Shown: positions 1 through 64,000 of the stretch, one piece after another | Numbering within the stretch: the first letter of the stretch is position 1 | Layout of the letters: each line of letters begins with the position of its first letter | NCBI GenBank assembly: GCA_026399015.1 | Contig: JAPLRS010000031.1 | Span: 1 to 64,000 of the forward strand | Source of the DNA: Methylococcales bacterium | GTDB taxonomy: Bacteria; Pseudomonadota; Gammaproteobacteria; Methylococcales; Methylomonadaceae | Length of the DNA stretch: 64,000 nt | Reading direction: 5' to 3' | Made by a program: the position numbers and the translations under genes | The notes under the pieces: model-generated | The model's input: only the letters and a program-made list of their open reading frames with translations | What the model was told of the DNA's origin: nothing | Database searches by the model: none

Positions 1-2136
1 GCCGAGCAACAACATTTTTTCCATTGGGAATTAGAGTTTGCGGATATCTTTGCTAATAATGGCGGCTTTGATTTGATCTTGGGAAATCCACCGTGGTTAA
101 AGGTTGAGTGGCAAGAAGCGGGGATTTTGGGGGATGCTAATCCGTTGTTCGTGTTGCGTAAGTATACTGCAAGCCAGTTAAATACTTTTAGAGAACAAGC
201 TTTTTCAGAATATCCTCAATTAAAGAAGGATTATTTTGTGGAGTTTGAGCAATCGGAAGGAACGCAGAACTTTTTAAATGCAAAGATTAATTATCCATTA
301 TTGAAAGGTTCGCAAACCAATTTGTTTAAGTGCTTTTTACCACAGGCATGGATGGCAAGTAATGCAACAGGTATTTCAGGTTTTTTACATCCTGAAGGTA
401 TTTATGATGATCCTAATGGTGGATTATTGAGAGCCGCGATTTATCCAAGGTTACGTGCACATTTTCAGTTTCATAATGAAATGGATTTATTTGCTGAAGT
501 ACATCATGCGACAAAGTTTAGCATTAATATATATGCTGCTGATGTTACAGCCCATTTTCAACATCTATCTAATTTGTTTATTCCTCAGACAATTAACCAA
601 TGTTTTGAGCATGATGGTTTTGGTGTTGTACCAGGCATTAAAACCGATGAAGGTAAATGGAATACTCAGGGTCATAAAAGTCGAATTATTGATGTGGATA
701 AAACAAGTCTGGCATTATTCGCCAAACTTTATGATGAAGAAGGGACACCTCCATTACAAGCTCGATTACCCGCTTTACAGTCGGTACAACTACTTCAAGT
801 CTTAGAAAAGTTCGCAAACCAACCTAAGCGATTGGGTGATTTAAAAGAGTCATATCATACGACAGTAATGTTTGATGAAAGTAATTCTCAAAAAGATGGC
901 ACGATTAAGCGTGAAACTAAATTCCCTATATCTATCGAACAATGGATTTTATCTGGTCCGCATTTTTTTGTAGGTAATCCATTCTATAAAACTCCTCGTA
1001 AGATTGTTAAACTCAACTCTGATTATGATGTACTTGATCTAACAAGCTTAACAGATGATTATTCACCTCGAACTAATTATGTACCGGCATGTAAGTCAGA
1101 AGAATATAACAGACGTATACCACAAGTTTCTTGGGTGGAAAAAGGAGAAACTGAAGCAAAACGAGTGACTGAGTATTATAGATATGTAAATAGGAAAATG
1201 TTGAGTCAATCAGGTGAAAGAACCCTGATTAATATTATTGCTCCAAAATATTTATGTCACATTGATGCGGTATTTTCTATTACTTTTAAAGATGCACAAA
1301 CTTTAATAAATTTTAGTGGTTCACTTTATTCTATACCGATGGATTTCATTTTGAAAACCACTGGTAAGGCAACAATGAGAGGTGATACTGCTAGATATTT
1401 GTCTTTAATTGATTTAAGGGCGCAAGGTCAACAAAGAACATTATCTTTGACATGTTTAACCACGCACTACAGAGAACTCTGGCAATCCTGCTATCAACCC
1501 ACTTTTACCCAAGACCAATGGGCAAAATCAGACCCACGTTTACCCAACAGTTTCTTCCAACAATTAACCCCCGACTGGCATCGAAACTGCGCTTTACGCA
1601 CCGATTACAATCGCCGCCAAGCCCTCGTTGAAATTGATGTCTTAGCCGCTATGGCCTTGGGACTGACCTTACTAGAATTACAAACCATCTACCGTGTGCA
1701 ATTCCCCGTGATGCGCCAATACGAACAAGACACCTGGTTTGATAGAGCCGGTCGCATCGTCTTTACCGTCTCTAAAGGTTTAGTCGGCGTTGGCTTACCG
1801 CGTAGAGCTATTAGAAATGACACGGCCTATCAAATCAAAACCCCACCCGCCGACATAAAAGCCCGCTGGTTAGATTGGTGTGCAGAACAGGTCAGCCCTA
1901 AGAATGGTCAATTTGTCATTGATACCAGCGACTGGGAAACTCAAACCGGCGCACTCGGCTGGGAAGATATTCAAACTCTGGATAGAGCCATCGTCGAACG
2001 CACCATACAAGATGACACCGTCCCCAATGGCCCCATAGAACGCGTCATCCAATACGTCGCCCCCTTTGATCTCTGTAGCCGAGAGCAAGACTACCAAACC
2101 GTGTGGCAGTATTTTGAATTGAAACTGGAGCAGTAA
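1..2136 (+). CDS. Adenine-specific DNA methyltransferase, C-terminal part (5' end outside window)
   Basis: The reading frame is open from base 1, so the gene starts upstream of the window. The visible part opens with [14 protein letters not shown] (bases 85-96) is methylase motif IV of N6-adenine enzymes of the Eco57I/type IIG kind. The SAM-binding motif I should lie upstream and is not visible. The roughly 700 residues after NPPW would hold the target-recognition region. Bases about 300-1440 are clearly more AT-rich than the last 650 bases, which suggests a swapped recognition segment. A DUF2442 gene follows after 5 bases, then a giant helicase, so it probably serves as the modification subunit of a defence operon. 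The family call is good; substrate and exact system are inferred. Confidence 0.8.
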
Positions 2137-2141
2137 TTATT

Positions 2142-2429
2142 ATGTTTTTACATGTTACTGAAGCACGTTATTTGAATGCATACTGTATTGAAGTCGCTTT
2201 TAACAATGGTAAAAAAGGCATTGCCGATTTAGTTGATGCTTTAAAAGGCCCTGTGTTTGAACCTTTAAAAAATCCAGAAGCCTTCGCCAGTTTTAAGGTT
2301 GATCCTGATTTGGAAACCATTGTCTGGGAAAATGGCGCAGATTTAGCACCGGAATATATTTATTATCAGACTTTTAAAAACGAGGCGAGTTTACAGGCGC
2401 AGTTTAAGGAATGGGGTTACGTTGGATAA
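2142..2429 (+). CDS. DUF2442 domain protein
   Basis: This 95-residue protein has the compact DUF2442 pattern: an N-terminal strand ending in YCIEVAFNNG, then GIADLVDAL, FEPLKNPEAF, and a late segment around TIVWENGADLAPEYIY. DUF2442 proteins are of unknown function and often sit next to toxin-antitoxin or DNA-modification genes. A GGAG about 10 bases before the ATG supports the start. It lies 5 bases after the methylase and 12 bases before the helicase, so the three are almost certainly cotranscribed. It may be a small accessory or regulator of the complex; no catalytic residues are evident. Confidence 0.75.
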   Translation: MFLHVTEARYLNAYCIEVAFNNGKKGIADLVDALKGPVFEPLKNPEAFASFKVDPDLETIVWENGADLAPEYIYYQTFKNEASLQAQFKEWGYVG

Positions 2430-2441
2430 AAATACTAAACT

Positions 2442-5400
2442 ATGAACCCAAGTGTTTTAGCACAGCAATTACAGCAAGCAGTAAAAGATTATTTACGCTT
2501 AAGTTTTGAAACCACAACGCCCTTTTTTGAGGGCCTGTTAGAGCGGTTTTTAAATACCGACGGCGCTTTGGCTAAAGGGCCTTATCTATCCATTAAGTTA
2601 CCGTTTGAAAAAGGCCAGGGTAATGCTGACTTTTTTCCAGCGGTGCCGATGGCTTTTTCTCCTCATAAGCATCAAGAGATTGCCTTTCAGCGTATTGGAG
2701 TCGATTTTAAATCAACCTTAGTGGCAACGGGTACGGGTTCTGGTAAGACTGAATGTTTTCAGGTGCCTATTTTAGATTACTGCTATCAACATCGCGGTCA
2801 AAAAGGCATTAAAGCGATTCTGATTTATCCTATGAATGCTTTAGCCGCTGATCAGGCGCAACGCTTAGCTAAAGCCATTGCCGACAATCCCAATCTTAAA
2901 AACACGGTAACCGCCGGTATTTATGTCGGTGATAAAGAACAGCATGCCACCACCAATATGGCGCGTGAGCATTTAATTTCTGATAAAGAAACTCTGCGTA
3001 ATAATCCCCCTGATATTTTATTAACCAACTATAAAATGTTGGACTTTTTAATGATCCGCGCCAAAGATCATACACTTTGGGCCGAGAATACAAATACCAC
3101 GCTTAAGTTTTTGGTGGTCGATGAGTTACATACTTTTGATGGTGCCCAAGGCACTGATTTAGCCTGTTTAATTCGAAGATTAAAAGCCCGTTTAGAAACC
3201 CCTAAACAGCATTTGGTCTGTGTCGGTACCTCTGCAACTTTGGGTGGTAAGGATGCAGGACAAAACTTAATCACTTATGCGACGTCTGTTTTTGATGAGT
3301 CGTTTGATGAACATGCGGTTATTACCGAATATCGACAATCTTTAGGTGATTATTTAGCGCCTGAGCCGGTTGAGCATATCAGTTATCCTGCTATAGAAAA
3401 ATTACAATCACTTAAAGCCGATCACTATACAGACCTTGAATCTTACGCATTAGCACAAGCACAGTTGTGGTTTGAATCTTTAACGGGGTTGGATGATGCC
3501 AAAGTCTGGCGCGTTGATTTAGCGAAGCATTTAAAGCGGCATTATTTGTTTCAAAATTTACTACGTCTACTAAAAGGTCAAGTAACGGATTGGACGGATT
3601 TATTAGCGGGTTTTAAACGGTGTTTGGGGGCTCAGCAGGCATTATCCGATGAGTGGGTTGAGCAATTATTAATCAGTTTAGTGTCTTTAATCTCGGTAGC
3701 GAGAGAAGATAAATCGGGGTATTTAGCACCCTTATTAGATGTGCGGATGCAATTGTGGCTTAGGGAGCATTGTCGAGACTGCGGTGCGATGGGCTTTTTG
3801 TCACATAAAGAAGTGGATCAACAAAAAATATCCACAGAATTAAGTGATATCTATAAAAGCTTCTTTTCTCATTCGGCTAAAGCCAGTTTTTTATTTCCAA
3901 TGGCTCAGGTTGAAAGACCTAGGTTTCTTAATGAAAATTTAGATAAGAACTTTTGCACTACTTGCGGATTTTTAAATAACCGATCACAGCATAGCTGTCA
4001 GAATTGTGGTGATGAAAGTTTAGTTTGGGTGCATCAGGCTGATAATACGGCACTGCAAAGTGATGCTACTCTTGGGCAGTCAAATATCATTTCACATAAC
4101 AATTGTCCTTTTTGTGAAAGTAAAGGCAGTTTGATGATCATGGGTGCTCGCTCTACAAGTTTGTCATCGGTGATGGTAGGGCAGTTAAGTTCATCGCGGT
4201 TTAATCGTGATAAACAATTAATCGCATTTTCCGATGGCGTTCAAGATACCGCACATCGTGCAGGTTTTATGGCGGCAAGAACTCGGTCTTATGGTTTTAG
4301 AGTCGCTTTAAAAAAGATCTTGGATAGCGCAGAAGCGGATACATCTTTAAGTGAAATTATTAAGCAATTTAATCAATACTGGTTGGATGCCTTAGGTGAA
4401 TCGGTATTTATCGGTACTTTTTTACCTATAAGCATGGAGTGGATGCGAGATTATTCTGTGTTAAAAAACACGGATAAACTACCTGAAGGTTCTAATTTAG
4501 CAAACGTCTTACAACGGCGTTTGGCCTTTGATATTTTATGTGAGTTAGGCTTTAGATCGCGTATTGGGCGCTCTTTAGAACGCAGTGGTGCGGTGGCTAG
4601 TTATTATAATCAAGCAGAATTAGAGGTTTGTTTAACCCATCTATTAAGCGCATTACAGGAACATATTGGCACCTTAAGAGATGTATCTTTTGAGCGATTA
4701 CATCGCTTTATTTTGGGTTTCTTAGCGCATTTAAGAATGGCAGGTGGTATTTATTCCACAGACTTAGACGCCTATATTTACAATAATGGTGATCCTGGTG
4801 TGTTTATTAATCAAATCGCTTTACCGAATTTTGGCTATGGCACTCGCATTCCTACTTTTATAGGGACTAAAAAAGGTAAGGGCATAGAGTTAATTTCTGC
4901 CTCTACAAATTCCGCTACTACTTGGTACCAAGTTTGGTTAATTAAAGCGTTGTTCTCTGATGATGATTTGCAAGCGAACGGTCATTTATCGGCAGATATT
5001 TATCATTTAATCTTGTTGCATTTAGTTAAAGCTCAGTTTTTGGTAGAGAGGGATACTAAAAATAAAGATACGGTTTGGGGTATTAATCCAGAGCGCTTAT
5101 TACTTAGTAATCAGGTGGCAACGCTCTGTTGCAGCAAATGTAAACACAGTTACTCTGTTGCAGAGAGTGAATTAGGCTTGTGGTTAGATTCTGTCTGTTT
5201 ACAAAAAAGTTGCTTAGGTGTTTATCAACTAAATAAATCGTCCACTGAATCTTTAGATTTTTATGGTCGTTTATATCGTGACGGCGAGGTTAATCGGGTG
5301 GTGGCTGCTGAGCATACGGGTTTATTAACCCGAGATGAGCGGGCAGCGGTTGAAACTTCGTTTAAGAAAACGCCAGAAAATAGGCAGCCCTGGGATATTA

Positions 5401-8400
5401 ATTTATTGTCTGCAACACCGACCCTTGAAATGGGTGTGGATATTGGGGACTTGTCTTCTGTATTGTTGTGTTCAGTACCACCAGCGCAAGCTAATTATTT
5501 ACAGCGTATTGGTCGAGCTGGTCGGCGTGATGGCAATGCTTTAAACATCACCTTAGCTAACGCGGATGCGCATGATCTGTATTTTTACACTGACCCCATT
5601 GAAATGATGGCAGGTGAGGTAGAGGCACCCGGTGTGTTTTTAGATGCCTCTGCTGTGTTAGAACGCCAGTACACGGCTTTTTGCTTGGATTATTGGGTTA
5701 AAAAGTACGCCTTAGCAGCCGTTATTCCGCATAAACTAAAAGACGTTTTAAATACCATTTCAAAACCTGATAGAGCGCTTCATGCGTTCCCGTATTCTTT
5801 TTTAAATGAAGTTGAACAGCATAGAGATGAATTATTTACCCAATTTTTGGGCTTATTTGCTTCGGGCTATGGCATTGGTTTAAGTGCTTTTTCTATTGAT
5901 TGGTTAAAGCGGTTTTCAGAGGGTAATTTTGAAACACAAGGTAGTTTAAGTTTTAGGATTCAAGAAATATTGATGCAACAACATTTAGAAGTTGAATCGA
6001 TGAGTAAAGAAACTAAACGCGTTAATACTGTCTTAAAAACAAAGAAGACTATTGAAACTAAATCTCAACAAGATGAAAAGGAAATTGAAGATTTAGAAAT
6101 CGAGTTAAGTGCCTTACAGGCCGTTGTTAATAGCATTAAAAACCAAGATACCTTACAGTTTTTAACGGATGAGGGCTTAATCCCTAATTATGCCTTTCCT
6201 GAGCAAGGGGTCATTTTACATTCAGTTATTTATCGTTCAAAAAAAGATAATGACAGCGCTGTTAAATTAGCAGGCGTTGATAAAGAATCCGAACGCTGGA
6301 CATATAAATATGAAAGACCCGCCGCGTCGGCATTATCTGAATTAGCCCCCTTAAGTAAGTTTTATGCGGGTGGTCGTCGGGTAGAAGTTAATCGCATAGA
6401 TTTACGAGTATCACAACAAGAAACTTGGCGCTTTTGCCCCGCTTGTCATCATTCTGAATGTATCGATACTGGGGATAATTATCAAACCTGTCCTCGATGT
6501 GGCGATGCTATGTGGGTGAATGTCTCGCAAAAACAAACCATGCTACGCTTAAAACAAGTGTATGCCTCTACAGCAGATAAAAATAGCCGAATTTCTGATG
6601 ATAAGGATGATCGAGATAGTCAGTTTTTTATCAAGCAATTATTAATCGATTTTGATCCTGCTGCGATAACTGCCGCTTATAAGGTAGATAAAGCCGACTG
6701 GCCGTTTGGCTTTGAGTTTATTGCTAAGGCAGATTTTAGGGAGATTAATACCGGCCATAGTGATGAGAATGCCCCTGAAATTACTATTGCTGGCAAAGAG
6801 TCTAAAAGAACTGGATTTAAATTGTGTCATTACTGTGGCACGGTGCAGCCCAATAAAAAGAAGCCTAAAGAGCAAGCACACACTATTAGCTGTACGGCAA
6901 AAAACAAGGACAATGAAAATAATATCATCAGTGGCTTGTTTTTATATCGAGAGTTTCAGTCTGAAGCGATTCGAATTTTATTACCCATAACTTCGGGTAC
7001 TGATGCAGAAAGTGCTGAGTTGTCTTTTATTGCGGCATTGCAATTGGGTTTAAAGAAAAAGTTTGGTGGCAGTATTGATCATTTACGCGTGGCCCAAAAT
7101 GTAGAGCCAGATCCTGAAGATAAAGATCTGAGTAAGCGTTATTTGGTGATTTATGATTCAGTACCGGGTGGTACGGGGTATTTGAAACAATTAACCAGTC
7201 ATCAAGATGATTTAATTGAAGTGTTAACGGAATATGCAATGCCTGTGTTAGAGCAGTGTAGTTGTGTACAAAAGCCTCATGCTGATGGCTGTTACCGGTG
7301 TTTATATGTCTACAAAAATAGCGTTAATATCCAAAATATTTCGCGTAAGAAAGCCCGTGACTTTATTCAAACGCTTAAAGAAAACGCTGACAAAGTAGTG
7401 CCGGTGGCAGGATTGCGTGAAGTTAAGATTTCACCTTTAGTGGAAAGCGAGTTAGAAGCACGGTTTCTTGAGGCCTTACGTAAATTGGGTAACGCGCTTA
7501 AACAAGATCATAAAATCAGTGAATTTGAATGGCGTCCAGAGTTTTATGCGGGTGAAGCAGGTTGGTATATGCGCTTGGGTGAGCAACGCTATTTTATTCG
7601 TAGACAAGTGGAGCTGGGTGCTGAACAAGATGTAGCTATAAAATCGAGAGCTGATTTTGTCATAGTCCCCTTAGGTAATATTAAGTTAAAACCGATTGCA
7701 ATTTTTACGGATGGTTATCAGTATCATAAAGATCGTGTTGCTTTAGATACAGCGCAAAGGATGGCAATTATCGCCTCCAATCATTATTGGGTGTGGTCGT
7801 TAACCTATGAAGATGTGCAAAATATCTTAGATGATAAAACGGCTTTACCGATTGATTTGTTGTTGGGGTTGCCTAATGGTGGCGTTAAACAGTTATTGAC
7901 GCATTTTGATTGTAATGAATTAGTAGGCTTACATGATCAGTCAAGCTTTGCATGGTTAATGAGTGTATTGACCGTAGGCAATGAGACAGTCTGGCAGGCT
8001 TATTCTGCCATGTTAAGCTCTATTTGGTTTAATAAGATGTCGTCCTATATGGATGCTGCAAGTTTTCAGTCTTTGCCAGTATACGCACAGTTAAAACTTG
8101 AATGGTTGAATGAGTCCGCACTTACGAAGGTTGATCTATTAGGGGCATTATGGGGTGATAACTATGCCCGTTTTTATATGTCGATAGGCTTTGATAAAAA
8201 CGCATTACTTAATAATAAAGATTTTACTCAAGTAAGTACGAATTTGGTTTTTGATGATAGACATGAGTTAATTGATTTTGAGGCGGATCTTAAGCAATGG
8301 CAATGCTTTTTAAGATTGATTAATGTTATACAGTTTCAACCCTATAGTGGGTTTTATACTCAAAAAGGCATAGAAAGTTTAGCCTACGATAATCTGATAG

Positions 8401-8738
8401 TTAAGTCTGCTTCACATTCTACATCTACTATAGATAGTATTACAGAGTCCGCTTGGGAATTAATATTAGCGGATGCAGTGGGGACTGAAATTGAATTTAT
8501 TCATCGATTGATCCCATTAAATCTCCCTGTTCCACAGTGTGGTTTTGAATTGTTAGATGACTCAGGTGAAATTATCGCTGAGGCATTTTTAGCCTGGCAG
8601 GATCATAAAGTGGTAATTGTGTATGGGGGCTATGAAACGGATATTGAGACCTTTACTAAAAAAGGTTGGCAAGTTTTTATAAATACTGAGCTGGATAAGG
8701 ATATGCAATCTTTATTAAGTGCTTTCGCTTTGAATTAG
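2442..8738 (+). CDS. Giant DEAD/DEAH helicase with DUF1998-type zinc region and nuclease-like C-terminus (DruE-like)
   Basis: The protein has 2098 residues. Helicase motifs are clear: Walker A TGTGSGKTE near residue 95, DELH (motif II) near 226, GTSATLGG (III) near 262, and QRIGRAGRRDGN (VI) near 1020. Several CxxC pairs are scattered through it (for example CRDCG, CTTCG, CQNCG, CPACH, CPRCG, CHYCG), so it probably binds several zinc ions. Around residues 1560-1630, YDSVPGGTGYL followed by CSCVQKPHADGCYRCLY is the DUF1998 signature. Residues about 1665-1800 (RADFVIVPLG, AIFTDGYQYHKD, VWSLTYEDV) resemble DUF559/Vsr-like restriction-fold endonucleases. Size and order recall DruE of Druantia and the helicases of DISARM, but no other gene here proves either system. 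Probable role: DNA translocation and cleavage in phage defence. Confidence 0.8.
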   Translation: MNPSVLAQQLQQAVKDYLRLSFETTTPFFEGLLERFLNTDGALAKGPYLSIKLPFEKGQGNADFFPAVPMAFSPHKHQEIAFQRIGVDFKSTLVATGTGSGKTECFQVPILDYCYQHRGQKGIKAILIYPMNALAADQAQRLAKAIADNPNLKNTVTAGIYVGDKEQHATTNMAREHLISDKETLRNNPPDILLTNYKMLDFLMIRAKDHTLWAENTNTTLKFLVVDELHTFDGAQGTDLACLIRRLKARLETPKQHLVCVGTSATLGGKDAGQNLITYATSVFDESFDEHAVITEYRQSLGDYLAPEPVEHISYPAIEKLQSLKADHYTDLESYALAQAQLWFESLTGLDDAKVWRVDLAKHLKRHYLFQNLLRLLKGQVTDWTDLLAGFKRCLGAQQALSDEWVEQLLISLVSLISVAREDKSGYLAPLLDVRMQLWLREHCRDCGAMGFLSHKEVDQQKISTELSDIYKSFFSHSAKASFLFPMAQVERPRFLNENLDKNFCTTCGFLNNRSQHSCQNCGDESLVWVHQADNTALQSDATLGQSNIISHNNCPFCESKGSLMIMGARSTSLSSVMVGQLSSSRFNRDKQLIAFSDGVQDTAHRAGFMAARTRSYGFRVALKKILDSAEADTSLSEIIKQFNQYWLDALGESVFIGTFLPISMEWMRDYSVLKNTDKLPEGSNLANVLQRRLAFDILCELGFRSRIGRSLERSGAVASYYNQAELEVCLTHLLSALQEHIGTLRDVSFERLHRFILGFLAHLRMAGGIYSTDLDAYIYNNGDPGVFINQIALPNFGYGTRIPTFIGTKKGKGIELISASTNSATTWYQVWLIKALFSDDDLQANGHLSADIYHLILLHLVKAQFLVERDTKNKDTVWGINPERLLLSNQVATLCCSKCKHSYSVAESELGLWLDSVCLQKSCLGVYQLNKSSTESLDFYGRLYRDGEVNRVVAAEHTGLLTRDERAAVETSFKKTPENRQPWDINLLSATPTLEMGVDIGDLSSVLLCSVPPAQANYLQRIGRAGRRDGNALNITLANADAHDLYFYTDPIEMMAGEVEAPGVFLDASAVLERQYTAFCLDYWVKKYALAAVIPHKLKDVLNTISKPDRALHAFPYSFLNEVEQHRDELFTQFLGLFASGYGIGLSAFSIDWLKRFSEGNFETQGSLSFRIQEILMQQHLEVESMSKETKRVNTVLKTKKTIETKSQQDEKEIEDLEIELSALQAVVNSIKNQDTLQFLTDEGLIPNYAFPEQGVILHSVIYRSKKDNDSAVKLAGVDKESERWTYKYERPAASALSELAPLSKFYAGGRRVEVNRIDLRVSQQETWRFCPACHHSECIDTGDNYQTCPRCGDAMWVNVSQKQTMLRLKQVYASTADKNSRISDDKDDRDSQFFIKQLLIDFDPAAITAAYKVDKADWPFGFEFIAKADFREINTGHSDENAPEITIAGKESKRTGFKLCHYCGTVQPNKKKPKEQAHTISCTAKNKDNENNIISGLFLYREFQSEAIRILLPITSGTDAESAELSFIAALQLGLKKKFGGSIDHLRVAQNVEPDPEDKDLSKRYLVIYDSVPGGTGYLKQLTSHQDDLIEVLTEYAMPVLEQCSCVQKPHADGCYRCLYVYKNSVNIQNISRKKARDFIQTLKENADKVVPVAGLREVKISPLVESELEARFLEALRKLGNALKQDHKISEFEWRPEFYAGEAGWYMRLGEQRYFIRRQVELGAEQDVAIKSRADFVIVPLGNIKLKPIAIFTDGYQYHKDRVALDTAQRMAIIASNHYWVWSLTYEDVQNILDDKTALPIDLLLGLPNGGVKQLLTHFDCNELVGLHDQSSFAWLMSVLTVGNETVWQAYSAMLSSIWFNKMSSYMDAASFQSLPVYAQLKLEWLNESALTKVDLLGALWGDNYARFYMSIGFDKNALLNNKDFTQVSTNLVFDDRHELIDFEADLKQWQCFLRLINVIQFQPYSGFYTQKGIESLAYDNLIVKSASHSTSTIDSITESAWELILADAVGTEIEFIHRLIPLNLPVPQCGFELLDDSGEIIAEAFLAWQDHKVVIVYGGYETDIETFTKKGWQVFINTELDKDMQSLLSAFALN

Positions 8739-8747
8739 GAAATTTTT

Positions 8748-11273
8748 ATGCAACCCAAAGTAGCAATATCGTCAGACTTTTTTAACAGTGTTTTAAAGTT
8801 ACCTAGGACGCAACAAGAAAAAGCGGCTAAGTTAATGGAGACTTTTAGGCTTAATCCTAAATCACCGGGTATTAATTACGAAACCATTCAAGTAGCACGT
8901 GATAAAAACTTACGCTCAGTGCGTATCGATCAAGCTTATCGGGCTATTGTATTAGCGCCTGAAAAAGGTGATGTGTACATTTTATTGTGGGCGGATTTAC
9001 ATGATGATGCTTATAAATGGGCAAGTGATCGAATCTTTAAAATCAATCCTGAAAATGGTGTCTTGCAAATATTAGATACGCAATACGTTGATGAAGCCAA
9101 GCAGATCCAACAATCAGCAGTGGCTCAAGCAAATACCGGTTTATTTACTGATATTAGAGATCGATATTTAGTCCGATTAGGTGTGCCTGAGGAGTTATTG
9201 CCACTCGTTAGGCAAGTATTAAGGCCATTAGATTTAGAAGAATTAAAAGTTAAATTACCTGATGAAGCCTATGAAGCTTTGGCTTTGTTGGCTGATGGCA
9301 TTAGTTTAGAAGAGGTCATGTCTGTTTATGATGTGAGCTTACAAGATACTCCGTCTACTATTGATACTAACGATTTTGCGAGCGCCTTGGATAATCCAGA
9401 TACTAAGCGTCGCTTTTTATTGGCCTCGGATGACGAAGCTTTACAAGCCATGCTAGATGCGCCTTTAGAAAAATGGCGTGTCTTTTTACATCCTTTGCAA
9501 CGGAAGTTGATTTATAGAGATTGGAATGGCCCTGTACGTGTTTTAGGTGGCGCTGGTACGGGAAAAACGGTAGTGGCGATGCATCGTGCTAAGTGGTTAG
9601 CAGAACAAATCTCAGAATCACGCGATACCAAAGTGTTATTTACGACCTATACTAAAAACTTAGCCTTAGATATACAGCAGAATTTAAAACATATTTGTGC
9701 GCCAGAAGTGATGCGTAAAATTGAAGTGATCAGTCTAGATGCTTTGGTTAAACGCTTTATGGAGAAGCACGGTTATAAGATTAATTATACGTTTATACAT
9801 GAAAGTAAAGCCAAAGAGCTTTGGAATAATGCGCTGATTCTTAAGCCTGATGAGGGTAATTTGTCTGAATCATTTTTCAGAGAAGAATGGGATAAGGTGA
9901 TTCAGCCACAAAATATTAATACTTTAGAAGGTTATTTACAGGCCAGACGAGTAGGGCGGGGAGTGCAATTAAACCGTACTATGCGGAAATTGGTCTGGGA
10001 TGTTTTTGAAAATTATCAAGTTGCCTTAAATGATGCAGGTTTAAAAGAAGCAGAAGATGTGTATCGGGATGCTTTAACTTTAATAGAGACCGACAAGCTT
10101 CAAGCGCCCTATTCGCATGTATTAGTGGATGAAGCTCAAGACTTTGGGATGAATGCCTTTCGGTTATTACGCCGCTTAGTGGCCGAAGACAAAAACGATT
10201 TATTTATTGTGGGCGATGCGCACCAGCGTATTTATGGCAGTAAAGTCGTACTGGGGCAATGTGGTATTAAAATCATAGGACGTAGCCACAAATTAAGAAT
10301 CAATTATCGAACCACTGAACAAATTAGACAGTCTGCTGTTTTACTATTAAACGGCATTGCCTTTGATGATTTGGATGATGGTAAAGATGAGCAGTCTGGT
10401 TATCGTTCTTTAATGACGGGTTCAGAACCCCTCATACAATGTTTTGATAATGCGAAAGCCGAAACTGATTTTATTGTGACTTCTTTAAAAGAGTTACCTG
10501 AAGAGTCTTGGCTGAAGTCTTGTATTGCCGTACGCAGACTTAATGACATGGAGCGTTATAAAGTGGCTTTAACTGAAGCTAACATCCCCTTTTACCAAAT
10601 TGATCAAAATACCGTAGATAATGAAAAGCATGCAGGTGTAAGGATCGCCACTATGCATCGTGTAAAAGGTCTAGAGTTTGATTATATGTATGTGGCGGGA
10701 GTTAATGATGGCGTGATGCCGTTAAATTATCTAGATTCTGATGATGTAACCGTTATTAGGGAACATGAGCAAAAAGAACGTTCTTTGCTTTATGTGGCTA
10801 TTACACGGGCTAAACGATTTTGCGCTATTACTGGCTTTGGTAAGATTTCTAAGTTTATAGAGGGGATTGAAAAAGCAGAGGTTACCCCTATGAACTGGAA
10901 ACACCAAAACGGTTACAAAATGACCGGCAAAGTTAGTGGCAAAGAGCGCGAGTTTTATGCAATCTTTATCATAAAGGCCAAAAATGAATATACGTTTATC
11001 TCACCTGCTTATTTGGATCCATGGAATGCTGGAAATTCTGGACATATAGTTGAGGGTGAAATTGTTACAGATGCACGTAATAACTGTATTCTAAGAGATG
11101 AGATATTAGGTACTGAGCTTTTAATTACCCCTTTAGAATCGGACAAACTCAGAAAAGAGTTTGAAATGTTTTTAAATATACACGAACCTATAAGTGGCTT
11201 GCCTAAAAGTGAATATGATCGCAATTTCGAAGGCGAATATAGTCGCCTGTTAAAGGCGTATTCTGCGGAATAA
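8748..11273 (+). CDS. UvrD/Rep-type helicase with N-terminal RelE/ParE-like domain
   Basis: This 841-residue protein starts 9 bases after the giant helicase. Residues 1-105 look like a RelE/ParE-fold toxin module (ISSDFFNSVLKLPRTQQ, SVRIDQAYRAIV, YILLWADLHDDAYKWA). The rest is a superfamily 1A helicase: Walker A GGAGTGKTVVAMHRAKW near residue 268, VLVDEAQDFG (motif II) near 460, GDAHQRIYG, LRINYRTTEQIR, MHRVKGLEFDYMYV and LLYVAITRAKRF. It probably unwinds or translocates on DNA together with the upstream helicase. The RelE-like part may bind nucleic acid or a partner rather than act as a toxin; no antitoxin gene adjoins it. It seems to be the last gene of the operon. Confidence 0.85.
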   Translation: MQPKVAISSDFFNSVLKLPRTQQEKAAKLMETFRLNPKSPGINYETIQVARDKNLRSVRIDQAYRAIVLAPEKGDVYILLWADLHDDAYKWASDRIFKINPENGVLQILDTQYVDEAKQIQQSAVAQANTGLFTDIRDRYLVRLGVPEELLPLVRQVLRPLDLEELKVKLPDEAYEALALLADGISLEEVMSVYDVSLQDTPSTIDTNDFASALDNPDTKRRFLLASDDEALQAMLDAPLEKWRVFLHPLQRKLIYRDWNGPVRVLGGAGTGKTVVAMHRAKWLAEQISESRDTKVLFTTYTKNLALDIQQNLKHICAPEVMRKIEVISLDALVKRFMEKHGYKINYTFIHESKAKELWNNALILKPDEGNLSESFFREEWDKVIQPQNINTLEGYLQARRVGRGVQLNRTMRKLVWDVFENYQVALNDAGLKEAEDVYRDALTLIETDKLQAPYSHVLVDEAQDFGMNAFRLLRRLVAEDKNDLFIVGDAHQRIYGSKVVLGQCGIKIIGRSHKLRINYRTTEQIRQSAVLLLNGIAFDDLDDGKDEQSGYRSLMTGSEPLIQCFDNAKAETDFIVTSLKELPEESWLKSCIAVRRLNDMERYKVALTEANIPFYQIDQNTVDNEKHAGVRIATMHRVKGLEFDYMYVAGVNDGVMPLNYLDSDDVTVIREHEQKERSLLYVAITRAKRFCAITGFGKISKFIEGIEKAEVTPMNWKHQNGYKMTGKVSGKEREFYAIFIIKAKNEYTFISPAYLDPWNAGNSGHIVEGEIVTDARNNCILRDEILGTELLITPLESDKLRKEFEMFLNIHEPISGLPKSEYDRNFEGEYSRLLKAYSAE

Positions 11274-11332
11274 GCTTAATTTTTGTTTCAAAATTATAAT
11301 GCACTTTTGGTTAGCTTATTAAACGGTGGTAA

Positions 11333-12855
11333 ATGGAAACTGACAATATTCATGGTAACAGTGTGGAAAGTATTCAAGAACTCATTGCGCGTGCAAATAA
11401 TGGTTATGTGGATTCACAATTGGTTTTAGCGGCAATGTACCTGTTTGGCGATGGAGTGGATATAGATTATAAAGCAGCGGCTAGTTGGTTTTTAAAGGCG
11501 GCTGATCAGGGTAGTGCAACTGCTCTGAACGATTTAGGTAATATGTACAAAAATGGAATGTATTTTGATCAAGATATCGAGAAAGCAATAGAGTTTTATT
11601 TTAGATCAGCAGAAGCCGGTTGCATACAAGGTAAATTTAACTACGGTTGGGAATTATTAAATTTATCATCTACCGAATATGATACTAATAAAGCCATTGA
11701 GTTTATTGTTTCAGCGGCTGACCAAGGTCTAATTATTGCACAAATTAAACTAGGTATTATGCTTGTAGAGGGTGAATGTTTACCGGTTGATTATGATAAA
11801 TCGTTCAACTATTTTTATTCTGCAGCCTCTGAAGGTGATGCAGAAGCCTTGAATTGCTTAGGCTTGAGTTATGTAAATGGCTACGGATGTGAAAAGAATC
11901 AGGAAATGGCGAATCGATTTTTTCTATAGCAGCTGACAAGGGATCTTCGCAAGCACAATTTAATTTGGCTTGGAGTTACAAGTATGGACTTGCACTTGAT
12001 CGAAATTTAGAGATAGCCTTCTATCTATACTCATTGGCGGCAGAACAAAATCATCCGGGTGCGATACGTGAGATTGGTCAAATGTATGAAGTTGGAACAA
12101 ATGATTGTCCTAAGGATATAGCAAAAGCAGTAGAGCTTTATACACAGGCCGCTGAACTTGGTGACTTTGTGGCAGAATACAATCTTGGAGTATTCTATGA
12201 GTACGGTACAGGTGTAAGTATTGATATCCCGAAATCTGCAATGTATCTTGCTCGTGCGGCTTCTAAAAATCATCCCTCTGCAAATTTCAATCTTGGATTA
12301 TTGTACCAAACGGGTATTGATGGCGAACCTGACTATTTGAAAGCCATGTCTTATTTTGAAAAGGCTGAACAACTGGGTCATAAGAAGGCTTCAGGTGCCA
12401 TTGGTTTTCTATGGTTAAACGGTTTAGGCGTTATAAAAGATACTGTTAAGGCATTACATTATATTGAAAAGAGCGCCGTTTCTGGTGATGAAGCCTCTCA
12501 ATATAATCTGGGGACGCTTTATAAAGGCATTAAGGACATTCCTGATAATCTTACGAAGGTAGTTTATTGGCTGGAAAAATCAGCGCGCCAAGATTTTGCG
12601 GCTGCACAAATTGATCTAGGCATAATGTTTATACTGGGTGAAGGTGTTGAGATTAATAAGGTTGGGGCTGTTAAATGGATTTGCTTGGGGCAAATAAATG
12701 GAGATGCCAGAGGTCTAGAGTTATTAAACTATTGTAAGAGTGAAATTTCTGAAGAATTATTTGATAAGGGCTACAAGCAAGCTCAATTGCATTTAGCGTG
12801 TCTTCAGTCTAAAAACATTGCACCATCTGCTGAGCAACTTAAGTTTATGCACTAA
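11333..12855 (+). pseudogene. Sel1-repeat (TPR-like) protein gene split by one frameshift
   Basis: Two adjoining reading frames, 11333-11929 and 11965-12855, encode successive Sel1-like repeats (patterns such as A..WF..AA.QG...A...LG.MY..G). The first frame ends at TAG 11927-11929 directly after a run of six T (11918-11923). Reading one base back at that run continues without a break as SIAADKGSSQAQFNLAW in the frame of the second part. The intact product would have about 507 residues. Sel1 proteins are scaffolds for protein-protein contacts. No signal peptide is visible. The gene may be truly broken, rescued by slippage, or a homopolymer sequencing error. It follows the defence operon by 60 bases and could belong to it. 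Confidence 0.75.
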
Positions 12856-12933
12856 TTAAGGTTAAATGTGCACCATTGTTTTTAGATATTTATTTTAGAG
12901 TTGATCAACTAGGCTATTAAATTTGGTGACGGC

Positions 12934-13041
12934 TTATTTTAAGCTGTCTGCATTTTTTACGAAATAACTTACATTACCAGAATGTAACTTTGCGACTTGT
13001 TCTGCCTCAAGGTTATAAGTGTCGTTGGTTAGTTTGTCCAT
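12934..13041 (-). CDS. Possible 35-residue small protein
   Basis: An open frame of 35 codons begins with MDKLTNDTYNLEAEQVAK and ends NADSLK. Its ATG (13041-13039) lies inside the last codons of sbcC, an overlap typical of coupled genes, and its composition looks protein-like. No family is recognised. It could instead be the remnant of a longer gene, or chance. Confidence 0.3.
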   Translation of the reverse strand: MDKLTNDTYNLEAEQVAKLHSGNVSYFVKNADSLK

Positions 13042-16000
13042 GATTTATGTTTTGCATTAATTGTAGTTATAGAACTTCCATCTCTTGAGCTTTTTACATC
13101 AATTCTTAGAGCCATTTGTTCTTTTAGTTCGCTCACATGAGAAATGATGCCTATCATCCGACCGGTAGATTGTAGGTCGATCAAGGTTTTTATGGCTAAA
13201 TCTAATGATTCTGGGTCTAAGCTACCAAAACCTTCGTCTATAAATAAGGTGTCTAATTTTATGCCGCCCGCATAAGATTGCACGACATCAGATAAGCCTA
13301 AGGCTAAAGATAAAGCCGCCATAAAAGATTCCCCACCCGACAGCGTGGCAACAGGTCTGGTTTTGTCGGTGTAACTGTCTTCAACTTCTAGGTCTAAACC
13401 CGCCGCCGCATTACCGCCAATGGCGTCAAGTCTGCGGAGTAATCGGTATCGACCTTTGCTCATTAAATTTAGCCGTTGCGAGGCTTGAATCAATACATCA
13501 TCTAGTAACACGCTTAACACAAAGCGTTGCAGACTAATTCGTTTGCCCGACGTACCGTTGGCAACGTCACTTAGTGTACCAATAATGGCATATTGGGCAT
13601 CCAGTTCGGCGGTTTTAGTTCTAATTTGGCTTAATTGCGTTTTTACGTTTAGCAGCAGATTGTTTCTTTCTTCAAGCTGGCGCCATGTTTGGTCTGTTAA
13701 ATTAAACGCAGTGGTTTGGGCGGTTAAGTCTGCTGCAATCTGCTGTAAATCGGGTAATGTTTGCTCCGCTAAATCTGCTTTAAGCTGGGTTACTATGCTT
13801 TGTAAGCGCGTTAATTGTGTGTTAAATGTATCTATTGTGTCTTTAAGCGTTTGCTGTTCAAACTCTGATAATAAGGCCGCTTTAAAGGCATTGATATCTA
13901 TAAAGCAACTTCCCGCTAAGGCGTTATGCCAGTTATCTGTTGTTTCCGCCTGTGTTTTTTGCAAGGCCTCTGCTTGGATCTGTAATTGACTAAGAGTAGC
14001 CGTCTTGGCTTCTAAACTTAAGCTGTGCAGGTCAAATTGTTCCTGAGCATGTGTAACATTCTGATTTAATTGTTTAATGTTAGCTTCAATAGTTGTCAGC
14101 TCATTGATTAATTTATCCGCATCTCGATACGTTTCTGGAACTTGGCTTTCTAATTGCGCAACGACAGTGGTAGCTTGTATTAAATCGGCTTTATCGATAT
14201 CTGCAACGCTCTGTAAGGCACTAATGTTGTTGGCTATAGTGACTAAAGAAGCTTTAAGTTCTGTGATTTTAAGTAATAGACTTGCATGGTCTTTTTGTCT
14301 TTGTATTAATCGCTCAACTTCTGCTTGTGTGGTATTAACTATTTGGCTAATGGCGTCTAGGCTTTGTTCCGCAAACGCTTGTAAAGCGACTTCCAGTTCT
14401 TGAGTTTGTCTTTGGTTAGTGGCCAACTCTATATTAAGTTCTTGTACATCTGCTTCAGCTTTTTGCATGGCTATACGCGATTTTTCTTCAGCTGCGCGGC
14501 TTAAATCAAGGTGTTCTTTGGTGACCAATGAAGCGTCATCTGCAATATGAGCTGGGTTAGGGTGAGAGGTACTGCCACACACTAAGCAAGGTTCGCCGGT
14601 TTTAAGTTCTGCTGCTAATAAAGCAGCCTGCCCAGCATGCCATGCTAATTCGGTTTTTTTGCTGTGTAATTGATGCTCAATAAAGTCATTTTGTAAATTG
14701 CTAAAACGGGTGTTAGACAAACCCAATGCTTTAGTTAAAGTCAGTTGTGTTTCGCGTAAGGCTTGTAAAGTTGTACGCTGTTCAAGTTTTATACGTTGCT
14801 CTGCTAAGGCTATTTGTTGTGGGGCTAGGGCTAATAAGGCGGCAGAAAGCGTAGCCGTTTGTTGTTCTGTCTCTAAAACCGCGCTGTTAATTTGCGTTTG
14901 CTGACTTAATTCAGCATCTAGCTTGGCCTGACTGCTTAGGGCTTTTGCTTGTTGATGGGTTAAGCTAGTTTTGGCCTGGTTAAGTTGTATAACTTGATCT
15001 TTAAATTGAGTTAAAGAAAAGTACTGGGTATTTAGGTCATTAATTTTTAGGGCCGCTGTTTTTGCTGTATTTAATAAGTTTTCGGCGGTTGTTTTGGCTG
15101 TTGTTGCGGTTGTAATCGCCTGTGTTGCTTGTTCAATTTGTTGCGTTACCTCGGTTAAGGCCGTGGTTTTTTCTAGATGATTTTTATACAGCGGTTGTAT
15201 TCTTTCTGCTTGAATCGCGTTATTTAAGTTTTGTTGTTGATTTAATATATCGGGCTGTAACTCAAGTTGCTTAGCCAGTTCTATTTCTTTTTGATTTAAA
15301 GTTTCAAAGCTTTTTTGTAAAGTTTCCGCGTGTTGTTTGGCTAAGGTCGCTTGAGTTTGTGCAGCTTGCGCTTGGCTTTTAAGTTCGGCAGCATGGTGTA
15401 ACTGGGGGGCTAGATCTAAGGCTTCTGCATCCATGTCGGCTTCTGAATTTACGTTTGCAGTTTGTAGAATGCCTATGATCTGTTGATTATTATCAGCTAC
15501 AGCGCGTCTTATTTCTGCAGATTGGTCTTTTAATTGCCTTTCGATGCGTTTGTATATATGGGTTTGAAATAACTGGCTAAAGATTTCTTCTCTATTCGCA
15601 GAATTAGCCATTAATAAGTCACGGAACTTACCTTGGGGTAATACGATGACTTGTCTAAATTGTTCAACATTAAGCCCTAATAAGTCTGCTATGTAAGCGC
15701 TAGCGTCATTTACTTTTTTTGCGACTAGTAGTTCGCCTTCTGCAGTGCCATCCAATAACCAAAGTTGTGCTTCTGGTGTTTGTAGGGTTGTACCTTCGCC
15801 TCTGGTTCTTGGGCGTTCTTGGGCAGGAATGCGTCTAATACGGTAGGTTTTTGTGTTTAAGCTAAAATCTAAAATGACTTCTGTTAGTAAATTTGCGGCG
15901 GCATGATCACAGCGCATTTGGGCGCCATCGCGTTCTGCGCCTGTCGTTTGGCCGTATAAAGCAAAGCATATGGCATCTAAAATTGAGCTTTTACCCGCGC

Positions 16001-16112
16001 CAGTCGGGCCATTAATTAAAAATAAAGGATTATTGCCTAAGGTACTAAAATCAATGTGTTCTGTTTTTGCGAAGGGGCCAAAAGCTTGCAATGTAAGATG
16101 TAATGGTTTCAT
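13029..16112 (-). CDS. sbcC: SbcC, ATPase subunit of the SbcCD nuclease
   Basis: SbcC is the SMC/Rad50-like ATPase that, with SbcD, opens and degrades DNA hairpins, cruciforms and protein-blocked ends. This 1027-residue protein has Walker A GPTGAGKSS at residues 35-43, a Q-loop region near VLPQGKFRDLL, long coiled coils, a zinc hook CLVC near residue 507, the ABC signature LSGGES near 924, and Walker B LDTLFIDEGFGSLDPE near 957. The length is normal for the family. Its ATG overlaps the sbcD stop by 4 bases (ATGA), so the two are translationally coupled. It runs opposite to the defence operon and appears to be housekeeping. Confidence 0.97.
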   Translation of the reverse strand: MKPLHLTLQAFGPFAKTEHIDFSTLGNNPLFLINGPTGAGKSSILDAICFALYGQTTGAERDGAQMRCDHAAANLLTEVILDFSLNTKTYRIRRIPAQERPRTRGEGTTLQTPEAQLWLLDGTAEGELLVAKKVNDASAYIADLLGLNVEQFRQVIVLPQGKFRDLLMANSANREEIFSQLFQTHIYKRIERQLKDQSAEIRRAVADNNQQIIGILQTANVNSEADMDAEALDLAPQLHHAAELKSQAQAAQTQATLAKQHAETLQKSFETLNQKEIELAKQLELQPDILNQQQNLNNAIQAERIQPLYKNHLEKTTALTEVTQQIEQATQAITTATTAKTTAENLLNTAKTAALKINDLNTQYFSLTQFKDQVIQLNQAKTSLTHQQAKALSSQAKLDAELSQQTQINSAVLETEQQTATLSAALLALAPQQIALAEQRIKLEQRTTLQALRETQLTLTKALGLSNTRFSNLQNDFIEHQLHSKKTELAWHAGQAALLAAELKTGEPCLVCGSTSHPNPAHIADDASLVTKEHLDLSRAAEEKSRIAMQKAEADVQELNIELATNQRQTQELEVALQAFAEQSLDAISQIVNTTQAEVERLIQRQKDHASLLLKITELKASLVTIANNISALQSVADIDKADLIQATTVVAQLESQVPETYRDADKLINELTTIEANIKQLNQNVTHAQEQFDLHSLSLEAKTATLSQLQIQAEALQKTQAETTDNWHNALAGSCFIDINAFKAALLSEFEQQTLKDTIDTFNTQLTRLQSIVTQLKADLAEQTLPDLQQIAADLTAQTTAFNLTDQTWRQLEERNNLLLNVKTQLSQIRTKTAELDAQYAIIGTLSDVANGTSGKRISLQRFVLSVLLDDVLIQASQRLNLMSKGRYRLLRRLDAIGGNAAAGLDLEVEDSYTDKTRPVATLSGGESFMAALSLALGLSDVVQSYAGGIKLDTLFIDEGFGSLDPESLDLAIKTLIDLQSTGRMIGIISHVSELKEQMALRIDVKSSRDGSSITTINAKHKSWTN

Positions 16113-17257
16113 GCTAAACCACCTTCTGTAGAGTTAACGGTTGAGGTGATAATGTTTGTAATGGCCGTGTGTTGCTCTGGGGTTAAATCTTGACCTGATA
16201 CTTGTTTAAAGAAATCCTGAAACATTTCCAGTTCACCTCGTTTAAGTTTGTCACGGTTTACTTGCAGATTTCCGGAGTCTTGTAGCCAAGTTTTTTCTAT
16301 GTGCAGCACATTCTCGTAGACTTGGCGTAACTTGCTCATGGGGTCAAGAATGGCGTTTTGGTCGGTTAAGCGGATTAATAAATAATCTTGATTATTGGGA
16401 TCTGTTACGCCCTGTTTTAATAAACTTTCTAAATCACCTTCTAAGGTACGCATGTCGCGTAAGGGTTTTAAAGGTAAGTGTGTGGTAGATTTTAGACCGG
16501 TATTATCCATCTCAACAAGCGTGACGCCCTTTTGTTGGCGTTGTTCTGAAAAGCTATACTTTAATATAGACCCCGAATAGCGAATATGCGTTTCACCTTT
16601 GTGTTGTGGATTGTGTAAATGCCCTAGTGCTACGTAATCAAAGGCTTTAAAGGGTTCTACACTTACTCTATCGGCCCCGCCAATGGATAAAGGTCTTTCT
16701 GATTCTGAGGCTTCTGCACCATCTATAAAGCAATGGCTAATAAGCACATTAATGGCATTCGCATTTTTTACGGCATTGATTTGTTCAATTAGGTATTGGT
16801 GGGCTTCGTCATGACTCGTTACATCAACCTCAAAATGATTACGCACCGATTCAGGGTCGTTATAAGGAATACCGTAAAAGGCTATTGCATGGCCGTTTTT
16901 GTTAAGAATAACAGGTTGGGTAATTCGGTTTAAGTCGCCAATAATATGTAGGCCGGCTTGCTTAAGTTGCTTTGAGCCAAAGCGTAAACGTTCTGCACCA
17001 TCATGGTTGCCTGGGATTAATAGCACGGGTACGGCTAAATCGGTACAAATGGTGTTTAATACTTCATCTAATAAACTAACTGCTGCTGCAGGTGGCACTG
17101 ATCTGTCGTAAATATCGCCGGCTATTATTACCGCATCAACGGCCTCGCTTCTTATGTATGCCACAATCTGTGCAAGCACATGGCGCTGATCATCAAGTAA
17201 TGAAACATTGTGAAATTGGCGCCCTATATGCCAGTCAGAAGTGTGTAAAAATTTCAT
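16109..17257 (-). CDS. sbcD: SbcD, nuclease subunit of SbcCD
   Basis: SbcD is the Mre11-like Mn-dependent exo/endonuclease of the SbcCD complex. The 382-residue sequence has all phosphodiesterase motifs: SDWHIG (residues 7-12), GDIYDRS (47-53), PGNHD (82-86), SHCFIDG and GHLH (near 211-214). It is first in a two-gene operon with sbcC and is followed by it with a 4-base overlap. Confidence 0.97.
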   Translation of the reverse strand: MKFLHTSDWHIGRQFHNVSLLDDQRHVLAQIVAYIRSEAVDAVIIAGDIYDRSVPPAAAVSLLDEVLNTICTDLAVPVLLIPGNHDGAERLRFGSKQLKQAGLHIIGDLNRITQPVILNKNGHAIAFYGIPYNDPESVRNHFEVDVTSHDEAHQYLIEQINAVKNANAINVLISHCFIDGAEASESERPLSIGGADRVSVEPFKAFDYVALGHLHNPQHKGETHIRYSGSILKYSFSEQRQQKGVTLVEMDNTGLKSTTHLPLKPLRDMRTLEGDLESLLKQGVTDPNNQDYLLIRLTDQNAILDPMSKLRQVYENVLHIEKTWLQDSGNLQVNRDKLKRGELEMFQDFFKQVSGQDLTPEQHTAITNIITSTVNSTEGGLA

Positions 17258-17329
17258 GGGGATAGTATCTTTGAGGTCGTTAATGGGGTTTTATTGCATT
17301 ATATAAACAATATAGCCATTTTAGTTTTC

Positions 17330-17482
17330 TTAGTCTTCATCAGACCAATCAAAATTGTTGAGTAATTCAAGGTATTCGCGGTCTTCTTCTTGGCTAGGTA
17401 AGCTTTTGTCGAATAAAGCATAATAGTCATCGCGTTTTTTATATTCAGCAGCGGTAGGTTTGGGTAGGGTAGTGTTTTCCAT
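17330..17482 (-). CDS. Small acidic hypothetical protein (50 residues)
   Basis: The product starts MENTTLPKPTAAEYKKRDD and ends in an acidic tail FDWSDED. A longer frame reaches back to 17515, but AGAGGA sits 7 bases before the ATG at 17482, which makes the shorter form the likely one. No family is recognised. It lies 72 bases upstream of sbcD on the same strand and could share its transcript. Confidence 0.55.
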   Translation of the reverse strand: MENTTLPKPTAAEYKKRDDYYALFDKSLPSQEEDREYLELLNNFDWSDED

Positions 17483-17601
17483 TTTTGTTTCCTCTTTAAA
17501 AATAGTTGTTGTCATTTAAGACGATGTTATTTTAGAAATAGGAAACGACAGGTTGTGACGTGTATAATTATTTTTTAAAAGTTTTTTTGAGTTGATTGAC
17601 C

Positions 17602-17928
17602 ATGAAAATAAAAGCAAAAGACGTAGACGCCAACTATTTATATTTAACCACGGCTAATCAATACAGAGCTGTGCTGGCTATGAAAGGTGATTTTATGATT
17701 TATGCCCCGTCTTTAGAAGGAACGCCGGTGGTAGATTTAAGTTCTGCAAACATGCCATTTGAGAATCAGCCTTTTAAAAAATGCCAGATTATTACTTTTG
17801 CTAAAAAAGATTACCAAGAATTTGTGTTTAATGGCGTTAAAGGTCTTAAGCATCAATTAAATCAAGCTCAGTTAACAGAGATTATTGCGCAATGTAATGC
17901 CAAAGCCGCTATAACCACACTGGTTTAA
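17602..17928 (+). CDS. Hypothetical protein (108 residues)
   Basis: The frame opens at TTG 17596, but the ATG at 17602 two codons later is the more natural start. The product (MKIKAKDVDANYLYLTTANQ...) is soluble, with alternating strands and helices and no membrane segment. No family is recognised. A TATAAT at 17563-17568 could be its -10 box. It sits alone between the divergent sbcD side and the large oxidoreductase. Confidence 0.6.
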   Translation: MKIKAKDVDANYLYLTTANQYRAVLAMKGDFMIYAPSLEGTPVVDLSSANMPFENQPFKKCQIITFAKKDYQEFVFNGVKGLKHQLNQAQLTEIIAQCNAKAAITTLV

Positions 17929-17995
17929 ATATTTTCGGGGGTGTTGCTGGATGTTACAATAACGGTAACATAATTTTACGATAAGCAGATTATCC

Positions 17996-20900
17996 GTGCA
18001 TTTAACTGATCCCCTTCATTTTTCTGATGCGTCACCTACTCGGTTACGCGAAATTCCTTATAACTATACTTCTTTTTCTGATCGAGAAATTGTCATTCGC
18101 TTATTAGGCGAAGAGAGTTGGCTAATCTTAGAATCACTACGTGAAGAACGCGTTACCGGTCGCTCCGCTAGAATGTTGTTTGAAGTGTTGGGTGACATTT
18201 GGGCGGTACAACGTAACCCGTATCTTGAAGATGATTTATTAGATAATCCAAAACGGCGTAAATCATTATTAGATGCTTTGCGTCATCGTATTAAACAATT
18301 GCATAAAAAAGATGCGGCTGATGATTCTAATCATCCTGATCGTGCGCAACGCGTAGAGCATTTAATTAAATCTGCTCAAAAAGCAGTGAATGATTTTGAA
18401 GCGCATTTTAAGCATACTTATGATTTAAGAAAAAAAACCTTAGCTTTATTATCCAAGCATACGCGTAAAGATAATATTTGTTTTGATGGTTTTGCGCGCG
18501 TATCACATGTTACTGATGCTACTGATTGGCGGGTTGAATACCCTTTTGTGGTGTTGTATCCGGCTACAGAAGACGAAATTGGGCATTTAGTCAGAGATTG
18601 TATTAAATTGGGGCTGACGATTATCCCTAGGGGCGGCGGAACGGGTTATACCGGTGGCGCTGTGCCTTTAACGCTTAATTCTGCAGTCATTAATACTGAA
18701 AAGTTGATTGATATCGGTCGTATTGAACCGACTACGGTGTTACCAGAAGTTGAGCAAACCTATGCAACCATTTATACCGGTGCGGGAGTAGTAACCCGTC
18801 GAGTGATGGATGTGGCGGATGCTGCAGGGTTAGTGTTTGCCTGTGATCCAACGTCTGCAGATGCTTCGTGTATCGGCGGTAATATTGCTATGAATGCCGG
18901 TGGTAAAAAGGCGGTATTGTGGGGCACTGCTTTAGATAATTTAGCGTCTTGGCGTATGGTTATGCCAGATGGTTATTGGTTAGAAGTGGTTAGGATTAAC
19001 CATAATTTGGGTAAGATTCATGACCAAGAACAGGTCCGCTTCTTATTAAAACGTTACGATTTAAACGGCACAAAATTATTAAGTGAAGAAGAGTTAGTTA
19101 TTCCGGGTGACAATTTCCGTAAGGGTGAATTGGGTAAGGATGTAACCGATAAATTTTTAGGTGGTTTGCCAGGCATTCAAAAAGAAGGCTGTGACGGTAT
19201 TATCACTTCGGCAAAATGGATTTTGCATCAAATGCCACCGGCTGTGCGCACGTTTTGTTTAGAGTTTTATGGACAAGTGCGTGAGGCGGTTCCCGCTATT
19301 GTAGAGATCAGAGATTATTTAGCGGCTTTACCTAAAACAGGTGAGGGTCGCGTTATGTTGGCGGGTCTTGAGCATTTAGATGAGCGCTATGTAAAAGCGG
19401 TTGGATATGCCAGTAAAGCTAAAAACCATGGTTTGCCTAAGATGGTGCTGATTGGCGATATTGTAGGTGATGATGAAAAACAAGTCGCCTTAGCGGCTTC
19501 AGAAGTCGTTCGCTTGTGTAATGCGCGTAATGCGGAAGGTTTTATTGCGGTAAGCCCTGAAACCCGTAAAAACTTTTGGTTAGATAGAGCGCGTACAGCG
19601 GCTATTGCTAAACACACTAATGCCTTTAAGATTAATGAAGATGTGGTGATTCCTCTGCCGCGCATGGGTGATTATTGTGACGGTATTGAGCGTATTAATA
19701 TTGAATTATCTTTGCGCAATAAATTACGTTTGTGTGATGCCTTAACAGACTTTGTTAAAGGTGAGTTACCGTTACGATTTTATGAGAATAGTGTCGATGC
19801 CAATGAGTTAATTGGTGATAGACGTGAGCAGGCTTTAGCGTTTATAGCGCAAGTGCGTCAACGCTGGCAGTGGCTATACGATCATCTGGATTTATCATTA
19901 CCCGAGGCAGAAGCGCTATTTAATGATTACGGTATTAGTGTGACTGAGTTAACTAATCGTACTCATCAGCCCACTTTATTCCATCGTTTACAAGATCATT
20001 CTTTACGGGTGTCTTGGAAGCAAGAGTTATTGCCGCGTATCAAGGCTATTTTTGTTGGGGATAATTTCCGTCCGGTGATTAGACAGGTTAATGCTATTCA
20101 TAAAGAAGTATTGCGTGGCCGGGTGTTTGTTGCCTTGCATATGCATGCCGGTGATGGCAATGTGCATACTAATTTGCCAGTCAACTCTGATAACTATGAG
20201 ATGTTGCAAGAGGCTAATGAGGCGGTTGCACGCATTATGCTGTTAGCCAGATCCTTAGACGGCGTTATATCGGGTGAACATGGTATTGGTATTACCAAGT
20301 ATGAGTTTTTGTCTGCCCAAGAGTTAGCCAGTTTTCATGCCTATAAATCGGAAGTTGATCCCAAAGGACATTTTAATCGCGGTAAGTTAATGCCGGGTGC
20401 TGATATGCGGGCGGCTTATACCACGTCATTTAGTTTGATGGGTTATGAGTCACTCATTATGCAGCAGAGTGATATTGGGGCTATTTCGGATTCTATTAAA
20501 GATTGTTTACGTTGTGGTAAATGTAAGCCGGTTTGTGCAACGCATGTACCTAGAGCTAATTTATTATATTCACCCCGCAATAAAATTCTGGCGACTTCTT
20601 TATTAATTGAAGCGTTTTTGTATGAAGAGCAAACTCGAAGAGGGATTTCAATTAATCACTGGCAAGAGTTTGAGGATGTAGGCGACCATTGTACGGTGTG
20701 TCATAAGTGTTTTAATCCGTGTCCAGTGGATATCGATTTTGGTGATGTATCAATGAATATGCGTAATTTATTGCGCAAAATGGGTAAGCAAAGTTTTAAT
20801 CCTGTTAAAACGGCAGCGATCGCCTTTTTATCAACCGGTAGCCCTAATAACATTAAGATAATGCGAAAGTTCTTAATTGAATGGGCTTATAAAGCCCAGC

Positions 20901-21907
20901 GCATCGGTAACTTTTTATTAAGGCCTTGGGGTAGGGCGCAGTTGGCTCAACCACCTTCATCAACGGGTAAACCGGCGATGCAGGAGTTTGTTCTACATTT
21001 TACTAATCGTAAAATGCCAGATAACGTACCGTCTAAAACGGCTAGAGCTTTGCTGGGTGTGGAGAGTGATGAGATTGTCCCTATCATTCGAGATGCCTCT
21101 AAAACGCGGGCAGATTCTGAGGCGGTGTTTTATTTTCCGGGCTGTGGCTCTGAACGCTTGTTCTCGCAAGTGGGTTTAGCGACGCAAGCTATGTTGTATG
21201 AGATAGGTGTGCAAACTGTTTTGCCACCCGGGTATTTATGCTGTGGTTACCCACAACGTGCGGCTGGGCAGTTTGATAAGGCTCAAAAAATTACCACAGA
21301 TAACCGAGTCTTGTTTCATCGGGTAGCAAATACTTTAAATTATCTGGATATTAAAACGGTTGTGGTGAGTTGTGGCACTTGTTTAGATCAGTTACTTGAT
21401 TATGAATTTGAGAAGATCTTTCCGGGTTGTCGCATGATTGATATTCATGAGTATCTATTAGAGAAGGGCGTTAAATTAGAAGGTGTTAATGGTGCGCAGT
21501 ATTTGTATCATGATCCTTGTCATAGCCCTTTAAAACAACAAGATGCGATGAAGACTGTTAATGGTTTGATCGGTTCTACGGTGGTTAAATCTGAGCGTTG
21601 TTGTGGAGAGTCAGGTACTTTAGCAGTGGCAAGACCTGATATATCAACACAAGTGCGTTATAGCAAAGCCGCAGAATTGCAAAAGAATACCAGCAAAATG
21701 AAAGCCGAGGGTTATGAAGGACCCGTAAAAATGCTCACTTCTTGTCCGTCTTGCGTGCAAGGTTTAAAACGTTTTGATAATGACGTTGAGCAATTAGAAG
21801 TTGATTATATTGTGGTAGAAATCGCCAGACATGTGTTGGGTAAAGATTGGCTAAAGAACTATATTAGGGATGCTTCAAAGGGCGGAATTGAGCGGGTGTT
21901 GTTGTAG
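17996..21907 (+). CDS. DUF3683 FAD-linked oxidase / Fe-S / cysteine-rich domain fusion (GlcD-GlcF-like)
   Basis: This 1303-residue protein joins the parts that glycolate and D-lactate dehydrogenases keep on separate subunits. Residues 1-150 match the DUF3683 N-terminus. A PCMH-type FAD-binding domain follows ([15 protein letters not shown] near 211, [11 protein letters not shown] near 297) with its oxidase C-terminal domain ([19 protein letters not shown]). Two 4Fe-4S motifs come next, [11 protein letters not shown] near 838 and [12 protein letters not shown] near 900. Two cysteine-rich CCG domains close it ([10 protein letters not shown] near 1046, CCGESG near 1200). It should oxidise a 2-hydroxy acid such as lactate or glycolate and pass electrons toward quinone; the substrate is not determined by sequence. 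Translation starts at GTG without a strong ribosome site. Confidence 0.88.
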
Positions 21908-22034
21908 TTTTGAATTAGTAATCGGATGTTATTGATAAGTTCAAGATGTAAGTTGAGCTTTTTAAATTTCTATAATGGGAGTCTCTGATGATCGGTATAG
22001 GGGTTAGTAGAGCGAATAAAAAATAACATAAATT

Positions 22035-22115
22035 TTAAGCAATAAAAAGGGAGGCTAAAGCCTCCCTTTTTATTGCTTAAATCTAACAGCTTAGATCTGA
22101 TTTAAGCTGTTAGAT
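22035..22115. terminator. Bidirectional terminator (two adjacent hairpins)
   Basis: Bases 22035-22056 and 22059-22080 form a perfect 22-base inverted repeat with a GGGAGGC/GCCTCCC core and flanking A and T runs, so it can stop transcription in both directions. A second inverted repeat (22081-22093 with 22103-22115) follows at once. They separate the oxidoreductase gene from the convergent RTX gene. Confidence 0.85.
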
Positions 22116-22125
22116 GGGTGTTTTT

Positions 22126-23304
22126 TTAAGCGATAATAGAAATATCAGAGCCTGTTAACGCAGGGTGTGAATCAACACCAAGAGTTTCAATCAGAACTGG
22201 TTTTGACTTTGTAGCTGAGCCGTCTGCGTCATAATACAAGTTACCGTTAGTGGTGTTAAATATAAATTTGTGGTCTGCTGAATCAGATAAGCCAGTTGCA
22301 TTTGAGATGAAAGAACTTTCAGATATAGCCCCAACAGTTAAACCTTTGAATGCAGTTACGCTGATTTGTAGTTTATCGCCTGTCGCAAAATCTGTAATAG
22401 TTGAAACCCCATCGCCTTTTAGATAAACAAAAGTATCTGCGCCCTCACCACCAGTTAAACTGTTTTTACCAGTGCCGCCATAAATGGTATCGTTACCTGC
22501 ACCACCATCTATAGTATCATTACCTTTACCACCATGGATAATGTCGTCACCTTTACGAGCATTTATTGTGTCATTACCAGCGCCACCAGAAATAGTGTCG
22601 TTATTTAAAGAGCCAGTTAAAGTAACTGCTTTAGAGCTTTTGCTTGCATCAATAGTAAAGCCGTTTGCACCACTTGCATTGGTTAAATTAACACTAAAGT
22701 TTTTAGAGTTAAGGGTCGCTGTGCCCTCATTAACTGTTGAAAATCCAGCGTACCAGTTTGCAGTAATTGTCGCTGTTACATTAGCTTCAGATAATACCTC
22801 AAGTGTTTCTCCATCTGTTGGTGTAGATCCAGAGCCTAAATCTGTAATGACGTCAGTACCTTTGATAATAAAAGTATCAATTCCCAAGCCACCAGTTAAT
22901 TTATTGTTACCTGCCTCACCAGATAATACATCGTCTCCTGCACCGCCGATTATTAAATCATTACCGCCACCGCCTAAAATATTATCACTACCCTCTCCAC
23001 CGACTAATGAGTCATCAGCAGATCCACCATTGATAATGTCTGAACCTGAACCGCCAGTAATTTTATTTTTACCAAGTAATGAACCAATCAAATCGTTATC
23101 AAATATACTTTTAGAATAATCGATTTCACTTGATGTTTTTGCTGATGCATCAACAGTATCACCTGACGATTGTTTTAACCAGTTTGCGTTTGAATGTTTT
23201 GCATTATCAGTTTTACTAATAGTGTTTTTATCAACCCACTCAACGTCAGTAGTCGGCAATATCTTTTTAATTTTATCGTTATTTAAATCTATTTTTGTAG
23301 CCAT
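22126..23304 (-). CDS. RTX calcium-binding repeat protein, probable type I secretion substrate
   Basis: The 392-residue protein has two blocks of nonapeptide RTX repeats (GGxGxDxxx; for example GGEGSDNILGGGGNDLI near residues 105-150 and GGKGNDTIDGGAGNDTIYGG near 255-285), which form calcium-bound beta rolls. The C-terminal part (YYDADGSATKSKP, ending DISIIA) resembles the uncleaved C-terminal secretion region of RTX proteins. There is no N-terminal signal peptide. AAGGAG sits 8 bases before the ATG. It follows the VPLP-CTERM gene by 26 bases on the same strand. No toxin or enzyme domain is seen, so a surface or matrix role is more likely than a cytolysin. No type I exporter is encoded nearby. 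Confidence 0.85.
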   Translation of the reverse strand: MATKIDLNNDKIKKILPTTDVEWVDKNTISKTDNAKHSNANWLKQSSGDTVDASAKTSSEIDYSKSIFDNDLIGSLLGKNKITGGSGSDIINGGSADDSLVGGEGSDNILGGGGNDLIIGGAGDDVLSGEAGNNKLTGGLGIDTFIIKGTDVITDLGSGSTPTDGETLEVLSEANVTATITANWYAGFSTVNEGTATLNSKNFSVNLTNASGANGFTIDASKSSKAVTLTGSLNNDTISGGAGNDTINARKGDDIIHGGKGNDTIDGGAGNDTIYGGTGKNSLTGGEGADTFVYLKGDGVSTITDFATGDKLQISVTAFKGLTVGAISESSFISNATGLSDSADHKFIFNTTNGNLYYDADGSATKSKPVLIETLGVDSHPALTGSDISIIA

Positions 23305-23330
23305 TTTAAATTCTCCTTATGAGCCGGTGC

Positions 23331-24086
23331 TTAAATTGAGTTAGCTGAGTTACGACGTTTACGAGCAAAGCCCATTAACGCAGTTAAACCAGTACCAAAT
23401 AAAATAACGGGTAAAGGTAATGGCACAGAAGCAATAGATTGCACACCGTGGAAAGTTGCGCCGCTAACGCTACTTAAACCTGATTGGCTTGCTAAAGCAT
23501 TAGTTAAAGCGGTTAAGCTACCATGCCCCGTTGCTAAGCCTACTTGATCATAAAGATATAAAACTTCACTAGTAGAACCACCAGTGAATTTTGTTTCGTT
23601 TGTGGCCCATGAAGAATTGAATTCTGTTTTAAAACCTAATTGACTGTTTGCAAAACCAAAATCAGTTAAGTTTGCTGAGAATAAGGTTGTAGAGGATGCC
23701 GCTCCAGTAACGCCAGAAATATCAGGAGTAGTTCCCGTAATTGTAATTAAACCGCCAGTAAACTTACTTGCTGAATCAAAGTTTGCTGTTAAAGAGTAGT
23801 TGCTTGCAACACCAGTACCAGATACGGCAGCACCAGAAGCATTTTGATAGAAGTTTATGTTTCCAGAGCCTATAGCCGTTAATGTGTAGCCACCATCTTT
23901 TGGTGCTACGTTTACATTTAAGCCACGGTTATTGAATGTATAATCGATGTCTAGTGGTTTTTGGAATGTAACAGCATTATTATTAGCTGAGTTGATGCTT
24001 GATAATAATGGTAAGGCGCCTGCTTGTGCTAAGCCACCAAATGCCAAGCCCAAGAGGGGTAGAGCAATTATTTGTCTATATTTCAT
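23331..24086 (-). CDS. VPLP/PEP-CTERM surface protein
   Basis: An N-terminal signal peptide (MKYRQIIALPLLGLAFGG) leads a 251-residue, glycine/serine/threonine-rich beta-type protein. The C-terminus has the sorting layout VPLPLPVILFGTGL, a hydrophobic helix and RKRR, which matches the PEP-CTERM family of exosortase-processed proteins. Such proteins are usually secreted and cut by an exosortase, often in exopolysaccharide-producing bacteria; an undecaprenyl-phosphate sugar transferase occurs 8 kb away. It is the first gene of a pair with the RTX protein. No exosortase is in the window. Confidence 0.85.
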   Translation of the reverse strand: MKYRQIIALPLLGLAFGGLAQAGALPLLSSINSANNNAVTFQKPLDIDYTFNNRGLNVNVAPKDGGYTLTAIGSGNINFYQNASGAAVSGTGVASNYSLTANFDSASKFTGGLITITGTTPDISGVTGAASSTTLFSANLTDFGFANSQLGFKTEFNSSWATNETKFTGGSTSEVLYLYDQVGLATGHGSLTALTNALASQSGLSSVSGATFHGVQSIASVPLPLPVILFGTGLTALMGFARKRRNSANSI

Positions 24087-24296
24087 ATTTAATAAGTCCT
24101 ATGAGCTAACTCAAGAGTTGGTATTTAGTTTTTTGGTTACAAAAATTACAACCATTTAATGAATATAATTTCTTATAGTAATTTTACTACAGTTTTATGA
24201 CTGAATTGTTACAGTTATGTTGCGATAGTTTTACGTTAAATTTCAATTTATGCCATTATTCTTAATTTATGGATTAACATAAAATTTATGAGGCAT

Positions 24297-24355
24297 TGTA
24301 ATACATTTTGTATTACATTTAGTATTAAGATTTTGTTACGCTTATGTTACGCTAG
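24297..24355. repeat. Small palindrome and 11-base tandem repeat
   Basis: The 272-base gap upstream of the VPLP-CTERM gene is very AT-rich. It contains an inverted repeat GTAATAC-attttg-region-GTATTAC (24298-24316) and a tandem repeat TGTTACGCTTA/TGTTACGCTAG (24334-24355). They may be regulator sites for the neighbouring surface-protein operon; function is unknown. Confidence 0.4.
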
Positions 24356-24358
24356 TAT

Positions 24359-24814
24359 TTATTTACCAAAAGTTCTTATTGCCGGTTCGCCTTGTAAGAA
24401 GGATTTATTGGCGGCAATCAAATAATGATCTTTAATGGCTGTGCGTCCTAAAAGCATCCTAAACAGCATGCTATCTCGATTGGTTAACGTAACTTCAGCG
24501 GTAATAATTGATTGACCTATAACAAGTGGCGTTTCTATGACATACCGTTGTTGTTTGTGACCACCCGAATCAGAGACTATTCGTCTATCTTTAATAGGCG
24601 CATGACATTCAATAATAATGTCAGTATTGTTTTGTTCGGGGTGAATGGCAAACATAATCCAATTTTCGCCATTTTTTTTGTAGGGGTCTAGCTCAAAGGC
24701 ATGAATTGCAGACGATCTTGCGCCTGTATCTACTTTTGCTTTTATTTTTTCGATGTTAAGACCTGGTAAACCTATCCATTCGCGCCAGCCTAGTAAAGGG
24801 GTGGTGTTTGACAT
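24359..24814 (-). CDS. Retropepsin-like RimK-associated protease (ATP-dependent zinc protease family)
   Basis: The 151-residue protein begins with LGWREWIGLPGLNIEKIKAK and carries VDTGARSSAIHA, a retropepsin-type DTG motif at residues 29-31. A later segment RDSMLFRMLLGRTAI is typical of the family named 'ATP-dependent zinc protease', often linked to RimK-type glutamate ligases. No RimK gene is adjacent. It is second after the DbpA-domain gene, with a 41-base gap, and probably shares its transcript. The family call is firm; the substrate is unknown. Confidence 0.85.
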   Translation of the reverse strand: MSNTTPLLGWREWIGLPGLNIEKIKAKVDTGARSSAIHAFELDPYKKNGENWIMFAIHPEQNNTDIIIECHAPIKDRRIVSDSGGHKQQRYVIETPLVIGQSIITAEVTLTNRDSMLFRMLLGRTAIKDHYLIAANKSFLQGEPAIRTFGK

Positions 24815-24855
24815 GTCTCTTACCTATTTATAATTAAGAAAAAGTTTTAAGCGTG

Positions 24856-25425
24856 TTACTTGGCAATGGATTGATTCGCCTCAGTAGTGTTTTCGGGTCT
24901 GCGATTGCGTCTAAAATGATTATTACCGCGTTTTTTATTGTTACGTGGTTTAAGGCGTTTAATATCCAGTTTACATTGGTTTATTTCTACAGATTTTAGA
25001 TGCTGAAATATATCGGGTGGCATTTCATCTGGTAGTTCAATAAGTGTGTAAGTTCGCTGAATATTAATGTTATTAATGTTCTTTTTATCAACGCCTGATT
25101 CTTCAATCAGTGTTTCTCTTAATTGTTCGATACTTACAGAATGTTCAGAGCCTATGTTTAGGCGATAGCGCACCATTTTAATAACATAGGATGGCGTATC
25201 TTTTTTGGGAACAGTATTCGGTTTTTTATCTTTTGATTGAGCTTGCTTTGTAATATCAACTGTTTCAATTAGTTTTAATAAAGCAGCCGCACAGGTCTTA
25301 TGATCAATGCATAATTCCGAACTGAGATTGGAGATAAAATGAAGCTCAGATTCTAAATTATGCGTGTTTAGAATTTCTTGTAATTTAGTTTTCAAATGGG
25401 CTTCTGTGTTTTTTATCTGGCTCAT
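24856..25425 (-). CDS. Stand-alone DbpA-type RNA-binding domain protein
   Basis: Residues 80-155 of this 189-residue protein (IKMVRYRLNIGSEHSVS, LIEESGVDKKNINNINI, YTLIELPDEMPPDIFQHLKS) match the C-terminal RNA-binding domain of the DEAD-box helicases DbpA and CsdA/DeaD. The tail is basic (KPRNNKKRGNNHFRRNRR), as in DeaD. No helicase motif is present; residues 1-60 resemble the short helical segment that precedes this domain in DeaD. It could be a trans-acting rRNA chaperone or the remnant of a DeaD gene. It lies upstream of the retropepsin-like gene on the same strand. Confidence 0.75.
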   Translation of the reverse strand: MSQIKNTEAHLKTKLQEILNTHNLESELHFISNLSSELCIDHKTCAAALLKLIETVDITKQAQSKDKKPNTVPKKDTPSYVIKMVRYRLNIGSEHSVSIEQLRETLIEESGVDKKNINNINIQRTYTLIELPDEMPPDIFQHLKSVEINQCKLDIKRLKPRNNKKRGNNHFRRNRRPENTTEANQSIAK

Positions 25426-25526
25426 GAATTAATGTAAATGATAGCCATTAATTTAAATATAAAATTGATAATGTTTATCAATTGATTAAATACATATCCT
25501 ATTTTCGGGTTTTATTGATGTTTAGT

Positions 25527-26822
25527 TTATGGAAAAATATCTACATAAGCTTCATCACGTAGTTTTCGCATCCAAAGTTCGGTTTCTTCTTCAATTTTGC
25601 GTTTTCTGATGGTTTCTTTTACTTGGTTTCTTTTATGTTCCGAGCTGTTATCTTTACTTTGTCTTTCTAATACTTGAATTAAATGCCAGCCGAACTGAGA
25701 TTGTACGGGTTCACTTAAGTGATTAATGGACAATTTTTCCATGGCGTCTTCAAACGGTCTAACTAAATCTCCTGGGTTTACCCAATCAAGTGATCCGCCT
25801 TTTATGGCAGAGCCTTTATCATCAGAATGTGATCGTGCAAGTGAGGCAAAGTCTTCACCATGTAAAACGCGTTCTTTAATTTCTAGTAAGCGTTTTTGGG
25901 CTTCATTATCGTCAACTAGTTCATTTGTTTTAATAAGTATGTGACGTACTTTTGTTTTGGTAATCGTATGATCATCAAAGCCGCCTTTTAGGTCCAGCAT
26001 TTTTATAATATGAAATCCACTTGGACTACGAATAGGATCAGCAATTTCACCTTTGTACATTTTATTAACTTTATCAGTAAACAGTGTAGGGATGTCATTT
26101 GCGGTTCTCCAACCTAAATCCCCACCTTTTAAGGCATTTCCATCTTCTGATTCACTCATCGCCACTTGGGCAAAATCTTGTCCGGCTCTTAAGTTACTCA
26201 CTAAAGTGTCTGCTTTATGTTCAGCTTTTTGTATCTCAGAGGATGAAGCGCCTTCTTTTACAGCAATAAGGATATGTCCTAGATGGTATTGTTTTGATTC
26301 GGTACCAATGTTTTCTTGGGTTTCTAAGAAGTGATCAACTTCTCTATCAGTTACTTTAATACGGGCGCCAATTTCTCTGCCACGTAATTGATTAATAATA
26401 ATCTCATTGCGCATATTATCTAAAAACTGCTTATAAGAGAGGCCTTGCTTTTGTAATTCGTCTCTAAACTTTTCTAATGACATGTTGTTACGCTGAGCAA
26501 TATCTGCCGCTGAGCTGTTTAGCATATCTTCTGTAACACTAATGCCGGCTTTTTCTGCCATCTGACGTTGCAGTTTATCAATAATGAGTTTTTCTAAAAC
26601 CTGTTTACGTAAAACAGATTCAGGTGGCATTGGTGAGTTACTTGCTTGGATTCTTTGAGCAATTACACTTACTTCTTTTTCAAGTTCTTGTTCAAGAATC
26701 ACATCATCTTCAACAACGGCGGCAATTTTACCGAGCACTTCTGCATAAGTTGGGTAACTATTAATTACACCATAGCTACAGAATAAAAATAGGAGGCTTG
26801 TTGTTAATGCACGCTTAGTCAT
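25527..26822 (-). CDS. surA: SurA, periplasmic chaperone / peptidyl-prolyl isomerase
   Basis: SurA escorts outer-membrane proteins, including LptD, through the periplasm. The 431-residue sequence has a signal peptide ending near TYAEV, an N-terminal chaperone domain (AAVVEDDVILEQELEKEV, RQMAEKAGISV), two parvulin domains (near residues 174-275 and 289-390; HILIAVKEG and VRHILIKTN) and a short C-terminal helix. It starts 2 bases after the lptD stop, so the two are cotranscribed, the usual gammaproteobacterial order. Confidence 0.97.
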   Translation of the reverse strand: MTKRALTTSLLFLFCSYGVINSYPTYAEVLGKIAAVVEDDVILEQELEKEVSVIAQRIQASNSPMPPESVLRKQVLEKLIIDKLQRQMAEKAGISVTEDMLNSSAADIAQRNNMSLEKFRDELQKQGLSYKQFLDNMRNEIIINQLRGREIGARIKVTDREVDHFLETQENIGTESKQYHLGHILIAVKEGASSSEIQKAEHKADTLVSNLRAGQDFAQVAMSESEDGNALKGGDLGWRTANDIPTLFTDKVNKMYKGEIADPIRSPSGFHIIKMLDLKGGFDDHTITKTKVRHILIKTNELVDDNEAQKRLLEIKERVLHGEDFASLARSHSDDKGSAIKGGSLDWVNPGDLVRPFEDAMEKLSINHLSEPVQSQFGWHLIQVLERQSKDNSSEHKRNQVKETIRKRKIEEETELWMRKLRDEAYVDIFP

Positions 26823-26824
26823 TA

Positions 26825-29797
26825 TTATTGTGGTCCTTTAAATCCATAAATTTCTTTTTGTAAGAAGGTATCCATATCGTCACCTAAGGCAGATAGACCT
26901 TTGAGTTCAATTTCAAAAAATATACCATTTTGGGCAGTACCTGCGAAGGTGTTTGGCGTATTGGGGTTTGATCCATAGAATAGACCGTTGCCAGATGCTA
27001 GGTTGTTTGTGTAATGTCTTAATGCTATGCGGAAACGCCAACAACAATTTTCTTTTTCGACGCCAAATAACGCGTCTTGAGTTTTGTTATAAAGTAAGGA
27101 ATATTGCCAGCGTCCCATAGCAGACCAGTTATCATAGATTGGATAACGGAAAGAGCTGTCAGTTTGTGTAATATCATTACTTCGGTTGGCAAAAAGTGGA
27201 TTCTTCCTATAGAGATAGCCAATATTGAATATTTCATTATCTTTATTTCTATAGTGAATTCCAGCGTTTACTCTTTGAATCTCATTACTTAAAGGATTCC
27301 ACTGTAAACCAGATACAGCGGACAAATCTCTAGTAAATTGGCTAGATAATTCTGTTACTAAGTTTGAGTAGTTGTCTTTTGTGTCGCCTAGGTTAGCGTA
27401 TGTTCCATTTGCTAATAAAACGGGGGCGGTTACTTGACGATTTTGAAAATAAATAATTTCACCTAAATCTAATTTTAATCTTTCCAATCCCGATTTGTCA
27501 TCGATTAATCTAGATGATACTGCTGTGGATATTTGGTTAGCATTTTGGATGCGATCCGTACCACTGAAACTATTTTCTCTAAATAACGCACTGTATTGAA
27601 AGTCATATTGAGCAGTATCAAAAACAGGTAGGTTTTGCTGGTTGGTGTAAGGTACGAATAAATAAAATAATCGTGGTTCGATAGTGTGTAAGTAATTTGT
27701 GTTGCCTAGTGATAAGCTTTTTTCAAAATTTAGACCTGTGTTAGCTGAAAATATAGGTACTGTCCTTGAGATTGAATCCGACATCCCTGCTTGCGTTATA
27801 TTTGAAAGGGCATAATTGGTCTGTTGAACAGAAAACTTTGGTGTGAAATAAGCGTTTGCTGTTTCTAGTGGAATACTTACGGATGGTTTGGTATTAAAAC
27901 GTTGCCCATTGACTAAATGATCTTGCTGAAAGTATGCGTATTCATTGTCTATAGCAGTGTTTAAAGGCATAAATTTAAACGCATGATCTAGGTTTAAATT
28001 TATGCGGGGTAAAACACGATAGGGTAATGGTGTATTAACAAGTGTGGTGTTAATTGACTGATAATTAACAAAAGAGGTATTGAAATTAATACCGTCTTTT
28101 ACATAGCCAATATCGGCTGAACTTTTAAGATAGTTGTAGTTAGAGAAGGTTAAAGCGCTGCCTAATTGCGCAAAATATTCTCTATCTGATACATAGCTTA
28201 AGTCTACATTAGAACGAATATTAGGACTGAACACAGATTTGTTCTTTATAGAACCATAAAAACGCGAGTCATTATTGCGTTTCATGTCCACTGGCATATA
28301 TTCTAAAGCTATATTACCTTTAGATTGTTCCGTTAAATATCTAAAATTTGTTGCTATTGATGGCCCTCTATTAATTAATTCCCTGGGCGTTATCGTTGCA
28401 TCATAATTTGGGGCAATGTTCCAATAATAAGGTGCTGCGATTCTAAAGCCACTGTAGCGAGTACTGCCGAAAGAGGGCATTAAAAATCCAGATACTCGGC
28501 GATTATCTGTTGGGAAAGTTAGATAAGGTGAATAAAATACGGGTGCACCTTTAAATTCCAGCCAAGCATTTTTTACAGTACCCCTGCCGGTGGTTTTGTT
28601 CATGCTTAAGTCTGACGTATGAATCACCCAATCTTGGTTGCCAGGACGGCAACTGGTGTATGCCACATCCTTATATTCAGATAAAGCAGGGCTTTTTCTA
28701 TAAATGAATTTTGCAGTACCTCTAAGGGGTTTTGCGGCCGCAATAAACTGGGCATCTCTGATTTTTGCTTGATCAGAGGCAAAATTAAGCATCGCGGTAT
28801 CACTGTGTAAGGCTAATTCTTCTTCACTGTAATAAACGTCGCCTTGCAGATCAAGTACTTGTGAGGCATTGTTGTAATTGGCTTTTGTTGAGGTTGATTT
28901 TTGGTCAGCTCTCGACATGTTTACATTGCCAGAATAACTACCAATTTCGTTTTCAAACACTTCCGCATAATTAGATTTAACTTCCATTGGGGCGGATTCC
29001 CGTTGGGATGCGGATGAAACAAAGGTGTTTTTTTCGCCGGGCTTAACATTACATTGTTCCCAAGGATCGTAAGCTAATTGAGACGAAAGCGTGTTAAATA
29101 CTTGTTCTTGTTGGTGATTAAAAGCTGGATTTAACAGTCTTATAGATGATATTTCGTTTTCTATTACAGGAGCAGATTTAACTGGTTGCTCAGTTGTGGT
29201 TCCATTGGATCTGTCATTGCTTGTGTCATTGTTTGCAATTACGCCCACTTCCTGACAATCCCATTCAGTTGCACCTTTTTGGCCGCCACAACTCCATTGT
29301 TTTTTTGAATTGCTGTTTTCTTGTATAGCAGGTGTGACTGGTCGATTCAGATTTTTTGTTGCCGATTTTGTCTCAGTTTTTCCTATAAAAGATTCTTTAT
29401 CAACTAGAACTGTAGGTTTTTTGTTAGTGTGTTCTATAGGTGTCGTTTGATCTTCATTGGGTGCTGCATTTATTGCAGTTGTAACTTTAGACTGTGTTGG
29501 TTGAACTGATTTTGGCGTTTCTATTAACTGAGATTTTTCAATTAAAGTAGGTTTTTCGAGTGTTTTAAGTTCACTTGTTGCCGTTGACGATACTGCTGGA
29601 GCCGAAGTTGCTTCTATCGGTTTAGTGCTTATGTTGTCTGCAATAGGTTCTTTTTTAACAACTTTCGGGGCGTTATCTCCGACGCATACCCATTCTTTTG
29701 TCTCTTTATTTTGCTCGCAATTCCATGAGGCGTCATTAGCAAAGCTTGTAGATGCAGTGAGTGAGGGTATAACAGCTATAAATATACGGCGAAGCAT
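26825..29797 (-). CDS. lptD: LptD, LPS-assembly outer-membrane protein
   Basis: LptD forms the outer-membrane barrel that inserts lipopolysaccharide. This form has 990 residues, longer than the E. coli protein (about 780), because of a low-complexity region of about 200 residues after the signal peptide. An OstA-type domain follows (GSYSGNVNMSRADQK, DVYYSEEELALHSDTAML), then the barrel (YSPYLTFPTDNRRVSGFLMPSFG). The extra N-terminal region holds two similar cysteine modules, W25-x-C with W36-x-C, and QWSC...EWDC near 167-185. It is followed directly by surA and is divergent from amgK. Confidence 0.96.
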   Translation of the reverse strand: MLRRIFIAVIPSLTASTSFANDASWNCEQNKETKEWVCVGDNAPKVVKKEPIADNISTKPIEATSAPAVSSTATSELKTLEKPTLIEKSQLIETPKSVQPTQSKVTTAINAAPNEDQTTPIEHTNKKPTVLVDKESFIGKTETKSATKNLNRPVTPAIQENSNSKKQWSCGGQKGATEWDCQEVGVIANNDTSNDRSNGTTTEQPVKSAPVIENEISSIRLLNPAFNHQQEQVFNTLSSQLAYDPWEQCNVKPGEKNTFVSSASQRESAPMEVKSNYAEVFENEIGSYSGNVNMSRADQKSTSTKANYNNASQVLDLQGDVYYSEEELALHSDTAMLNFASDQAKIRDAQFIAAAKPLRGTAKFIYRKSPALSEYKDVAYTSCRPGNQDWVIHTSDLSMNKTTGRGTVKNAWLEFKGAPVFYSPYLTFPTDNRRVSGFLMPSFGSTRYSGFRIAAPYYWNIAPNYDATITPRELINRGPSIATNFRYLTEQSKGNIALEYMPVDMKRNNDSRFYGSIKNKSVFSPNIRSNVDLSYVSDREYFAQLGSALTFSNYNYLKSSADIGYVKDGINFNTSFVNYQSINTTLVNTPLPYRVLPRINLNLDHAFKFMPLNTAIDNEYAYFQQDHLVNGQRFNTKPSVSIPLETANAYFTPKFSVQQTNYALSNITQAGMSDSISRTVPIFSANTGLNFEKSLSLGNTNYLHTIEPRLFYLFVPYTNQQNLPVFDTAQYDFQYSALFRENSFSGTDRIQNANQISTAVSSRLIDDKSGLERLKLDLGEIIYFQNRQVTAPVLLANGTYANLGDTKDNYSNLVTELSSQFTRDLSAVSGLQWNPLSNEIQRVNAGIHYRNKDNEIFNIGYLYRKNPLFANRSNDITQTDSSFRYPIYDNWSAMGRWQYSLLYNKTQDALFGVEKENCCWRFRIALRHYTNNLASGNGLFYGSNPNTPNTFAGTAQNGIFFEIELKGLSALGDDMDTFLQKEIYGFKGPQ

Positions 29798-29903
29798 GGC
29801 AGATATGAAGTTTAGTAGCGTAATGGATCTTAAATCGAATAAAATGCTTAGTGACTATTTTACCTTAATTTATCTCAGCAATATAAATAATCTAACTAAA
29901 CCT

Positions 29904-30905
29904 ATGATAGATGCCGACTTAAGAGCAATCTCAATGCTGGATTGGCTTGAAAATGACTTATTAATGCTCATAAGTTCTTGTGAACTCGCTTCTAGTGATG
30001 CAAGTTTTCGTCGTTACTTTAGAGTGATATCCGATCAGAATAGTTTTATCGTGATGGACGCTCCACCTGAGAAAGAAAATACTGAGCCTTTTATTAAGGT
30101 GGCAAAGCTCTTATCAGAATCAAATGTCAACGTCCCCATTATTTATCAACAAAACAAGGAAGATGGTTTTTTATTACTTGAAGATTTTGGTGTTGAGTGT
30201 TTTTTAGATAAGTTAGATTCGCAAACTGCTCCTGCTTTGTATCAGTCGGCTTGTGATGCATTATTAAATTTACAAACTTCAACGTCTATTGCTGAGTGTG
30301 CTTTACCCAAATATGATGAGGCTTTGTTACAAAGAGAGTTATCTATCTTTGAGGATTGGTTTCTACATGAGTTACTGGATATAGACTCTCCGGCTTTTTT
30401 ATGGGATAGAGTGCAGGATTTGTTGGTGTCTTCGGCACTAGATCAACCCCAAGTTTGTGTGCATCGAGATTATCATTCCCGAAATTTGATGATTCTTCAG
30501 GAAGACTCTCCTGGAATTATTGATTTTCAGGATGCAGTTGTAGGGCCAATTACTTATGATTTGGTTTCATTGTTAAGAGATTGCTATATCGCATGGCCAG
30601 AGTCTGAAGTTGAAGAATGGTTGCATGATTATTACGATAGATTAGTAAAAGCAAAATTAATCAATTGTCCTTTAGTGCGCTTTAAGCGTTGGTTTGATTT
30701 AATGGGTATGCAACGTCACCTTAAAGCCGTTGGTATATTTGCTAGATTACATCTTAGGGATGGTAAGTCTAACTATCTTAAGGATATCCCCCGTACTCTA
30801 AATTATGTGATCACTGTTTGTGGTAAGTATTCTGAGCTTTCTGAATTTGGTGCCTATATAGAGTATCAAGTACTACCAAAGTTTGAAGGCTATCTCTTAT
30901 TATGA
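29904..30905 (+). CDS. amgK: AmgK-like N-acetylmuramate/N-acetylglucosamine kinase
   Basis: AmgK phosphorylates MurNAc at the anomeric position for peptidoglycan recycling. The 333-residue form begins MIDADLRAISMLDWL; this start gives the family's usual length and N-terminal helix, whereas an open frame reaching back to 29625 would overlap lptD. Motifs are SSDASFRRYFRV near residue 31, LLLEDFG, the catalytic loop HRDYHSRNLM near 188 and the metal-binding IIDFQDAV near 203. The stop overlaps the murU start by 4 bases (ATGA). An ATG at 29934 with AAGAG before it is an alternative start. Divergence from lptD is the standard arrangement. Confidence 0.92.
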   Translation: MIDADLRAISMLDWLENDLLMLISSCELASSDASFRRYFRVISDQNSFIVMDAPPEKENTEPFIKVAKLLSESNVNVPIIYQQNKEDGFLLLEDFGVECFLDKLDSQTAPALYQSACDALLNLQTSTSIAECALPKYDEALLQRELSIFEDWFLHELLDIDSPAFLWDRVQDLLVSSALDQPQVCVHRDYHSRNLMILQEDSPGIIDFQDAVVGPITYDLVSLLRDCYIAWPESEVEEWLHDYYDRLVKAKLINCPLVRFKRWFDLMGMQRHLKAVGIFARLHLRDGKSNYLKDIPRTLNYVITVCGKYSELSEFGAYIEYQVLPKFEGYLLL

Positions 30906-31570
30906 AGGTGATGATTTTAGCCGCCGGAAAAGGCGAAAGAATGCGGCCTTTAACGGATTTTAAACCTAAGCCGTTGTTACAAGTTGCGGACAAAACGATT
31001 ATTGAACATACCATTGCTCGTTTAGTTGCGGCAGGATTTACAGAACTGGTTATTAATCATGCTTATTTAGGTCAACAAATTGAAGATCATTTAGGTAATG
31101 GGGAGCGTTATGGTGCAGTTATTCAATATTCTCCTGAAGGGGATAAAGGCTTAGAAACTGCTGGCGGAATTATCAATGCCTTGCCTTTACTGGGTAATGA
31201 GCCATTTATGGTTATTAATGGCGATATCGCGACCGACTTTCCATTTGAGCAGTTGAAAACGCCAAGGACCAGTTTAGTGCATTTAGTGATGGTGCCAAAT
31301 CCAGAGCATCATCCTGAAGGTGATTTTGGTTTATTAAGTAATGGTCAAGTTGTGAGTGTTGCGGATCAAACTTTTACCTTTAGTGGTATTGGTGTGTATC
31401 ACCCTAGCTTATTTAGTGATATAAAACCGGGGCATTGTAAATTGGGTTATTTAATACGTCAGGCTATTGATAAAGCACAAGTTACCGGTGAAAAATATGC
31501 GGGATTTTGGATGGATATTGGTACACCAGAGCGATTAGAAGAACTAAATGCCTTGTATGCAGGTGGTTAA
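30902..31570 (+). CDS. murU: MurU-like N-acetylmuramate-1-phosphate uridylyltransferase
   Basis: MurU converts MurNAc-1-phosphate to UDP-MurNAc, bypassing de novo synthesis and its fosfomycin-sensitive step. The 222-residue sequence has the nucleotidyltransferase signature LAAGKGERMRPLTDFKPKPL at residues 6-25, and VINGDIATD and GFWMDIGTPERLEEL. Coupling to amgK and the length near 222 distinguish it from glucose-1-phosphate thymidylyltransferases. Confidence 0.92.
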   Translation: MKVMILAAGKGERMRPLTDFKPKPLLQVADKTIIEHTIARLVAAGFTELVINHAYLGQQIEDHLGNGERYGAVIQYSPEGDKGLETAGGIINALPLLGNEPFMVINGDIATDFPFEQLKTPRTSLVHLVMVPNPEHHPEGDFGLLSNGQVVSVADQTFTFSGIGVYHPSLFSDIKPGHCKLGYLIRQAIDKAQVTGEKYAGFWMDIGTPERLEELNALYAGG

Positions 31571-31580
31571 TATAACGCTG

Positions 31581-31991
31581 TTATTCAGTGTTTATATTTG
31601 ATCTTTTTCGGATTAATCTGGCAATTTGATTTGAAATAATAATAGCGAACATGGCGCCTAAGATATCAGCTATTAAGTCATAAATTGAAGATGTGCGGGT
31701 AGGAATTAAAGTTTGGTAGCTTTCTTCAATAACGCCAAATGCAGTGCTTATGAGTAGTGGCATTGAAAATAATCCAATTTTTTCTTTAGATGATAATTTA
31801 AAGCTTAGTGCGCAAATTAATAATCCAAGACAGCTAAAGGCCGAGAAGTGCGCAATTTTGTCAAACCCATCCATTAAGCTTAGAAGCGGTAATGGCGGTT
31901 GTGATGACTCAACAATCATTGCCGTCATTAAGCTAAATATTAATAGACTGATGATGAGGTTTGATTTTGATGTGAATAGGGAATAATTCAT
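31581..31991 (-). CDS. VanZ-like membrane protein
   Basis: The 136-residue protein has four predicted membrane segments and the VanZ-type features FDKIAHFSAFSCLG and FGVIEESYQTLIPTRTSSIYDLIADILG. VanZ-like proteins are common next to exopolysaccharide genes and are of uncertain function. It lies 8 bases after the sugar transferase stop and is probably in the same transcript. Confidence 0.8.
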   Translation of the reverse strand: MNYSLFTSKSNLIISLLIFSLMTAMIVESSQPPLPLLSLMDGFDKIAHFSAFSCLGLLICALSFKLSSKEKIGLFSMPLLISTAFGVIEESYQTLIPTRTSSIYDLIADILGAMFAIIISNQIARLIRKRSNINTE

Positions 31992-31999
31992 TTAAGTCA

Positions 32000-33415
32000 T
32001 TAATAGGCTTGCTTGTTATAAAAACCTTTAAAGATAGTAATAATGACTATTTTAATATCTAACCATAAAGACCATTGCTTTATATATTCTAAATCATAAT
32101 TGATACGCGCTTCCATTTTATCTAGGGTATCAGTTTCACCTCTACAGCCATTGATTTGCGCTTGCCCGGTTATGCCTGGTTTTACCTTATGTCGCAGCAT
32201 ATAACCTTTGATTTGTTTTCTATAAAACTCATTATGGGCAATAGCATGGGGCCTAGGTCCGACAACAGACATGGTGCCTTGTAAAACATTTAAAAATTGT
32301 GGTAGTTCGTCTAAGGATGATTTTCTAAGAAAGCCCCCAATGGAGGTTAAGCGATTGTCATTTTTAGTGGCTTGTTTTACATCGTTACCATTTTCACAAA
32401 CTGTCATAGAACGAAACTTCCAAACTTCTATTTTTTCACCTTTAATGCCATAGCGTTGTTGTTTAAAAATGATAGGGCCTTTTGAGGTGATTTTGATAGC
32501 GATTGCTATAAAAAGCATTGGAAGTGCAATCAGCGGCAAAATGACAAAGCATAAGAGTAAATCTTCAATTCTTTTAGCGACTCCATCAAAGGCATTGAAA
32601 GGCGTATCAAATACACTGACTACTGGGATCCCTTGAATATTACTCCATTTTGATTGAATCAAATTAAAAGTAAAAAAGTCGGGGACTATATTAACGGAGA
32701 CTGTGCTATCAGCAAGTTGTTCGATAAAGTGACTGATACGTTTTTCTGCCGCTAGGGGTAAGGTAATATAGATATGGTCAATTTCTGCATTTTTTGCGTC
32801 ATCGAGCATTTTTGCAAAATTGCCTACATAGTTTCCTATTTCTGCGTCACTCAAACGGCTTTCGCTTTCTTCAGTTTTATCATCATAAAAGCCAAAAAAT
32901 TGATAGCCCAGCCAAGGAAGTTCGGATATCGCTAGTTTTAATCTTAAACCTAAGGTATTAGCACCGTAAATTGCATAGGATCGAGTATTAAAGCCATGCG
33001 ATCTAAAGTAAGATAAACAGCCTCTTCGGATAGTATGAGTAAGGATGATTGTTGTAGGGGCTAAAGGCAGCCAGAGTTGGATGACTTCTAAAGAATAATC
33101 AAATTTGGCATTAAAAATATAGCCGCCACTGACCAGTAAGGTAAAAGCCCCTAGCCAAGAAAACATAATTCTTAAAGACTCATCAAACATAGGAGCCCCA
33201 CGCCAGCCTTGGTAGAGCTCATTATTTTCTGCAAAAATACCGAACAGCGCCGTTATTATAAAGCAAGGTAGTAAATAAGCCTCATCATCAGATACCCCAT
33301 AAATCAGTAAAGCTAAATACAAGGTACCAATAATTAAGCTAATGTCTAATATGCGAGACAAAGCTTGTAGCTTAGAGTGTAAGGGCCTTATAAAACCTTT
33401 GGTTGTTTGGTTCAT
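32000..33415 (-). CDS. Undecaprenyl-phosphate sugar (glucose) phosphotransferase, WcaJ-like
   Basis: This 471-residue membrane protein should load the first sugar-1-phosphate on undecaprenyl phosphate to start exopolysaccharide synthesis. It has four N-terminal membrane helices, a CoA-binding-like middle (YAIYGANTLGLRLK), a further membrane segment and the catalytic bacterial sugar transferase domain (FRSMTVCENG, KSSLDELPQFLNVL, MSVVGPRPHA, VKPGITGQAQING). The polyprenyl-P glucose form is inferred from overall length. No other glycosyltransferase lies beside it. Confidence 0.92.
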   Translation of the reverse strand: MNQTTKGFIRPLHSKLQALSRILDISLIIGTLYLALLIYGVSDDEAYLLPCFIITALFGIFAENNELYQGWRGAPMFDESLRIMFSWLGAFTLLVSGGYIFNAKFDYSLEVIQLWLPLAPTTIILTHTIRRGCLSYFRSHGFNTRSYAIYGANTLGLRLKLAISELPWLGYQFFGFYDDKTEESESRLSDAEIGNYVGNFAKMLDDAKNAEIDHIYITLPLAAEKRISHFIEQLADSTVSVNIVPDFFTFNLIQSKWSNIQGIPVVSVFDTPFNAFDGVAKRIEDLLLCFVILPLIALPMLFIAIAIKITSKGPIIFKQQRYGIKGEKIEVWKFRSMTVCENGNDVKQATKNDNRLTSIGGFLRKSSLDELPQFLNVLQGTMSVVGPRPHAIAHNEFYRKQIKGYMLRHKVKPGITGQAQINGCRGETDTLDKMEARINYDLEYIKQWSLWLDIKIVIITIFKGFYNKQAY

Positions 33416-33501
33416 TAGAATAGCAATTAGATGAGATATTGAATTTTTTAACTTTCTAATGGTAATGATAAGTCTATTTGCGCAAATAGAATGTTACAGT
33501 T

Positions 33502-34345
<844 letters not shown>

Positions 34346-34465
34346 CTAAGATAGAGATTATAAGCGCTAGCATTAAGTTAATCGATTGTGGATAATGCTC
34401 AAGGTTATTTTTTAAATAACAAACGGGTATTTTTGGGCTGTATCGGCGAGGGTGTAGGTAATTAA

Positions 34466-34846
34466 ATGACAAGAAACATTTTATCTTTAAATCATGCGAG
34501 TTTTATCGTGGCAAGTACAGAAAAAGCGCTGGGTTTTTACCGTGATGTCTTAGGTTTAGAACAAGTTGCTCGCCCCGATTTAGGTTTTCCTGGCGCATGG
34601 TTGCAATTGGGTACACAACAGATTCATTTACTAGAACTCGCTAATCCCGATCCAAAAGACGGCCGACCCGTGCATGGGGGACGTGATCGCCATATTGCTT
34701 TAAATGCGCTGGCATTAGCACCTATTCAAGAGGCTTTAGATAAAGCTGGGATTATTTATACCATGAGTTTTTCCGGCAGAAGAGCTTTATTTTGCCGTGA
34801 CTTTGATGCCAATACTGTTGAGATTATCGAGATACCTACTAATTAA
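34466..34846 (+). CDS. VOC-family (glyoxalase/dioxygenase-fold) protein
   Basis: The 126-residue protein has a single vicinal-oxygen-chelate fold: LNHASFIVASTEKALGFYRDVLGLE, GAWLQLGTQQIHLLEL, DRHIALNA and a final DFDANTVEIIEI. The metal ligands would be His, His and Glu. The reaction cannot be read from the sequence; it might detoxify a small aldehyde or be a dioxygenase. It precedes dhaL by 54 bases on the same strand. Confidence 0.82.
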   Translation: MTRNILSLNHASFIVASTEKALGFYRDVLGLEQVARPDLGFPGAWLQLGTQQIHLLELANPDPKDGRPVHGGRDRHIALNALALAPIQEALDKAGIIYTMSFSGRRALFCRDFDANTVEIIEIPTN

Positions 34847-34900
34847 ATTATTTTAGTCTGTATTCACTTTACGAGCCCTTAACTATTTAATGAGAACATA

Positions 34901-35545
34901 ATGATCACTCCCCATTTATTACCGCAAATGTTGACGGCTATTGTTGCTGTTATAGAAAATAATGCTGAAGAAGTGACTCAGTTAGATCAGGTTATTGGCG
35001 ATGGTGATCATGTGACTAATTTGCAACGTGGCTTACAAGCGTTAGTGTTACAACAGGATGAAATAAGTTTGTTAGATTGGCCCAAAGCTTGGCAAAAAAT
35101 AGGCATGACACTGATGTCATCTGTGGGTGGGGCTTCGGGGTCTTTATATGCCACTTTATTTATGGCTTTAAGTAAAGCCAGTACTGGCTCGGATATAAGC
35201 TTAGCTAGTTTTGCAACCGCTTTTGCAGAAGCGGTTGATGCCGTAAAAAAACGTGGTAAATCTGAGGCAGGTGAAAAAACCTTGTTAGATGTTTATGTCC
35301 CTGTTGCAGATTACTTGTTGTCTGTGGATAATCAGAGTCTTGAGCTGAATAGCGTGCTAACAGAAGTTTCAGCAGTCGCTATTAAAGGTATGGAGTCAAC
35401 TCGAGATATGTTAGCGACTAAAGGACGCGCTTCATTTCTAGAAGCACGCTCTTTAGGGCATATTGATGCAGGTGCTAAAACGGCTCAGTTAATGATTAGT
35501 AGTATTGTTGAGGTCTTAACTAAAGCTTTAGCAACCCCAGCGTAA
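34901..35545 (+). CDS. dhaL: DhaL, dihydroxyacetone kinase ADP-binding subunit
   Basis: DhaL carries the nucleotide and passes phosphate to dihydroxyacetone bound on DhaK. This 214-residue protein has the metal/nucleotide motif QLDQVIGDGDH (GDGDH at 33-37), SSVGGASGSLYATLFMALS and GEKTLLDVYVP. Its last 18 bases overlap the 3' end of dhaK on the opposite strand, so the two subunits are transcribed toward each other. No DhaM phosphodonor is found in the window. Confidence 0.9.
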   Translation: MITPHLLPQMLTAIVAVIENNAEEVTQLDQVIGDGDHVTNLQRGLQALVLQQDEISLLDWPKAWQKIGMTLMSSVGGASGSLYATLFMALSKASTGSDISLASFATAFAEAVDAVKKRGKSEAGEKTLLDVYVPVADYLLSVDNQSLELNSVLTEVSAVAIKGMESTRDMLATKGRASFLEARSLGHIDAGAKTAQLMISSIVEVLTKALATPA

Positions 35546-36517
35546 AGCGGCGGTGTGCACAGGAGCATCCCAGAGTTTTATTAATTCATCATCCATTAAT
35601 GTTACGGTAATAGAACAACCAGCCATATCTAAAGAGGTTGTGTAGTTACCTACCAAGGAGCGCACAATTTTTACGCCACGACTTTCCCAATATTGGGCGG
35701 CCAAATCATAAATCAAATACAGTTCCATTAAGGGTGTGGCACCTAGGCCATTCACGTGTAATAAAATGGACTGATCTTTTTGAGGTTTAATATCATCATC
35801 AATAAACTGAGCTATTTGAGCAACGATTTCTGTAGCAGTACTTAAAGGTAATGTTTGATGACCACGTTCGCCATGAATCCCTACACCCATTTCCATTTCT
35901 GTCTCTTTAAGTTCAAAAGTAGGTTTGCCTAGTGCTGGCACTGTGCAACTATTTAAAGCCACTCCCATTGAGGCAGTTTGATTAATAACGCGTTCCCCTA
36001 ACGCTTTACAAGTGGCTAAATCTGCCCCTGCTTCTGCTGCAGCACCGACTATCTTTTCTACAATTAATGTACCGGCAACACCGCGTCTACCAGTGCTATG
36101 GTTTTTGGGTAAAGCGACATCATCACAGACTAAAATACTGGCGTTGGGACAGGATAGAAACTCTGAGGCCATCTCAAAATTCATCACATCGCCGGCATAG
36201 TTCTTAACGATAAATAATACGCCACCACCACTCTCAACAGCGTCAGTTGCGGCCATCATTTGGTCCGGCGTTGGAGAAGTAAAGATTTGACCGGGGCAAG
36301 CCGCATCAAGCATGCCAAAGCCCACAAAGCCACTATGTAAAGGTTCGTGTCCAGTGCCACCGCCAGATATTAAAGCTACTTTACCTGGTTTAGTGGGTGC
36401 GAGGCGTTTAATGTAATTGGGGTGCGTGTTTAAACAAATAATATCCGCATGGGCTTTAGCAAAGCCAAGTAAGCTCTCATCTAATAAACTTTCTGTGGTA
36501 TTCAAAAACTTTTTCAT
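35528..36517 (-). CDS. dhaK: DhaK, dihydroxyacetone kinase substrate-binding subunit
   Basis: DhaK binds dihydroxyacetone covalently through a histidine. The 329-residue sequence has SGGGTGHEPLHSGFVG, the active-site region MGVGIHGERGH (His near residue 215), and LHVNGLGATPLMELYL. It is the distal gene of a minus-strand run moaD-moaE-HAD-dhaK and lies 6 bases after the HAD phosphatase. Without DhaM, the DhaK-DhaL pair may use ATP directly or a distant PTS protein; this is inferred. Confidence 0.92.
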   Translation of the reverse strand: MKKFLNTTESLLDESLLGFAKAHADIICLNTHPNYIKRLAPTKPGKVALISGGGTGHEPLHSGFVGFGMLDAACPGQIFTSPTPDQMMAATDAVESGGGVLFIVKNYAGDVMNFEMASEFLSCPNASILVCDDVALPKNHSTGRRGVAGTLIVEKIVGAAAEAGADLATCKALGERVINQTASMGVALNSCTVPALGKPTFELKETEMEMGVGIHGERGHQTLPLSTATEIVAQIAQFIDDDIKPQKDQSILLHVNGLGATPLMELYLIYDLAAQYWESRGVKIVRSLVGNYTTSLDMAGCSITVTLMDDELIKLWDAPVHTAALRWGC

Positions 36518-36523
36518 CGCTTA

Positions 36524-37357
36524 TTACCTGTATTGTTGTTTGAGCGCTTCGGTAATGGCAATAATGTCTTGCATTACCCAGGTCGGTTGGTAATCACTCG
36601 TTTTAAGGTCTTCTGCACTCGATATTCCGGTTAAAACCATAATGCTACGAATGCCAGTTCTTACCGCTCCCAAGATATCCGTTTCTAAACGATCCCCAAT
36701 AGCCACGGTTTCTTGGGGTTTAGTGCCCAATAATGTCATTGCTTGTTGGTACATGATGGGTTCTGGTTTACCTATGATAGTGGGCTTAATACCGGTGGCA
36801 ACTTCTAAGCCGGCTAAAATGGCGCCATTACCATGAGTCACGCCGTGTTCAGTGGGTAAGGTAGTATCGCCGTTGGTACCAATAAAGCGAGCACCGGCCC
36901 GAATATTAAGTGTTGCAGTGGCTAACTTATCCCAGCTTAGGGTTTCATCTTTACCGCACACCACAATATCAGCGCCTTTGTTGGGATGCTGGGCATCTTT
37001 TATTTCATATAATCCTGTTAAGGTAAAGCCCATTTCTCGTAGGGGTTGGGTAGCCCCATCGACACCAATAACAAAAACAGCCGTGTTTTTTGGGTTAACT
37101 TCTTCACTTAAATAGAGGGCCGTTGCTAAGCCTGAGGTCAGTATTTTGTCTTCGGTAATACTAACGCCCATTTTTGCAAGTTTAATGACATATTGCGCAG
37201 GCGTTAAACTGGCGTTGTTAGTGGCTAAAATGTAGCGGATATTAAGATCGTTAAGCGTTTGAAAGAAATCAATTAAGCCCGGAATAGCTTCAGTGCCATG
37301 CCATAAAACCCCGTCCATATCAATGATGAGGCCGCGAATATTTGTAACAGATTGCAT
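36524..37357 (-). CDS. HAD-IIA (NagD-like) phosphatase
   Basis: The 277-residue protein has the HAD nucleophile motif LIIDMDGVLWHG (aspartates at residues 13 and 15), ILATNNASLTP, and the late GKPEPIMYQQAM and IGDRLETDILGAV motifs of the class IIA, NagD/phosphoglycolate phosphatase group. ATG 37357 was chosen; the frame extends 18 bases further to a TTG. It sits between moaE and dhaK, so a sugar phosphate such as a triose phosphate or phosphoglycolate is a reasonable guess for the substrate. Confidence 0.88.
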   Translation of the reverse strand: MQSVTNIRGLIIDMDGVLWHGTEAIPGLIDFFQTLNDLNIRYILATNNASLTPAQYVIKLAKMGVSITEDKILTSGLATALYLSEEVNPKNTAVFVIGVDGATQPLREMGFTLTGLYEIKDAQHPNKGADIVVCGKDETLSWDKLATATLNIRAGARFIGTNGDTTLPTEHGVTHGNGAILAGLEVATGIKPTIIGKPEPIMYQQAMTLLGTKPQETVAIGDRLETDILGAVRTGIRSIMVLTGISSAEDLKTSDYQPTWVMQDIIAITEALKQQYR

Positions 37358-37385
37358 AGTGATTGTTCTCAGCAATTTAATGATA

Positions 37386-37838
37386 TTAAGTATTAAGGTA
37401 GCCTTTAGAGTTGCTAATTACCCACCTTTCTTGCTCATTGATTAAGCGTTCTTTTTTCCAGAAAGGGGCTTTTGACTTTAAATTTTCCATGATAAATCGA
37501 CAGGCGTCAAAAGCATCACCACGGTGCGATGACCAAGTAGCGACAAGAACAATGGGGTCATTTGGCAGAAGGTCGCCTACACGATGCACAATAAGGCTAT
37601 CAACAAGTGCCCATTGTTGATGCGCTTCAGCAAGAATTTTATCTAATTGCTTTTCGGTCATGCCGGGGTAGTGCTCTAGGGTCAGTACTTTAATTTGATC
37701 ACCTTCATTAAAGTCACGCATCGTGCCGATAAAAATATTGCATGCGCCAATCGCGGTGTTTTGGCCTAGGGTAGTTTCTTCATAGTTTTGTAAAACTTGG
37801 TAAGGTAAAAAAGCTGTGTCTTTAATGATAACCGGCAC
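37386..37838 (-). CDS. moaE: MoaE, molybdopterin synthase catalytic subunit
   Basis: MoaE with MoaD inserts two sulfurs into precursor Z to form molybdopterin. The 150-residue protein has GACNIFIGTMRDFNEG, LTLEHYPGMTEKQL, IVHRVGDLLPNDPIVLVA and KSKAPFWKKE, all family hallmarks. It starts 2 bases after moaD. Confidence 0.96.
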   Translation of the reverse strand: MPVIIKDTAFLPYQVLQNYEETTLGQNTAIGACNIFIGTMRDFNEGDQIKVLTLEHYPGMTEKQLDKILAEAHQQWALVDSLIVHRVGDLLPNDPIVLVATWSSHRGDAFDACRFIMENLKSKAPFWKKERLINEQERWVISNSKGYLNT

Positions 37839-37840
37839 AA

Positions 37841-38074
37841 TTAGCCTCCGGTAACAGGCGGAAAAAAGGCAACTTCATCACGATCACTAACGGGTTCATC
37901 CCAGTTTACATAATCCATATTGACAGAGACTAAGGTGTTTTGCGGTTTTACTTTATTTTGAGTGGCTTGTTGCCATACTTCAGTTACTGTTAAGACTTCG
38001 TTGTAAATAATTTCATCTTCCGATCGGCCTATGTAGTCTTTTAAACTAGCAAAATAACGTATTTTTATAGACAT
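37841..38074 (-). CDS. moaD: MoaD, molybdopterin synthase sulfur-carrier subunit
   Basis: MoaD is a ubiquitin-fold protein whose C-terminal glycine becomes a thiocarboxylate. The 77-residue sequence (IKIRYFASLKDYIGRSEDE) ends in FFPPVTGG, the required diglycine tail. It is the first gene of the moaD-moaE-HAD-dhaK run and is divergent from moaC. Confidence 0.95.
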   Translation of the reverse strand: MSIKIRYFASLKDYIGRSEDEIIYNEVLTVTEVWQQATQNKVKPQNTLVSVNMDYVNWDEPVSDRDEVAFFPPVTGG

Positions 38075-38143
38075 AATGGTTCACTAAAATAAGAATTGTT
38101 AGATAATAAGTGTTTTTGGCTTTAGCTTAATTATCCTATAGAT

Positions 38144-38620
38144 ATGACTTATACACCTCATTTTAATGCAGCAGGAGAGGCTCACATGGTGGATGTGGGT
38201 GAAAAAATGATCACACAGCGTGTGGCGGTGACAGAAGGTTATATTGAAATGCGTCAAGAAACTCTGCAATCAATAATAGCGGGTGAGCATAAAAAAGGCG
38301 ATGTATTAGCGATAGCCAGAATTGCCGGCATTATGGCCAGTAAAAAAACTGCAGATTTAATCCCGTTGTGTCATCCGTTACCCATTACCCATGTAGAAAT
38401 TAAATTAGAGCCTGACGTTGAGCAGAACAGAGTGCGTTGCCAAGCCACTATTAAAACTAGGGGGCAAACCGGCATAGAGATTGAAGCATTGTGTGCTACT
38501 CAGATAGCATTGTTAACTATTTACGATATGTGTAAAGGCGTGGATAGGGGTATGGTAATAAGTGGTGTTAGGTTGCTAGAGAAAGCAGGCGGTAAATCTG
38601 GACATTGGGTACAAAATTAA
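38144..38620 (+). CDS. moaC: MoaC, cyclic pyranopterin monophosphate synthase
   Basis: MoaC makes cyclic pyranopterin monophosphate, the step before molybdopterin synthase. The 158-residue protein has [40 protein letters not shown] and [10 protein letters not shown]. It is divergent from moaD/moaE with a 69-base gap. moaA is not in the window. Confidence 0.96.
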
Positions 38621-38712
38621 CAATGACTTAGACTGGCCTGGGATATTTTTGCCAGCCAAGTATTATCTGAATTTGATACACTAGGCACTTCTTAAAGATA
38701 CCAAAAATAATT

Positions 38713-39756
38713 ATGACCATTACTTTAAAAGAGCTTGCTGATTTTTGTGATGCAAAAATCGTCGGCGGTAAGGAATCAACACTCATTACATCTGCGGCTG
38801 ATATTAAATCAGCAGAGTCCGGTCAGGTGACGCAGTTAACGAGTAGTCGTTATATAAAACACATAGCCAATTCAACCGCTACTGCTTGTTTTATTGCAGA
38901 GGACTTTGCTGTGGATGCTATACCAGAAGGCATGGCATTATTGGTGTGTGCTGATCCTGAAATGAGTTTTATTAAGGCTTTAGAATTACTTCATCCTGCT
39001 CGTATTTACGAGCCTCAAATTGCTCCCCAAGCGGTAATCGATAAAAATGTCACCCTAGGTGAACGTGTGTTTATTGGGCCTTATGCTGTTGTGGGTGAAG
39101 ATACTAGCATCGGTGATCAAAGCATTATTTTAGCGGGTGTCTATATTGGTAAGAATGTCAAAATTGGTAAGCATTGTCAGTTGCACCCTTACGCGGTGAT
39201 TTATGATGATGTGGTACTAGGAGATCACGTGATTATTCATTCAGGTGCCATTATTGGTGCGGATGGTTTTGGTTACAAATTTAGAAATAATCGCCATGTA
39301 AAAGTGCCGCAAGTTGGTAATGTGGTGATTGATGATTATGTTGAAGTAGGTGCTAATACTTGTATTGATCGCGGTGCTTTAGGTAGTACTGTCATTGGCG
39401 CAGGAACTAAAATCGATAACTTAGTGCAAGTTGGCCATAATAACAAAGTCGGCAAACATGTCATTATGTGCGGTTTAACTGGCGTTTCGGGGTCTTGTAA
39501 TATTGAAGACTATGCAATTCTGGCGGGTAGTTCTGGGGTGGCTGATCATGTAACGATAGGGCAGGGTGCGGTGGTTATGGCTCGATCTGGCGTTGCTGGA
39601 GATATAAAACCAGGTACTCAAGTGTTTGGAAGCCCAGCTAAAGATAAAAAAGTGGCTTATAAAGAGCAAATTGCGCTGAGCAAATTGCCTGACTTGTTAA
39701 AGACAGTTAAGTTGTTGCAAGAGAAAATTGAAGCGCTAGAGGCAGGCTCAAAATAG
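38713..39756 (+). CDS. lpxD: LpxD, UDP-3-O-acylglucosamine N-acyltransferase
   Basis: LpxD adds the second acyl chain in lipid A synthesis. The 347-residue protein has the LpxD-type N-terminal domain (KELADFCDAKIVGG), left-handed hexapeptide repeats from about residue 100, and the catalytic VGHNNKVG (His near 242). It stands apart from an lpxA/lpxB/fabZ cluster, so it may be a second or relocated copy. Confidence 0.95.
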   Translation: MTITLKELADFCDAKIVGGKESTLITSAADIKSAESGQVTQLTSSRYIKHIANSTATACFIAEDFAVDAIPEGMALLVCADPEMSFIKALELLHPARIYEPQIAPQAVIDKNVTLGERVFIGPYAVVGEDTSIGDQSIILAGVYIGKNVKIGKHCQLHPYAVIYDDVVLGDHVIIHSGAIIGADGFGYKFRNNRHVKVPQVGNVVIDDYVEVGANTCIDRGALGSTVIGAGTKIDNLVQVGHNNKVGKHVIMCGLTGVSGSCNIEDYAILAGSSGVADHVTIGQGAVVMARSGVAGDIKPGTQVFGSPAKDKKVAYKEQIALSKLPDLLKTVKLLQEKIEALEAGSK

Positions 39757-39832
39757 TTGTTAAGACAGTAGAGATAACTATTTTAAAATCCTAAAATTAT
39801 TCGAAGCATCAGTGATGACGAATAACCAACTA

Positions 39833-39848
39833 ATATAGTAAACTATAT
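39833..39848. promoter_or_regulatory. Palindrome upstream of ubiG
   Basis: ATATAGT and ACTATAT form a 16-base palindrome with a two-base centre, 25 bases before the ubiG start. It may be a regulator site or chance in AT-rich DNA. Confidence 0.25.
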
Positions 39849-39872
39849 CAACACAATACACGGTTAAGCACG

Positions 39873-40580
39873 ATGACACAAAAAGACAACGTTCACCTAC
39901 ATGAGATTAATAAATTTGGTTCTATGGCTGAACGCTGGTGGGACCCTGAAGGTGAGTTTAAAACGCTACATGATGTTAATCCTTTGCGTTTAGCGTTTAT
40001 TCAAAAATTTGTTAATTTAGAGGGTGTGCGTGTTGTCGATGTAGGCTGTGGCGGTGGTATTTTAACCGAAGGTCTTGCTAAGCAAAATGCTGATGCTTTG
40101 GGTATTGATTTAAGTGAAGATTTAATTGATATCGCTGATTTACATGGCTTAGAAACTGGTATTAAAGTTAATTATCAAAAAATTAGCGTTGAAACCTTGG
40201 CAGAGCAACAACCCGAGAGCTTTGATCATGTCACTTGTATGGAAATGTTGGAACATGTGCCAAATCCCGGTTCTATCATTACTTCTTGTGCAAAATTAGT
40301 TAAACCCGGCGGAATGGTATTTTTTTCTACGCTTAATCGTCAAACTAAGGCGTATCTATTGGCTATTGTAGCTGCAGAGCATGTCTTACAAATGTTGCCT
40401 AAAGGCACGCATGATTACAAAACCTTTATTAAACCGTCAGAACTTTGCCAGTATGCACGTAATGCCGGTTTAGAGTTACAAGATATGATCGGTATTGAAT
40501 ATAATCCGTTCAATAAACAGTTTAATTTAGGCAAAGATATTGATGTTAACTACATTGCTGCGTTTAAAAGGGTTAAGTAA
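39873..40580 (+). CDS. ubiG: UbiG, bifunctional ubiquinone O-methyltransferase
   Basis: UbiG performs both O-methylations of ubiquinone synthesis. The 235-residue protein has the family start EINKFGSMAERWWDPEGEFKTLH, SAM motif VVDVGCGGGILTEGLA near residue 53, and TCMEMLEHVPNPGS. It is first in a ubiG-mupP-SDR operon. Confidence 0.96.
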   Translation: MTQKDNVHLHEINKFGSMAERWWDPEGEFKTLHDVNPLRLAFIQKFVNLEGVRVVDVGCGGGILTEGLAKQNADALGIDLSEDLIDIADLHGLETGIKVNYQKISVETLAEQQPESFDHVTCMEMLEHVPNPGSIITSCAKLVKPGGMVFFSTLNRQTKAYLLAIVAAEHVLQMLPKGTHDYKTFIKPSELCQYARNAGLELQDMIGIEYNPFNKQFNLGKDIDVNYIAAFKRVK

Positions 40581-40586
40581 GTATTA

Positions 40587-41267
40587 ATGCCGAGCAATTT
40601 TAAGTTATCGTGTGTTTTATTTGACTTAGACGGGACTTTGGTTGATACCGCGCCCGATTTATTTGCTTGTTTAAATGAGTCCTTACAGTTGCATGGCTTT
40701 CCTGTTGTTTCTGAAGCCCAACTTAAACCTTTTATCTCATACGGTGCTGTGGTTTTAGTTGAAGAAAGTCTTAAAGATAAAGCAACTGATCAAGAGAAAG
40801 CCAGCATCGTAGAAACGCTATTAAATATATATGAACAAAATATTGTTCGATATTCTGTTTTCTTTGATGGCATGTTAGACGCTCTTGATAGCATAGAAAA
40901 AAATGGCCTCAAGTGGGGCATAGTAACTAACAAGCGTCAGCGATTTACCAAGCCTTTAATCGCCGCTCTTAATTTAACAGCGCGTGCTGCTTGTGTGGTG
41001 AGTGGTGACACTACTCCAAATCCCAAACCCCACAGTGATCCTATGCTGGAGGCTTGCAAACAAGCCCAAGTGTCTGCGCATGAATGTGTCTATATTGGTG
41101 ATGCCATACACGATATTAAAGCCGGCAAAAATGCGCAAATGAAAACATTAGTCGCTTTGTATGGTTATTTAAAATCAGATGATACGCCAGAAGAATGGGG
41201 CGCTGATGCTTTAATAAGTTCACCTCAACAATTATCCACGTGGATAACATCAACATTATGTCATTAA
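40587..41267 (+). CDS. mupP: MupP-like HAD phosphatase (N-acetylmuramate 6-phosphate phosphatase)
   Basis: The 226-residue HAD protein has the nucleophile motif LFDLDGTLVDTAPD (aspartates 13 and 15), GIVTNKRQRFTKPLI and YIGDAIHDIKAGKNA. By sequence alone it could be a phosphoglycolate phosphatase (Gph). Its place between ubiG and a YciK-like SDR is the gene order of pseudomonad mupP, and amgK-murU occur 10 kb away, which favours MurNAc-6-phosphate as substrate. That assignment is inferred from synteny and remembered family similarity. Confidence 0.8.
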   Translation: MPSNFKLSCVLFDLDGTLVDTAPDLFACLNESLQLHGFPVVSEAQLKPFISYGAVVLVEESLKDKATDQEKASIVETLLNIYEQNIVRYSVFFDGMLDALDSIEKNGLKWGIVTNKRQRFTKPLIAALNLTARAACVVSGDTTPNPKPHSDPMLEACKQAQVSAHECVYIGDAIHDIKAGKNAQMKTLVALYGYLKSDDTPEEWGADALISSPQQLSTWITSTLCH

Positions 41268-41986
41268 AAAATCAGGTTATTTTAATCACAGGAGCCGGGG
41301 GCGGCTTAGGCAGTACTGCCGCGATTGCCTTAGCAAAATTAGGTGCGCACATTATCCTGTTAGACAAAAATATTCCTAAATTAGAAATCATTTACGATCA
41401 AATCTTAGAGGCTAATGCGCCTGAGCCTATTATTTATCCCTTTGATCTTGCTGGTGCTAATGAAAATGAATATGAAGAATTAGCGCAAAGAATTGATGAA
41501 GAATACGGTGCTTTACAAGGCTTGTTACATTCGGCAGTCGAATTTGGTGGATTTAGACCTTATGCCCAAATCATGACCAAAGATTGGGGGCACACGATGA
41601 ATGTCAATTTAAATGCGCCTTTTTTATTAACCCGCGTCTTGTTACCGGTGCTAGAAAAAAGTGAGCAGGCTTCTATCGTATTTACCTCAGATTCTTCTGC
41701 TAGAGAGGCACGTGCTTATTCTGGGGCTTATGGCGTATCAAAAGTAGCCATGGAAGGTTTAGCGAGTGTCTTAGCCGATGAATTAGAGTCTGGAAATAAA
41801 GTGAGAGTTAATACTTTAGTGCCGGGGCCGATTGATTCACCTTTAAGAAAACGCGCCTATCCAGCTGAAGATAAAAGTAAATTACCTTTAATGTCCTCTT
41901 TAGATCCGGTTTATGCGTATTTATTTAGCGTGCAGAGCGTTGGTGTGACCGGTCAAATAATTAATGCTTCAACTTTTCACCTTTAG
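41258..41986 (+). CDS. YciK-like short-chain dehydrogenase/reductase
   Basis: The 242-residue protein has the NAD(P)-binding TGAGGGLGSTAA near residue 11 and the catalytic YSGAYGVSK (Tyr-x-x-x-Lys) near 158. The ATG at 41258 overlaps the end of mupP by 10 bases; a GTG 18 bases earlier is less likely. Its substrate is unknown; conserved linkage to ubiG and mupP is the main clue. Confidence 0.88.
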   Translation: MSLKNQVILITGAGGGLGSTAAIALAKLGAHIILLDKNIPKLEIIYDQILEANAPEPIIYPFDLAGANENEYEELAQRIDEEYGALQGLLHSAVEFGGFRPYAQIMTKDWGHTMNVNLNAPFLLTRVLLPVLEKSEQASIVFTSDSSAREARAYSGAYGVSKVAMEGLASVLADELESGNKVRVNTLVPGPIDSPLRKRAYPAEDKSKLPLMSSLDPVYAYLFSVQSVGVTGQIINASTFHL

Positions 41987-41994
41987 AAAACACT

Positions 41995-42543
41995 ATGGCA
42001 GAACGAGAAATTATATTTTTAACTAGAGATGTTAATGTTGTCACTATTCCTGAAGGCAGTGCCAGTACCTTAAGTAAAGGGGATGAAGTGACTATTCATC
42101 AATCATTAGGCAGTAATTATACGGTGGTTACTGAATATGGTCATATGGTGCGCATTGCGGGTGTGGATGCAGATGCTTTAGGTAAAGAACCTCATGAATT
42201 GCATACCTTGGTTTTGGAAACCAGTTCTGAAGCAGTTGAAAAGAATTGCTGGGAAGTAATGAAAACGGTTTACGATCCTGAGATTCCGGTGAATATCGTT
42301 GATTTAGGCTTGGTGTATGTTTGTGAAGTTACTTCAGTAGGACCCTGTGAAAATGAAGTACATATTAAGATGACTTTAACAGCGCCGGGTTGTGGTATGG
42401 GGCCAGTTATTCAAGGTGATGTAGAAAAGAATGTGCGTGCCTTACCGGGTGTGGTTAGTGTCAATGTTGAAGTGGTGCTAGATCCACCTTGGTCCAGAGA
42501 AATGATGTCAGAAGTGGCGCAAGTGCAGTTAGGCTTGTTTTAA
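41995..42543 (+). CDS. sufT: SufT-like Fe-S cluster maturation protein
   Basis: The 182-residue protein combines an N-terminal beta-rich domain with a C-terminal MIP18/DUF59 domain: YDPEIPVNIVDLGLVYVCEV near residue 92, LTAPGCGMGPVIQGDVE and VVLDPPWSREMMSEVAQ. This two-part form is annotated as SufT, a helper in Fe-S protein maturation. It follows the SDR gene by 8 bases and ends at a strong hairpin. Confidence 0.9.
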   Translation: MAEREIIFLTRDVNVVTIPEGSASTLSKGDEVTIHQSLGSNYTVVTEYGHMVRIAGVDADALGKEPHELHTLVLETSSEAVEKNCWEVMKTVYDPEIPVNIVDLGLVYVCEVTSVGPCENEVHIKMTLTAPGCGMGPVIQGDVEKNVRALPGVVSVNVEVVLDPPWSREMMSEVAQVQLGLF

Positions 42544-42550
42544 AGTTAGT

Positions 42551-42580
42551 TAGGTGTGTTAAGCGACATTAACACACCTA
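42551..42580. terminator. Terminator hairpin between sufT and the 2OG oxygenase
   Basis: A perfect 12-base stem (42551-42562 with 42569-42580) and a six-base loop lie between two convergent genes. There is no long T run, so efficiency is uncertain. Confidence 0.6.
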
Positions 42581-42589
42581 AGTTGCAGT

Positions 42590-43213
42590 TTATTTGTGAG
42601 TAAACCAGCCTGTTAAGCTGTATCTGTCTGGTAGGGTTGCCTTAACTTCATGCGGAAAATCAGCGCTAAAAAAAATAACAGTCACACCAAATTTCGGTTT
42701 AATTTCAATCATTAAATGGCCATCTTCAGGGCTGTACAGTACTAACTCTCCGCCATCACCTTCATGCCAGTCTTTATTAAAATAAGTGATGACACTAAAA
42801 ACCCGGTTATTTGAAGCACGGGTATTATCCATGTGTTTTTTGTAAAAACTGCCAGCAGGGTAGTGACTGTAATGGCCTTCAAAATTATTTAAAAGAATTG
42901 GAAAATAGCTTTGAAAGGTGTTTTTTAAAGATAGCATAGCTATAGAAATATTTTGCTGTGTTTGGTTTGACTCTACATTTTGCTTTGAACAGGGCTCAGA
43001 TAACCAATAAGTGTGGTCACCTCGTATTGTCGAGTCTATTAACTTAGCATGAGAAGCTCCCGTTGCGGCCTCACTAAACTGGTGAGTTGCCGATAGCATT
43101 CTGGCATCTGTGTTTAGTTGCTTGAGTAAAGTATTTGAAAAGAGATGCCCCATCCACCAACTTTGTTTACGTAAATCTTCACCAATTGATCTATTAATCT
43201 TATTAAGTTTCAA
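42590..43213 (-). CDS. 2-oxoglutarate/Fe(II)-dependent oxygenase (prolyl 4-hydroxylase-like)
   Basis: The 207-residue protein has the iron ligands H-x-D in YKKHMDNTRA and a distal histidine in SADFPHEVKA, with the 2-oxoglutarate-binding Arg in DRYSLTGWF. GDGGELVLYSPEDG fits the P4H-type fold. The substrate is unknown; related bacterial enzymes act on proteins. The open frame starts at TTG 43213, 7 bases from a perfect hairpin, so the true start may be further in. Confidence 0.85.
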   Translation of the reverse strand: MKLNKINRSIGEDLRKQSWWMGHLFSNTLLKQLNTDARMLSATHQFSEAATGASHAKLIDSTIRGDHTYWLSEPCSKQNVESNQTQQNISIAMLSLKNTFQSYFPILLNNFEGHYSHYPAGSFYKKHMDNTRASNNRVFSVITYFNKDWHEGDGGELVLYSPEDGHLMIEIKPKFGVTVIFFSADFPHEVKATLPDRYSLTGWFTHK

Positions 43214-43220
43214 ATTGTTA

Positions 43221-43251
43221 CCATTGCCAAACTTGCTAAGTTTGGCAATGG
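43221..43251 (-). promoter_or_regulatory. Perfect 14-bp hairpin in the oxygenase leader
   Basis: CCATTGCCAAACTT (43221-43234) and AAGTTTGGCAATGG (43238-43251) pair perfectly around a three-base loop, 7 bases before the TTG start at 43213. In the transcript it would cover the ribosome-binding zone. It may be an operator or a translational control hairpin. Confidence 0.5.
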
Positions 43252-43667
43252 ACCTTGCTCTAAATAACAGAGCTTATTAATAATGGTTAGCTTGATATTT
43301 GTTCCTTGTGATTATTAAAGTCTAAGTTTGATATTAAGAAAAAATTGCCTGAAATTGGCATATGTGATGTCATTATTCAGGATTAAAAATCTTTTAAAAT
43401 GGATATGACCATGAGTTAAAGTCTAGTCTAGTAATTTATAAACGCCTAATGATAAATTAATTATTATATTACCTTTAAATTTGTCTATTTGAAGTAAACG
43501 ACTAGATTAATAAATTAAAAGTATTTCTTACTATTCTGAAAAGTGAGTTATTTTCATGATGCTTATTCTTTATGTTTACACTATCTAGATGAAGTCTTGT
43601 GACGCTAACGAACAAGTATATTTGGATACATTGTTAGGCAATTTTTAGAAAATATTAATGACCAAAG

Positions 43668-43676
43668 TGATATAAT
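43668..43676 (+). promoter_or_regulatory. Extended -10 promoter of carAB
   Basis: TGATATAAT combines the extended -10 TGN with a perfect TATAAT (43671-43676). No good -35 box is seen, which is common for this promoter type. Transcription would start near 43683, leaving a leader of about 75 bases. Confidence 0.5.
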
Positions 43677-43706
43677 TTTGTATAGTTGTACGGTTTGATT
43701 TTTTAT

Positions 43707-43736
43707 AACGGGATGAGCGTTAATGTTCATCCCGTT
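43707..43736 (+). promoter_or_regulatory. carA leader hairpin, possible attenuator
   Basis: AACGGGATGA (43707-43716) and TCATCCCGTT (43727-43736) form a perfect 10-base stem followed by a T-rich stretch. It lies in the carA leader, just before the GAGG ribosome site at 43747, so it may act as an attenuator. Confidence 0.5.
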
Positions 43737-43758
43737 TTGTCTATATGAGGTAAGGTGT

Positions 43759-44886
43759 TTGGCTAAGTCTGCATTATTAGTGCTAGAAGATGGCACAGTA
43801 TTTAACGGGGTGTCTATAGGCGCCGATGGATGTTCTGTAGGAGAGGTGGTATTTAATACTGCAATGACAGGATACCAAGAAATTCTTAGCGATCCTTCCT
43901 ATTCGCAACAAATTGTAACTTTAACCTATCCACACATTGGAAATGTTGGTACTAACCCTGAAGATGATGAATCTGCAGGAGTTTTTGTCAGTGGTTTAGT
44001 TATTAGGGATTTACCCATTCTTGCCAGTAACTGGCGAAATCAAAAAACTTTGCAGCAATATTTGCTTGATCACAATGTGGTTGCTATTGCTGATATTGAT
44101 ACGCGTAAATTAACGCGCTTATTACGAGATAAAGGCGCGCAACGCGGTTGTATTTTAGCTGGCGACGACATTACAGTTGAGGCAGGTATCAATGCAATTG
44201 CTGGCTTCCCAGGTTTAAAAGGGATGGATTTGGCTAAAGAAGTCACTGTTTCTGAGTCTTATGAATGGACTGAGAATATTTGGGGCTTAACAACAGGTCA
44301 TACCGAAGGTCAAAATTTGACCAAGCATGTCGTAGCTTATGATTTTGGTATTAAACGCAATATTTTGCGCTTGTTGGTTAATCGTGGTTGCCGTGTAACG
44401 GTTGTACCTGCGACTACATCTGCAGAAACTGTATTAGCAATGAATCCAGATGGCGTATTTTTATCAAATGGACCTGGCGATCCTGAGCCATGTACTTATG
44501 CAATTGCAGCAATCAAAACTATCTTGGATACAAAAACGCCAGTATTTGGTATTTGCTTAGGCCACCAATTATTGGCTTTAGCGAGTGGTGCTAAAACTGA
44601 GAAAATGAAGTTTGGTCATCACGGTGCTAATCATCCTGTGCAAGAGATTGCGACAGGTCGCGTTATGATCAGTAGTCAAAATCATGGTTTTGCTGTTAAT
44701 GAAGCGAGTTTGCCGGCCAATTTGGTGGCAACTTATCGATCTTTATTTGATGGCAGTTTACAGGGTATTAAGCGCACCGATTGTCCGGCTATGAGTTTTC
44801 AGGGGCATCCAGAAGCAAGTCCTGGTCCGCATGATGTGGAATCTTTATTTGATGATTTCATAACTATGATGAATCAAGCTGTCTAA
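43759..44886 (+). CDS. carA: CarA, carbamoyl-phosphate synthase small subunit
   Basis: CarA is the glutaminase subunit feeding ammonia to CarB for arginine and pyrimidine synthesis. TTG 43759 gives the family N-terminus [16 protein letters not shown] and has GAGG 8 bases upstream; an in-frame ATG at 43723 lies in the loop of a leader hairpin and adds a non-conserved tail. GATase motifs are [14 protein letters not shown] (Cys) and [13 protein letters not shown] (His, Glu). Product 375 residues. carB follows after 26 bases. Confidence 0.96.
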
Positions 44887-44912
44887 CAATAATTACATTA
44901 AAAAATCATAAA

Positions 44913-47900
44913 ATGCCAAAAAGAACCGACATAAAATCGATTTTATTATTAGGTGCTGGTCCTATTGTTATCGGTCAGGCCTGCGAGTTTGATTATTCAG
45001 GAACACAAGCTTGTAAAGCACTTAGAGAAGAAGGTTATCGAGTTATTTTAGTTAACTCTAACCCTGCGACTATCATGACTGACCCCGATATGGCGGATGC
45101 AATTTACATTGAGCCTATCGATTGGAAAACAGTTGAAAAGATTATTGCTAAAGAACGTCCAGATGCTATTTTGCCAACAATGGGCGGACAAACCGCTTTA
45201 AACTGCGCATTAGATCTTGATGCGCAGGGTGTTTTGGCTAAATATAATGTTGAAATGATTGGCGCTACCAAAAAAGCCATTAACATGGCGGAAGATCGTC
45301 AGTTATTTAATGACGCGATGGCGCGTATTGGTTTCGAAGTCGCTAAGTCAAAAACAGCGCATTCTATGGAAGAGGCGTTAGCAGCTCAAAAAGAAGTAGG
45401 CTATCCGACTGTTATTCGTCCCTCTTTTACGATGGGTGGAAGCGGTGGCGGTATTGCTTACAACAAAGAAGAATTTATTGAAATCTGTGAACGCGGTCTA
45501 TATTTATCGCCAACCAATGAGTTATTGATTGAAGAATCAGTCTTGGGTTGGAAAGAATATGAAATGGAAGTGGTGCGTGATTCTAAAGATAATTGCATTA
45601 TCGTGTGTTCAATTGAAAACTTTGACCCAATGGGCGTCCACACAGGCGATTCAATCACTGTAGCACCTGCGCAAACCTTAACAGACAAAGAGTATCAAAT
45701 TTTGCGTAATGTATCGTTAGCGGTATTGCGTGAAATTGGTGTTGATACCGGTGGCTCAAATGTACAGGTAGCTATCAACCCTGTTGATGGTCGAATGATT
45801 GTTATTGAGATGAATCCTCGTGTATCACGATCTTCTGCATTGGCTTCTAAAGCGACAGGTTTCCCTATTGCTAAAGTGGCTGCAAAATTAGCGGTTGGCT
45901 TCACTTTAGACGAACTTAAAAATGAAATTACTGGTGGTGCAACGCCGGCTTCATTTGAACCAACTATCGATTACGTGGTGACAAAAGTACCGCGTTTTAC
46001 TTTTGAAAAATTCCCTCAAGCCGATGATCGTTTAACGACACAAATGAAATCTGTAGGTGAGGTGATGGCGATTGGTAGAAACTTCCAAGAATCTTTACAA
46101 AAAGCCTTACGCGGTTTAGAAATTGGTATCAGTGGTTTAGATGAGATTGTCGATTTAACAGCTGAAGATGCCAAAGAAAAGATGCAAAGAGAAATGCGTC
46201 ATCCGGGTCCAGATCGTTTGTTGTATGTGGCGGATGCATTTCGTAGTGGCATGACTTTAGAAGAGATTCATGACGTTTGTAAGATTGATCCATGGTTCTT
46301 GGCGCAATTACAAGATTTGATTGAAACTGAGCAATCATTAGCGACTAAAACTTTATCGACTTTAAAAGAAGGTGAACTTTATAAATTAAAGCGTAAAGGC
46401 TTCTCTGATAGTCGTATCGCTAAGTTATTGGATGCTTCAGAAATTGAAGTGCGTAATGTAAGACACAAACAAAATATTCGCCCGGTCTATAAACGTATCG
46501 ATTCTTGTGCGGCAGAGTTTTCTTCTGATACTGCTTATTTATATTCAACTTACGATGAAGAATGTGAGGCGCGAGTTTCTGATAAAGAAAAAATCATTAT
46601 TTTAGGTGGTGGCCCTAACAGAATCGGTCAAGGGATTGAATTTGATTATTGTTGTGTGCATGCGGCTTTAGCTTTGCGTGAAGATGGTTACGAAACCATT
46701 ATGATCAACTGTAATCCTGAAACAGTTTCGACTGATTTTGATACTTCCGATCGCTTATATTTTGAATCGTTAACGCTAGAAGATGTATTAGAAATCGTGC
46801 ATCTTGAAAAACCAAAAGGCGTTATCGTGCAATATGGTGGTCAAACACCTTTAAAATTAGCCAGAGCTTTAGAAGCGGCCGGTGTGCCTATTATTGGTAC
46901 GTCACCTGATTCTATTGACCTTGCCGAAGATAGAGAGCGTTTCCAAAAGTTACTCGAAAGATTAGGCTTAAAACAGCCCCCAAATGGTACAGCGCGGTCT
47001 GTTGAGCAAGCCATTATTGCTGCCAAAGAGTTGGGTTATCCTTTAGTGGTTAGACCGTCTTATGTATTGGGTGGTCGTGGTATGGAAATCGTCTTTAATG
47101 AAGAAGGTTTACAACGCTACATGAAAGAAGCTGTGAGCGTGTCTAACGACGCACCTGTGTTGTTAGATCGTTTCTTAGATGATGCTGTCGAAATGGACGT
47201 GGATGCTATTTATGATGGTGAACGCGTTTTAATTGGTGGCTTGATGGAACATATTGAGCAAGCCGGTGTGCATTCTGGGGACTCTGCCTGTTCATTACCA
47301 CCCTATGATTTAGCACCAGCATTGCAAGATAAACTGCGTGAACAGGTCGCTAAAATGGCGGAAGCTTTGGGTGTAAGAGGCTTAATGAATACCCAGTTTG
47401 CGATTCAAGGTGATGAAATCTATGTGTTAGAAGTTAATCCCAGAGCGTCTCGTACTGCACCGTTTGTTTCTAAAGCGACTGGTTATCCTTTAGCAAAAAT
47501 TGCGGCTCGTGTTATGGCTGGACAGACCTTAGCTCAGCAAGGCATTACAGAGGAACGTATCCCGAGTTATTATTCTGTTAAAGAAGCTGTATTTCCGTTT
47601 GTTAAATTCCCAGGTGTTGATCCTTTGTTAGGCCCTGAAATGAAGTCTACAGGTGAAGTCATGGGGGTTGGTAAAACCTTTGGGGAAGCTTTTGCAAAAG
47701 CACAACGGGCGGCGGGTGTAAGCTTAAATGAAAGTGGCAAAGTTTTAATTAGTATCCGTGACCAAGATAAAGTTAAAGCACCTGATATTGCTAAGATGTT
47801 GGTGGCTAAGCACTACGAGATAGTTGCAACAGGTGGTACGGCTAAGTTCTTAAAAGAAGCAGGTATTCCTTGTGAAGTGGTGTATAAAGTTAATGAAGGT

Positions 47901-48134
47901 CGGCCTAATACGGTTGATATGATCAAAAATGACCAAATTCAGTTAATTATTAATACCACAGAAGGCAAGAAAGCGATTTCTGATTCTTTTACTATGCGTA
48001 GAGAAGCCTTACAGCATCGCGTTGCTTATTATACGACTATGGCTGGCGCGAGAGCAGCTTGCTATGCTTTAGGTGAATTAGATGCGGGTGATGTTAATTG
48101 CTTGCAAGATTTACATAATTTACACAAAAGTTAA
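44913..48134 (+). CDS. carB: CarB, carbamoyl-phosphate synthase large subunit
   Basis: CarB makes carbamoyl phosphate from bicarbonate, ammonia and two ATP. The 1073-residue protein has two homologous ATP-grasp halves ([19 protein letters not shown] at the start, [19 protein letters not shown] near 555) and a C-terminal allosteric MGS domain ([18 protein letters not shown]). Length matches the family. Second gene of carAB. Confidence 0.98.
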
Positions 48135-48221
48135 TACAAAAATACCTGTCTAGGGCATGATGGTTTTTAATCAACGGTTATGTCCTAAGCACAAAAGAAT
48201 GAATATTGGAGTTTAAGAAAG

Positions 48222-48698
48222 ATGAACAAAGTACCGCTCACTGTAAAAGGAGCAGAGAAGTTACGTGCAGAATTAGAAGAGTTAAAATCAGTAGTGCGTC
48301 CACGTATTATTGAATCTATTGCGACTGCCCGAGCTCACGGTGATTTAAAGGAAAATGCTGAGTATCATGCAGCAAAGGAGCAACAAAGCTTTGCAGAAGG
48401 TCGTATCTCTGAAATTGAAGGTAAGTTGTCAAATGCGCAAATTATTGATGTAACAAAAGTTGATGCAAACGGTAAAGTTGTATTTGGTACTACTGTTGAA
48501 ATAGAAGATGTTGAGACAGAAAAAAGATCAACTTACCAAATTGTCGGTGAGGATGAAGCCAGTATTAAAGAAGGTCGTATCTCAATAGGTTCACCAATCG
48601 CTCGGGCTTTAATTGGCAAAGAAGTTGAAGATGTTGTGACGGTTAAAGCGCCAGGTGGCGATGTGGACTATGAAATTATTTCAATTCAGTATATTTAA
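48222..48698 (+). CDS. greA: GreA transcript cleavage factor
   Basis: GreA rescues backtracked RNA polymerase by stimulating transcript cleavage. The 158-residue protein has the N-terminal coiled coil with the acidic tip ([15 protein letters not shown]) and the C-terminal FKBP-like domain ([19 protein letters not shown]). A GGAG precedes the ATG at a normal distance. carAB-greA is the usual order. Confidence 0.98.
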
Positions 48699-48714
48699 GT
48701 TTTAAATATAAAAT

Positions 48715-48742
48715 AAGGCGAAGAGCTAAATTTCTTCGCCTT
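48715..48742. terminator. Bidirectional terminator between greA and yhbY
   Basis: AAGGCGAAGA (48715-48724) and TCTTCGCCTT (48733-48742) form a perfect stem with an eight-base loop, between two convergent genes and flanked by A and T runs. Confidence 0.8.
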
Positions 48743-48750
48743 TTATGAAT

Positions 48751-49017
48751 TTATTTGTTGGGATTGAGTCTATATAAAACGACGATTTGTCCAATTGATT
48801 GAATAAGCTCTGCACCTGTGTCAGTACATAATTGTGCGCTAATTAACTTTCTATCATCTCGTTCTGCACGAATTTTAACTTTAAGTAGTTCATGTGTGTT
48901 GAGTGCTTGATCAAGTTCTGCTAATACCCCAGCGGTAAGTCCAGATTGACCAATCATCACTACGGGTTTCAGAGAATGAGCGTCAGCTCGAAGTTTTTTT
49001 TTGTCCACAGAGTTCAT
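48751..49017 (-). CDS. yhbY: YhbY, CRM-domain ribosome-associated RNA-binding protein
   Basis: The 88-residue protein is a single CRM domain ([43 protein letters not shown]) that binds pre-50S ribosomal RNA. It diverges from rlmE with a 45-base gap, the conserved arrangement. Confidence 0.96.
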
Positions 49018-49062
49018 TCATTATTCCTAAATCAAAAATACATTAACACTATACAACAAATT

Positions 49063-49680
49063 ATGGGTCGAAGTAAGAGCAGTAGTCGGTGGATGTCGGA
49101 ACATTTTGAAGATGAGTATGTCAAAATGGCTCAGGCACAGGGTTATCGTTCTCGAGCAGTCTTTAAATTAAAAGAAATTCAAGAAAAAGATCAGCTCATT
49201 AAACCTGGAATGAATATTGTGGATTTAGGCGCTGCACCGGGTGGATGGTCTCAGTACGCAAGGCAGTTGTTGGGTAAAAAAAATAAATTAATTGCCCTGG
49301 ATATTTTGCCTATGGACCCTATAGAAGGTGTTGATTTTATTCAAGGTGACTTTCGAGAAGATGAGGTTCTTGAGCAATTAAAGATGGTTTTAGAGGGGCT
49401 GCCCGTTAGTTTAGTTATGTCTGACATGGCTCCGAATATGAGTGGAAATAAAGCGGTTGATATGCCACGATCCATTTATTTAGGTGAGCTTGCTTTAGAT
49501 ACAGCACGCACTGTTTTGACAAAAGACGGCAGTTTTTTAGTCAAACTTTTTCATGGTGAAGGGTTTGAAGCTTATTATAATGATGTACAAAGTTCGTTTT
49601 CTAAAGTGATTATTAGAAAGCCGAAAGCATCTAGACCTCGAAGTAATGAGGTATATATTTTAGCAAAAGGGTTTAAATAA
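49063..49680 (+). CDS. rlmE: RlmE (FtsJ/RrmJ), 23S rRNA 2'-O-methyltransferase
   Basis: RlmE methylates U2552 of 23S rRNA. ATG 49063 gives the standard start [20 protein letters not shown]; the frame is open further upstream but that part runs through yhbY. The 205-residue protein has the SAM motif [28 protein letters not shown] and KLFHGEGFE, including the K-D-K-E catalytic set. Confidence 0.96.
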
Positions 49681-49752
49681 TCTTTTTGTGCCCATATATT
49701 GGGTGACTGGTAAATTTAAAGTTTAGTGGTATATTCAATTTAAATAACGATA

Positions 49753-49779
49753 ATCAGGAAAGTTAAGTCCTGATATAAT
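49753..49779 (+). promoter_or_regulatory. ftsH upstream hairpin and extended -10 promoter
   Basis: ATCAGGA (49753-49759) pairs with TCCTGAT (49768-49774), and the right arm runs into TGATATAAT (49771-49779), an extended -10 box identical to the one before carA. Another small hairpin (AGCC...GGCT, about 49800-49813) precedes the ribosome site. Confidence 0.4.
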
Positions 49780-49824
49780 TTTGATGTTTTTAAACCGACA
49801 GCCTTTATAGGCTAGGGTGTGTAT

Positions 49825-51750
49825 GTGAATGATATGTTAAAAAATGTAATCTTGTGGGTAGTCGTTGCCGTTGTGTTAATGACGCTATTTAACAATTTTG
49901 GCTCACAAGGAGAGAGAACTGACTCATCTTTATCTTATTCGCAATTTATTGAATCAGTAAGAGCTGGCCAAGTACAGCAAGTAATGATAGATGAGCATAT
50001 CATTAAAGGTAAAACTCAAGCTGGACAATTATTTAAAACTTATGCGCCTAATGATCCACACCTTGTTGATGATCTGTTAGCAAATAATGTTGATATTAAA
50101 GCCGTTCCACCTGAACAGCCTTCTATGTTGATGCAAATATTAGTTTCGTTTGGCCCCATGTTGTTGTTAATAGGCGTATGGGTGTTCTTTATGCGTCAAA
50201 TGCAAGGTGGTGCTGGCGGTAAAGGCGCGATGGGGTTTGGTAAAAGTAAAGCCCGTATGCTTGAAGAAGATCAAATTAAAGTCACTTTTGCAGATGTCGC
50301 TGGTTGTGATGAAGCAAAAGAAGAAGTTGTTGAAATGGTTGACTTCTTAAGAGATCCAGGGAAATATCAGAAGTTAGGCGGTAAAATTCCGCGTGGCGCA
50401 TTAATGATAGGCCCTCCAGGAACGGGTAAAACTTTATTAGCGCGTGCCATTGCCGGCGAAGCTAAGGTACCTTTCTTTACTATTTCAGGTTCTGATTTTG
50501 TTGAAATGTTTGTGGGCGTAGGAGCATCTCGTGTCCGTGATATGTTTGAACAAGCTAAGAAACATGCGCCTTGCATTATATTTATTGATGAAATTGATGC
50601 AGTAGGCCGTCAGCGTGGTGCTGGTTTGGGTGGTGGAAATGATGAAAGAGAGCAAACGCTTAATCAGTTGCTAGTCGAAATGGATGGTTTTGAAGGTAAT
50701 GAAGGCATCATTGTTATCGCAGCAACAAACCGTCCGGATGTATTAGATAAGGCTTTATTACGTCCAGGTCGTTTTGATCGACAAGTTACGGTAGGTTTGC
50801 CTGATGTGCGTGGTCGTGAACAAATTTTAAATGTGCATATGAAGAAAGTACCTACCGATGGTGATATACAAGTTAAGTATATTGCGCAAGGTACACCTGG
50901 TTTCTCTGGTGCTGATTTAGCTAATTTAATTAACGAGGCTGCTTTATTCGCTGCAAGAATGAATAAACGCGTTGTTAATATGTCTGATTTAGAAAAAGCG
51001 AAAGACAAGTTAATTATGGGTGCTGAAAGACACTCCATGGTTATGGATCAGAAAGAAAAGAAAATGACGGCTTACCATGAGGCAGGTCATGCTATCGTTG
51101 GTAAATTAGTACCCGAACATGATCCAGTATATAAAGTAAGCATTATGCCTAGAGGTCGTGCTTTAGGTGTCACTATGTTTTTGCCAGAACGTGATCAGTA
51201 CAGTGCAAGTAAACAGAAATTAGATAGTATGATTTCTAGTTTATACGGTGGCCGTATAGCTGAAGAAGTAGTATTTGGCTGGGAACAAGTAAGTACTGGC
51301 GCATCAAACGATATTGAGCGTGCTACTGAGTTAGCTAGAAATATGGTAACTAAATGGGGTTTATCACAACGTTTGGGGCCTTTATCTTATAGTGAAGAAG
51401 AGGGCGAAGTATTTTTAGGTCGCTCTGTGACTCAGCATAAAACAGTCGCTGAAGAAACTTCACATACTATCGATGAAGAAATTCGGTCATTTATAGACAG
51501 AAACTATGAACGAGCTGAAAGATTAATCAAAGAAAATATTGATATTTTGCATGCGATGGCAGATGCTTTAATGAAGTATGAAACGATTGATAAATATCAA
51601 ATTGACGATTTAATGGCGCGTAAGCCAGTAAGGGACCCTCAAGGTTGGGGTGATGATAAACCACCCCGTGGTAATGCCACAGTTGATGAAGTTAAAAGCA
51701 GCGATGATGTAAAGAAAGTTGAATTAACCAAGCCGGCTGAGCAAAATTAA
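49825..51750 (+). CDS. ftsH: FtsH, membrane AAA+ zinc protease
   Basis: FtsH degrades membrane proteins and LpxC. Start GTG 49825 gives [19 protein letters not shown] and has AGG 8 bases upstream; ATG 49834 is too far from it. The 641-residue protein has two membrane helices, Walker A GPPGTGKT near 197, [14 protein letters not shown], the SRH region and the zinc motif HEAGH near 418. folP, which follows ftsH in many relatives, is missing here. Confidence 0.97.
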
Positions 51751-51765
51751 AAAGAGTAATTTTAC

Positions 51766-51795
51766 AAAGGAGAGGCTAATCCCTCTCCTTTTTTT
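51766..51795 (+). terminator. Rho-independent terminator after ftsH
   Basis: AAAGGAGAGG (51766-51775) and CCTCTCCTTT (51782-51791) form a ten-base stem followed by a run of T. Confidence 0.88.
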
Positions 51796-51878
51796 ATGGG
51801 TGGTCATAAAATACTGCTTATAAAATATCTTAGTATCAATGCGTGTAATAAAAGATTAAGACAGAGAGTATTTGAGTA

Positions 51879-53219
51879 ATGGCAAAAAAATATTTTGGCA
51901 CAGATGGCATCAGAGGCAAAGTTGGACAAGCACCTATAACTGCAGATTTCTTATTAAGATTGGGTTGGGCTGCTGGACGTGTGTTTGCAACTGAGGGTCA
52001 TGATTTTGTCTTGGTTGGTAAAGATACGCGAATTTCTGGTTATATGTTTGAGTCAGCCTTAGAGGCTGGCTTAACAGCAGCAGGCGTTAATACACATTTA
52101 TTAGGACCTATGCCTACTCCAGGTGTAGCTTATTTAACTAGAACCTTAAGAGCCCAAGCGGGCATAGTGATTAGTGCGTCACATAACCCTTATTATGATA
52201 ATGGTGTTAAGTTTTTCTCCGTGGAAGGCACTAAATTACCAGATGATATTGAAGAAAAAATTGAGTTTTATCTTGATTCGCCCATGACTACAGTAGAGTC
52301 GTCTGAGTTAGGTAAGGCTAAAAGGTTAGTAGATGCAGCAGGCCGATATATAGAGTTTTGTAAGGCTAGTATTGCCACTCGTTACGACTTTAGTGGTTTA
52401 AAGATTGTTGTAGACTGTGCTAATGGTGCTACATATCACATTGCGCCTCATGTTTTTAATGAGGTGGGTGCAGAAGTCATTGTAATGGGTGCGCAGCCTA
52501 ATGGTATTAATATTAATGCCGAATGTGGTGCGACTAGCCCAGCTAAGTTAGCCAGTATGGTATTAGAAAATCAGGCTGATATAGGTATTGCTTTAGACGG
52601 CGATGGTGATCGTTTAATTATGGTAGATCATCAGGGTGAAATCGTTGATGGTGATGAGATTATTTACATTATTGCCAAAGCCAGGTTGGATGCTGGTTTG
52701 ATGTCAGGGCCAGTCGTAGGGACTTTAATGACAAATCTGGGTATGGAGCATGGCCTAAAAAGATTAGGTATTGATTTACTCAGAGCTAATGTTGGCGACC
52801 GTTATGTTTTAGAAATGATGAGTGAGCATAATAGTATCTTAGGTGGGGAGAACTCTGGACATATTATTTGTTTAGATAAAACCACAACGGGTGACGGCAT
52901 CATTGCGGCCTTGCAAGTGATGGCAGAAATGCATGACTCAGGCAAAAGTTTGCATGAGCTTAAATCTGGTATGCAAAAGTATCCACAAATACTAATTAAT
53001 ATTAAAACCGCTGAAAAAGTGGATTTGGCTAGTAATGAGTCTATCCAAAATGCAGTAAGAGCTATTGAAGAAAAGTTAGGCGACAAAGGTCGGGTATTAT
53101 TAAGAGCCTCGGGAACTGAGCCTCTAATCCGTGTCATGGTTGAGGGTGATGAAGCAGATTTAGTTAATAAATATGCTCAGCAATTGGCTGAAGATGTTAA
53201 GAAAGCAATAGGTGCTTGA
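51879..53219 (+). CDS. glmM: GlmM, phosphoglucosamine mutase
   Basis: GlmM converts glucosamine-6-phosphate to glucosamine-1-phosphate for UDP-GlcNAc. The 446-residue protein has [14 protein letters not shown], the phosphoserine loop [15 protein letters not shown] near residue 100, the metal loop [10 protein letters not shown] and [16 protein letters not shown]. Confidence 0.97.
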
Positions 53220-53276
53220 AATACAGTCTATTAGACTATATCATAGGCGGTTTGATTATATAGAGGAGTAATTTTG

Positions 53277-54026
53277 ATGCGTCGGTCTCTGGTTGTTGGA
53301 AATTGGAAAATGAATGGAACTCTTGCGAGTGCTCAATTACTTGCAAAAGGAATTATCGCAGGCTTGGGTTCAGCGGATGCAGATATTGCAGTTTGCGTAC
53401 CTTATGTTTATTTACCTGCCATTAATGAATTAGTAAAAGATACAGCCTTAGGTTTAGGTTCACAAAATATTGCAGATAAAGCATCAGGTGCATACACTGG
53501 TGAAGTTTCTGCTTCAATGCTGAAAGAGTTTAATACTCAATACGCATTGGTTGGTCACTCTGAAAGACGCTCTTATTATGGTGACACTGACGCTTCAGTT
53601 GCAGCGCGTTATGTACAAGCTCAAGAACAAGGCATCATTCCTATTTTATGCGTAGGTGAAACTTTAGAACAACGCGAACAAGATCAAACCTTTACTGTTA
53701 TTAACGAGCAATTGGATGCAGTGCTTGATTTAGCGGGTGTTGATTCATTGAGCAAAGCTGTTATCGCATACGAACCTGTTTGGGCAATTGGAACAGGAAA
53801 AACAGCTACTGATGAGCAAGCACAAGAAGTTCATCATTATATTCGTCAGTATATTGCTGCAAAAGATCAAGCGATTGCTGACAAAGTTCAAATTTTATAC
53901 GGTGGTAGTGCTAAGCCTGATAATGCAAAAGGTTTATTTGCTCAGCCGGATATAGATGGTGGTTTAATAGGTGGCGCTTCATTAGAAGCAGAATCCTTTT
54001 TAAAGATTTTTCAATCGGTTAAGTAG
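53277..54026 (+). CDS. tpiA: TpiA, triosephosphate isomerase
   Basis: TpiA interconverts dihydroxyacetone phosphate and glyceraldehyde-3-phosphate. ATG 53277 has GAGGAG 8 bases upstream; a TTG directly before it is not needed. The 249-residue protein has GNWKMNG, VGHSERR (His), [14 protein letters not shown] (Glu) and [10 protein letters not shown]. Confidence 0.98.
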
Positions 54027-54037
54027 AAATAACAATT

Positions 54038-54415
54038 ATGTATCAAGTAATTATAGTTATCCATGTGTTGCTAGGTTTAGGGGTTATTGGCCTAGTTATG
54101 ATGCAACAAGGTAAAGGTGCAGATGCTGGTGCTGCGTTTGGCACAGGTTCAGCAGGCTCGGTTTTTGGTGCTCAAGGTGCGGCTTCATTCTTATCAAGAG
54201 CAACAGCAATTTTAGCAACGTCTTTCTTTATTACCAGCTTAGGTCTTGCGGTGATGAATGGTCATAAAGGCGCAGCTTATGATTTGATGAGCGGTGAGAC
54301 TTCTTCACAAGCAGCCCCTGCAGTTGTTGAACCAAAAGCTGACGTTCAGCCAGAAGTTCCAGAAATTAAAAATACAGAAGTACCTAAAGCTGAAGAAATT
54401 AAAACTGTTCAATAA
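54038..54415 (+). CDS. secG: SecG, preprotein translocase subunit
   Basis: SecG assists SecYE in protein export. The 125-residue protein has two membrane helices flanking [24 protein letters not shown], the family hallmark, and an acidic, proline-rich tail. It starts 11 bases after tpiA and is followed by tRNA-Leu as in E. coli. Confidence 0.97.
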
Positions 54416-54423
54416 ACTGATTT

Positions 54424-54442
54424 AGTTTTTAAGTTAAAAACT
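54424..54442 (+). terminator. Weak AT-rich hairpin after secG
   Basis: AGTTTTTA (54424-54431) and TAAAAACT (54435-54442) pair around three bases. There is no GC core, so it may only be a weak transcript end. Confidence 0.3.
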
Positions 54443-54465
54443 GTAAAATAGCTCAATCAATATAT

Positions 54466-54550
54466 GCCGACGTGGTGGAATTGGTAGACACGCCATCTTG
54501 AGGGGGTGGTGACGCAAGTCGTGCCGGTTCAAGTCCGGCCGCCGGTACCA
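54466..54550 (+). tRNA. tRNA-Leu (anticodon GAG)
   Basis: The 85-base sequence folds into a type II tRNA with a long variable arm, anticodon loop TTGAGGG (anticodon GAG), T arm GCCGG-TTCAAGT-CCGGC, discriminator A and encoded CCA. Position after secG matches E. coli leuU. The acceptor stem GCCGACG/CGCCGGT has a G1-U72 wobble and an A5-C68 mismatch. Its 3' end is the integration site of the downstream element, which may explain the mismatch. Confidence 0.95.
54528..54550 (+). repeat. attL: tRNA 3' end
   Basis: TTCAAGTCCGGCCGCCGG followed by TACCA, from the T loop to the CCA end, is the left copy of the attachment core. Confidence 0.85.
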
Positions 54551-54582
54551 AACAAGGGTTTTAAGAAGCCCAAAGAAGTATA

Positions 54583-54616
54583 GAAACCCGCAAGTCATAA
54601 GGCTTCGCGGGTTTTT
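54583..54616 (+). terminator. Terminator after tRNA-Leu
   Basis: GAAACCCGC (54583-54591) pairs with GCGGGTTTT followed by T's (54606-54616), giving a strong rho-independent terminator. A close relative of this hairpin recurs next to attR. Confidence 0.85.
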
Positions 54617-54649
54617 TGTTGTCCGGTGAAATACATTAAGATGTCACAA

Positions 54650-54722
54650 GATACACAAAAAAAGTGACACGATTAGTGATACGCTGTAAAGTGACGCAAA
54701 AACGTATCACAAATGGTGTCAC
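54650..54722. repeat. Cluster of GTGAC/GTATCAC motifs, probable integrase arm sites
   Basis: Within about 70 bases before the integrase gene, GTCAC/GTGAC and GTATCAC/GTGATAC occur about six times. One part, GTGACACGATTAGTGATACG (54664-54683), recurs exactly at 61479-61498 near the other end. Such arrays fit arm-type binding sites of tyrosine integrases and possible autoregulation. Confidence 0.55.
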
Positions 54723-54725
54723 AAA

Positions 54726-55985
54726 ATGGCTAAGCAACTCAATAAAGACGCGGTCTACAGAGCCGCTAAACCAAAAGAAAAGGAATACACTATCAATGAT
54801 GGTGATGGACTTGTTCTATTGATCAAACCAAACGGGTCAAAGTTATGGCGTTTCATTTACCGATTTGGCGGTAAACAAAATAGAATTAGTTTTGGAGCAT
54901 ATCCTAGCGTAACAACACAACACGCAAGGATTAAGGCAGATCAAGCGAGGGAATTACTTTCTAATGACAAAGACCCAGCCGCAGAAAAGAAGCAAGAAAA
55001 ACAATTACAAAATGTTGATGAAGTAAACGCAAAGCGAAAAGCTGAAGGATTGCCAATAAAAAATAGTTTTGCAGATATCACAGCTCAATGGTTAGCGTCT
55101 ATAGAACATTTAACCAAACCCCATACACATATTAAGAAAATATCAAGAATTGAGCGGTTAGCGTTTCCCGTTCTTGGTGATATTCCTATCAATCAGGTTA
55201 GATCATCCGATATATTGGCGGCGTTAAAGCCTTTAATAGATAAGATGCAACTAGAAACCGCTCACCGTTTGCATAGTGAAATAAGCTCAATATTTGCTTA
55301 TGCCATTGTTCATAACTTTACAGACTATGACCCAGCTCAACCTGTAGCTAAGCAGATACCCGCTCAAAAGGTAAAGCATAGAGCCGCCATAATAGAACCG
55401 CAACAAGTTGGTCAACTATTGAGGGATATATACAATTATAAAGGCACATTTATAGTGCAAATGGCTTTTAGGTTTTCACCCTTAGTGTTTCAAAGGCCTG
55501 GAGAGATTCGTCAATTATTGTGGTCAGATATTGATTTAGAGACTAAAGAATGGCGACCATTTATATCTAAAACAGACTTTCACCACATAGTACCGTTATC
55601 AAAGCAAGCCATAGAAATTATAGAGTCCATAAAACCTTTAACCGGCGGCGGTAACTTTGTTTTTCCGTCTAGTCGTGGAGATGGTAGGCCAATGTCGGAC
55701 AACACAATTAGAACGGCTTTAAAGTCATTGGGCTATGATTCTGACGTTATGACTGCGCATGGATTCAGAACAACGGCATCAACACTCCTTAATGAACAGG
55801 GTTGGAGTCCTGATGCAATAGAAAGGCAATTAGCCCATGCCCCCAGAGATCAAGTAAGAGCAGCCTATAACCGAGCCCAATATTTAGAAGAGCGTCGGCG
55901 CATGATGCAATCTTGGGCTGATTATCTAGATAGTCTAAAGAATGGTGCACAAATAATACCTATTAGACATACAGCAAGTTCATAG
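54726..55985 (+). CDS. P4-type tyrosine integrase
   Basis: The 419-residue enzyme has the N-terminal DUF4102 domain (INDGDGLVLLIKPNGSKLWRF, ISFGAYPSVT) and the tyrosine recombinase catalytic domain: Arg in QRPGEIRQLLW near 257, HGFRTTASTLLNEQG (His near 345, Arg near 348), a late His in RQLAHAP, and the Tyr in RAAYNRAQYLEERR near 380-386. It should integrate and excise the element at tRNA-Leu. Confidence 0.96.
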   Translation: MAKQLNKDAVYRAAKPKEKEYTINDGDGLVLLIKPNGSKLWRFIYRFGGKQNRISFGAYPSVTTQHARIKADQARELLSNDKDPAAEKKQEKQLQNVDEVNAKRKAEGLPIKNSFADITAQWLASIEHLTKPHTHIKKISRIERLAFPVLGDIPINQVRSSDILAALKPLIDKMQLETAHRLHSEISSIFAYAIVHNFTDYDPAQPVAKQIPAQKVKHRAAIIEPQQVGQLLRDIYNYKGTFIVQMAFRFSPLVFQRPGEIRQLLWSDIDLETKEWRPFISKTDFHHIVPLSKQAIEIIESIKPLTGGGNFVFPSSRGDGRPMSDNTIRTALKSLGYDSDVMTAHGFRTTASTLLNEQGWSPDAIERQLAHAPRDQVRAAYNRAQYLEERRRMMQSWADYLDSLKNGAQIIPIRHTASS

Positions 55986-56797
55986 ACCTACTCATACTAG
56001 TTGTCGCAATAGCCATCCAAGTAAAGAAACTAGTTTAGTCTGTATTTAAACAATACTGTGCCAACTAATATACAAATTAGTACTACTATTTCATAATATT
56101 TTAAGAATAGTTATTACTTATACTTAAAGGGTTTTTATTGTTAATAAAGCATACTTACTATATATACTATATTTAGTAATTAGAACTTCTTTAAATCTAC
56201 TTACTCTACCTTTATTTAAACTAAAGTAACTATAGTTATTTCAATAGAATAAATTCGTAACCAATTAAAAAATATGGTTATATTTTTGTTTCAATTAGGA
56301 ATAATCGCGGTTTTTATAAAAAAATTACAATTATTTTATTTGTTGCAAAGCCATTGATAAATATGGGAGTCGTTAAAAAATATTTAACAATTTTGTGCTG
56401 TTTTTGGACGGGGAAAATTGAAGACTATTGTGTAATAAAAAAATTGTGATAATCTTTTGCACGGGCTGAATGCCTAACCGAGAAAAACACCGGAAAATGT
56501 TGTGGAAAACTGAACCGGTGTTTTTTTTATATCTAATGTACTAGGTTGTTTTACTTCATAAAACAGAAGATATACTTATGTGACTGCCATCACTAAAGTA
56601 AGCACTCTTCTTAATACACATGTATTACTTTATTAGCATAAGAACTAGTTGTCAACAAGAATTACTCTTTCTTGATGAAGAGTAGTTACTGTAGATTCTT
56701 TGCCCTATTAATACATAGAGTATAGTTAGTTTTAATAAAGAATGTGTTGTTTATGTTTAAGTAAAACATCTAGTGTAAACCATTTAAAGGAAACACT
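55986..56797. other. AT-rich region of the element without a clear gene
   Basis: About 810 bases downstream of the integrase are strongly AT-rich and lack a credible long gene. The one notable structure is a short promoter-hairpin unit at 56446-56529. The rest could hold a replication origin or regulatory sites, but nothing definite is seen. Confidence 0.6.
56459..56529 (+). ncRNA. Candidate small RNA
   Basis: TGTGATAAT (56445-56453) is an extended -10 box. About 70 bases later a hairpin (AACACCGG 56486-56493 with CCGGTGTT 56515-56522) is followed by eight T's. The transcript would be about 65-70 bases with no reading frame. Phage P4-like satellites use small RNAs for immunity, so the position is suggestive only. 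Confidence 0.35.
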
Positions 56798-57001
56798 ATG
56801 TTTAAATATATAAGTCATATAATACCTAGTATTGTATGTGATATCCTGAATACTACTGTTAGTATTTTAATTCCACTAGTTAATGTAGTTACTTTACCTA
56901 GCCCCCAACACTCCTTAAGTACTTTAGTTACTCTAAGTACTATTGAACTTGATGCACATCTAAATGAAAGTCTATCAATCAATGAGGTTGGTGCACTATG
57001 A
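56798..57001 (+). CDS. Small leader protein of the AlpA operon (67 residues)
   Basis: The product starts MFKYISHIIPSIVCDILN and is hydrophobic in its first half. AAAGGA stands 7 bases before the ATG and the stop overlaps the AlpA start by 4 bases (ATGA), both signs of real translation. No family is recognised; it may be a short regulator or a coupling leader. Confidence 0.5.
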   Translation: MFKYISHIIPSIVCDILNTTVSILIPLVNVVTLPSPQHSLSTLVTLSTIELDAHLNESLSINEVGAL

Positions 57002-57276
57002 AGAATCAACAAGTAATGGATACACAACCTAATGTATCTGCAAGAAGTCAAGCGAGTTTACATGTACTACCAGAAACAGGTTTTTTAAGACTCTGGCAGA
57101 TTATAGGCGATAAGAAAAATAATTTACCCGCACTCATACCAGTAAGTAGAACTACTTTTTTGAATGGTGTTAAGAGTGGTAAATATCCTAAACCCATTAA
57201 TCTAGGTTCAAGAACAGTTGCTTGGAAAGTAGAAGATATTAAACTGTTTATCAATTCTTTGGGAGGTTTGGTATGA
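56998..57276 (+). CDS. AlpA-family regulator / excisionase
   Basis: The 92-residue protein has the AlpA helix-turn-helix layout: FLRLWQIIGD, IPVSRTTFLNGVKSGKYPKPINLGSRTVAWKVEDIKLFI. Such proteins control integrase genes or act as excisionases in P4-like elements. It overlaps both neighbours by 4 bases (ATGA). Confidence 0.85.
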   Translation: MKNQQVMDTQPNVSARSQASLHVLPETGFLRLWQIIGDKKNNLPALIPVSRTTFLNGVKSGKYPKPINLGSRTVAWKVEDIKLFINSLGGLV

Positions 57277-58430
57277 GTGAGCAATCAACTGTACAAGTTA
57301 AAGCTACAGTAAAGCCAGCACTAAACATAGCACGATTTCCATTAGTATCTGCTTCAACGATGACAGAAGAACCTGCACAAATTGAATGGCTAGTAGAAAA
57401 CTTCTTAGAGCAAGGAAGTTTAAATCTACTCTTTGGTGAACCCGCCTCAGGTAAATCACTATTTGCTCTAGAGTGGGGGTTCTGTATTGCTGCAGGTCTT
57501 GATTGGAATGGATATCGAACCCAACAAACTAAAGTAGTTATTATTGCAGGTGAAGGACATTCTGGTATGCAACGCAGACTAAAGGCGCTAGAGCATAAAT
57601 ACAAGATGAGCTCACCAGAAAGTTTGTTCATCAGTAAAACTCCTGCTCAACTATTAGATGAAGAAAATGCAAGATTTGTAGCTAGAAGTATTGATGCTCT
57701 GTGCTCTAATGCTGGACTAGTAATTATTGATACTTTACATAGAAATATGGACGGAGATGAAAACAGCAGTAAAGATATTGCAATATTTATTAAACATATA
57801 GATCATTTCTTTAAACCACATGGAGCAGCAGTTCTTGTTGTTCATCATAGTGGTCATGGTAATAAAGATAGAAGTCGAGGAAGCAGTGCAATAAGAGCAT
57901 CAATGGATGCTGAGTTCTCAGCTAAAAAGGCAAAAGAAGTTATAACGTTAACATGCCATAAAGCTAAAGATTTTGAAGAAGCTGAACCATTAAATTTTAC
58001 TTTAAAACCTATAGAGCTGGAATGGTTAACTAGTGATGGTGATCCAATGACAAGTGTTTATTTAGAACCTGCAGTTGAATCCATAGTTAGTAAAGCTAGC
58101 TCATCCTTTGCCAATTCTATAAAGCTTAAAGAGTTTGATTCTGCACTATTAAAGTATGGCTTAGAACCACCAGAAGATATAAAGCTAAAGTTTAGCTACT
58201 TCAATACACCTCTTGGCCAGACTAAAAAGATTATTACTATTAAAGACTGGAGGAGTTTGGTTTATGCTACTAATAAGGAGAAAGGTAAAACCCAAAATGC
58301 GTTGCGTGTGGCGTTTAATAGAGATAAAAAAAAGCTAGTTGAGCAGGGCCATATTGTTGAAGTTGATGGTTATGCTTGGCGAGAGTTTAAGCCCGAAGAC
58401 GCGAACAGCGAACAAAACGAACAAAAGTGA
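57273..58430 (+). CDS. RepA-like AAA ATPase / putative replicative helicase
   Basis: The 385-residue protein has Walker A GEPASGKS (55-62), the helper region VVIIAGEGHSGMQRRL, Walker B LVIIDTLHRNMDGDE near 150, and VLVVHHSGHGNKDRSRGSSAIRA near 190-210. This is the AAA_25/RepA pattern of hexameric helicases in plasmids and mobile elements. The C-terminal part (GKTQNALRVAFNRDKKKLVEQG) looks like a winged helix. It probably starts replication of the excised element. Confidence 0.88.
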   Translation: MSEQSTVQVKATVKPALNIARFPLVSASTMTEEPAQIEWLVENFLEQGSLNLLFGEPASGKSLFALEWGFCIAAGLDWNGYRTQQTKVVIIAGEGHSGMQRRLKALEHKYKMSSPESLFISKTPAQLLDEENARFVARSIDALCSNAGLVIIDTLHRNMDGDENSSKDIAIFIKHIDHFFKPHGAAVLVVHHSGHGNKDRSRGSSAIRASMDAEFSAKKAKEVITLTCHKAKDFEEAEPLNFTLKPIELEWLTSDGDPMTSVYLEPAVESIVSKASSSFANSIKLKEFDSALLKYGLEPPEDIKLKFSYFNTPLGQTKKIITIKDWRSLVYATNKEKGKTQNALRVAFNRDKKKLVEQGHIVEVDGYAWREFKPEDANSEQNEQK

Positions 58431-58832
58431 ACATTTGCTGGGGTTATAAGCGAACGACCATGAACACACTTCTTTAGAAGTGTTCATGTGTTCGTAACCG
58501 ATTTGCAATTTGCTTAACATGACTACTAATATAGCGACTAATAGTTAAATAACTCTTTAGCTATTAGTCGTTTTAGTATATGAAAAGTGTAAATCCATTA
58601 AAACTAATAATTTATCTAGGTACTGCTGGTTTTATGTTTGGAAAGGAGTATCTAAATATTAATTTTAAATTACAGCATTTAACCTATTACTAGCAAGAAC
58701 TTAACATTTATAACAAAGACTTAAGTCCTAATAAATAATTTGTTTATGAAAAATAATGCTTTATTAATTGATAACAATATTATTTAATACCCTCAAATAA
58801 TATTAACTTCTTATAAACAATGGGGTTCACTC
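58431..58832. other. Intergenic region after the RepA-like gene
   Basis: Four GAACA units at 7-9 base spacing cross the gene end (about 58404-58433). A hairpin follows at 58463-58486 and another at 58535-58570. Otherwise AT-rich with no gene. Confidence 0.55.
58535..58574 (+). terminator. Probable terminator of the AlpA-RepA operon
   Basis: CGACTAATAG (58535-58544) pairs with CTATTAGTCG (58561-58570), followed by TTTT. Confidence 0.5.
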
Positions 58833-59558
58833 ATGCACAACAAATTTTTATTAGTATTTAGCCTAATGATTATTGGCATTCATACTTCACAAGCTGCACT
58901 TATAGCTCGTGGTACTGATATGGTCTATGACGATGTGAATAACATCACTTGGGCGGCGGATGCCAACTTGTTTCAAACCCAAGCGGCGAGTAATCCTAAT
59001 TTAGTTAATGAAATTATAGCTGCCGATGGTTGAGTTATATATGATACACCCAACAGTAATAATGACCCAACGGGCATATACACTCTTACTTCAGCAGACT
59101 TTCGTGACAATACTGGCAAAATGACTTGGTGGGGAGCGCAGGCTTGGGCTAATCAATTAACTCTGGGAGGATTGGCCGGCTGGACATTACCAACCACAGT
59201 TCCTGCGGTCGGTTATAATCAAACCGGCAGTCAATTAGGTAATTTGTTTTATAACCAACTCGGTGGTGGAGGTACTTCCATCACCACAAACCATAATAAC
59301 AATTACAATTTGTTTTCTAACGTTCAGGATTTTTTGTACTGGTCGAGTACTGAGTGGGCACCCAATACGGACGGCGCGTGGCACTTCAGTACCTATCAGG
59401 GCTACCAAGAGGTCAGTGGTAAGTCTAGCGAGCTCTATGCATGGGCAGTACACGCAGGTGATGTTAGTACAACAGCCGTCCCATTACCAACAGCATATTG
59501 GTTATTTACCAGTGGCTTAATAGGTTTACTATCATTAAATCGCAAAAAAAAACACTAA
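58833..59558 (+). pseudogene. VPLP-CTERM DUF1566-like surface protein with an in-frame TGA
   Basis: A signal peptide (MHNKFLLVFSLMIIGIHTSQAAL) and DUF1566-like sequence (GTDMVYDDVNNITWAADANLF, MTWWGAQAWANQL, GLAGWTLPTT, YWSSTEW) lead to a C-terminal sorting signal AVPLPTAYWLFTSGLIGLL and RKKKH. The frame is unbroken except for one TGA at 59031-59033; the coding pattern continues directly after it. With readthrough the protein would have about 241 residues. Most likely a recent nonsense mutation; readthrough is possible. Confidence 0.8.
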
Positions 59559-59591
59559 TCAACATTATTTAATTTTAAATTTAAAATATTT

Positions 59592-60410
59592 ATGATAACT
59601 AGAATATTATTTATCTTCATAACCTTGCAAATTAACGGATGTGCCAGTCTCATGTTTAAAGGATGGGAACAAGTTAATGTCGTTGATAATCTAGATGATA
59701 AACATTGTGTCTTGGTTAAAAGCAATGACTCTTGTTTCAATAATGATAGAACTTGTCATATGAAGATGGCAACCTATTACAATGCAAATACTGTTTTGTA
59801 CAAATCATATCTATCAAGCTCAGATTATTATAATTGTGATACTTCTTCAAAAAGTAATGAGAAGCCTGTTTTATCTGAACCAACTTCAAAACAAGTTCCA
59901 GTTCCATCAGTTAAAATAATAGAAAATGAATTCGATAAAAATATTCAATTTAGAGGGATTTTAAGTAGCGAAATCAAAGATGCTTCAAGTGGAAAACAAG
60001 TTAAGGGGGATTTCTTTTTAAGAAGTTGGTTAGACAAAAATATTGGAACTGTTAAACATCAATTATATTTGGATACAAAGTATAAGTGGAGCTGGATCAA
60101 TTGGAATAGTGCTCATGCTGATGACACAAGTGTTTTTGAAACTACTAACATTTCATCAGATGTCGATTGTAAATCTGTATGTACATTTTATGAAACAATA
60201 GGAATTGAGATAACAGATGATTATTTAAAAAACAGATTAAATAATGGTTTTAGGATAAAAATAAGTGGTCACAGTGGAGATGAAATTATTATTCAACTTA
60301 CAACTGAACAAATAAAAGCACAATTAGATGCTATAAGTAGTAAATCTAAAGAATCAAACTTACCCACAGTTAGTAACAAAAAAGAACGAAAAGTAAAGGT
60401 TCAAAAGTAG
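59592..60410 (+). CDS. Probable lipoprotein of unknown function (272 residues)
   Basis: The N-terminus MITRILFIFITLQINGCAS has a short hydrophobic stretch and a lipobox-like INGC. The rest is polar, serine- and lysine-rich, with several cysteines (YNCDTSSKS, DVDCKSVCTFYE) and a lysine-rich tail. No family is recognised. It precedes a second lipoprotein gene by 28 bases. Confidence 0.65.
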   Translation: MITRILFIFITLQINGCASLMFKGWEQVNVVDNLDDKHCVLVKSNDSCFNNDRTCHMKMATYYNANTVLYKSYLSSSDYYNCDTSSKSNEKPVLSEPTSKQVPVPSVKIIENEFDKNIQFRGILSSEIKDASSGKQVKGDFFLRSWLDKNIGTVKHQLYLDTKYKWSWINWNSAHADDTSVFETTNISSDVDCKSVCTFYETIGIEITDDYLKNRLNNGFRIKISGHSGDEIIIQLTTEQIKAQLDAISSKSKESNLPTVSNKKERKVKVQK

Positions 60411-60438
60411 CAATAACTTCATCCATCTATAGTAATTT

Positions 60439-61176
60439 ATGAAAAAAGAAATACATAAAGTCATTGGTATATTGAAAATATTAAGCACTCTGTTAATTGT
60501 TACTTTATTAACTGGTTGCATGGAAAAAGAACTAGTAGGGGAGGTTTTTATTGTTACCAATAGTGGGCAGAGTGTTAAGCTTGGTTTAGTAGATGTTATC
60601 GCAATCTCTGAGAATAATATAAGGAATTGCATAAAAGAAAAAAAACCACAATGGATAGAAAAAAATAATGTAATAACAAAAGAATATTTAACAAATAAAG
60701 AGTATTATGAAAATCATAAGTCTCTTATACATACACTTCAAGTTATTATCGAAATGCATATGGAGCTTTTAGCAGCAGGACATATAGACACTGCAGAACA
60801 AGCTAAAAATAATGAAAATGACGTCAAATATCTTCACGAGTTAGAGGTACAATTTGAAGAACTTTCAGAAAAGTTTAATAAAATAAAGATGGTGTATGAT
60901 AACTACCAAAAAGGAGATTTTTTATTAGAGTGTATTACGAATAATACACTTGCAAAATCGACTACAAATGCTGATGGTAAATTCGCAATTAAAGTACCTA
61001 ATGAGAAAGTTGCTATGTATGCATTTAGTAAAAGAAAAGTTTTCGATGAAACAGAAGTATATTATTGGCTTAATTGGGTAGATAAGGATGAAAACAATAT
61101 TATTATCTCAAACAATAACACCTATGAAACATCATGCCCTAGTTGTATAGTTAAATTAAGCGAATTAACTAATTAA
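60439..61176 (+). CDS. Lipoprotein with carboxypeptidase-regulatory-like domain (245 residues)
   Basis: A signal peptide ends in the lipobox LLTGCMEK. GEVFIVTNSGQSVKLGLVDVIAIS and the late TTNADGKFAIKVPNEKVAMYAFSKRKVF flank a long helical insert of about 110 residues, as in a family of bacterial lipoproteins with a split transthyretin-like fold. It should sit on the outer or inner membrane. Partner of the gene before it; role unknown. Confidence 0.7.
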   Translation: MKKEIHKVIGILKILSTLLIVTLLTGCMEKELVGEVFIVTNSGQSVKLGLVDVIAISENNIRNCIKEKKPQWIEKNNVITKEYLTNKEYYENHKSLIHTLQVIIEMHMELLAAGHIDTAEQAKNNENDVKYLHELEVQFEELSEKFNKIKMVYDNYQKGDFLLECITNNTLAKSTTNADGKFAIKVPNEKVAMYAFSKRKVFDETEVYYWLNWVDKDENNIIISNNNTYETSCPSCIVKLSELTN

Positions 61177-61478
61177 AGATTGGATATTAGGATCGTATTA
61201 ACTAGGATAACAACCTTAATATTTGTATTAATACTATAACTTGAAAATGGTTTTATAAAAAACTTGGAAGGTGCAAAATACTAGCCTATTAGTGTCACGC
61301 AATCCAATAAAAGACTAGAAGTACCTTGCTTCACTTCGAAACAAGTTATCTTACAAGCAACCATGACATTAGTTGGTTGTAGTGGGTTGGGCTATTTTTT
61401 AATACTGGTAAAGTAGGGAAAAAGTTTCAATAAAATTTATAGATGTTTATTTGTTTGCTTGGGGTAAGATATGAATTT

Positions 61479-61498
61479 GTGACACGATTAGTGATACG
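61479..61498 (+). repeat. 20-base direct repeat, right copy
   Basis: GTGACACGATTAGTGATACG is identical to 54664-54683 by the integrase gene. Confidence 0.85.
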
Positions 61499-61549
61499 GC
61501 TTACGTGTTATTAATATTTTTATATATAAAACATATAATTATTTTCCAA

Positions 61550-61571
61550 TTCAAGTCCGGCCGCCGTACCA
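61550..61571 (+). repeat. attR: degenerate tRNA 3' end copy
   Basis: TTCAAGTCCGGCCGCCG followed by TACCA matches attL except for one missing G. The base before it differs from the tRNA, as expected at a right junction. Confidence 0.85.
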
Positions 61572-61576
61572 TATAC

Positions 61577-61612
61577 AAAAACCCGCAAGCCGAAAGGCTT
61601 AGCGGGTTTTTT
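61577..61612 (+). terminator. Terminator next to attR
   Basis: AAAACCCGC and GCGGGTTTT with an inner AGCC/GGCT stem and T run closely resemble the terminator after tRNA-Leu, so this is probably the displaced original tRNA terminator. Confidence 0.75.
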
Positions 61613-61642
61613 ATTGATATTTATTTGAAGATATATGCAAGT

Positions 61643-61660
61643 CCGGCGGCCGGACTTGAA
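61643..61660 (-). repeat. Third, inverted copy of the att core
   Basis: On the minus strand TTCAAGTCCGGCCGCCGG is identical to the tRNA end. It lies in a palindrome (61638-61646 with 61650-61658). It suggests an earlier insertion or rearrangement. Confidence 0.7.
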
Positions 61661-61774
61661 TCGGTTCGTGAATTTGGAATTTATTTAAATACTTTCAATA
61701 GGATAGGATCAATTAGATGTCAGGCTTTAACTTTATATAGAAAATTTTAACTTAACATCATAAGGTATAGATTT

Positions 61775-62422
61775 TTATTCCTTCCATTTAATATCAGTAC
61801 TTTTAAGGCTGCCTTTTAAGAACAGATCAGTACTTTGGCGTACCCAAATATCAATTTCATCTTGAGTGGGTGGTTTTTGAATACCTAGTTGGAGTTTTTG
61901 TAAGCGTTCATTACGTAAGCAACTTAAAAAATGATCGGCGAGTATGTGCGGGTCTTGAGCAGTAAAATAGCCTAGTTGCTGAAATTTTATAAAGAATTCT
62001 TCTAATTGATTTAGAGTACGTTGCGGTCCTTGCGCATAAAATTGTATTGCAAGATCAGGGAAACGTAACGATTCTCCCATCATAATACTACGCATTCTTA
62101 ATACTTCAGGTTGCGTAATTCCAGTTATAAATTGTTTGCCAAAGGCAATTAAGGCGGCTTCAGGATGTCCTGTTAGCGTGTTTTCATCTGCTAATTTACT
62201 AACAAAAGGGTCGCTGTAGCGTTTGATGACTGCTCCAAATAACCCGGCTTTACCTTCAAATTCATTGTAAAGCGTACGCATTGATACGCGTGCGGTTTTG
62301 GCAATACTTTCTAGACTAACACTTCCGTAGCCATTTTCTAAAAAAAGCACCAGAGCTGCATCTAGTATTCGATGACGGCTTGATGCTTCTTCGCCTTTTC
62401 GTGGTCGTCCACATTTAATCAT
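61775..62422 (-). CDS. TetR/AcrR-family repressor
   Basis: The 215-residue protein has an N-terminal helix-turn-helix (ILDAALVLFLENGYGSVS, SIAKTARVSMRTLYNEFEGK) and a helical ligand-binding domain. It diverges from the RND efflux genes with a 104-base gap, so it most likely represses them. Confidence 0.92.
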   Translation of the reverse strand: MIKCGRPRKGEEASSRHRILDAALVLFLENGYGSVSLESIAKTARVSMRTLYNEFEGKAGLFGAVIKRYSDPFVSKLADENTLTGHPEAALIAFGKQFITGITQPEVLRMRSIMMGESLRFPDLAIQFYAQGPQRTLNQLEEFFIKFQQLGYFTAQDPHILADHFLSCLRNERLQKLQLGIQKPPTQDEIDIWVRQSTDLFLKGSLKSTDIKWKE

Positions 62423-62460
62423 GGCGTATTAAAAACATAAGTTGATATGGCATTAAATAA

Positions 62461-62492
62461 TACCGTAAATTATAATGGTAAGGTATATTACC
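62461..62492. promoter_or_regulatory. Possible TetR operator
   Basis: TACC (62461-62464), GGTA (62477-62480) and TACC (62489-62492) half-sites are spaced in the divergent tetR/efflux gap, forming two overlapping imperfect palindromes. Confidence 0.4.
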
Positions 62493-62526
62493 GTTTAATT
62501 TTATTTAGGATTATCAGGCTTAAAAC

Positions 62527-63702
62527 ATGCATAAAAGAACATTTATTAAGATATTACAAGGTGGATTAATCCTATTTTTATCTATTGTAATCGTCGCTTG
62601 TGATAGTCCGTCCTCTAATATACCACCATTAACTACGCCACCCGCTAACGTCAAAATTGCGAACCCCATAGTGCAAAATGTCACGGAATGGGATGAATAT
62701 ACGGGGCATATCGAATCAACTAACTCAGTTGATATTCGTGCTAGAGTGAGTGGATATTTACAAAGTGTCAATTTTAAAGCGGGTTCTAAAGTTAAAAAAG
62801 GTGATTTGTTATTTGAGATTGATCCTAAACCTTTTAGCGCACAATTACAGTATGCACAAGCTGAACTAGATAGAGCAAAAGCCAAGCGAGATTTAGCTAA
62901 AAATGATTTAGATCGAGCTGAACATTTATTTAAAGAGAAAGCCATTTCTGCCGAAGAATATGATGCGCGTAGTAAAGGGGCGCGTGAAACTTTGGCGGGT
63001 GTGGAATCTGCACAAGCTAACCTAGAAACGGCTAAGTTAAATTTAGAATATACCAGAATACGTGCGCCAATTGATGGTCGTATTGGCCGAGAGTTAATAA
63101 CTGCGGGTAACTTAGTAAGCGGTGGTGGAGTGGAGCCGACTTTATTAACCTTTATAGTCTCTACTGACCCAGTCTATGTGTATGTCGATGTTGATGAGCA
63201 ATTGGCACTTAAGTATCGTCGTCAGGTAATGGGTGCAAATAAAAAGTCTGCTGTGATAGAGCAAATATCGGCTCAGTTAGCACTCTCTGACGATATTGGT
63301 TTTCCTTATAAAGGCATCATTGATTATAGTTCGCCACGAGCTGATATTAAAACCGGTACCGTTTCAATGCGGGGTGTCTTTGCAAACGTTGGTGATTTAC
63401 TGAGTCCGGGTTATTTTGCGCGTTTGCGCGTGCAAGCTAGTTTACCTTATTCGGCATTGTTGTTGCCTGATAGGGCTATTGCTACCGATCAATCGAAACA
63501 CTTTGTGTGGGTAATGACTCAGGAGCAAAAAGTTGAGTACCGTTCGATAGAGTTAGGAGCTCACATAGGAACGTCACGAGTCATTTCTAGTGGTTTAAAA
63601 CCAGAAGAATGGGTAGTGATTGAGGGCTTGGCAAAGTTGATGCCTAGTCGCTCGGTTAATCCGGAGCGTATCAAATTAGTAGCAGAAAAAGGTGCAATGT
63701 AA
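62527..63702 (+). CDS. RND efflux periplasmic adaptor (AcrA/MexA-like)
   Basis: The adaptor links an inner-membrane RND pump to an outer-membrane channel. The 391-residue lipoprotein has lipobox IVAC, a lipoyl-like half motif ([32 protein letters not shown]), a coiled-coil hairpin and the matching half ([22 protein letters not shown]). The pump gene follows after 2 bases. Confidence 0.94.
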
Positions 63703-63704
63703 CA

Positions 63705-64000
63705 ATGAATAGATTTGCACATTTTTTTATTGATAGGCCCATATTCGCGGCTGTTTTATCTATTTTAATCGTCTTGGTTGGTGGCTTAGCACTGATTACT
63801 TTGCCCATTGCACAATACCCTGAAATAGCCCCACCTACCGTTTTAATTAGCACAACTTATGCAGGTGCAAACGCAAAAGTAGTTGCTGATACGGTAGCGA
63901 CTCCCATTGAGCAAGAGGTTAATGGGGTTGAAGATATGTTGTATATGTCTTCACAATCGACTAATAGTGGCAACATGGCTTTAACAATTGCCTTTAAGCC
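63705..64000 (+). CDS. RND multidrug efflux pump, N-terminal part (AcrB/MexB-like)
   Basis: The first 98 codons are visible before the window ends. [36 protein letters not shown] and [19 protein letters not shown] are the classic start of HAE1-type RND pumps: cytoplasmic helix, first membrane segment, periplasmic porter. The full protein should have about 1040 residues. Confidence 0.95.

Follow-up and report, generated by a model that had tools for sequence, protein, structure and literature searches.

A likely ARMADA type II operon with DUF2442 cargo at the variable armB–armC junction in a Methylococcales bacterium

The genes at the left end of the window (the whole stretch of 64,000 nucleotides analysed) are likely to represent a copy of the ARMADA type II defence system that is cut at its left end, possesses an internal cargo slot between armB and armC, and carries a DUF2442 protein there as auxiliary cargo. 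The operon comprises four tandem plus-strand open reading frames (ORFs) (Table 1), and the tight packing described in the initial annotation (gaps of 5–12 bases) was confirmed, the intergenic spacings measured from the ORF positions in the window being 5, 12 and 9 bases. The window starts at base 1 of contig C36, so that ORF1 is open at this left edge and the contig begins inside armB. Pfam identified an Eco57I methylase in ORF1, DUF2442 in ORF2, DEAD, Helicase_C and MZB domains in ORF3, and UvrD N- and C-terminal domains in ORF4. Characteristic motifs were found in ORF1 (NPPW), ORF3 (GTGSGKT and DELH) and ORF4 (GGAGTGKT and DEAQD). The nearest relatives of the source bacterium are Methylococcaceae bins.

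Table 1. Coordinates of the operon features in the window
Feature	Position	Strand	Basis
armB, C-terminal 711 residues (PglX-like adenine methylase)	1..2136	+	Pfam Eco57I; NPPW at residue 29; 5' part past contig end
armB–armC junction (cargo slot), 305 bp, DUF2442 sole content	2137..2441	+	junction census
DUF2442 protein, 95 aa, antitoxin-family cargo, without adjacent DUF4160 toxin	2142..2429	+	Pfam PF10387
armC, YprA/DruE-like giant helicase, 2098 aa	2442..8738	+	PADLOC DruE; Pfam DEAD, Helicase_C, MZB
armD, RelE-like domain fused to GajB-like UvrD helicase, 841 aa	8748..11273	+	Pfam UvrD; PADLOC GajB; homologues 3' of armC
ArmD putative RelE-like N-terminal domain, about residues 1–118	8748..9101	+	PF05015 in homologues; invariant residues; 1wmi_A
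ArmD C-terminal extension, about residues 705–841	10860..11273	+	same-genus ArmD alignments stop before

ARMADA type II was described in a preprint of September 2025, which lists ArmA as a BrxHII-like helicase, ArmB as a PglX-like methylase, ArmC as a YprA helicase and ArmD as a RelE-GajB protein, and terms the gene order strict (Bell et al.; PMC12458937). According to the same preprint, ARMADA copies protected E. coli against phage, loss of any one of the four arm genes ended protection, and infected cells survived. The present operon shares the order of methylase, YprA giant helicase and RelE-GajB protein, the tight packing and a match to each of these families; its ArmB retains NPPW, and its ArmC and ArmD retain the Walker motifs. 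It differs in that ArmA is out of view beyond the contig end, an extra DUF2442 gene stands between armB and armC, ArmC is short by 35 residues and ArmD is extended by about 135. Judged by sequence, three of the four genes match armB, armC and armD of ARMADA type II, cut by the contig boundary at left, an assignment that rests on the preprint's description of order and families together with an annotated E. coli plasmid copy. By analogy with the E. coli system, the ArmB methylase and the helicases ArmA, ArmC and ArmD would jointly stop phage DNA without cell suicide.

The individual proteins support this assignment to different degrees. The ArmB piece, a PglX-like methylase encoded directly 5' in the operon, is 62% identical to residues 944–1558 of ArmB from an E. 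coli plasmid. ArmC shows 36.7–39.5% identity to plasmid ArmC copies with 100% of the ArmC length covered, and combines a YprA-family helicase with a C-terminal zinc domain within one large protein (PADLOC, Pfam). It lacks 35 residues that were present in 7/7 homologues compared, and the copy may therefore be impaired or misassembled. The UvrD part of ArmD gave clear matches to UvrD (Pfam) and GajB (PADLOC). The N-terminus of the window's own ArmD had no Pfam match at E ≤ 1; among 45 homologous ArmD N-termini, the window's included, 30 matched the HigB-like toxin family PF05015 (best 4.6e-6). In addition, a profile of 29 ArmD N-termini aligned nearly end to end with chain 1wmi_A, at a weak E of 0.041 and with five other weak matches ranked higher, and residues E45, R59, R65, H85 and W91 were invariant among the 29. 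The chain is listed as hypothetical protein PHS013, which we take to be an archaeal RelE. Homologues thus point indirectly to a RelE-like N-terminus of ORF4. At the C-terminus, same-genus ArmD proteins align only as far as residue 704–708, and the remaining extension of about 135 residues had no Pfam match at E ≤ 0.01; among 31 other ArmD proteins, just one (833 aa) is similar in length to the 841 aa of the window's ArmD. ArmA was not found in the assembly of this genome (86% complete), where the best match to a same-genus ArmA query was 28% and lay elsewhere. The BrxH model matched 12 places in this genome, as well as all 14 control genomes. A same-genus contig (G116:C96) carries armA, armB, cargo and the start of armC.

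The initial annotation had recognised an operon of a defence-system family with a DruE-like giant helicase and a terminal RelE-UvrD fusion, readings that are borne out by the ARMADA II order and families, by the PADLOC DruE match, and by the clear UvrD/GajB matches with the RelE part seen through homologues. Its further proposal, an undefined system type, did not hold, order and families being those of ARMADA type II (PMC12458937). A new type defined by methylase, DUF2442, giant helicase and RelE-UvrD could draw on PADLOC-DB 2023, in which no one system spans the genes: the locus is split into a type IIG methylase, DruE and GajB, with no ARMADA model among the matches listed, which accounts for the combination having looked new. 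However, ARMADA II is itself defined by three of these four families in the same order, and the fourth was detected in just 4/34 loci, so that a new type is hardly credible, would fall altogether if the ARMADA assignment stands, and was rejected in favour of ARMADA II. The conserved gene order that had been predicted was found in many other genomes for methylase, giant helicase and RelE-UvrD, but not as a general feature for DUF2442, and a single defined type accommodates three of the four genes, leaving out DUF2442. This gene is the single true deviation from ARMADA type II, and is best read as slot cargo rather than a defining partner.

Other known systems resemble the locus in part. ArmC scores highest with the DruE models of Druantia (types I–IV) among the PADLOC matches listed, but in place of Dru partners the operon has a methylase and a RelE-UvrD gene; neither the DruH that stands beside DruE in type III nor any other Dru protein was found among those matches. 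DISARM class 1 likewise combines a methylase with a YprA-family helicase, and DrmMI and DrmA gave weak PADLOC matches, whereas here the helicase core and the zinc (MZB/DUF1998) domain lie in one protein rather than in separate DrmA and DrmB, a RelE-UvrD gene is added, and DrmB and DrmC were not found among the PADLOC matches listed for the four proteins. The UvrD part of ArmD matches GajB models of Gabija (PADLOC), but ArmD has a RelE-like N-terminus, and the OLD-type nuclease GajA was not found among the same matches.

The position of DUF2442 was placed in context by a census of 46 loci, of which 34 entered the armB–armC count. With a 250 bp threshold chosen after the data were seen, this junction was occupied in 22/34 loci, compared with 0/39 for armC–armD and 3/26 for armA–armB (Fisher: 2e-10 against armC–armD and 5e-5 against armA–armB, with rows that are not independent). 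Occupancy was 13/13 in loci of the window's own order and 9/21 outside it, and the slot is empty in the E. coli copies. Loci with no armB visible beside armC were excluded from this count (L126, L148, L152, L051, L125, L143, L144, L105, L048, L132 and L040), as was L140, whose blocks run C-D then A-B and which was kept for the other two junctions. The armB–armC value of L151 (5514 bp) was set by hand, its contig having only 42 armB residues. L124 was omitted from armA–armB because its armA piece fell below the identity filter; the gap there is ~0.86 kb, and its inclusion would give 4/27. The window (305 bp) was scored occupied and L139 (200 bp, no ORF picked) empty, and small negative gaps are approximate, as the gap script allowed ORF starts to shift upstream. 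Occupied and empty versions are paired in Haematobacter and Martelella, and in Nostoc and Aulosira. Furthermore, the armB DNA of the window and of L141 is 99.2% identical, yet L141 has about 5 kb more cargo. Across these related loci, sequence comparison identifies the armB–armC junction as a variable internal cargo slot, which would take in, swap and lose small modules, frequently pairs of toxin and antitoxin or complete second defence systems.

The cargo includes VapB-PIN, PemK, Fic, HipA, a GmrSD enzyme, PsyrTA, an AbiL-like pair and the PADLOC candidate PDC-S68. Content varies by locus: one or more genes of toxin-antitoxin or defence families were found in 15/22 occupied loci, two of these 15 (L142 and L145) being assigned by likeness to scanned ones, and the other 7/22 had no convincing defence assignment. 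Two ORFs in L153 resemble lipoproteins. On the operon strand lie 59 of the 63 cargo ORFs picked, a picking that weights the minus strand by 0.6; scans covered plus-strand ORFs only. Pfam scans took in 40 of the 63, the window's DUF2442 among them, plus one HipA ORF picked by eye; setting the window's DUF2442 aside, 28 of the resulting 40 proteins (39 cargo ORFs and the HipA ORF) had a match at E ≤ 1e-4, one of which, ParA in L150, is below its cut-off. PADLOC was run on ten cargo proteins. The 1177 aa ORF 5' of armC in Acetivibrio gave no match.

DUF2442 was detected by tblastn, with the window's copy as query, in only four of the 34 slots, all from Methylococcales. All four frames are intact and dN/dS among them is 0.09–0.15, an average over all branches, which would miss function lost very recently and only in the window; the slot DUF2442 is under purifying selection. 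The protein matches the DhiA model weakly, far below the cut-off, and neither viral contigs (no relative confirmed) nor solved structures (no convincing match) gave a relationship. It shares its domain with the DhiTA module (DUF4160/DUF2442; PMC8198452), but no DUF4160 stands beside it in the window, its neighbours at 5 and 12 bases being armB and armC, whereas most other genus copies examined have one. In the genus, DUF2442 is common (32/35 genomes), with a DUF4160-like ORF 5' of it in 12/19 copies examined (9/9 of those submitted were confirmed). Two copies in the own genome, the window's and that on C45, lack an adjacent DUF4160, and a DUF2442–DUF4160 module was rejected for this operon. 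Fic and other TA-like genes come after DUF2442 in L124 and L146, and some 4 kb of cargo does so in L141. A partnership with Fic was dropped, since the window has none and the Fic of L124 and L146 presumably carries a self-inhibitory stretch. A core role was also set aside, given the rarity of DUF2442 among the loci and an E. coli system that works without it (PMC12458937). We read DUF2442 as slot cargo rather than a core ARMADA part; most likely its role would be auxiliary, as a repressor or as a protein that counters a toxin (anti-addiction), retained by selection and dispensable for ARMADA itself.

Two other readings of DUF2442 were weighed against this one. That it is a remnant, now functionless, of a toxin-antitoxin module or some larger cassette would fit the additional cargo that L124, L146 and L141 retain after DUF2442 where the window has DUF2442 alone, as well as the missing DUF4160 beside the window and C45 copies; it is nonetheless unlikely in view of the low dN/dS, the intact frames and the 5 and 12 base spacing that holds the operon tight. 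Quite unlikely, too, is a functional fifth component acting in this lineage as antitoxin or safety catch for the ArmD RelE-like domain. DUF2442 is indeed an antitoxin family (DhiA, the partner of DUF4160; PMC8198452), the RelE-like domain has conserved charged residues, and the gene recurs under purifying selection in four Methylococcales slots. Against this, DUF2442 went undetected in 30/34 loci although ArmD is the usual downstream neighbour (a diverged copy could escape tblastn), the four-gene E. coli system functions without it (PMC12458937), the family mostly pairs with DUF4160 in the genus, and a 93.7% copy in G137 is not flanked by arm genes.

The slot itself could be a sampling or assembly effect, its count swollen by related genomes and fragmented metagenome bins. 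In keeping with this, 13/22 occupied loci come from one order, many loci are bins, and the threshold was fixed post hoc; G116 (74% complete, 4% contaminated) is represented by two loci, each on its own contig, which may be separate copies or strains. This explanation is nevertheless very improbable, as both slot states are present in annotated plasmid records, the same loci yield no occupied armC–armD junction, and occupied loci outside the order include Arcobacter caeni with a complete PsyrTA. Returning to a genuine cargo slot, we tentatively propose that armB–armC of ARMADA II may be a permanent docking site. Selection would keep it open, recombination between the conserved sequences on either side would refill it, and the operon transcript would carry interchangeable second-line modules (toxin-antitoxin, PsyrTA, GmrSD, AbiL-like) as a co-expressed backup against phages that disable ARMADA. 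Here we infer both the co-transcription of the operon and the role of the cargo as backup or addiction.

Second modules inside a first defence operon have precedents, such as BrxU (PMC8565348) and auxiliary effectors (PMC12839542) embedded in BREX, and DarTG2 between hsdS and hsdR of type I R-M (PMC12255303). The present case differs in that the host is ARMADA II and that one junction of three takes nearly all cargo. No report of nested defence genes in ARMADA was found in the literature searched, and the available part of the founding preprint calls the order strict and does not mention this property of ARMADA II (PMC12458937). The locus thereby moves from an unknown combination to a named system. 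If the slot preference is real, the contents of the slot already supply candidates for defence genes, including an unassigned 282 aa protein of Haematobacter plasmids, a 280 aa protein of G758 and a 285/770 aa pair of G159. Because both occupied and empty slots occur in nature between closely related flanks, it could be tested cleanly whether the embedded modules serve as backup, for addiction or as mere passengers.

All four ORFs of the operon, which the initial annotation had treated as a possible new defence system variant, were found at the positions it had given, separated by 5, 12 and 9 bases. By sequence comparison the operon is assigned to ARMADA type II, with ArmA unseen, because, DUF2442 apart, the gene order and families agree with those of an E. 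coli plasmid locus and ArmC identity extends across the full length (36.7–39.5% over 100% of the length against Nostoc, Aulosira, Pseudanabaena, E. coli and Klebsiella plasmid copies). ARMADA type II combines ArmA, a BrxHII-like helicase, ArmB, a PglX-like methylase, ArmC, a YprA helicase, and ArmD, a RelE-GajB protein; in E. coli it reportedly protects against 13 of 80 phages, requires all four genes and leaves infected cells viable (PMC12458937). The E. coli plasmid locus shows the identical order with no spare bases between genes. Similar DNA occurs in 525 of 5426 complete E. coli genomes, and 57 of 60 rows among the matches listed (one being the query's own record) show the 13.4 kb block at its usual length, the three odd rows comprising one with an IS3-family transposase, a partial match and a small fragment. 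When same-genus ArmA was compared with the window's own genome (2.7 Mb, 47 contigs, 86% complete; its contig C36 supplies the window as bases 1-64000), the best match reached 28%, on another contig; in the same genus, contig G116:C96 runs from armA through armB and cargo into the start of armC. Since the four closest named ArmD relatives (87–93% identity) are from Methylococcaceae/Methylococcales metagenome bins, a methane oxidiser of that family is the most likely host. To the right of the operon lie two Sel1-repeat ORFs and two opposite-strand ORFs that resemble sbcC and sbcD. Farther along, a tRNA-Leu, a tyrosine integrase and a low-G+C stretch probably form an integrated element.

ORF1 encodes the C-terminal portion of a large adenine methylase, which PADLOC 2023 matches as type IIG (475 bits) and only weakly as DrmMI. 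ORF3 is a giant helicase with an MrfA-type zinc domain, for which DruE models score best (PADLOC, Pfam); its best solved relative is 9tu7_Y (2108 aa chain, E=4.5e-50), named only DEAD/DEAH box helicase. Bell et al. predicted an active Vsr-type nuclease at the ArmC C-terminus (PMC12458937), which would fit the earlier label of helicase-nuclease. Window ArmC lacks 35 residues upstream of HCRDCG that are kept in 7/7 homologues compared, a loss that may stem from adaptation, decay or a fault in assembly. In the armC of loci L141 and L143, from two same-genus genomes, the match ends at the same codon and the same foreign sequence follows, probably an insertion element.

ORF4 contains UvrD/GajB helicase domains (Pfam, PADLOC) and a RelE-like N-terminus. 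The window copy alone yields no supporting match for the RelE-like part; across ArmD N-termini, 30/45 matched a HigB-like toxin and 21/45 a ParE-like one (best 0.0013). In addition, a profile of 29 N-termini aligned with chain 1wmi_A, which we take to be a RelE, at E=0.041, with five better-ranked matches that look unrelated. This amounts to modest evidence for a RelE-like domain. E45, R59, R65, I67, H85, A88 and W91 are invariant in the 29 N-termini; as the catalytic residues of YoeB are E46, R65 and H83, the domain is possibly an active RNase. An ArmD extension of about 135 residues matched no known family in Pfam and could likewise reflect adaptation, decay or assembly error. RelE-UvrD proteins of about 27–34% identity form a large family (most of loci L053-L114), many of them alphaproteobacterial; most of these loci showed no ArmC match in the flank examined, and the proteins are apparently ArmD-like members outside ARMADA.

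The armB–armC junction, where the DUF2442 gene (ORF2, identified by Pfam) sits, behaves as a slot for cargo. Junctions were measured in 46 loci found through ArmC or ArmD likeness rather than slot content. Lengths above 250 bp, taken as occupied, were seen in 22/34 armB–armC, 0/39 armC–armD (largest 177 bp) and 3/26 armA–armB junctions, and in 12, 0 and 3, respectively, of the 22 loci for which every junction length was available. Fisher tests gave 2e-10 against armC–armD and 5e-5 against armA–armB, values that assume independent loci, which these are not; the slot statistics are also limited by the heavy share of related genomes and by a threshold chosen after the fact. The slot was occupied in 13/13 loci (12 genomes) of the window's order and in 9/21 outside it, including other Proteobacteria, Arcobacter caeni (L165), Nostoc (L138) and Haematobacter plasmids (L168, L171); the pattern is thus strongest near the window, yet also present beyond its order.

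Coordinates of features and slot cargo (L, locus; G, genome; C, contig)
Locus	Position	Feature
Window	54466-54550	tRNA-Leu
Window	54726-55985	Tyrosine integrase, after the tRNA
Window	about 55-62 kb	Low G+C (0.30-0.35)
Window	3128	Shared armC break codon
L141 (G126:C37)	near 10580	armC break
L143 (G125:C173)	near 178	armC break
L125 (G261:C18)	1022-18068	2626 aa sacsin/HSP90-like gene and DrmD helicase (1060 bits), directly upstream of armC-armD
L168	11126-11974	282 aa slot gene
L171	11126-11974	282 aa slot gene
L122		PDC-S68, split over two ORFs
L124		DUF2442, Fic, UPF0175, DUF3368
L127		GmrSD-family gene
L129		AbiL/PDC-M38-like ATPase, DUF3226, PIN
L130		Phd, PIN
L131		VapB, PIN
L133		Schlafen AlbA_2
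L141		YhcG nuclease, DUF2442, helicase, DprA, PIN
L146		PemK
L151		Two dynamin-like GTPases, HipA
L160		DUF3368
L165		PsyrT, PsyrA with AlbA_2 (952 and 436 bits)

The cargo of seven occupied loci (L128, L138, L150, L153, L159, L168, L171) has no convincing defence assignment; two ORFs of L153 resemble lipoproteins. Related loci differ in slot content. Haematobacter pOT1-7 and Martelella pMM259 have a common ArmD record (WP_018065927.1) and common neighbours, and the Haematobacter slot gene is absent there in Martelella; its product (L168 copy) matched nothing in Pfam or PADLOC. Nostoc carries a small gene (annotated 185 aa) at the junction and Aulosira none, with ArmA 97% and ArmB 81% identical between them. 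Between the window and L141, armB DNA is 99.2% identical, the armC start 93.7% and DUF2442 90%, and L141 has about 1.1 kb extra before DUF2442 and 4 kb extra after it. In G261, armA and armB were not found within the 11.6 kb examined upstream of armC, and Cylindrospermopsis has the block order C-D, then A-B; therefore, the joint behaves as a module boundary as well. The G261 locus (L125) is read as a hybrid, in which the sacsin/HSP90-like gene and a DISARM-type helicase replace armA-armB beside ARMADA armC-armD.

Slot DUF2442 is kept by selection, because pairwise dN is well below dS among four slot copies (dN/dS pairs 0.046/0.413, 0.069/0.77, 0.179/1.219, 0.08/0.599, 0.167/1.288 and 0.183/1.396). 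The family occurs in 32/35 genomes of the genus, with up to 11 copies per genome. Among 20 copies chosen, a DUF4160-like ORF stands upstream, by eye, in 12 of the 19 yielding an ORF, and is also present on the longer contig of the twentieth; Pfam agreed on DUF4160 for 9/9 ORFs submitted. DUF4160/DUF2442 is reported as the DhiTA toxin-antitoxin pair (PMC8198452), whereas the window gene has no DUF4160 partner in the window. A 93.7% identical copy in G137 lies on an 11.9 kb contig without arm genes. The window gene is best read as an orphan antitoxin-type cargo gene.

Gene identities and order, slot statistics and selection on DUF2442 are established here. Precedents for embedded modules are reported in BREX auxiliary nucleases (PMC12839542), BrxU within BREX (PMC8565348) and DarTG2 between hsdS and hsdR (PMC12255303, where a 2024 preprint about embedded defence systems is referenced). 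Among the papers listed for ARMADA (20 of 114) or for embedded defences, none was about embedding in ARMADA, judged by title and abstract opening. The window's ARMADA core would act as in E. coli. Cargo may be transcribed together with the operon, 59/63 picked cargo ORFs lying on its strand (picking weighted the minus strand by 0.6), and slot modules may serve as backup or addiction.
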